This document shows, one piece after another, positions 1 to 23,401 of a stretch of DNA of 23,401 bases; position 1 is the first letter of the stretch; every line of letters starts with the position of its first letter. The translations under genes and the position numbers were made by a program. The notes under the pieces are model-generated. The model had not been told where the DNA came from, searched no databases, and saw nothing but the letters and a program-made list of their open reading frames with translations. Source of the DNA: a virus; IMG/VR virus record IMGVR_UViG_3300048135_000527, positions 1-23,401 of that record; one strand, written 5' to 3'.

Positions 1-96
1 TTCTCTGAGGACATCACCGCAGGCAACATTGCAGCGGTTACGTTCACTTTGGCCGGTTTGAATTCCTATATCTGGACGCCTGCAGCAACGGCCTGA
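1..96 (+). CDS. 3' end of a structural gene, possibly major tail protein (partial)
   Basis: An open frame enters from the left edge and gives 31 residues ending in a TGA at 94-96. The C-terminus is small-residue and beta-rich (it includes AAVTFTLAGLNSYIWTP). Its place just before connector and tape measure genes would suit a tail tube protein, but too little is visible to identify the family. The stop abuts the stop of the leftward gene that follows with no intergenic base, so the two transcription units converge here without room for a separate terminator. Confidence 0.5.
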   Translation, partial: FSEDITAGNIAAVTFTLAGLNSYIWTPAATA

Positions 97-510
97 TTAA
101 GACCGCATACGACGGGCGATGAACTGAGAAAAGGGGAGTGCTCTGAGTGCTCCCGCAACCCAATCACGTTTTGGGATTGGAACCCCACCCCGGCCGATGT
201 ATCCCTGTTGCACCAATGCCGCATAGGGTGCCGTCCATTTAAAGCCTTGCGACAAGCCCCCGTCTGCAACGGCTGGGCCTTCTTGCGAATCGCGCAGTTC
301 GCCCGTGTCCACAATGTCGCGAGGGTTGCCAGCGGTACGGCCATTGCTTCGCTTCGTTGCGTTGTTTGTCCAGGCCCATTTCTCTGATTCGATTTGGTCT
401 TGGAACTCGTCGCCAATCTTGGCGGCATATTCGTTCAGTGCTTTGATCGCTTTACCGCGTAGCACTGCCTCGTCAATATTGACTTTGGCGTTAAAGACAA
501 ATTTGGTCAT
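97..510 (-). CDS. HK97 gp10-like head-tail connector / neck protein
   Basis: 137 residues, ATG start. The sequence has the layout of the HK97 gp10-like family: an N-terminal helical region, then an IVDTGELRDSQ segment (the family's 'DTG-x-L-x-x-S' turn), then APYAALVQQG (the family's 'YA-x-x-x-x-x-G'). These proteins sit at the head-tail interface of long-tailed phages. Its ATG overlaps the stop of the upstream 151-residue gene by 4 bases, so the two are probably translationally coupled. It reads against the flanking structural genes, which is unusual because this gene is normally co-oriented with the tail operon. Family assignment rests on motif recognition only. Confidence 0.7.
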   Translation of the reverse strand: MTKFVFNAKVNIDEAVLRGKAIKALNEYAAKIGDEFQDQIESEKWAWTNNATKRSNGRTAGNPRDIVDTGELRDSQEGPAVADGGLSQGFKWTAPYAALVQQGYIGRGGVPIPKRDWVAGALRALPFSQFIARRMRS

Positions 511-962
511 GGCGCGTCGTCGATGCCTAAGTAATCGCCAGACCCAAGCCTGATTTGATGGCCCAAGACATCCATCAATGTTTTGCCCAGTAACCCCGTG
601 CTCCCGTACATAAATCGAGCATCCTGCACGGTGATTTCTTTTCTTGGTTCACCAGCAAAATCCAACATTCCCGTGGTGCCTGGTCTGACGCGGTTATCAA
701 GCGTTGTAGGCGAAACGCAGTACCCACTAAATTGATCGCCTTCGATGTCAATGCCTGGCATCTCACGGTCATTGACCAAGCCACGCCGCAGGAATAACTC
801 AACAGTGATCGTCTCGTTTACTGGCACGATGTTGCCCGTTTCTGGGTCTTCCATCACCTGATCTGTTGGCACTTCAAAAGCAACAACTGCGTTTTTTAGT
901 GTTGATAGTGCGCTTGCCACGTCTTCCCCTTGCTGGCCTAGTTTGCCGAAATCAGAGGGCAA
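507..962 (-). CDS. Probable head-closure / head-tail joining protein
   Basis: 151 residues. The first codon is TTG at 962-960; the first in-frame ATG would remove about 36 residues, so TTG is preferred, though no clear ribosome site precedes it. The protein is predicted mostly beta (VNETITVELFLRRG, EPRKEITVQDARFMYG) with a GSGDYLGID end. It lies immediately upstream of, and overlaps, the gp10-like gene, the usual position of a head-closure protein. Function is inferred from this pairing, not from a recognised motif. Only 23 bases separate it from the divergent tape measure gene, so promoters for either direction must lie inside coding sequence. Confidence 0.5.
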   Translation of the reverse strand: MPSDFGKLGQQGEDVASALSTLKNAVVAFEVPTDQVMEDPETGNIVPVNETITVELFLRRGLVNDREMPGIDIEGDQFSGYCVSPTTLDNRVRPGTTGMLDFAGEPRKEITVQDARFMYGSTGLLGKTLMDVLGHQIRLGSGDYLGIDDAP

Positions 963-985
963 GCTAGAAGAGCGACGTTGAGTCA

Positions 986-3019
986 GTGGCTGAATACGGC
1001 GGAAAGGTAGAAGTCAGGCTTGAGTTATTAGGCGTAAGCGTGACAATGCGTCAGCTCAAAAAGTTTGAGCGGCAGGCATTAGTCACTACAGAGAAGTTAA
1101 AGAGGGGTTTTGATCAGGCAAACGTAGCCATCAATGGGATGGCGCGATCATTAGCGCCATTGGCAGCGTTAGCGGGTGGCGTTGGGTTTGCTTCGCTTGC
1201 TTTTCAGATTCAACAGATCGGCAAAGAGTCTCAAAACGCAGGGCGACAGCTTCAGTTTTTAACGGCTGAATACAACGAGACGGCCAAAGCAACGGCATCG
1301 GTTGCGCGTGTTTCAGCGGTGTTAAACGTCTCAACGCTGCAAGCGACACAAGGGCTGTCAAAGCTGTATGGGGCACTGAGGCCGACAGGGCTAGAGCTTG
1401 AGCAGATTGAGGTTCTGTTTGTTGGTTTTACTAAAGCGGCCCGTAGGGGCGGCGCGACGACGGCAGAAGCCGCTTCGGGCTTGCTGCAGCTCAAACAAGC
1501 TTTCAGCGCAGGCCGTTTAAGCGGTGATGAACTGCGAAGCGTTCTTGAGGCAATGCCAGCGGCATCAGTTGCGATTGCTCAAGCATTTGACGAGGTAAAC
1601 GGCACAACCGGCACGACGGTTGGTCAACTAAAAGAGCTTGGCAGCCAAGGCAAAATCACAAATGACGTGCTGTTTAAAGCGGCAAAGAACTTGGCGTCTC
1701 TAGATATTGCAGCGCCGACAAATCTTGAGGGCTTAAGCAAAGCGTTCGAGAACTTTGCGGAGAATGTTGCCAAAGCAATTGGCCCCGCTGTTGTCGATGG
1801 TTTGGCGGGACTAGCTGCAGCAATTAGCTATGTGTCTGAGGTATTTGCTGAAAATCGCGACACGATCGTTAGCACGATCAAGCAAGTCGGAAACTTTATC
1901 GGGACGGCTCTAAAGCTTGTCGCTGCAATCAAAATTGTTGCGGGAGTCATCAAGCTTTGGCGCCTGAGAACGCTTGCGCTGGCAAAGGCAAAAGCCTTAT
2001 TGCAAGCATTTAGCGGCCCCCTGGGGGTTGCTTCGTTGCTTGCTGGCGCTGCTGCTTATGCAGGCGTTTCAGCCGCTGTTGGCAAGGCAGGCGAGGAGAT
2101 TTCAAAGACCGCCGACAAGATCGGGGAGAAAAACAAAAAGCTCAAAGAAGATTTCAAAAATATGCTCAGCACGGTGGCGTCACCACCATCAACAACCAAC
2201 ACCGCCCTTGCTAAAGCCGCTGAAGAGTTAAAGGTCGTTAACGCTGAACTCAAGCGCAGCGAAGCACTTGCAATGGAGCAAGCCAAGGGCATCTATGGCC
2301 CTAGCACCCTCAAGGTCATGGAGTCCCGCGTGAAGCTTGCACAAGCTGAACGGGCAGCGCAGGAAGCCAACGCAAAGCTTGGGGCAACCAACAAGAAAGA
2401 CAAGAACTTTTCCAAGCTTGATGCAGCCGCTAAGGACGCAGCAAATGCAAGTTTGCTTGCTGCTGAAGAGACCGCCAGGGTTCTGAAAGAGGCATATAAG
2501 GAGGCCAAGGAAACGGCCCTGAGTGCCGCTGATGCGCTTGGCAAAGCCAAGACCGACAGGGCTTCACAGCTCTTTGGTGATGGTGGAATCAACCAATATT
2601 TGGATTCAGGTCAGAAAAGAAGTCGGCAGGCTGCAGGCGTTGAACTTCAAAAGCAAGAATTCCGCAAGATAAAAGCCGAACTAGCTAAATCACTTGGCGG
2701 TTCTGCCGGTCAAAAGATTTCAGGCTTGCGAGTTAGCGGAGGCAGTCAGGAATCACAGTTCGCGCTTCGACAAAAATTTATCGAGAACGCACGCGAGGAG
2801 TTGTATGGAAAGAAAGCTCTTATCACTGCCCAACAGGAGTTAACGGCAGCAATCACGGATTTGAATACTACAGTTGCCAAAGGTGGGGACAGCGTATTGG
2901 CCAAGAGCAATGAGAAATTGATCGAGTCAATCACGGGCTTAACCAACAAGGATTGGGGCGTGAAAGTTGATGCACAAGTCACTGATGGAACTATCCAAAT
3001 CCAAAACGCACTCTCATGA
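986..3019 (+). CDS. Tail tape measure protein
   Basis: 677 residues with a GTG start. Tape measure proteins set tail length and are ejected with the DNA. Residues about 85-275 match the conserved tape measure domain: 'LSKLYGALRPTG', 'AASGLLQLKQAFSAGRLSGD' and 'ELRSVLEAMPAASVAIAQAF' are characteristic. Hydrophobic stretches at about 55-72, 300-320 and 345-365 could span a membrane. The remainder is Ala/Lys-rich and helical, probably coiled coil. Using the general rule of about 1.5 angstrom per residue, the tail would be roughly 100 nm. The stop overlaps the next ATG by 4 bases (3016-3019). The usual chaperone pair upstream of a tape measure is absent here; a candidate lies at 9518-10680. Confidence 0.92.
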   Translation: MAEYGGKVEVRLELLGVSVTMRQLKKFERQALVTTEKLKRGFDQANVAINGMARSLAPLAALAGGVGFASLAFQIQQIGKESQNAGRQLQFLTAEYNETAKATASVARVSAVLNVSTLQATQGLSKLYGALRPTGLELEQIEVLFVGFTKAARRGGATTAEAASGLLQLKQAFSAGRLSGDELRSVLEAMPAASVAIAQAFDEVNGTTGTTVGQLKELGSQGKITNDVLFKAAKNLASLDIAAPTNLEGLSKAFENFAENVAKAIGPAVVDGLAGLAAAISYVSEVFAENRDTIVSTIKQVGNFIGTALKLVAAIKIVAGVIKLWRLRTLALAKAKALLQAFSGPLGVASLLAGAAAYAGVSAAVGKAGEEISKTADKIGEKNKKLKEDFKNMLSTVASPPSTTNTALAKAAEELKVVNAELKRSEALAMEQAKGIYGPSTLKVMESRVKLAQAERAAQEANAKLGATNKKDKNFSKLDAAAKDAANASLLAAEETARVLKEAYKEAKETALSAADALGKAKTDRASQLFGDGGINQYLDSGQKRSRQAAGVELQKQEFRKIKAELAKSLGGSAGQKISGLRVSGGSQESQFALRQKFIENAREELYGKKALITAQQELTAAITDLNTTVAKGGDSVLAKSNEKLIESITGLTNKDWGVKVDAQVTDGTIQIQNALS

Positions 3020-3783
3020 CTGATTGCACCCTCCTCTCAACGCTAAAGATTGGCGATTTTGAGTATTCCGCTGGTTTCTTTACTGTGCAGCCATTCGGCT
3101 ACGCAGAGACAGAAACACAGTTAGGGCTCACGGCTGAAACGGTGCAGGTCACGGCATTAATGACCGCAACCGAATGGGCTGCCCTTTTGGCTTGTTACGA
3201 CGCCTGGCGCACTGAGCGTCTGGACGATGACGTGGAAGACATCAAGGCAACTGTTGGGAGCACTGTTGATGTCTCGATGAAAGCCAACGGTATTGAATGG
3301 GTCGACGTTCCTGCGTACTTTCTGACGGCCCCGGCAGGCACTCAGGCGGGCTTGTATGTCGAGGCCACTTGTCAGCTAGGCAACGCTGAGCAACTGGTAG
3401 AGGTCTTTAATCGTCAAGAGGAAGTGGCCGCCAACGATGGCGTTGATTACTTCGGCACGTTCAACCTTTGGGGCACAACGCTGAAGCTGCGTAAGCCACC
3501 GGAGACGATGCAAGACATGCCGACATTGCAGTTGTCGGCAGGCGGCAGAAGCTACACAACGGGGCCACGCACCCCAACCCAGGTGATGGCATTAGAAGGT
3601 GACACCGACAAAGCGGGGTGGATCGCTATCTATAACGATTGCGGCAGAGAAGCATCAGATAAGCCAGCGACTGATTGGTTCCCCGTGTCGGCACCTAATG
3701 CCAACGCAACGAAAAGGATCGTCAAAGGCGTAAGGGACGACATCTACACCGTTTCAATTTCCGTTGGTAAACCCCAGACCTAA
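3016..3783 (+). CDS. Distal-tail (Dit-like) / minor tail protein
   Basis: 255 residues, ATG overlapping the tape measure stop. It begins with a beta-rich segment (LKIGDFEYSAGF) and has no signal peptide or membrane segment. In long-tailed phages the gene directly after the tape measure normally encodes the distal tail protein, which joins the tube to the hub. The assignment comes from that position and the beta character; no specific Dit motif is recognised. The TAA stop overlaps the next ATG by one base. Confidence 0.5.
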   Translation: MTDCTLLSTLKIGDFEYSAGFFTVQPFGYAETETQLGLTAETVQVTALMTATEWAALLACYDAWRTERLDDDVEDIKATVGSTVDVSMKANGIEWVDVPAYFLTAPAGTQAGLYVEATCQLGNAEQLVEVFNRQEEVAANDGVDYFGTFNLWGTTLKLRKPPETMQDMPTLQLSAGGRSYTTGPRTPTQVMALEGDTDKAGWIAIYNDCGREASDKPATDWFPVSAPNANATKRIVKGVRDDIYTVSISVGKPQT

Positions 3784-6700
3784 TGGCAACTATTGACTCC
3801 CGCGCAACTGTTACCTGCAGCTTGGGTGAAGTTATTTCTGGCGGCGTAAGTGACAGCTACCTGCAGGGCAGCGGGCTGGTGATGACTAAAGGCCAGTTGA
3901 CGTTGGTGGGTCTTAAGACGCCTGAAATTGGGTCGAGCGTCACCGTCAACTATCAGATGAACGGCGGGGGCTCTGGCCGCATTCCTCGTGACCTGCGGGT
4001 GTTGAGTGCCTTTGCTGACCCCTTGCGTGGCACGTCTGAGATTTCGCTCGGTTGCAGGCTGACCTATTTAGATGGCGTCATGCCGGTGCCTAGCTTGCAG
4101 GACGGGCGGGCGGCATACGTGAGCCCGCGCCAGCTTGAATGCCTAAATGGCTTGCCTAAGTCGGCATTCCCGCCACCAATCATGGCGGATGACTTATTTA
4201 GATATTGCCTGCAAAAACTAGGGATAGCCTGCACAGCTATTTTAAAAAACAGTTATGTGATGGACGAATATGACCTAAGTGGCGGATATGTTGCAGCAAT
4301 TGGAAATCTTCTTTTAAGCGAATCAAAAGTCGGCTACATCAATGAAACGGGCAATTTAAGCGTTATAAACCTTGATGAAATACCTAACGGGACAATCTCT
4401 ATAACTGTTGACGATGTTATCGACATATCGTCAATCAACAGTGGGGAACAGCCTGCAACGATTGCGATTGTCCCTTACATTGACAAAAAGCTAGAGAATT
4501 ACAACCCTGAAGAAGCAAAATGGGATGAGGTCGAAACTATCGGCAATCCACAATCAGTCACGATTAAATGGAGCGAAGGAAGTGAAATTATTTCACATAC
4601 CCCAAGCACCCGCACCGTTACTGAGTATGGAGAGCCCACCAAGTTAACTGATCAATGTGATTTATACGAAGGTGGTTATGGCGATCTTTCTAATACAGTC
4701 GTTAGGACAACAACTGAACGATCCACTGTATTAGGCCAATCATCAGGCGGATATGCAACAGCAGTTTATGAAGGCGGCTTTAACCCAGGCACAAGCCGTT
4801 CAGGCGTAATTACAGAAATTACAGAATATGAGTTTGATGCTAAAGACCGACCATCAAAGACCACACGATCAATTTATGAACCCATGTTTGTTTATGCCGG
4901 GCGCATGAGCCTGCCATGGGTCTTAGGTGAACAGGCTTTAATCCTTGGCAGTGAGCCGGTTCTTGTTGAACGCAGCATTGAGGAACATGATTACGCGGGA
5001 GAGATAGAAGTACCCACAGGGATTCGCCCCGGTGTTGACATGCCGGACATGGTCGTTCATCAACGCTCACACCGTTACACCTATCAGGCGTGGGGCAAGA
5101 CGCAAGGGGGAAGCCAAGCACCGGCCGAGTCAACCACTGTTGATGCTTTTGAAAGTGTTGATCAAGTTCAGTCTTATGTCAATCAATCGCTTGGCCTGAT
5201 TCTTACCAATTCAGAAGTAACAGCCAACAAGACGTTTAACCCCAAAGGTGACACGCGACCCGGCGAGGCTGACCGTGGGGCGCAGCAAGGAACACTGGAC
5301 AACGCAGGCAGAACAACCAAATATGTCGAGCTTCAATTCAGCAGCTTTGGGTCTGACCCTCGGGTCGTTCAGTATTCACCGCCGCATTTAACCGAGAGCT
5401 ATTTTTCGTCAGGCGGCATAGCGATTGACGTTGATTGCTACGCAGTATCTGCGGCATTTGGTCGGGCACAGCACGCGTTAACGATTGGCAACCGCTTGGG
5501 CGTCAACATCCAAACCACGCCAGACAAAGGCAATTTCTTTCCGTTTAGTGGTGTCAGCATCAATCTCAAGGGTTACTCCGGAAGGTTTGCGGCCAATAGC
5601 CTCAACTATTCGTTTGATGCCAACGGAATCCTTTGCAGCTTCGATGCGCTCTACATGGGCGCGGAAGGCAGTGCGCCCGGTGGCGGTAGCGGTGGGGAGA
5701 ATGCTTTAAGCCAACCCTGGTATTACCTGCCTTCTGGCTATGACCCGGACAACCTCCCTGAAAAGGACGACGGCCAGGTCATCAAGCCGTTTAATGAGAT
5801 CTCAAACGTGCAAGGTGGGATTGCTCTTGGCTTAAAGGCTTATGGGTCACAGGCGCAAGGTTTAATCCCGCAGACGGTAGAGCTAGGGGTCAAGATCGGC
5901 GTTGATGGAACTAACGCCACCATCGTTGAAATCGTCAACGTCGGGATTGCTGTTGGCGTTGATGGGTCAGCCAAAACAGGCGTTACAAACGAAGCATTGG
6001 TAGGGGTAAAGGTTGGCGTCAATGTGCAGCCAGATCTAAACACGATCAAATATCCAACGCCTGGGGTCAGGGTTGGTTTTCACCTTGGGCCTGATTCAAC
6101 GCTGCCATTGCTGTTGATGAGCTTTGACGACGGCCCAGACGATCCATGGAAAGATAAATCACCTAATGATTGGCAATTTGTAAACGTCAATGATTCGGCT
6201 TTTTGGAATGAGCCATTGCCTCCTGAATTTGAAGATACAACGTATGACCCGCGTTTTGGCCCTGGTAATGTAATGTTCAACGGCTCAAATCCAAACAATC
6301 CTGTAGATGGAAGCTGGATGGGTGGCCTGTTGTCATCTGGCACCGGGATGGAATTAGGAACCGGAGAATTCACAGTTGAGTTTTGGATGTTTAATGATGA
6401 CTACACTGTCCACAGCGATCAATCTCGGACTTATGTTTCAATAACGGGCCCTGCCGATACGGCCAGCGATGGATACGGCAGCTGGGGTTTTGGCACGAAA
6501 GGAGTTGGAACGTCTCAAGAAGAAAACGGATGCGTTTTATTCACGATGATCAAATGGAACAAAGCAGGCTCTTTTTATACCGATTATTTGTATGATGCAA
6601 GTTCAACTAAAGTGCCTGCTAATGAATGGGTACATGTTGCTTTTGTGAAAGTTTTGGGTGTCCCTGGCGCGGCGTATCCAAACAATTACAATCAAATTTA

Positions 6701-6926
6701 TATGTATATAAACGGCGTGCGAGTGCATACAGAAGTGTTTAGCTGGCAAGACATTGCGGACAATACTTTTGGTGGCGAACACTTGGCTTTGGGCTATAGA
6801 GTTGACGGCGACGGAAACGCTCGCTCCGGTTACGCTCAGTGGTGCATGATGGATGAAATACGAATAACAAAGGGAAAGGCAATCTATACTGAACCAAGCT
6901 TTTCACCGCCAACCGGGGCGTTCTAA
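3783..6926 (+). CDS. Tail hub / receptor-interacting protein with C-terminal LamG-like lectin domain
   Basis: 1047 residues. Residues about 1-620 resemble tail-hub proteins placed two genes after the tape measure, including a conserved-looking core (YLDGVMPVPS, then CLQKLGIACTAIL and a YINETGNLSVINLDE strand pair). A Gly/Ser linker (about 635-645) leads to five short repeats (680-770). Residues about 780-1047 look like a concanavalin A/LamG jelly roll: EFTVEFWMFND, ANEWVHVAFVKV, IYMYINGVRVH and MMDEIRITKGKAIY are typical strands, with the closing 'DEIRITKG-x-A-x-Y'. Such domains bind glycans and probably help the tail tip recognise the host surface. Parts of the gene near 4190-4900 and 6130-6900 are more AT-rich than their surroundings, suggesting domain exchange. 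Confidence 0.7.
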   Translation: MATIDSRATVTCSLGEVISGGVSDSYLQGSGLVMTKGQLTLVGLKTPEIGSSVTVNYQMNGGGSGRIPRDLRVLSAFADPLRGTSEISLGCRLTYLDGVMPVPSLQDGRAAYVSPRQLECLNGLPKSAFPPPIMADDLFRYCLQKLGIACTAILKNSYVMDEYDLSGGYVAAIGNLLLSESKVGYINETGNLSVINLDEIPNGTISITVDDVIDISSINSGEQPATIAIVPYIDKKLENYNPEEAKWDEVETIGNPQSVTIKWSEGSEIISHTPSTRTVTEYGEPTKLTDQCDLYEGGYGDLSNTVVRTTTERSTVLGQSSGGYATAVYEGGFNPGTSRSGVITEITEYEFDAKDRPSKTTRSIYEPMFVYAGRMSLPWVLGEQALILGSEPVLVERSIEEHDYAGEIEVPTGIRPGVDMPDMVVHQRSHRYTYQAWGKTQGGSQAPAESTTVDAFESVDQVQSYVNQSLGLILTNSEVTANKTFNPKGDTRPGEADRGAQQGTLDNAGRTTKYVELQFSSFGSDPRVVQYSPPHLTESYFSSGGIAIDVDCYAVSAAFGRAQHALTIGNRLGVNIQTTPDKGNFFPFSGVSINLKGYSGRFAANSLNYSFDANGILCSFDALYMGAEGSAPGGGSGGENALSQPWYYLPSGYDPDNLPEKDDGQVIKPFNEISNVQGGIALGLKAYGSQAQGLIPQTVELGVKIGVDGTNATIVEIVNVGIAVGVDGSAKTGVTNEALVGVKVGVNVQPDLNTIKYPTPGVRVGFHLGPDSTLPLLLMSFDDGPDDPWKDKSPNDWQFVNVNDSAFWNEPLPPEFEDTTYDPRFGPGNVMFNGSNPNNPVDGSWMGGLLSSGTGMELGTGEFTVEFWMFNDDYTVHSDQSRTYVSITGPADTASDGYGSWGFGTKGVGTSQEENGCVLFTMIKWNKAGSFYTDYLYDASSTKVPANEWVHVAFVKVLGVPGAAYPNNYNQIYMYINGVRVHTEVFSWQDIADNTFGGEHLALGYRVDGDGNARSGYAQWCMMDEIRITKGKAIYTEPSFSPPTGAF
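5820..6095 (+). repeat. Five in-frame ~20-residue beta repeats in the hub protein
   Basis: Within the hub gene, units begin near residues 680, 701, 720, 740 and 762: IALGLKAYG, LGVKIGVDG, VGIAVGVDG, VGVKVGVN and VRVGFHLGPD. The core is a hydrophobic-Gly alternation ending in Val-Asp-Gly. The period of 19-22 residues fits a stacked beta stalk carrying the LamG domain away from the hub. Confidence 0.75.
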
Positions 6927-7361
6927 ATGGCAATCACTACAGCAATTAGCACTGAAGAATTCAAGCGAATTGCACAGCTTGCCTATGAGGGTTTGCCTTG
7001 CACAGTCAGCCTGCACAACAACACAGCCAGCTTGACGGCTGAAAGCACTTTGGCGGAGTGGGACGCTGTAAAACTTCCCTCGTCTAACGGTTATGCAGAC
7101 TTCACGGTGGCAAGCCTTCCCGCAGGCGGTTTAGACCCTGGCTCTGATGACCGCTGGGAAATTGGCGGAACGGCTGGGGCTAATACATACGTTGAAGCCG
7201 CGTTTACCGCTGAAGGCGCAGGTTTTGCGTTCAACGCAGTTGTAATCCGCGTTGGGTCTGGTTTATACCCTCACTCAGTTCTTGTTGAAACGCCTTCCAT
7301 TACCGTTGCCGCAGGGCAAACACAGACATATCGCATCCAATTGTTGATCGACAACATTTGA
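6927..7361 (+). CDS. Hypothetical tail-region protein
   Basis: 144 residues. The ATG follows the hub stop directly with no gap. A short helical start (STEEFKRIAQLAYEG) is followed by a beta-rich body with many Ala, Gly and Thr, ending in a TYRIQLLIDNI strand. There is no signal peptide or membrane segment. Its place between the hub and another large tail gene points to a tail-tip or fibre accessory protein. I do not recognise a family. Confidence 0.6.
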   Translation: MAITTAISTEEFKRIAQLAYEGLPCTVSLHNNTASLTAESTLAEWDAVKLPSSNGYADFTVASLPAGGLDPGSDDRWEIGGTAGANTYVEAAFTAEGAGFAFNAVVIRVGSGLYPHSVLVETPSITVAAGQTQTYRIQLLIDNI

Positions 7362-7364
7362 TCA

Positions 7365-9392
7365 ATGAGCACTGAAATCACGGTTGTTGTCGGCGCTGAT
7401 AGCAACCTTCGGCGTGATGCTGCAACACGTACGGCACGTAGGCGCGACCGTCTGGACAGTGAAGCACTTAGGGATCAAGTCAAAGCAAAAGCGCAAGAGG
7501 AAGACAAGTCAAAAGGGTTCAACAATAAAAAGGATGAGTATGACCCCAGCCGTGACCCTGCTGCGCATGCCCGCAAAAAATCTGATGTAAGCGTTGGCGG
7601 TTTCACGACATGCAACATCAGGCAGCTTTATTACAAGGAAAGAAAGACGGAACTTACCACCGAAATTGGCAGTGTGGCATATAACTACAGTGGCGGAAAG
7701 TTTATGGATATATTCATTAAAGCGATTAAACCCGACGGCAATTATGGAAATGAGGTTGAAATCAATATCACTAGAAATCGTCTCGACCCTATGTTTTATG
7801 TGCCTCAGTCTGAGTTAGATGTAACTCTTTCAGACAAGCTTGGTTTGTTTATCGCATATCCTGTTGCAGGTAGATATTTAACCTGGCGAGACGCTCCATA
7901 TAGGAGTAACTACAGAGCGGGGCTTTTATACTCTTTAGCATATCAAGACGGCGCAACGCCTAACCCTTATAGATATTTTGGCTGGTATCCTTATTTTGGC
8001 CCTAATCAAAGTGATGATGTCGGGCGACCTAATAAATTTATTAAATTAGAGGATGGCACTTGGAGGGCTTACAGGGGATCTTCCGATAATGTTTACGACA
8101 ATATTCCAGATCAATATTTAACCGATGCGTCTGGTACTTTTGACCACTACATTGCGTTAGGCGAATTTTTTAGCAATGGCAGTGCAAACTATTATAGATA
8201 TAATTACAACCGCTATATGAGTTGTGGCGATGAAGACGACATCCAAAACGCTTTAGGCCGTCCAGGTTATGGCGACCCTGGCTATCAAATATACATGCTG
8301 CCATTAAATGAAAATCATTCTTATGTAGCCATTGTCTACACCGACGTTGAGATTTCATTTCGCGGCTTTGCTCACTATTACGGAACAATGGAAAGCCGTG
8401 TTGACGTTGAAGGCGAGCACCCTGACGCTGACTTGTTTTCCGGCTTTTACGCAGGCCTAGGCGGCACCAGACATTTAGAGCCACCTGAATATTTCTATCC
8501 GCCTTGTTTTGAAATTAACAGCTCTCAAACCCAACTTACGGATCAAGTTTTTAAGAAGATCCAGCAGGTCAAAATCGTTCAACTCAAAGATGGTGTTGCA
8601 ACGTTGATCCCTGACGATCAAATTCCTGCGTCCCTAAGACAATCGCTTGGTGTTGTAATGCCTTTAAACCCTGAAACAAAAGCCCCAATAGACTTTTATG
8701 ATACTTATTTTATGGGGTCAGGTAGAGATTATAGATGGCTTTGGTCATACGACCTTGATCTAGGCGCGATGACTTACAGCATCACAGCAACAGATGACAA
8801 CCAAGTTTATAAAGAGCCCGTCATAGATTGGTATGCATACAGGAATTTAGATTTTCATGGCATTAACTCTCAAGGGCGAAACGGCAGCGAATATCGAGAC
8901 GACAAAGCGCGTGATCGATCGCTAGCAAAGGGATATGGCTTTGGCTTTCTTGAAACCAGCAATCATTTTGATTCAATTTATGTTGAAAACTATGGTCAAC
9001 CGTTTAAAGCAGAAAGCACATATTTGGCAAACGATCCAATATTTACGCCTGCGATTTATTCTTACCTTGGCTTGGTTGCTAAGCCCTCAATTAATTATGA
9101 GGTGGCTGAATCAGGGTTACTGGGCATAAAGCCTGAAAGGTTTGTGTCTATTGATTTTGAAACCAAGCAAGTCTCGTCTGTGCAGCTTCCTGATTCTTTG
9201 AGCAGCATTGATGTTTTAAATCCGATTGACAGTTCACTGGTGTCTAAGCCGCAAGAGATCCCAATTTTTAGACGTGCCACTCATTACGCCTGGAACTGGG
9301 ACAACCCTGAGTTTTGCTGGCAGCGTTTGATTGATATGGGCTTTACGGCTGCCATGATTGGCCCCAAGCCAGAGAACCCAACTGATGAGTGA
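7365..9392 (+). CDS. Large Tyr-rich hypothetical tail-region protein
   Basis: 675 residues, starting three bases after the previous stop. Residues 1-75 are highly charged and likely helical (RRDAATRTARRRDRL, then Lys/Glu/Asp-rich). The remainder is beta-rich with unusually dense Tyr, Asp and Asn (for example RYFGWYPYFGPNQ and NYYRYNYNRYMSC). No domain is recognised. Location suggests a virion tail-tip or adhesion protein. The DNA is more AT-rich than the tape measure gene, so it may have been acquired separately. The last 8 bases overlap a small ORF. Confidence 0.6.
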   Translation: MSTEITVVVGADSNLRRDAATRTARRRDRLDSEALRDQVKAKAQEEDKSKGFNNKKDEYDPSRDPAAHARKKSDVSVGGFTTCNIRQLYYKERKTELTTEIGSVAYNYSGGKFMDIFIKAIKPDGNYGNEVEINITRNRLDPMFYVPQSELDVTLSDKLGLFIAYPVAGRYLTWRDAPYRSNYRAGLLYSLAYQDGATPNPYRYFGWYPYFGPNQSDDVGRPNKFIKLEDGTWRAYRGSSDNVYDNIPDQYLTDASGTFDHYIALGEFFSNGSANYYRYNYNRYMSCGDEDDIQNALGRPGYGDPGYQIYMLPLNENHSYVAIVYTDVEISFRGFAHYYGTMESRVDVEGEHPDADLFSGFYAGLGGTRHLEPPEYFYPPCFEINSSQTQLTDQVFKKIQQVKIVQLKDGVATLIPDDQIPASLRQSLGVVMPLNPETKAPIDFYDTYFMGSGRDYRWLWSYDLDLGAMTYSITATDDNQVYKEPVIDWYAYRNLDFHGINSQGRNGSEYRDDKARDRSLAKGYGFGFLETSNHFDSIYVENYGQPFKAESTYLANDPIFTPAIYSYLGLVAKPSINYEVAESGLLGIKPERFVSIDFETKQVSSVQLPDSLSSIDVLNPIDSSLVSKPQEIPIFRRATHYAWNWDNPEFCWQRLIDMGFTAAMIGPKPENPTDE

Positions 9393-9525
9393 AAACCTAC
9401 AGAATCAATTGAAGATGCAACAGCAGGCAGCTCGAAGTCTTCGGCTGCAGAGAGAAAAGCGGGAAAGAGAAATCAAGGAAGCTCTTGTTAATATTGAGAA
9501 CAAACGCGGGAAAATGTATGGCTAG
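9385..9525 (+). CDS. Small charged helical protein, 46 residues
   Basis: ATG at 9385 to TAG at 9523-9525. It overlaps the preceding stop by 8 bases and the next gene's ATG by 8 bases, fitting the end-to-end coupling of this operon. The product is rich in Gln, Arg, Lys and Glu (AARSLRLQREKREREIKEAL) and should form one long helix or short coiled coil. Function is unknown; the short length and low complexity keep confidence moderate. Confidence 0.5.
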   Translation: MSENLQNQLKMQQQAARSLRLQREKREREIKEALVNIENKRGKMYG

Positions 9526-10099
9526 CCTTCCTTTTGTTCAGGCGCCGATTGAACCTGAAATTAGGCGGTGCGGTAATGCTCAGACCGGCATTCTTGAGTT
9601 TCCTGTGCTGAACGGTTTGACGGTTGGCGAAGGGGAAATTATTGAAAAGCTGTCTGATTCACAGGCCGGAACTTTGGAGGTCAGCGCACGCATTGCCCAG
9701 TCTGTTGCGCGGAAAGAGAAGATTACGCTTACGGAGGCGTTCGGCGTGATTGAGAAGGCATTGGCTGGCCAAGAGCTAGAGCCTGCTCAGGAGAAGCTTG
9801 TGGAGCGTCATTCAGCAGACATCGATGAACTGCGTATGTTCTTTGCACAGCAAGGTGCGAAGACGCAAACCGCCACTGTCACAGCGTTGATTCGGTGTCG
9901 CTTAAACCTGCCCAAGTGGGACGACATGGCGCATCTGCCGCGTGCTTTGTTCAATGAGATTTGGGCTTTTGCTGAGGAAGAGATCGCAGCAGAAGGCCAA
10001 GGCGCAGTACACGTCCCAACAGAGGAAGAACTAAAAAAGCCGCAGGTAGCTCCCAGCAACGGGAAAGCACCGATTGGGAGTCAATTGGTTGGGATCTGA
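9518..10099 (+). CDS. Tail assembly chaperone, short (gpG-like) form
   Basis: 193 residues from the ATG at 9518; an upstream TTG at 9485 is possible, but the ATG has a GGGAAAA stretch before it and leaves only a short overlap with the preceding ORF. The protein is acidic and helical, with a C-terminal section (LPRALFNEIWAFAEEEIAAEG) like chaperones that bind the tape measure during tail assembly. An A AAA AAG heptamer lies near its 3' end, in the correct frame to send some ribosomes into the -1 frame, as in lambda gpG/gpGT. Unlike the usual order, this gene lies about 6.5 kb downstream of the tape measure gene. Confidence 0.65.
   Translation: MASLPFVQAPIEPEIRRCGNAQTGILEFPVLNGLTVGEGEIIEKLSDSQAGTLEVSARIAQSVARKEKITLTEAFGVIEKALAGQELEPAQEKLVERHSADIDELRMFFAQQGAKTQTATVTALIRCRLNLPKWDDMAHLPRALFNEIWAFAEEEIAAEGQGAVHVPTEEELKKPQVAPSNGKAPIGSQLVGI
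10033..10080 (+). other. Programmed -1 ribosomal frameshift cassette
   Basis: The zero-frame codons CTA AAA AAG contain the heptamer A AAA AAG at 10033-10039, the most efficient bacterial -1 slippery sequence known. An SD-like GAGGA at 10022-10026 lies just upstream, as in dnaX. Nine bases downstream, CTCCCAG (10050-10056) can pair with TTGGGAG (10074-10080), giving six Watson-Crick pairs plus one G-U. The -1 frame is open from 9976 to the stop at 10678-10680. Confidence 0.85.
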
Positions 10100-10680
10100 T
10101 TTATGCGTTTCCTTCTGAGTTCAGCCATTGCACGTTCCGCAGCGAGCTAAGGGTCAAGGTCAGGAGTGCTTACAAGAATTTGCAACGCATCAAGCGCGAT
10201 CAGGTCGCTTTGCTTGAGTTGCCTATTGCCCAGCTCACAAGCCTGACAGCCAACATCAACAGAGACAGCAAGAAGACGCCAAAGCCGTTCACGCTGCAAG
10301 ATTTTGCGCTGTTTTATCGGACTGACGAAAGCGACGGGTTGCCGCCTAACGCCGCAATGGTTGCGCTGTCACTCAGGCGTGAACGGTTGATGCCAACTGT
10401 TTTGGTTGGCGTGTGGCCTGAAGTGCTTGCGGCAGCCAAAGAAGCCACAGCAATGCCAGAAGTCAGAGCGTTGATTTCTGATTGCGGGTCGGTTGCGTTG
10501 CTTGCTCCTAAGCCAGAAGGCAAAGGTTGGCGCGGGTTATTGGCTGTTGATTCATATCCCCCAGGCGGTTTGATCACACTGCGTGACGTTGACCGTGAGC
10601 TATTGGCCTACAGCTTGCAGCTTCCGCCAACTGATCACATGTCCTTTGTCAGCAGTGATGAGTTGTTAGCGGCAAGTTAG
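10039..10680 (+). CDS. Frameshift extension of tail assembly chaperone (gpT-like part)
   Basis: The -1 frame has no ATG from 9976 until near residue 106 of this extension, and the first usable start is a TTG at 10180 inside a region that already reads as protein (TDWESIGWDLIYAFPSEF). It is therefore best read as the tail of a fusion: 174 residues from the upstream gene plus 213 from this frame, about 387 in total. In long-tailed phages the minor fused chaperone recruits tail tube protein while the major short form coats the tape measure. Independent initiation at 10180 would give a 166-residue product and cannot be excluded. Confidence 0.7.
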   Translation, partial: AAGSSQQRESTDWESIGWDLIYAFPSEFSHCTFRSELRVKVRSAYKNLQRIKRDQVALLELPIAQLTSLTANINRDSKKTPKPFTLQDFALFYRTDESDGLPPNAAMVALSLRRERLMPTVLVGVWPEVLAAAKEATAMPEVRALISDCGSVALLAPKPEGKGWRGLLAVDSYPPGGLITLRDVDRELLAYSLQLPPTDHMSFVSSDELLAAS

Positions 10681-10697
10681 GGGACTGCAGGGTTGTT

Positions 10698-11258
10698 GTG
10701 GATCACCTAGCCAAGAGATTGCGAAAAACGATCCAGTTGATATTGCAAGATGAGATTGGAATTTATACGTTGGCAAATAAAGCGCAGACACCAGCCATTG
10801 CAGTGCGGGCCGATAGCGAGCGGTTGCCAACTGGCACGAAGGTCAAAGGCATGGAGGTCATTGTCAGCCGCTATGCAGACCAAGAGCCTGTCTTGCAATA
10901 CACGCTGCAGCCCATGGTTGAAACCTGGACTGTGTGGCTAGTTGGCTGGGATAACGAAATCAATTTGATGGATTCAGCTCACTTGCTGTTGGAGGCATAC
11001 CCCGGCAGCGAGTTCACCAAGCTGACGGTTCCAAAGTCTTGGGGGCCGACAAATCAGGTCAAGGTCGAATTAAGAGATCCATGGTTTGCGCCTGATGAGT
11101 TTGACGTTAAGGATTTGGATGGAGGTTATTTCCACCCAATTTTGTCGATACCTGCGACAGAGAAGCAGTTGATTGTTGATTCAGGCAACCTGACCAACGG
11201 CGCTACGCAAGACCAATGGATCGAACCCAAGCCGGTTGATGGCGGTGTCTTTGCGTAG
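10698..11258 (+). CDS. Putative tail-completion / tail-terminator-like protein
   Basis: 186 residues from a GTG at 10698, preceded by a weak GCAGGG. The N-terminal helix (DHLAKRLRKTIQLIL) followed by alternating strands (TWTVWLVGWD) recalls small tail-terminator or completion proteins. The assignment is tentative. It closes the rightward tail operon before a hairpin that may end transcription. Confidence 0.45.
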   Translation: MDHLAKRLRKTIQLILQDEIGIYTLANKAQTPAIAVRADSERLPTGTKVKGMEVIVSRYADQEPVLQYTLQPMVETWTVWLVGWDNEINLMDSAHLLLEAYPGSEFTKLTVPKSWGPTNQVKVELRDPWFAPDEFDVKDLDGGYFHPILSIPATEKQLIVDSGNLTNGATQDQWIEPKPVDGGVFA

Positions 11259-11300
11259 AGGCAATCTAGTGAGCCCTGAATAGGGCCTTTGTTTGCCTGT
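11259..11300 (+). terminator. Hairpin between tail operon and fibre genes
   Basis: GCCCT (11273-11277) pairs perfectly with AGGGC (11282-11286) around a GAAT loop and is followed by CTTTGTTTG. An outer AGGCAA (11259-11264) can also pair with TTGCCT (11293-11298). The T-tract is interrupted, so this may be a leaky terminator or an RNA-stability hairpin. Confidence 0.5.
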
Positions 11301-11307
11301 ATAGGTC

Positions 11308-11523
11308 ATGCCGCAACGCATCAAAATTCGGAATAGTTCGGAAATTGGGAAAGTCCCAGACGCAGCAGATTTAAACGTTGCCGAACTTGCGCTAAACGTT
11401 GCGGATAAAAAGCTTTATTCAAAAGACGTTGCGGGTGATGTCTTTGAAATTGGTGTAACTGATATTCCACCTTTGGATTTTGTACCTCTTGGTTCCTGGG
11501 CGTCTATCCCTGAGTTGCTCTGA
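11308..11523 (+). CDS. Small fibre-adaptor-like protein
   Basis: 71 residues. The segment VAELALNVADKKLYSKDVAG matches a pattern common at the N-termini of phage fibres and virion surface proteins ('ELALN-x-x-x-x-KLY-x-K'). Here it stands as a separate short ORF whose TGA overlaps the ATG of the fibre gene (TGATG). It may be an adaptor that docks the fibre, or an N-terminal fibre domain that became split off. No other domain is visible. Confidence 0.65.
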   Translation: MPQRIKIRNSSEIGKVPDAADLNVAELALNVADKKLYSKDVAGDVFEIGVTDIPPLDFVPLGSWASIPELL

Positions 11524-14500
11524 TGGCTGAACTACAAGACGCCGACAAGTTTTTGGTCAACCGCTCTAACAACACGAGACAACTAAGCAAGGACAAACTA
11601 ATGGCTGAATTGCGCGATGATGATTTGATGCTGGTCAACCGGGCCGGTGTTTCGTATAAAGCCACTGGCGCTGAGATCAAAGACTCGTTAAAGCCAGACG
11701 AGGAAGCTCCTGATATTAATGCGGTTGCATTAACTGAGATTGAAAACGGCTATCGCTACACCGACAAGGAGTTTCCATATACCGTTGACATGGCGGCTGA
11801 TGGTAACCCGCCCCCAACGTATGCCGTAAAAGCAAAGCTATCTGGGACGACGTTTAACTTTGCTGTTGAGTCAGATGCCATCACCAAAGTAGAAGGTGGT
11901 GGTACAAACGTTTATACAACTGACACGATTGCGAATGTAGAAGATGTAAATGAAGTTATAAACTATGCGAATAGCACCAGTATTCCCGTATTGCAATATG
12001 GTAAAACTGCCAACATATTTGATGGAGACTTGACCACCGGCGCAGGGAGACAGAGTGGGATGGGTGTTCAAATGACTAACCTACCTACGGCTAGAGAGTC
12101 AGTATCTTTCTACATATCTGCCGCTAGGTATCAAGTACAATGTATGGGTCAAATAAAATCAAATATTGTCGGAGCAAAGTGGACGACGTTTAATCTCTCG
12201 GGTCTAGTAAATAGAGTGGAAATAAACGCTACTGAATCTGGTGCGGTGATCGATCTGCGTGCCATCAAGATAGATGATGTTTTGTTGGTAGACGGGGTTT
12301 TTAATACAGGCGCTATCCTCACCTTCCCAACCTCCAACAACTTCGACAAGTTTGAAGTGGGTGATGTGGTTCAGTCCACTAAAACATTTAATGAATTTGA
12401 CTGGGCATCACTGGTTGAAGGACCACCAGCAAATGCTACCTATTCTCCTTCTAAATCCTTTGATAACAATACCGCAACTTTCTCTTTTGCCGATTTAAAT
12501 AGTTATCTAAAATTCGTACCGACACAATTTGGAAGTGCAAAATCAGTTAAGATCACGTACAAAATCGGGTCAACAGGTGGAGCCGCCGATGCTTCTTACC
12601 TGCGGGTAAATGGAGTGGATGTAAATGATGTCTTTGCAAATAACACTTTAATTGAGAAAACCATTGACGTGACAGGTGTTGGTCTTAATTCCATCGAATG
12701 GTACGCCACTAGCAGTTCTCTGTATTGCGGTGTCCAGAAGATAGAAGTAGACGGTAGAACTTTGGTTCAGCCAGGTACTGCTGGAGGAACAGGTGAAGAT
12801 TATTCAATCACCGCCATCGATGCAGACGGTCCAACCATCACAGTTGATGGGGGCGATTGGTATGTACCTCCTGGTAATAACTACACAGAAGGTGTTAGCG
12901 CAACTGCCCCATATAGTGATAACTTAGGACCTGAAAAGATTTTTGACGGCAGTACTAACACCGGATGTACGCTAAACGATGCTGGCGTAGCAAATCGAAT
13001 TACAATTGTTTTTGATCCTGGTATTCCCTATAGCAACAAGATTGAGACATCAAGGATTCACGGACCTTCTTCAACGGGTAATGTAAAATGCGCTGTTAAT
13101 GGTCAGACTGATGATTTAGCAACATTGGTTCCGTATAACGCCAATGGAAGTGTAAAAACACAGGTGGCTAGTGGTTTAGGTACTTTAACAAGACTTGAAT
13201 ACTTTAATTCAGGTCCTTCAAACCCAGCTGTATGTAGCATTTGGGTTGATGAAGTACTACTTGTGGACTCTATTGGCGATACAGAACTCACCAAGACCGT
13301 TGCTTATGAAACCAAGCTGACGGTTGCTAGCGACAAAGATTTAAGCCTCATCACTGGTGACATCTACATGACAGATGGCACCGTCAAGCAAGACGGCAGC
13401 GGTGAATTTGAACCTGCGTCTTACACGCCACAGACCAGTGAGATTGCGAGTGTTAGCGGAGAAATTTATAGCAACAGCCTTACGGCTAATGTCTCTTGGG
13501 GCAATCCACCCACTTCTGCATTTGATGGGAACATAGAAACTTACGCTAGTATCCCTCCAGGTGGACAGATAACATTTACATACAACTTAGGGACAACTGC
13601 AGGCGATTCAATCTTTTTCCGTTTCAATAAAGATAACGATAATGCCAACAGAGAGGTATCTTTTAATGGTGGATCTAACTGGTTGAAAGAACCAACAAGA
13701 GGTGGTGGAGTAACTTACGTTGCTACAGGAAATATAACTTCAGTTATATCAAGAGGTAGTTCACCAACATTTGGTTCAATTACTATTAATGGTGTTGAAC
13801 TTATTGACACCCCCACAACCCTCACCTTCACCACCCCTAACCCTGACCTTCAGTATTTTGAAGTGGGTGATGTGGTTCAGACAATAAAACCTGACACATT
13901 CGGGAGTGGAGCTTGGCTGATGAACGTAAGGAATCCTCCTAACAATAGTGAAGGTACACTTTCATTTTCCCCTGCTCCCACACCCTCGGACGGTAAGATT
14001 TGGGTCTACTTTGATCAAAATAATAGCTTAAATACAGAGTGGACAGTAACAGGCTCTGCGGGCACCCAAACTTTTAATAACACTGGTTGGATTAGAGAAA
14101 ATGGAACCCCGAGCGGCGCAGCCGGTATCGCGAAGGGGTGGCATTACTACCCATACTTAGGTCAAGTTCAAAGTATTAATTGTTTTGAAAACGCAAGCAA
14201 TCGTTCTGCATGGAGGTCAAAGGCGATTTCTTTTGGCTCAAATAACAGGAATGACGCTTTACAAGGTATTAGTATCACACCCCTTCCGTCTACACAAGTC
14301 CAAGAACCTATAACATTTACAGTACAAACAGTACAAGGTATTGAGGTTCAAATGTATTGCAGAGAATTTAGCACCAACGTAAACTTCTCACCTATCTACA
14401 TGTTCAACATGGAGGCGGATGGTACTGCTGATGTTGAATATGTAGAAATCATCGCCATTGACACAACCGCCAACACGATGACTGTTGATGGTGGTGAATG

Positions 14501-16808
14501 GCACGACAGCCGTGATCAAATTTGGTCTACTGAAGGAAGTTGGACTGGCGATGTTGTAGATAAAGAAGCTATGTTTAACGGTTTGGCAGGCGACCCAGCC
14601 GTGACCGGTACGCAGGCATATATAAATAATAGTGAATTTGTCTACACGTTTAACCCCCCAATTACCTCAATTCAAACATTAGAGATTGAGCTTTATACCT
14701 TTGGATCGACGTCTGGAAAGTCAAATCATTTTTATCAATACAACAGCGGCGGGTGGATAACAACAACGCCTAATAATGAATTAAGTAACCTTTTTGTCAC
14801 ACATTCCCACAGTGTCTCAACTCTGACGAACATTGGGTATAAAGTATCGGCTGTTGGTAATGGTGGAATTGCCAGAATTTGGGTTACATATACTAACGGC
14901 GATAGAAAATTATTGGTTGACAATTTTGGCGAATCAAGCGTTACCGGTGGACCCTATACAGCAGAAGGTACTTTCCTTGAAGCTAACGGCACAGAAGTAA
15001 ACCTCTCTGCTTCTTCCGGTCGTTGGATTGCTGATAACAAAGCAGGTATTCCCTTCAGCTTTGTGCCTGCAACGCCAATCGTTGACACCCGTAATGAGGC
15101 ATACGGCAAGCTCCAAATCGTGAACGATAAGGCCATGGTTACTGGCATTCAGGCTGATGATCCTGGCTTCACCAATGTGACCCGCAAGGATTATGGGATC
15201 ACGTTCCCTGCGGCCTTTGCAACTGGCAATAGCCCTGACGATGATTTGCCTATGGGCACATCGATATCAACGATTGTGCAGGCAAAGAACATGATGGGAG
15301 AGAGCATTAAAGAAAGCAATGTGTTGTTGCCTTCGTTGCCTAACCCTGAGGGTTCTGCCGGTCCTATTACAGGTGCAACAGAGACGGATCTGACGGTTGG
15401 AACATCAGCCAACCTTGATGGCTTTGTTGCTAACGATGCGTTGGTAATGGTTGATGAGACTGGAGCAGTCGCAAGCTACACGCCTGTTACCAGCACAATT
15501 GCGAGTGTTGATTCATCAACTGTTAACGCTACTGCCACCGCCGTTCCAGGGTTTGCATTACAAAATACTCCCGACACTTTTATAGATGGCAATAAAACAA
15601 GTTACTATAACGCTGCTGGTGTAAGAGTTAATTTTAGCTCGCCTGTTTCTGGAGTATTTAGCTTCACATCTGGAGGAGGGGCAACACCTACAAACACAAT
15701 GAGTTTGTACGATTCCAGCGACAATCTACTTGATAGTTTTGGTGGTGCAACTACTAGCGACTATGCAAACGGTATAACACTCACTGCTCTTTCAGCTATC
15801 AGCAATGTTTCTTATGTTGTTACCAGTACATCCGCCACAGGAGTTAGTTCCGATGGGTGTACTTGGCATTACATGGAATTAAATGGTCAAATGGTTGTTT
15901 CTACCTTTACCCCTGGAACAACCCTCACTTTCAACACCCCTAACCCTGACCTTCAGTACTTTGAAGTGGGTGATGTGGTTCAGGATGGTGGCTGGAATCA
16001 AAGTAAGGAGTGGAGCAATTTATTCAGTAGCCCTGCAGCTTTTACTCAAGCAAAAACAAATGCTTTTGATGGCGATACCTCATCGGCTGCTGATACAACG
16101 CAAGGGTGGACACTTGATACATCAAGCCACTCTTTTGGAGCTGGAACTCACTCGATTAAAGTCCTGTCTGGAGGCGCAACATCAATAACTGTAAATTCAA
16201 CTTCTTTGACAGACCCTGGAGGAAGTGGCGTTAAAACATGGACTGGAACTGTTAATGGAGAAATCAATACTATTTTCTCAAACGTAGGTAGCGCCTCATG
16301 CCGTGGTATTTACATTGACGACAAGCTCCTCGTAGACCAATCCGTCTCTAACCCAAACGCAGTATCAATCACCGCCATCGATACTTCTGCCAACACGATG
16401 ACCGTTGACGGCGGTTCTTGGGCTGGTGCTGATGGTAGTGGTGATGTAGACGGCGAAACAGTAGCTACCGGACCTGAGAAATCAGGTGTTGCAACCTTCG
16501 TTTCTACCAACGGCACCGACACGATGACCGTTGAAAACAGCAACCTGGAATTCATCACTAATGACAACCGCCTTGGCGAAGAGTTCTTTATTAAGAAAAT
16601 CTTCACCGCTTTGAATGCTAATGACCCGGCGCACGTTGAAATGCAGAAGGCTGTTAACGAAGCCTTTGAAGCATTCCCCAAAAACGTTCAGGCCAGAAAG
16701 ACTCAGATCGCCAAGACCTTCACCAAGCTGGTAGCTGGGGCAGCCATCACCAAGGCAGAACTAAACGCCCTGCGCGTAGTGGTTGAGGCCGCTGCTGAGG
16801 ATGACTAA
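11523..16808 (+). CDS. Giant modular tail fibre / adhesin-like protein
   Basis: 1761 residues. The N-terminus has two short repeats (LQDADKFLVNRSN and LRDDDLMLVNRAG), typical of cyanophage-type fibres. The body is a series of beta-sandwich-like modules. Several open with a FDG-x-x-x-T motif reminiscent of discoidin/CBM domains (FDGDLTT, FDGSTNT, FDGNIET, FDGDTSS) and close with IxIDxxLLVD (KIDDVLLVDG, WVDEVLLVDS, YIDDKLLVDQ). They are joined by two connector sequences, each present three times. The last ~70 residues are helical. The likely role is host-surface recognition. The module interiors are AT-rich and diverged while the connectors are conserved. The 3' end overlaps the convergent endolysin by 4 bases. 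Confidence 0.75.
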   Translation: MAELQDADKFLVNRSNNTRQLSKDKLMAELRDDDLMLVNRAGVSYKATGAEIKDSLKPDEEAPDINAVALTEIENGYRYTDKEFPYTVDMAADGNPPPTYAVKAKLSGTTFNFAVESDAITKVEGGGTNVYTTDTIANVEDVNEVINYANSTSIPVLQYGKTANIFDGDLTTGAGRQSGMGVQMTNLPTARESVSFYISAARYQVQCMGQIKSNIVGAKWTTFNLSGLVNRVEINATESGAVIDLRAIKIDDVLLVDGVFNTGAILTFPTSNNFDKFEVGDVVQSTKTFNEFDWASLVEGPPANATYSPSKSFDNNTATFSFADLNSYLKFVPTQFGSAKSVKITYKIGSTGGAADASYLRVNGVDVNDVFANNTLIEKTIDVTGVGLNSIEWYATSSSLYCGVQKIEVDGRTLVQPGTAGGTGEDYSITAIDADGPTITVDGGDWYVPPGNNYTEGVSATAPYSDNLGPEKIFDGSTNTGCTLNDAGVANRITIVFDPGIPYSNKIETSRIHGPSSTGNVKCAVNGQTDDLATLVPYNANGSVKTQVASGLGTLTRLEYFNSGPSNPAVCSIWVDEVLLVDSIGDTELTKTVAYETKLTVASDKDLSLITGDIYMTDGTVKQDGSGEFEPASYTPQTSEIASVSGEIYSNSLTANVSWGNPPTSAFDGNIETYASIPPGGQITFTYNLGTTAGDSIFFRFNKDNDNANREVSFNGGSNWLKEPTRGGGVTYVATGNITSVISRGSSPTFGSITINGVELIDTPTTLTFTTPNPDLQYFEVGDVVQTIKPDTFGSGAWLMNVRNPPNNSEGTLSFSPAPTPSDGKIWVYFDQNNSLNTEWTVTGSAGTQTFNNTGWIRENGTPSGAAGIAKGWHYYPYLGQVQSINCFENASNRSAWRSKAISFGSNNRNDALQGISITPLPSTQVQEPITFTVQTVQGIEVQMYCREFSTNVNFSPIYMFNMEADGTADVEYVEIIAIDTTANTMTVDGGEWHDSRDQIWSTEGSWTGDVVDKEAMFNGLAGDPAVTGTQAYINNSEFVYTFNPPITSIQTLEIELYTFGSTSGKSNHFYQYNSGGWITTTPNNELSNLFVTHSHSVSTLTNIGYKVSAVGNGGIARIWVTYTNGDRKLLVDNFGESSVTGGPYTAEGTFLEANGTEVNLSASSGRWIADNKAGIPFSFVPATPIVDTRNEAYGKLQIVNDKAMVTGIQADDPGFTNVTRKDYGITFPAAFATGNSPDDDLPMGTSISTIVQAKNMMGESIKESNVLLPSLPNPEGSAGPITGATETDLTVGTSANLDGFVANDALVMVDETGAVASYTPVTSTIASVDSSTVNATATAVPGFALQNTPDTFIDGNKTSYYNAAGVRVNFSSPVSGVFSFTSGGGATPTNTMSLYDSSDNLLDSFGGATTSDYANGITLTALSAISNVSYVVTSTSATGVSSDGCTWHYMELNGQMVVSTFTPGTTLTFNTPNPDLQYFEVGDVVQDGGWNQSKEWSNLFSSPAAFTQAKTNAFDGDTSSAADTTQGWTLDTSSHSFGAGTHSIKVLSGGATSITVNSTSLTDPGGSGVKTWTGTVNGEINTIFSNVGSASCRGIYIDDKLLVDQSVSNPNAVSITAIDTSANTMTVDGGSWAGADGSGDVDGETVATGPEKSGVATFVSTNGTDTMTVENSNLEFITNDNRLGEEFFIKKIFTALNANDPAHVEMQKAVNEAFEAFPKNVQARKTQIAKTFTKLVAGAAITKAELNALRVVVEAAAEDD
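12316..12374 (+). repeat. Fibre connector A, copy 1
   Basis: Encodes LTFPTSNNFDKFEVGDVVQ. This is the most diverged of the three A connectors; the 3' part (KFEVGDVVQ) is conserved in all. Confidence 0.8.
12804..12860 (+). repeat. Fibre connector B, copy 1
   Basis: Encodes SITAIDADGPTITVDGGDW, the first of three B connectors. It follows the second sandwich-like module. Confidence 0.8.
13416..13454 (+). repeat. Fibre module-boundary repeat, copy 1
   Basis: Encodes ASYTPQTSEIASV. The near-identical ASYTPVTSTIASV occurs at 15471-15509. Both precede an FDG-type module that ends in connector A. Confidence 0.75.
13818..13880 (+). repeat. Fibre connector A, copy 2
   Basis: Encodes a segment with NPDLQYFEVGDVVQ. 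By eye, 60 of 63 bases match the copy at 15921-15983, including third codon positions, suggesting recent duplication or recombination. Confidence 0.9.
14445..14501 (+). repeat. Fibre connector B, copy 2
   Basis: Encodes EIIAIDTTANTMTVDGGEW. It shares AIDxxANTMTVDGG with copy 3. Confidence 0.85.
15471..15509 (+). repeat. Fibre module-boundary repeat, copy 2
   Basis: Encodes ASYTPVTSTIASV, the partner of 13416-13454. It opens the third repeat super-unit of the fibre. Confidence 0.75.
15921..15983 (+). repeat. Fibre connector A, copy 3
   Basis: Differs from copy 2 at three of 63 bases, while the module upstream of each copy has diverged strongly. Confidence 0.9.
16364..16421 (+). repeat. Fibre connector B, copy 3
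   Basis: Encodes SITAIDTSANTMTVDGGSW. A decayed partial copy (TNGTDTMTVENSNLEF) follows at about 16507-16555. Confidence 0.85.
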
Positions 16809-17530
16809 ACGCCGATAAGCGTGCGGTAAGCCCTGTCTGTAAATGCGATGCGATCGTCTGCACCGTTGGGCCTGTTCATCCCGTTGACCCGTGCCCCAAT
16901 CTCATCAATCTGGGCATTGGTGCATTCCTTACGGGCGGCACACATCTCCCCCATGCCGTTCTGCTTCCACCAAAACGCGCTGATGCTCCAAGGGTATTTC
17001 TCGGCTGAGTAGGTCTTACCTAGCTCAAAGACCTTGGGGTCTCCGATTGATTCCCCAAACAAGCGGTGCCAATAAGCCCCTGTCACTTGGATAAAGCCTG
17101 TCCCGGCGTACTTCACGCCCCAGCCAGGTTCCGAATTGCCGAGATCATCTCGTCCCTCGTAATTGCTGCCATCGTGAATCTCCATTGGGTATTGAAGCCC
17201 CGCAGATTCATGGCCTATTTGGCCGAGGAAGTAAACCTGTTCCAGGGTGTCCATTTGGCAGTCAGCAACGCAACGGGCGTAATCGTTCATTAGATCGCCC
17301 GATAATTTGTCCGAGCTGCACTGCATGATGTATCCCATTTGCTCCTTGTTTATTGGCCAAGAGGGTGCAGGTGGTGGCTCAGGCTTTTCCCTGTATTTCA
17401 AAACCCATTGGCTCTGATCTGCCAAAAGGGTCTTAGGCATCATTGATTCAAGAAGAACAATGGCTTCCAACTGATTTGCATTGTTGGGGTCGAAGAATTT
17501 AAAGAAGTCAGGTAGAGAGATTTTGCTCAT
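16805..17530 (-). CDS. Endolysin, glycoside hydrolase family 19 (chitinase-like)
   Basis: 241 residues, ATG start. The catalytic domain occupies about 90-240: FLGQIGHESAGLQY holds the HES motif with the likely acid Glu108; NYEGRDDLGN (123-132), YAGTGFIQVTG (141-151) and VNGMNRPNGADDR (215-227) match GH19 lysins. The enzyme would cleave peptidoglycan glycan strands at the end of infection. Residues 1-50 plus a Pro-rich linker (EPPPAPSWP) could be a wall-binding or regulatory part. There is no signal peptide, so it would need a holin, and none is recognised nearby. It is convergent with the fibre gene (4-base overlap), so it is not in the rightward late operon. Confidence 0.88.
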   Translation of the reverse strand: MSKISLPDFFKFFDPNNANQLEAIVLLESMMPKTLLADQSQWVLKYREKPEPPPAPSWPINKEQMGYIMQCSSDKLSGDLMNDYARCVADCQMDTLEQVYFLGQIGHESAGLQYPMEIHDGSNYEGRDDLGNSEPGWGVKYAGTGFIQVTGAYWHRLFGESIGDPKVFELGKTYSAEKYPWSISAFWWKQNGMGEMCAARKECTNAQIDEIGARVNGMNRPNGADDRIAFTDRAYRTLIGV

Positions 17531-17564
17531 GTTGTTTGGTGCTGCGTAGGGACATCATGATTGG

Positions 17565-17873
17565 TCATGCGCTTACCCAGGCTTTGCCGCTCATGATCTT
17601 GTTTGTCCAGCTAATGGAGCAACCAAAGATCTCTGCCACTTCCTTTGTCGATTTGCCCTCGTCAAAGTAAAGATCGCGCATCCTGCGAATGTCGGCCTTG
17701 CCAAAGACTTGGTAGTGACGGTTCTTGTTTTCTTCGTTGATCACCTCAAAAGCCTGTGAGGTACTGAAATTATGGTCACAGGCATGACACCGGCGGTACC
17801 TGCGAATGTGATCCGAGAAGTCTTTGCACGTTTTGGTAACGCGGGTTTTGGTTCCGCACTTGGGGCAGTTCAT
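17565..17873 (-). CDS. Zinc-ribbon plus helix-turn-helix DNA-binding protein
   Basis: 102 residues. Cys3, Cys6, Cys29 and Cys32 form a CPxCG...CxxC ribbon, with an IRRYRRCHACDHNFST stretch resembling the NrdR zinc ribbon. Residues about 61-97 (MRDLYFDEGKSTKEVAEIFG, then SISWTNKI) look like a homeodomain-type HTH of the kind found in phage small DNA-binding proteins and HNH-associated modules. The NrdR ATP-cone domain is absent, so it is not NrdR. It lies 34 bases upstream of the endolysin in the same orientation and could be a late regulator; that role is inference. Confidence 0.7.
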   Translation of the reverse strand: MNCPKCGTKTRVTKTCKDFSDHIRRYRRCHACDHNFSTSQAFEVINEENKNRHYQVFGKADIRRMRDLYFDEGKSTKEVAEIFGCSISWTNKIMSGKAWVSA

Positions 17874-17887
17874 GAAAAAGATGGGAA

Positions 17888-18040
17888 ATTAATGGGAAGC
17901 GTTTTTTAATCGCCGAGACCCGTTGGTATCACTGGGCTAAAAATTTCATCGACTACGACATCCGAGAAATCGATGAGGAATTGTATTTAGCCGTTTTACA
18001 GGCTGCGACTGCGATTCGGGGGAGAGCGGCTCATGAGTAA
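17888..18040 (+). pseudogene. Protein-like open frame without a normal start (50 codons)
   Basis: From an ATT at 17888 to TAA at 18038-18040 the frame reads as plausible protein (AETRWYHWAKNFIDYD, then EELYLAVLQAATAIRG). No ATG or GTG exists in frame; the frame is closed by a TGA at 17873-17875. An ATG at 17892 reads in a different frame and stops after five codons next to a six-T run, so a one-base homopolymer change could have broken it. It may instead be a host gene 3' end carried at attP, or chance. Confidence 0.25.
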
Positions 18041-18044
18041 TGTG

Positions 18045-18070
18045 ACTGAAATGCACTGAATACGACTGAA
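18045..18070 (+). repeat. Three ACTGAA direct repeats at exact 10-bp spacing
   Basis: ACTGAA occurs at 18045-18050, 18055-18060 and 18065-18070. One-turn spacing places all copies on the same face of the helix, as seen for integrase arm or Xis binding sites. Confidence 0.6.
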
Positions 18071-18073
18071 TTC

Positions 18074-18122
18074 ATGGGAACGATGGGACGGATTCCCATT
18101 CCGTGCATATGCTCACTCCCAT
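18074..18122. promoter_or_regulatory. Cluster of direct and inverted ATGGGA motifs
   Basis: ATGGGAA (18074), ATGGGA (18083), TTCCCAT (18093-18099) and TCCCAT (18117-18122) lie 20-65 bases before the integrase ATG. The two inner copies form a 6-bp inverted repeat with a 5-nt spacer, a likely operator or arm site. Confidence 0.5.
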
Positions 18123-18140
18123 GGTTTCGTGACTCGATAG

Positions 18141-19202
18141 ATGGGCAAAGCAAGCGTGAACGCCCAGCGCGGTCGCCTTTACCTGTTGGCCAAGCTGCCG
18201 AAGAGAAACGGCGATGGATGGACGCAGACGCGCATCCCCATGGGCCTGCCTGACACACCCGTCAACAGAAAGGTGGTTGATAAACGCCGGATCCTTCTGC
18301 AAAGGCAGATCGACAACGACACCTTTGAATGGAATTTCTGGGAAGACAACGAACACAAGGGAACGACCTGGAAGCAAGCGATTGAACAGCTCTATAAAAA
18401 ACGCGTGATCCTGGGTCGCACGGGTGAAAGCACCTGGCAGACCAACTACATGGGGCGTTTGCGTCAAGCCAACATGTCGAAGGTGGTGAACTCCCGCGAG
18501 GTCGCTGACTTTGTCAATCGCTGGCGGGTGGATCAGTGCTCTTACAAAGAGGCTTACTACCTTTGCCAAGACCTTTGCCGTCTGATCAACGTCCCGTTCC
18601 CTGAGGTCCCGCTCCCCAAATACAAGAAAGGGGCCCTGACCAACGTTCCGGAAGACTGGGAAATCATTGAGTGGATTGAGAAGGCTCAAACCTCCGAGAA
18701 GGAATTGGCGTGGGCCATGGGAATGATGGCCACCTATGGGTTGCGTGATCATGAGCTAGACGACTGCGAGTTCATTGATTTGAAGCACCGGCTCAAAGTG
18801 CCGGACGACACAAAAACAGGGTTCCGCGTTGTTGTCCCGCTTCACCGCGATTGGGTGGACTTGTTCGAGCTGCGCAGTGAACGCCGCAGAGTCAAGGTTT
18901 CAAAAGCCAAAGACGCAACAGCGCAGTGGCTTTATCACCGCCGACACAAGCTGGGTTTCCCTTACATCCCTTACTCATTGCGGCACGCTTATGCCGGTCG
19001 GTTGTGGCGTGTTGGCGGCTCAAACCTGGATGTTTTTACCGCTGCAAGGTTGATGGGGCATTCGGTCAAGGAACACGAACAGACCTATCGGGAGTGGATC
19101 CAACCCCACACCGTTGCAATCAGAGCTGAACAGGCTCTAGGGCTTGAGGCTGCAGCGGAATCCCTAGAGCATCAGGGCGGACGCGAATACAGCGATGCTT
19201 AG
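18141..19202 (+). CDS. int: Tyrosine-family phage integrase
   Basis: 353 residues; the ATG directly follows an in-frame TAG. The N-terminal half (about 1-165) is the arm- and core-binding part. The catalytic domain shows Arg202 (TYGLRDHEL), Lys225 (DDTKTGF), Arg281-His282 (YSLRHAYA), His307 (LMGHS) and nucleophile Tyr316 (EQTYREW). The box II His that normally precedes the Arg by three residues is Tyr278, a known tolerated variation in some families. It would catalyse attP x attB integration. A control region with phased repeats lies upstream, and an excisionase-like gene converges on its 3' end with an 83-base overlap. Confidence 0.93.
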   Translation: MGKASVNAQRGRLYLLAKLPKRNGDGWTQTRIPMGLPDTPVNRKVVDKRRILLQRQIDNDTFEWNFWEDNEHKGTTWKQAIEQLYKKRVILGRTGESTWQTNYMGRLRQANMSKVVNSREVADFVNRWRVDQCSYKEAYYLCQDLCRLINVPFPEVPLPKYKKGALTNVPEDWEIIEWIEKAQTSEKELAWAMGMMATYGLRDHELDDCEFIDLKHRLKVPDDTKTGFRVVVPLHRDWVDLFELRSERRRVKVSKAKDATAQWLYHRRHKLGFPYIPYSLRHAYAGRLWRVGGSNLDVFTAARLMGHSVKEHEQTYREWIQPHTVAIRAEQALGLEAAAESLEHQGGREYSDA

Positions 19203-19353
19203 AGGTGGCAATGCTCAGGTCTACAAAGTCCCGCTTTTCACGCCATTTGGCGATCTTGGGGCAGGCCTGTGCTTCATCAATTAATCGTTCAACGTGTCGG
19301 CGTGAAACGCCCATGGCATCAGCGGCTTGCTGAATGGTGAGAAGGGTTGGCAT
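19120..19353 (-). CDS. Excisionase-like HTH protein
   Basis: 77 residues. LTIQQAADAMGVSRRHVERL (5-24) is a MerR/Xis-type HTH, and KHRCIRVRPDAL (52-63) fits the basic wing of HTH_17/excisionase proteins. Next to an integrase this most likely acts as a recombination directionality factor, or as a small regulator. The gene runs leftward and its last 83 bases are antisense to the integrase 3' end. No SD sequence precedes the ATG. Confidence 0.75.
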   Translation of the reverse strand: MPTLLTIQQAADAMGVSRRHVERLIDEAQACPKIAKWREKRDFVDLSIATSKHRCIRVRPDALGIPLQPQALEPVQL

Positions 19354-19371
19354 AGGGGTTCGACCTAAAAG

Positions 19372-19402
19372 GGCTTAAGCCGGGTCTTATGGATTGCCCG
19401 GC
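19372..19402. terminator. Inverted repeats between SSB-like and Xis-like genes
   Basis: GCCGGG (19379-19384) pairs with CCCGGC (19397-19402) across a 12-nt loop, and GGCTTAAGCC (19372-19381) is a perfect 10-bp palindrome overlapping its edge. On the leftward strand the hairpin is followed by only a weak T-rich stretch. It may attenuate transcription from the recombination operon into the Xis-like gene, or be a protein site. A 9-bp CTAAAAGGG direct repeat flanks it (19365 and 19415). Confidence 0.35.
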
Positions 19403-19414
19403 ATGGTTCAGGGA

Positions 19415-19726
19415 CTAAAAGGGGAGATCGTTGTTCTGCGCAGGCGCATCAGCTTTGGCCTTCGGATCAGACGTAACGCCCATCAAGTAGTCATTCCCGG
19501 CGGCGCTAGTTCTTGGCAGCAACTTTTGAGAAACAACAACGCATTCCTCACCTTTTTGGTTTTGGACTTTTTCAGCCTCAGTTACCGCCCAGGTTGCAAA
19601 TGCTTTGATCTGTTCAATAGGCCATTCAGCCTTGGCCCAATACTCGTTTTCTTTGCCTTCAAATTTTGAACGGTTGAAGGTAGAAAACAGGGTGAACTTG
19701 TCTGGAGCGAAATTGGAATCAGCCAT
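19415..19726 (-). CDS. Small protein with SSB-type C-terminal tip
   Basis: 103 residues. The body has a central strand-rich section (GEECVVVSQKLL) and helix (IEQIKAFATWAVTEAEK). The last six residues, NNDLPF, resemble the D-D-x-P-F tip with which bacterial SSB and several phage ssDNA-binding proteins recruit partners. It is the last gene of the leftward recombination operon with ERF, RusA and a nuclease, which fits a single-strand-binding role. The OB fold itself is not recognisable, so the assignment rests on the tip and context. Confidence 0.55.
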   Translation of the reverse strand: MADSNFAPDKFTLFSTFNRSKFEGKENEYWAKAEWPIEQIKAFATWAVTEAEKVQNQKGEECVVVSQKLLPRTSAAGNDYLMGVTSDPKAKADAPAQNNDLPF

Positions 19727-20000
19727 TTTTTTGGTTGTTGTGAAGGTTGTGCATTGCGTATGTCAGATATTTGGTAACTGACATGTTTTGCTCTCGCATA
19801 AATTTGAGAGCTTTTTTTGCAAGATCGTGTGGAGGGCGAACAGTCCAGTTGGGCCGTTGTGGATTGCCTTGCTCAATGATTCGACCTAATGAATCACGTT
19901 TAAATTCGCGGACGTTAGGCGGCGGGGCTTTGTATAGCCGCGACATGTAATCGGCATAACTTTCGTTTTCATGTTGCGATGGGGTGCCAGTGTTCTCCAT
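19719..20000 (-). CDS. Hypothetical basic protein, 93 residues
   Basis: I chose the ATG at 20000; extending the frame to 20132 adds 44 low-quality residues that overlap two other genes. The product begins acidic (MENTGTPSQHENES) and becomes basic, ending with PPHDLAKKALKFMREQNMSV and TKYLTYAMHNL, a helix-turn-helix-like or ribbon-helix-helix-like pair that could bind DNA. It overlaps the SSB-like ATG by 8 bases. No family recognised. Confidence 0.55.
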   Translation of the reverse strand: MENTGTPSQHENESYADYMSRLYKAPPPNVREFKRDSLGRIIEQGNPQRPNWTVRPPHDLAKKALKFMREQNMSVTKYLTYAMHNLHNNQKNG

Positions 20001-20217
20001 GTTTTTGAAATTGGACGAGGTGCGGCAAGAGGTCTGAACGGCCTGATGCAATGATCCGGCGCACTGCTGATTCGTGGTCAACGATTTGGATTGCGCTGGA
20101 GGGGTCATCAGTAAAGCCGTTTTCAGTTGCAAACCCGTTCGGGCTCTTTAACAAATAGCGAACCCTCTGATTGGCATGGGTCGAGGAGGAGAGCAAGGGC
20201 TGCTTTGTAATGTCCAT
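19969..20217 (-). CDS. Hypothetical protein, ~82 residues, start uncertain
   Basis: The C-terminal part reads as real protein: LLKSPNGFATENGFTDDPSS, then AIQIVDHESAVRRIIA, a strand-strand-helix pattern. The ATG at 20217 lies inside the upstream small gene; a TTG just after an AGAGG at about 20165 would give a shorter product beginning near the SPNGF segment. Unknown function. The 3' end overlaps the next gene by 32 bases. Confidence 0.45.
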   Translation of the reverse strand: MDITKQPLLSSSTHANQRVRYLLKSPNGFATENGFTDDPSSAIQIVDHESAVRRIIASGRSDLLPHLVQFQKHGEHWHPIAT

Positions 20218-20326
20218 AAAGGGCACCGTTGTCACCTCTGGCGTGCATTGTTGAAGTAGCCCTGGCCAAGAATTTGGTAGCTTGTAGGACATCGTCATCA
20301 GGGTGATAGGTCAAAGAAGGTTTCAT
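20123..20326 (-). CDS. Small hypothetical protein coupled to ERF
   Basis: 67 residues. Its ATG overlaps the ERF stop by 4 bases (20323-20326), which strongly supports translation. The product is mainly helical (DDVLQATKFLARATSTMHAR, then ALYGHYKAALALLLD). It is not recognised; position implies an accessory role in recombination. Confidence 0.55.
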   Translation of the reverse strand: MKPSLTYHPDDDVLQATKFLARATSTMHARGDNGALYGHYKAALALLLDPCQSEGSLFVKEPERVCN

Positions 20327-21027
20327 TTGTAGGAATAGATAAATTCTTGAGTAAAGACCAATTGATCTTTATTTAGAGCCTTGATCTGTGGTTTATCAGC
20401 CCCAAGTTTTGGGAACTGTCCTTTTAAGGCTTTGACCCAATCAACGGCGATGGCAGGCTTTTCGGCGTAAACGGCTTGCATTGCTGCAGAAACAGTTCCG
20501 CGAAGGTCTTGCAATTCACCGGCTGCATTGCTGGTGTCTGCATTGCTCTGCGCAGGCGGATTAGATGGAGGCTTAGGAGAACCTTGGGACTTTTTTGCGG
20601 ATGTGTCTGGCGGAAGAGTGGTTTCGCCCTCGTTTTCGCTGGTAGCCAAGCCAGCGATTGCAGCTAATAGGTAGCGGCGGGCGTAGCTGATGCCCGATCC
20701 ACGTTGTTGATGGCGGGCGTCCTTTTTGTTGTTGGGGTCGTAGTCATCGACATTCATGGACGACTCCAGGAAGCCGCCAGAAGCACAATGGAAAAGCCTG
20801 AGGACGACTTCTGTCTGGCCGGGCCTGCCATCGACTTCAGTGCCCAAGCCATGCATCGTGAAGGTGTGGCAAAGGCCTAATGCTTTGGCGGGACGAAGAG
20901 CATCGTTGATGGCTTCTTCTGATGCGTACTTGTAGCCGTAACCCTTGCTGTCTTTGAAGGCGGTGATGGTCTGTTGCTGAAACTTGCAGAGCGCAGTTAA
21001 TAGCTCTGGCGTGGGGTTGTCTGCCAT
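20323..21027 (-). CDS. erf: ERF-family single-strand annealing recombinase
   Basis: 234 residues from the ATG at 21027 (MADNPTPELL). A longer frame to 21129 would overlap the upstream gene by 76 bases and adds a Cys/Ser/His-rich stretch that does not look like protein. ERF signatures are GYGYKYAS (29-36) and QQRGSGISYARRYLLAAIAG (107-126). From about 140 the chain is a Pro/Ser/Asn-rich linker followed by a helical C-terminus. ERF proteins anneal complementary strands and support phage recombination and circularisation. An 18-bp motif overlaps the start codon, and a related near-palindrome lies 32 bases upstream in a possible promoter. Confidence 0.88.
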   Translation of the reverse strand: MADNPTPELLTALCKFQQQTITAFKDSKGYGYKYASEEAINDALRPAKALGLCHTFTMHGLGTEVDGRPGQTEVVLRLFHCASGGFLESSMNVDDYDPNNKKDARHQQRGSGISYARRYLLAAIAGLATSENEGETTLPPDTSAKKSQGSPKPPSNPPAQSNADTSNAAGELQDLRGTVSAAMQAVYAEKPAIAVDWVKALKGQFPKLGADKPQIKALNKDQLVFTQEFIYSYK

Positions 21028-21041
21028 ACGGCTGCGAGAGG
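21024..21041. promoter_or_regulatory. Operator-like 18-bp motif at ERF start (S3)
   Basis: CCATACGGCTGCGAGAGG, whose CAT is the ERF start codon on the leftward strand. It matches site S2 at 14 of 18 positions. Confidence 0.3.
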
Positions 21042-21050
21042 AACCCCTAC

Positions 21051-21079
21051 AACTTATCCCATGCGCTTGCGTATGGCAA
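21051..21079 (-). promoter_or_regulatory. Candidate ERF promoter with embedded operator S1
   Basis: Leftward reading gives a TTGCCA (-35-like, 21079-21074) and a GATAAG or TAAGTT (-10-like). Between them sits CCATGCGCTTGCGTATGG (21059-21076), a near-palindrome with CCATGCG/CGTATGG half-sites, so a repressor here would occlude polymerase. The -10 match is weak. Confidence 0.35.
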
Positions 21080-21935
21080 GTACGGAATGATACGGATGCG
21101 TGCGTAGGGATAACGCGTTCTGAGAACAAAAACGTCCCTCAGGGTCAAACCCAATGCGGCGCTGTGGTTCTGGTGTCAGGCCTGGCTCTTTTGGAAACCA
21201 TTTTGTTTGGTCCGCTGGCTCAGGCAATCGCCCGCGCCAGCTCAACAGCTTTTTTAATTCCGTGGTCTCACCTCCATACTGTTCCTGCACTGTCAGCAGT
21301 GCCATCAGAACAAAGGGCTTTTTGTACTTCACAAGGATCCTTGATGCTTCCTCAACGCTGGTTTCACGCAGGCCAGCAAGCATCTCCTGAACCCAGTCCA
21401 GTTCATCGCCTTCAATGCCTAGCTTGATCAACTCCTCTTTGAGTTCAATCCAAGCGGCAGCAGGCGGCGACATCATGACCAGCGACAGCTTGCGGAATGC
21501 GTCCCGGATTTGCTGTGTCCATTGGTCCACCATCTCTTGAGTCATCTGCTGTTCTGGCGGGAGGAGCAACTCAGCCGGGGCCTCAATCGCGCCTAGGTAA
21601 GCAGCGAAGAAATCAGACGCGGTCCACGGGACACCGTCGGGGTGGGTGATGGGTGAGCCACGTTTAAGCCGATCCATGAGGCGGCGATCTGTGACGCCGA
21701 CTAGGTCGCGTTCAGCAATGGCCTGGTTGAACTGACCAAGGCCACGAAAAAAGTTGGGCTTAGGCGTTAGCCGCCCAGACATGCAGATCGAGACCTGAGA
21801 GGCCCAGGGGCCGCAATCCCAGCCTTTGGCGCGGGCTAGACCTTCGCTAACTGACTGGGGCCACTCATTTCGGGCAAACCAGGCCTTAACGATGGGACCG
21901 AGGAGAGCAGAACAATCTTCGGTCATGGACCCCAT
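21054..21935 (-). CDS. HTH-containing protein, candidate phage repressor/regulator
   Basis: 293 residues. The segment about 30-72 (ASQVSICMSGRLTPKPNFF with flanking helices) fits an XRE/Cro-type HTH ('S-x-V-S ... G-x-x-x-P ... L'). Residues 90-293 are helical and end in a basic tail; no catalytic domain is recognised. Its start codon overlaps an 18-bp near-palindrome shared with the ERF promoter region, which suggests autoregulation and control of ERF. It sits between rusA and erf in one leftward operon. It could instead be a replication-initiation or structural DNA-binding protein; an M4 start at 21926 is possible. Confidence 0.5.
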   Translation of the reverse strand: MGSMTEDCSALLGPIVKAWFARNEWPQSVSEGLARAKGWDCGPWASQVSICMSGRLTPKPNFFRGLGQFNQAIAERDLVGVTDRRLMDRLKRGSPITHPDGVPWTASDFFAAYLGAIEAPAELLLPPEQQMTQEMVDQWTQQIRDAFRKLSLVMMSPPAAAWIELKEELIKLGIEGDELDWVQEMLAGLRETSVEEASRILVKYKKPFVLMALLTVQEQYGGETTELKKLLSWRGRLPEPADQTKWFPKEPGLTPEPQRRIGFDPEGRFCSQNALSLRTHPYHSVLAIRKRMG

Positions 21936-21949
21936 ACGTTTGCGTAAGG
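21932..21949. promoter_or_regulatory. Operator-like 18-bp motif at HTH gene start (S2)
   Basis: CCATACGTTTGCGTAAGG, matching S1 at 15 of 18 positions, with CCATACG/CGTAAGG half-sites around TTTG. It overlaps the HTH gene ATG and fills the 15-bp gap to rusA. Confidence 0.4.
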
Positions 21950-21950
21950 T

Positions 21951-22448
21951 TTACCGGATTGGCGTGATACGCACAAGGGCGCCGGGGGTTTCATTTGCTT
22001 CTGCGTATCGCTTTGAACAGTTCAGCACGACCACCTGGCTGTCATCCATTAACACGCAACCGCCTGAGCGCCGCGCTAGGCCATCCAAAGTGCAACGGGC
22101 CAGTTTGTCGATGTCGCCGTGAAGCGAGCTGGTGCAATGGCTTGGCGCTGAATCTTTTAACTTTGTGCAATTCCTACCTGTGCCGTAATGACTTTTCGGT
22201 CTTGTAAAAAAGAAGGTTATTTCGACACATGCCGGGTCAATTATTGGCTCTGATTGATAATCATTCTCACACGTCCACATAACGGCCTGACGCCAGGGGC
22301 CAACTTTCTTGCTGCTTTCGCGCATGGACCCGTAGCGCGTCATTATTTTCGATCCCTGAGCGCCAGGAATGCCGCTGATCCGGAACTCAAGCGTCGAGGA
22401 ATTTTGGTCTGAGGTACTCGCTGACGTTCGGGGTTGCAGTGCCGTCAT
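21951..22448 (-). CDS. rusA: RusA-family Holliday junction resolvase
   Basis: 165 residues from the ATG at 22448, chosen because AGGAG lies five bases before it; an upstream start at 22496 lacks this. RusA features: ISGIPGAQGSK near the N-terminus, RPKSH (83-87), the metal-site region HGDIDKLARCTLDGLA (Asp112, Asp114, Lys115, Asp122) and VLMDDSQVV (Asp135/Asp136). The enzyme cuts four-way junctions as a metal-dependent dimer. It lies in the leftward recombination operon and its 5' end overlaps the preceding gene by 62 bases. Confidence 0.9.
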   Translation of the reverse strand: MTALQPRTSASTSDQNSSTLEFRISGIPGAQGSKIMTRYGSMRESSKKVGPWRQAVMWTCENDYQSEPIIDPACVEITFFFTRPKSHYGTGRNCTKLKDSAPSHCTSSLHGDIDKLARCTLDGLARRSGGCVLMDDSQVVVLNCSKRYAEANETPGALVRITPIR

Positions 22449-22782
22449 TTTTCTCCTGTTCGAATTGGGTTTGAAGTTGTTCTGAGAAATTTCCAATTGG
22501 CCAACTCTTCCGAGATGCCTTGCTAAACCTCACGCCTTTGAACTCATAGGTATCGCTCAGGTCGTCGTAGTGGCCCTCCAATAGCCCTTCCGAGTAGGCG
22601 TGCTTCAGAGATGCCTCGGCCTGTTTGAACTCAGCCTCTGCAGTTCGCTTGCGTTCGTAGGCGGCGGCGTACTGGCTAACGATCGTCTCGCTTTGATCGA
22701 GGGTCCGACCTGTCCACGGTCCTGCAGGAAAAGCAGAATTCGAGGTATGCGTTTTGGAGTTCTCGGTGGGTGCGGTAGTCAT
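22387..22782 (-). CDS. Hypothetical early protein between nuclease and rusA
   Basis: 131 residues from ATG 22782 (a TTG precedes it). The N-terminus is Ser/Thr-rich. Residues about 35-70 form a charged helix likely to coil (AAAYERKRTAEAEFKQAEAS), followed by a short beta part (TYEFKGVRFSKASRK). Small proteins of this type often sit beside phage nucleases and annealing proteins, but I recognise no family. No SD sequence is evident. Confidence 0.55.
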   Translation of the reverse strand: MTTAPTENSKTHTSNSAFPAGPWTGRTLDQSETIVSQYAAAYERKRTAEAEFKQAEASLKHAYSEGLLEGHYDDLSDTYEFKGVRFSKASRKSWPIGNFSEQLQTQFEQEKNDGTATPNVSEYLRPKFLDA

Positions 22783-22809
22783 CAACGTCGTCAGTAAGTG
22801 GGTCGTAGA

Positions 22810-23385
22810 TCAAAAGGGATTCGCTTCTGCGTAGGCGGAATACTTGTCCCAACAGTTTTCCCAGATTTCGAAGCATTCGTCCGGGTCCATTGGTGGCAGC
22901 CATTTCGTGGTGTTGGGGGTAACGATCAAGGTTCGGCATTCGTCGACCATGCAGCCGCCACGGGCGTCATTGCCATCAGATAACAAGTACAGGTAGCCAC
23001 CGGCCTGAGCCTTGTAGCTAGCAAAATCTTCTTTGCTAGGGCCCTTCCAGCTCGCAGACTTGGTCTTGAGGTCGACCAAGATCACCTTGTCTTTAAAAGC
23101 GCAGATCAAGTCGAGCTGGCCGCCCAAAGACTTGCGGCGGTGGACCATGGTGTACTCACACGCGATGGTCTGAGACTTCTCCCAGAAGTCCATCCGACCG
23201 ATCTGTTCGTACCAGTCCAGGCAGTCAATCCCTTCAGGGCTGACGTGATCGGGCAGCGGATCGCCGTTAGCGATGGCTTCCATGGCCCGGTGGACGTGCG
23301 TCCCTCGTGGGGCGGCCTCTGGATATTTGGAGTAATCAACCGGCGGCTTGCCGTAGTTGATCATTCCGGTGACGCTGATGGCCAT
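22810..23385 (-). CDS. PD-(D/E)XK nuclease (Cas4/RecB-like phage exonuclease)
   Basis: 191 residues visible. Motifs: GTHVHRAMEA with His32, GGQLDLI (Asp92), VILVDLKTK (Asp105-x-Lys107, the DxK signature) and a KAQAGGYLYLL helix supplying the conserved Gln/Tyr. This is the Cas4/AddB-type nuclease core. The frame stays open to the window edge, so the true start may lie beyond 23401; the ATG at 23385 is only the first visible one. It probably makes single-stranded ends for the ERF protein encoded downstream. Confidence 0.82.
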   Translation of the reverse strand: MAISVTGMINYGKPPVDYSKYPEAAPRGTHVHRAMEAIANGDPLPDHVSPEGIDCLDWYEQIGRMDFWEKSQTIACEYTMVHRRKSLGGQLDLICAFKDKVILVDLKTKSASWKGPSKEDFASYKAQAGGYLYLLSDGNDARGGCMVDECRTLIVTPNTTKWLPPMDPDECFEIWENCWDKYSAYAEANPF

Positions 23386-23401
23386 CTCTTCGGCTAGGCC
23401 A

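Follow-up and report, generated by a model that had tools for sequence, protein, structure and literature searches.

A putative tail assembly chaperone gene with a conserved, predicted -1 frameshift site in the rearranged tail module of a cyanophage-like virus lineage

The tail module and its gene products

The window, meaning the whole stretch of DNA that was analysed, is a 23,401-base IMG/VR virus record from an uncultured cyanophage-like virus. Its tail module contains the following features, TAC1 and TAC2 being the two frames of the putative chaperone pair:

97..959, minus strand: inverted neck pair to the left of the tape measure gene, an HK97-gp10/neck1-like protein and its partner (phrog_5 neck1, E 6e-4; relatives)
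986..3019, plus strand: tape measure protein (TMP_3; PF20155, E 5.7e-29; many PHROG tape measure families)
3016..9392, plus strand: block between the tape measure gene and the pair, with a distal-tail-like gene, a hub-like gene with a Laminin_G_3 domain, and two more tail or adhesion genes (these names are positional guesses, except Laminin_G_3)
9518..10099, plus strand: TAC1, the zero-frame product (193 aa, ATG start), with a putative gpG-like role (open reading frame; homologs in 71 non-identical pairs)
10022..10026, plus strand: GAGGA, a Shine-Dalgarno-like element six bases 5' of the heptamer (AGGA-type motif and codon bias in homologs)
10033..10039, plus strand: slippery heptamer A_AAA_AAG, the predicted -1 frameshift site (A_AAA_AAG or G_GGA_AAG in 71 of 71 pairs; nine switches on a tree)
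10039..10680, plus strand: TAC2, the -1 frame part of the predicted fusion (213 aa after the shift), with a gpT-like helical part and a beta-rich C-terminal part (phrog_34388, PF06223, AlphaFold)
10049..10081, plus strand: predicted hairpin 3' of the heptamer, its stability no better than chance (folding against shuffles)
10698..11258, plus strand: the next gene after TAC2 in the two architectures described below, a candidate tail terminator by position only

The gene at 10698-11258 had no family match in profile searches and no match to lambda U by hhalign. Farther right is a fibre-like gene (11523-16808, 1761 aa), segments of which match several places of the copy in contig L009 (repeated modules), followed by an endolysin gene (16805-17530, minus strand; phrog_181), an integrase-like open reading frame (18141-19202, plus strand) that was named by eye and has no PHROG match, and genes for an Erf-like annealing protein and an exonuclease (20323-21129 and 22810-23385, both minus strand). 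Given these last four genes the virus is possibly temperate; a prophage search of a bacterial and archaeal genome collection, with the patterns used, found none.

TAC1 has no Pfam, PHROG or NCBIfam match, and its AlphaFold model (a beta hairpin followed by helices, pLDDT 77) found no PDB fold match to a known chaperone. In its model (mean pLDDT 82), TAC2 is helical at first and beta-rich thereafter, with no convincing PDB match by the one (second-look) aligner with which the PDB was compared. It matches phrog_34388 (E 8.4e-20), a cyanosiphovirus family with no named function, the profile of which matches all 11 members of homolog set A1. The match of TAC2 of the window to PF06223 (Phage_tail_T, Minor tail protein T; E 0.011, 16.6 bits) is below the curated cutoff of 25.9; 9 of 11 TAC2 homologs match in the same segment, that of L010 above the cutoff (27.2 bits) and that of L087 just below it. 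In BFVD, the structure matches of TAC1 and TAC2 are A0A346A5Z9 and A0A346A5Z8, consecutive accessions without names that are probably neighbours in one phage.

The first-pass annotation, which called the two frames a tail chaperone pair, had looked to profile comparison of both with tail chaperones; hhalign was negative for TAC1 against lambda G and for TAC2 against five lambda-type T proteins. A chaperone role is nevertheless the best reading of the pair, and it rests on the architecture of the frameshift, the location in a tail module, the Phage_tail_T match that most homologs show and the absence of any other candidate, not on decisive homology; it stops short of proof, TAC1 being without a gpG match. 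A sharp recombination boundary is located inside TAC2, at approximately 10340-10360 of the window: DNA identity with L009 is 45-75% on its left, over most of the pair, and 88-100% on its right, the 10698 gene included.

The slippery heptamer and its neighbourhood

The codons at 10033-10039 are CTA AAA AAG, which place A_AAA_AAG in frame 0 of TAC1. Reading in the -1 frame can run from 9976 to 10680, and the earliest ATG, GTG or TTG codon on the way is the TTG at 10180, no start codon being present between the heptamer and residue 48 of TAC2; the earlier description of an in-frame heptamer and a -1 frame without a start codon is accurate up to that TTG. A -1 slip at the heptamer would continue the protein as AAGSSQQ and onward, 213 aa in all. 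Among nine plus-strand genes that were checked, the only second heptamer of either type is a G_GGA_AAG at 6872, a dead end where the -1 frame ends after 4 codons. Of 2000 synonymous recodings of the TAC1 protein, 137 (about 7%) contained A_AAA_AAG or G_GGA_AAG at some position, and a single heptamer in a single gene, taken alone, is not strong evidence.

Homolog searches with both frames led to PSS2, S-CBS2, S-CRES1, S-CRES2, S-CRES3 and IMG/VR contigs, and after removal of duplicates 71 non-identical pairs were read: IMG/VR records supplied 67, counting the window, and PSS2, S-CBS2, S-CRES1 and S-CRES3 the other four. In every one of the 71, the second frame is at -1 and a heptamer occupies the same place, either A_AAA_AAG (26 pairs) or G_GGA_AAG (45 pairs). 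The wobble base of the upstream codon supplies the first position of the heptamer; it is always A before AAA and always G before GGA, and the codon pairs at this place are CTA-AAA (22), CTG-GGA (37), TTG-GGA (6) and a few others, with zero mixtures. The tree of TAC2 sequences, from which the junction residues were left out, requires nine switches between A_AAA_AAG and G_GGA_AAG, of which seven or more fall on branches with good support; no intermediates were seen among the 71 pairs. Because the wobble base and the next codon change together, it is the heptamer that is kept and not the protein, and nine switches with no intermediates argue that the slippery site itself is selected. Judged from these alignments, the slippery motif is under selection, and its repeated switching offers a clean natural demonstration of selected slippage. 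The frameshift cassette proposed from the window alone has thus gained strong support, both from conservation in all 71 pairs and from the alternation of the two heptamers. The records of PSS2, S-CBS2, S-CRES1 and S-CRES3 (L001-L004) leave the chaperone frameshift unannotated and annotate TAC2 from a later start, and the PSS2 paper does not mention frameshifting.

Two other origins of the second product were weighed against these data. TAC2 might be a separate protein that begins at TTG 10180, which has an AGGAG about 13 bases upstream, or at the nearest start in relatives, with the heptamer incidental; however, homologs differ in where their first start is and in which codon it is, a few of them having none near the junction, a start at 10180 would lose the first helix of TAC2 and the conserved residues L20, P25 and F28, and the heptamer is kept in all 71 pairs, so that independent initiation appears very improbable. 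Transcriptional slippage, by which the frame would change on the run of six A in the AAAAAAG of the window and not on the ribosome, is if anything slightly less credible, since 45 of the 71 homologs have GGGAAAG, with a longest run of three, and the tree shows changes between the two types. We infer that the slippage is ribosomal.

As for accessory signals, the GAGGA reported in the first-pass annotation is present six bases before the heptamer, and an AGGA-type motif is found 8-22 nt 5' of the heptamer in 58 of the 71 pairs; L009 is without a GAGGA-type element. The Glu codon at this place is GAG in 57 cases and GAA in 7, compared to 782 and 482 in the background of the same genes (Fisher p 3.5e-6, relatedness not corrected). 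A GAGGA-type, Shine-Dalgarno-like stimulator is probably selected, to judge from motif and codon usage. The hairpin described nine bases downstream fared less well: its stem (10049-10056 with 10074-10081) is indeed predicted, in one of two folds of the window, but it is no more stable than shuffles (z -0.62 and -0.92), and downstream folding over the 71 homologs shows a faint, unconvincing excess (mean z -0.63 versus -0.35 to +0.18 in control stretches). On the shuffles and the 71 homologs, the downstream hairpin was rejected as a frameshift stimulator.

Gene order and tape measure exchange

The tape measure gene of the window ends at 3019, 6.5 kb 5' of the start of the pair at 9518, in agreement with the first-pass placement of the pair beyond hub and adhesion genes. 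The pair is thus outside the customary (not defining) place of a tail chaperone, between the major tail protein and tape measure genes. Two architectures were distinguished among homologs. In type A, to which the window belongs, the major tail protein gene is followed by the inverted neck pair and the tape measure gene, then by the distal-tail-like gene, the hub and the adhesion genes, and these by TAC1/TAC2, the 10698-type gene and a fibre gene. In type B (S-CBS2, S-CRES1, S-CRES3, L091 and L094), the neck pair precedes TAC1/TAC2 and the 10698-type gene, after which come the genes for the major tail protein, the tape measure and the hub; in PSS2, counted with type B, an extended run of fibre genes separates the 10698-type gene from that of the major tail protein, and the tape measure gene is at 54104-59761. 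The major tail protein was identified by PHROG matches in G004 and G001, and in the window its gene would be beyond the left end. The 71 pairs comprise 46 of type A, 6 of type B (PSS2 included) and 19 on contigs too short to tell. The minus-strand neck pair (97-959 in the window) faces away from the tape measure gene across type A and is co-directional in type B.

Some contigs of the lineage carry further genes in this region. A sigma-70 region 2 protein (PF04542, 25.8 bits with a cutoff of 24; phrog_351, E 8.5e-16) is encoded between the connector and major tail protein genes of L014 (4323-4865) and L012 (2584-3252), and its homologs in other contigs are on the minus strand, further right. 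The minor head protein of L014 (1-1584) looks intein-interrupted, by eye only (CVLGDTQITTG... to ...THNC).

In 46 non-identical type-A contigs the pair is downstream of hub or distal-tail-like genes, and in each of the 33 where the inverted partner gene and the distal-tail-like gene are both present, a gene of at least 400 codons occupies the place of the tape measure between them. Some of these 33 genes match PF20155 or PF10145; others (e.g., those of L007 and L052) have no family match and are tape measure genes by place and size only. The distance from the tape measure gene to the TAC1 frame in type A is 5.5-7.4 kb (median 6.4). No other candidate for a chaperone pair was seen between the major tail protein and tape measure genes of the clade, where only the two inverted neck genes are found. 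The window being a single virus contig, misassembly might have produced its gene order, or a sequencing error or decay to a pseudogene its frame break; the likelihood of this is negligible, given the shared position in 46 contigs, the tape-measure-sized gene in 33 of 33 informative ones, and purifying selection on both frames (dN/dS 0.05-0.34 in three contig pairs). The rearranged module order suggested by the first-pass annotation is lineage-wide over the 46 contigs, and not a one-off or an assembly error. A limited open-access literature search found no paper that reports a chaperone pair located 3' of the tape measure gene. Annotators usually seek tail chaperones directly before the tape measure gene, and so would miss the pair in this lineage, which separates the chaperone and the tape measure, normally encoded side by side.

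The tape measure genes themselves are exchanged between close relatives. L078, L081, L082 and L093 have TAC1 proteins that are 97-99% identical and distal-tail-like genes that are 99-100% identical, together with three different tape measures (L078, 764-2938; L081, 394-2544; L093, 786-2822), one type matching PF10145 and two PF20155, with 3-18% identity between types and sharp drops of identity at the gene ends. Swapping is likewise seen in the L005/L006/L023 and L028/L053/L056 groups. Most of the 33 tape measure genes have similar starts (VAESLG-AVLTLSVDD) and ends (KDW-V-V), and their interiors form five groups that are unlinked at the threshold used. An initial hint of co-inheritance came from the window and L009, in which the chaperone and tape measure both diverge while the g507, distal-tail-like and 10698 genes are 92-98% alike; co-inheritance was dropped when the partial rank correlation between chaperone and tape measure proved near zero (-0.04 to 0.12) over 465 contig pairs.

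Near-identical pairs that go with unrelated tape measures, the absence of sequence covariation and the location of the pair after adhesion genes would all suit a frameshifting chaperone that serves another tail part, such as adhesion or fibre proteins. This is unlikely, as the pair of PSS2, S-CBS2 and the S-CRES phages follows neck genes, that of S-CBS2 and the S-CRES phages is grouped with the genes for the major tail protein and the tape measure and apart from the fibres, the Phage_tail_T match suggests a link to the lambda T family, and no other chaperone pair was seen in the module. With the tape measure retained as the favoured partner, it is possible, and we suggest it tentatively, that the chaperone is uncoupled from any particular tape measure, one conserved frameshifting chaperone serving interchangeable tape measures by recognising their similar ends while the interior swaps between near-identical genomes. 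If so, tail length or DNA-injection functions could change while the assembly machinery stays unchanged. Whether the chaperone recognises ends or general features is testable with near-identical chaperones that accompany unrelated tape measures, and the exchange merits more attention than the displacement of the pair. The displaced position is proposed to have no necessary effect on assembly, yet to allow tape measure exchange without touching the chaperone.

Proposed mechanism and comparison with known systems

The pair very probably encodes a tail assembly chaperone of the lambda G/GT kind by way of programmed -1 ribosomal frameshifting, in a rearranged module; what is new is the unusual, lineage-wide order in which this ordinary mechanism is found. 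Against the chaperone reading are the lack of adjacency to the tape measure gene and the lack of covariation with it. The frameshift is well supported by sequence comparison. Most ribosomes would stop at 10099 to yield TAC1 (193 aa), and a minority, by our inference, would slip back one base on the A_AAA_AAG at 10033-10039, probably helped by the upstream GAGGA, to yield a fusion of TAC1 and TAC2 that terminates at 10680. If the parallel with lambda holds, TAC1 would coat the tape measure protein, the fusion would recruit the major tail protein, and both would leave before the tail is finished.

In phage lambda, gpG coats the tape measure protein and the T part of gpGT, a rare fusion product, recruits the major tail protein; chaperone open reading frames of different phages have low sequence similarity (PMC5009743). 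The same heptamer scan applied to lambda G finds G_GGA_AAG, the type common to 45 of the 71 homologs, 18 nt before the end of G. The window resembles lambda in having a second gene that overlaps in the -1 frame and is predicted from sequence to be reached by a shift and not by its own start; the Phage_tail_T match, above the curated cutoff in one TAC2 homolog, may be a further likeness. It differs in that TAC1 is not detectably related to gpG, in that TAC2 is longer than lambda T (213 aa after the shift versus 144) and has a beta-rich C-terminal part, and in gene order: lambda has Z-U-V-G-T-H, with the pair directly before the tape measure gene and not 6.5 kb after it, and neither type A nor type B corresponds to its U-V-G-T-H order.

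The nearest likeness is to S-CBS2, S-CRES1, S-CRES3 and PSS2, which have homologous TAC1, TAC2, neck and 10698-type genes and the same types of slippery site. In those phages the neck pair, the chaperone pair and the 10698-type gene precede the major tail protein and tape measure genes (with fibre genes between in PSS2), whereas in the window the tape measure and hub genes precede the chaperone pair, and the neck pair is inverted.

Follow-up and report, generated by a model that had tools for sequence, protein, structure and literature searches.

A phage tail-fibre gene organised as a fixed frame of short connectors with replaceable domains between them

The window, 23,401 bases long, spans one entire IMG/VR virus record and derives from an uncultured aquatic bacteriophage. 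Its genes run from the tape-measure gene through LamG-containing tail genes to a tail fibre, an endolysin and a set of recombination genes. The fibre gene is flanked by tail genes on one side and by the endolysin, which is encoded on the other strand, on the other. Searches of the fibre against Pfam and PHROG assigned no family, and a sequence search for a solved structure found none. The fibre is a fixed frame of short connectors with domains, or cassettes, plugged between them. The complete frame in the window reads N-A1-B1-C1-A2-B2-(D)-C2-A3-B3, in which D is a backbone domain.

A full-length search with the fibre gave no match among the 50,697 phage records of INPHARED, and a rare-peptide pattern search in IMG/VR did not find the fibre. 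Relatives were recovered by connector patterns together with the neighbouring gene. They are metagenome contigs, two with most of the frame and several with part of it. G009 (IMGVR 3300048019_000095; loci L010, L022 and L051) is 85% identical to the window over the LamG tail protein, and G008 (3300046170_000340), G001 (3300035235_000053) and G020 (3300046170_000371) are more distant. Connector motifs also occur in two contigs of other virus types. One, L057, encodes baseplate wedge proteins of T4 type (phrog_219, E=1e-168; 52% to Synechococcus phages); the other, L058, has tail proteins of T7 type and a capsid with 89% identity to that of Krakvirus S39-C11. Most matches to the pattern FEVGDVVQ were unrelated proteins, the concatenated connectors and D domain had no match in cultured phages, a D-domain profile search of genome contigs found none, and a pattern for the DUF7483-type A connector gave no further contig. 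The fibre gene of the window contains the following features.

11523-16808, plus strand: tail-fibre gene, 1761 aa, a single open frame with the connector frame and its cassettes
11889-11939, plus strand: connector N, VEGGGTNVYTTDTIANV, which closes the conserved N-terminal part
11940-12317, plus strand: cassette slot N-A1, 17-25% aa identity to the same slot in four relatives
12318-12374, plus strand: connector A1, LTFPTSNNFDKFEVGDVVQ, 95-98% nt identity to A1 of G009, G008a and G001
12375-12806, plus strand: cassette slot A1-B1, 16-22% aa identity to the same slot in relatives
12807-12860, plus strand: connector B1, 89% nt identity to B1 of G008a
12861-13316, plus strand: cassette slot B1-C1, 22-27% aa identity to relatives
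13317-13454, plus strand: connector C1, LTVASDKDL...ASYTPQTSEIASV
13455-13820, plus strand: cassette slot C1-A2, 12-24% aa identity to relatives
13821-13880, plus strand: connector A2, 93% nt identity to A2 of G009 and 95% to A3 of the window
13881-14447, plus strand: cassette slot A2-B2, 15-16% aa identity to G009 and G008a
14448-14501, plus strand: connector B2, 89% nt identity to G009 and G008a
14502-14933 (D boundary approximate), plus strand: cassette slot B2-D, with no match to G009 at the DNA level before about position 14939
14934-15389, plus strand: backbone domain D, about 78% nt identity to G009, not replaced between the window and relatives
15390-15509, plus strand: connector C2, 98% nt identity to G009, which holds the left edge (15396) of the exchanged tract
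15396-15946, plus strand: exchanged tract of 551 nt with a single SNP relative to G009, starting in C2 and ending in A3
15510-15923, plus strand: cassette slot C2-A3, recently shared with G009, 99.8% nt identity over 414 nt
15924-15983, plus strand: connector A3, a hybrid with its 5' part as in A3 of G009 and its 3' part of A1/A2 type
15984-16367, plus strand: cassette slot A3-B3, a predicted CBM32/F5-8C-like domain where G009 has DUF7483
16368-16421, plus strand: connector B3, a hybrid with its 5' part as in B1 of G008a and its 3' part as in B3 of G009
16422-16808, plus strand: conserved C-terminal tail, 98% nt identity to G009 up to the end of that contig

An earlier note on this DNA described a regular alternation of A and B connectors and a near-identity of A2 and A3, and both are confirmed at the positions above. 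Comparison of A2 with A3 gives 3 substitutions over 66 nt (13815-13880 against 15918-15983), two of them synonymous and one not, and identity falls to chance level within one codon at both edges. The best A2/A3-type match in each of 20 codon-shuffled fibre genes had 26-31 mismatches in 66 nt. A stretch of 24 nt, TTTGAAGTGGGTGATGTGGTTCAG, is common to A1, A2 and A3. B1 is 71-73% identical in nucleotides to B2 and B3, and so resembles them less than A2 resembles A3 (95%). The boundary repeat ASYTP-x-TS-x-IASV recurs as described, at 13416-13454 and 15471-15509, and is the end of the longer third connector, C. The alternation of A and B stands, but these two do not complete the frame, in which at least four types of connector can be told apart (N, A, B and C). 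Every gap, and not just that between A and B, holds a cassette. Most of the interiors are unrecognisable as diverged copies of one another and are alternative domains instead.

The order N-A1-B1-C1-A2-B2-D-C2-A3-B3 is identical in the window and G009. In G008, the frame is spread over two open frames and the frame start is present twice, while only parts of the frame are visible in G001 and G020. G009 and G008 have the same frame as the window with mostly different cassettes. Connectors in the same slot are mostly 88-98% identical in nucleotides between phages, and the less alike (73-76%) are B1 of the window and G009 and C2 of the window and G008b. Connector N is 94% identical to G009 and 92% to G008b, and C1 is 88% identical to G009 and G008a and 78% to G020. 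Exact runs between A1 of the window and A1 of its relatives are 35-41 nt long. The N-terminal part of the fibre is 98.6% identical to G009 over 425 nt, and the C-terminal tail shares 57% of its amino acids with G008 and G020. The fibre of G008 (L050, about 3660-3830, minus strand) has open frames of 1277 and 1347 codons that overlap in D, and this split is a frameshift, either in the phage or in the assembly. The fibre N-terminus of L025 (G020) and L009 (G008) contains an Ig-like insertion of about 80 aa (PLEITVV..PNPPLI..), which is absent from the window and G009.

Cassettes in the same slot are either 93-100% identical in amino acids or at most 45%, mostly 15-30%, and exchange gives such a bimodal pattern. 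The 93-100% pairs are the window and G009 in slot C2-A3, and G009 and G008a in slot A2-B2, where the latter two have one 95% identical cassette. The gap from B2 to C2 is an exception at 55%, because it includes backbone D. Slot A3-B3 is 384 nt long in the window (predicted to be CBM32-like) against 939 nt in G009 (DUF7483). Natural empty slots were also found. The gap between A and B is just 4 aa in G021, and that between B and C is 24 aa in G008b against about 150-165 in others. Judging by these empty slots, cassettes are insertions and the frame can stand without them. The cassette-less G021 further suggests that A and B may be halves of one small unit, in which their strands might pair in a single small barrel. 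According to the earlier note, a fixed module order and connectors evolving like the interiors would speak against exchange; in the related fibre genes the opposite was found, with the connector order fixed, the cassettes replaced wholesale and the connectors conserved better than the backbone, silent sites included.

None of the window cassettes reaches any Pfam family by sequence, and the Pfam CBM32 and F5-8 type C families have no sequence match on the fibre. An AlphaFold2 model of A3, its cassette and B3 had a mean pLDDT of 85 (16-sequence alignment). This model matched discoidin-like beta-sandwich folds (CBM32, F5/8C, HSPC034) with VIA-align Z scores of 6.5-8.8 over about 97-110 aligned residues, and nearly all of the top rows had a discoidin-like fold. 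The matches cover residues 27-139, which correspond to the cassette and not to the connectors. Foldseek matches of the model were weak (E >= 0.003), and the top-ranking viral model was that of a 'putative lectin' from phage S39-C11 (E=4e-8). Fold similarity at this level (Z<9) is no demonstration of sugar binding. Glycan binding is common among CBM32-like domains. On the basis of the model, it is plausible that the cassettes bind receptors or cell-surface glycans. The A3-B3 cassette of G009 is DUF7483 (E=6e-59). This family (PF24299, cut-off 27) scored 200 bits in L022, 258 bits in L058 and 617 bits in L025, and it has no match within the window fibre. A structure model of DUF7483 gave no convincing fold match, which is not a sign of a new fold.

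The phages S39-C11, S37-C6, S-B68, RB11-B, CRP-811 and C72C1 have one of the two cassette families or both, frequently in tandem, and no connectors were seen in them when they were looked for. The presence of cassette families in annotated marine phages without connectors indicates that the cassettes circulate more widely than the frame does. S39-C11 (L064, AP013549) is the closest annotated relative of L058. Its fibre N-terminus resembles that of the window, and its fibre contains many tandem CBM32-like cassettes without A, B or C connectors.

The borders of recent replacement were located by aligning the window with G009. Across 450 positions of backbone D (14950-15399) there are 102 mismatches, and the nearly identical exchanged tract begins at 15396. 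Identity breaks up from 15947, inside A3, beyond which the cassettes are unrelated, and 98% identity is back at 16391, inside B3, and continues to the end of the G009 contig. All three junctions fall within the connectors C2, A3 and B3, in agreement with the earlier suggestion of module exchange bounded by connectors. About 66 nt upstream of and into B3 of the window match B1 of G008a and the end of its upstream cassette, while the 3' part of B3 and the DNA downstream match B3 of G009. The 3' part of A3 is an A1/A2-type core, followed by the cassette start WNQSKEWS, which is seen in the first slots of G008, G009 and G001. The simplest reading of these alignments is that crossovers inside A and B brought a first-slot-type cassette into the third slot.

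Other parts of the genome also differ from G009. The tape-measure region (window 986-3019 against L022 1902-3938) lacks a DNA match and has flanks that are about 80% identical on both sides. The tape-measure proteins of both phages are 677-678 aa long and end in IQNALS; judging from the DNA, the gene appears to be replaced by one of the same length. The protein of 675 aa encoded downstream of LamG differs from G009 in its middle (window 7801-8904) and has conserved ends, so that the middle is either replaced or fast-evolving. L021 (IMGVR_UViG_3300048446_000470) is a 10 kb contig with 100% identity to window positions 1-9307, and it ends short of the fibre gene.

Conservation of the connectors at the DNA level was assessed at silent sites, using codons for the same residue in the window and G009 and connectors outside the recent tract. 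Identical codons were found at 97 of 114 connector positions, against 66 of 123 in D (p=1.5e-7), 517 of 854 in the LamG protein (p=8e-8) and 182 of 351 in gp675 (p=8e-11). Like the shared frame, the cassette replacement, the connector junctions and the hybrids, this extra silent-site conservation is visible in the aligned sequences themselves. At silent codons, gp186 and the N-terminal segment of the fibre likewise reach 97-99% identity with G009, and the silent conservation could partly come from a recent spread of whole blocks or fibre segments. Exact runs are 24-41 nt or longer for most same-slot connector pairs, 21-28 nt between connectors of different slots, and typically 8-11 nt between cassettes. 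The B core is identical over 27 nt between B3 of the window and the T4-like contig L057, and over 26 nt between B2 of the window and the T7-like contig L058. By codon usage alone, each of these identical cores has a chance of about 1e-4 to 6e-4. GC3 is 0.52 in the connectors and 0.34 in the cassettes (p=6e-7), with 0.41-0.60 in the other genes of the phage; these values are consistent with a separate source of the cassettes.

The window encodes three putative recombination functions on the minus strand.

20323-21129, minus strand: putative Erf-type single-strand annealing recombinase (PF04404 2.3e-11, 44.4 bits against a curated cut-off of 25; phrog_155 2.8e-20)
21951-22496, minus strand: RusA-like Holliday-junction resolvase (PF05866 2.8e-11; phrog_140 3.8e-23)
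22810-23385, minus strand: PD-(D/E)XK exonuclease (PF12705 2.3e-6; phrog_298 3.7e-13)

In a published assay, the Erf/exonuclease pair of phage D3 was as efficient as lambda Red, diverged DNA included, and the minimal pairing segment of Red-beta is quoted as 23-27 bp (PMC3945230). Because the connectors are identical over lengths of this pairing size and the window encodes Erf, exonuclease and RusA, we infer that exchange takes place by phage homologous recombination. The preferred reading, with a probability of about 0.77, is that the fibre is a multi-slot receptor-binding display scaffold diversified by homologous recombination at its connectors. In this mechanism, N, A, B, C and backbone D would form the fixed frame, and the gaps would carry domains of about 110-330 aa. 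Related phages, including those of different tail types, would trade single domains during co-infection. Connectors would pair through 21-41 nt of exact identity adjoining the cassette, and a crossover in both connectors flanking a slot would replace the cassette in frame and leave the frame intact. The slot-specific connector halves (NNFDKF in A1 against PNPDLQYF in A2 and A3) would tend to preserve the order, and transfer between slots would be permitted by the common halves (TTTGAAGTGGGTGATGTGGTTCAG in A and the ANTMTVDGG end of B). The phage's own Erf, exonuclease and RusA probably perform the exchange, and selection for host range presumably drives it. A bolder proposal, offered tentatively and rather doubtful at present, is that the connectors are DNA addresses kept at the nucleotide level, through which unrelated siphovirus-like, T7-like and T4-like aquatic phages share a pool of receptor-binding domains; the slot-specific halves would maintain the frame order, and the common halves would let a cassette change slots or a slot stay empty. 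If so, the fibre would be the phage counterpart of a cassette array, using homologous recombination instead of an integrase.

Selection for foldable, in-frame products would also put surviving junctions in linkers. The main rival to recombination at connectors is that the connectors are conserved purely as protein and that domains are exchanged by illegitimate joining, with selection for joins that are in frame and lie at domain boundaries; the DNA of the connectors would then have no role. The connectors are indeed conserved in protein as well, cassette edges match domain edges, and in G021 A and B directly neighbour each other with no cassette between, as the two halves of a small unit would. 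Junctions in linkers are expected under illegitimate joining, whereas silent conservation and hybrids that align at homologous positions are not, and it is less favoured. Silent sites are better conserved in the connectors than in the adjacent backbone, and the junctions of the hybrid connectors lie inside aligned homologous positions. Independent codon strings for the A and B cores would agree with a probability of about 1e-3 to 1e-4, yet several lineages agree. Overall, this protein-level explanation is unlikely. A chimeric metagenome assembly, in which fibre alleles were joined at shared short repeats, is very unlikely, even though G001, G009, L057 and L058 all end within the fibre, as strain variation causes contigs to do. 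The exact connector repeats are mostly 21-41 nt, and assemblers usually use words longer than this. Moreover, the frame recurs in contigs of several datasets, and all 1761 codons of the window fibre lie in one open frame.

The 95% DNA identity of A2 and A3 and the doubled frame start in G008 are what a tandem duplication of one long module would leave, if the A2/A3 and C copies arose in this way and the interiors then diverged fast. Against this, A1 is 95-98% identical across phages and 75-79% identical to A2 and A3 within the window, and the interiors are sometimes of different folds. Since the connectors are slot-specific across phages and the interiors unalignable across slots, recent internal duplication was rejected as the cause, and the odds of it are very remote. 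A dedicated diversifying element acting on the connectors, either a diversity-generating retroelement or an invertase or other site-specific recombinase, is hardly credible. Variable segments flanked by repeats and a tyrosine-recombinase-like gene in the window would suit such an element. However, no reverse transcriptase was found among the scanned proteins of the window, which is an incomplete contig, no strong inverted repeats of the kind found in Mu/P1-type invertible fibre segments were seen in the fibre or at its connectors (the best long pairs are 71-78% complementary), and the junctions vary among C2, A3 and B3 with no one fixed site. The recombinase-like gene (18141-19202) has a weak Arm-DNA-bind_2 match and, by eye, a C-terminus of R..H..R..Y type. 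It likely encodes a tyrosine recombinase, and given this gene the phage may be temperate.

Recombination at connectors addresses an old question, namely how a phage fibre can stay intact while its host specificity changes. The sequence itself shows the unit of exchange (one domain), its boundaries (connectors of 24-60 nt), recent events and a plausible set of enzymes, and the trading of receptor-binding domains at built-in homology is thereby directly testable. Connector DNA is also a handle for finding domain pools common to several virus families.

Several known systems resemble this fibre in part. In the T-even adhesin gp38, as summarised from Tetart et al. 1998 in PMC12529663 and PMC10408124, glycine-rich motifs alternate with hypervariable segments, and the segments are swapped through recombination between motifs. 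The window connectors are likewise short and conserved, alternate with variable segments and hold the exchange junctions. However, no homology to gp38 was found, the connectors (LTF..FEVGDVVQ and ITAID..TMTVDGG) are not polyglycine, and the window fibre does not belong to the gp38 family. Whole domains of 110-330 aa with different folds are swapped in eight slots, whereas gp38 swaps short loops, and the exchange partners of the window fibre include other tail types. In E. coli phage tailspikes, conserved motifs of 20-95 bp flank receptor-binding domains and were proposed as cross-genus recombination hotspots (PMC10408124). Both systems place short conserved DNA around exchanged receptor-binding domains, but the tailspike motifs lie upstream and downstream of the domain, while the window connectors lie within one gene and bound many internal domains. 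The window fibre additionally shows hybrid connectors and conservation at silent sites. Alteromonas phages have fibre parts common to siphoviruses, podoviruses and myoviruses, as seen here across tail types, but these are whole fibre/chaperone modules instead of single domains within a frame (PMC10579305). Recent domain exchange in fibres is described for phage receptor-binding proteins (PMC10684548), and fibre genes are variable islands in the metaviromic islands of marine phages (PMC3909814). In the passages considered from these two papers, exchange is described by domain, without DNA boundaries of the kind found in the window. The Rad52-like phage recombinases, which include Erf of D3 (PMC3945230), have counterparts in the putative Erf, the exonuclease and RusA of the window, and the connector lengths fit the reported pairing segments. 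Compared with these known systems, the distinguishing elements are the many slots per gene, whole domains as units, slot-to-slot transfer, empty slots and connector DNA that occurs across tail types.
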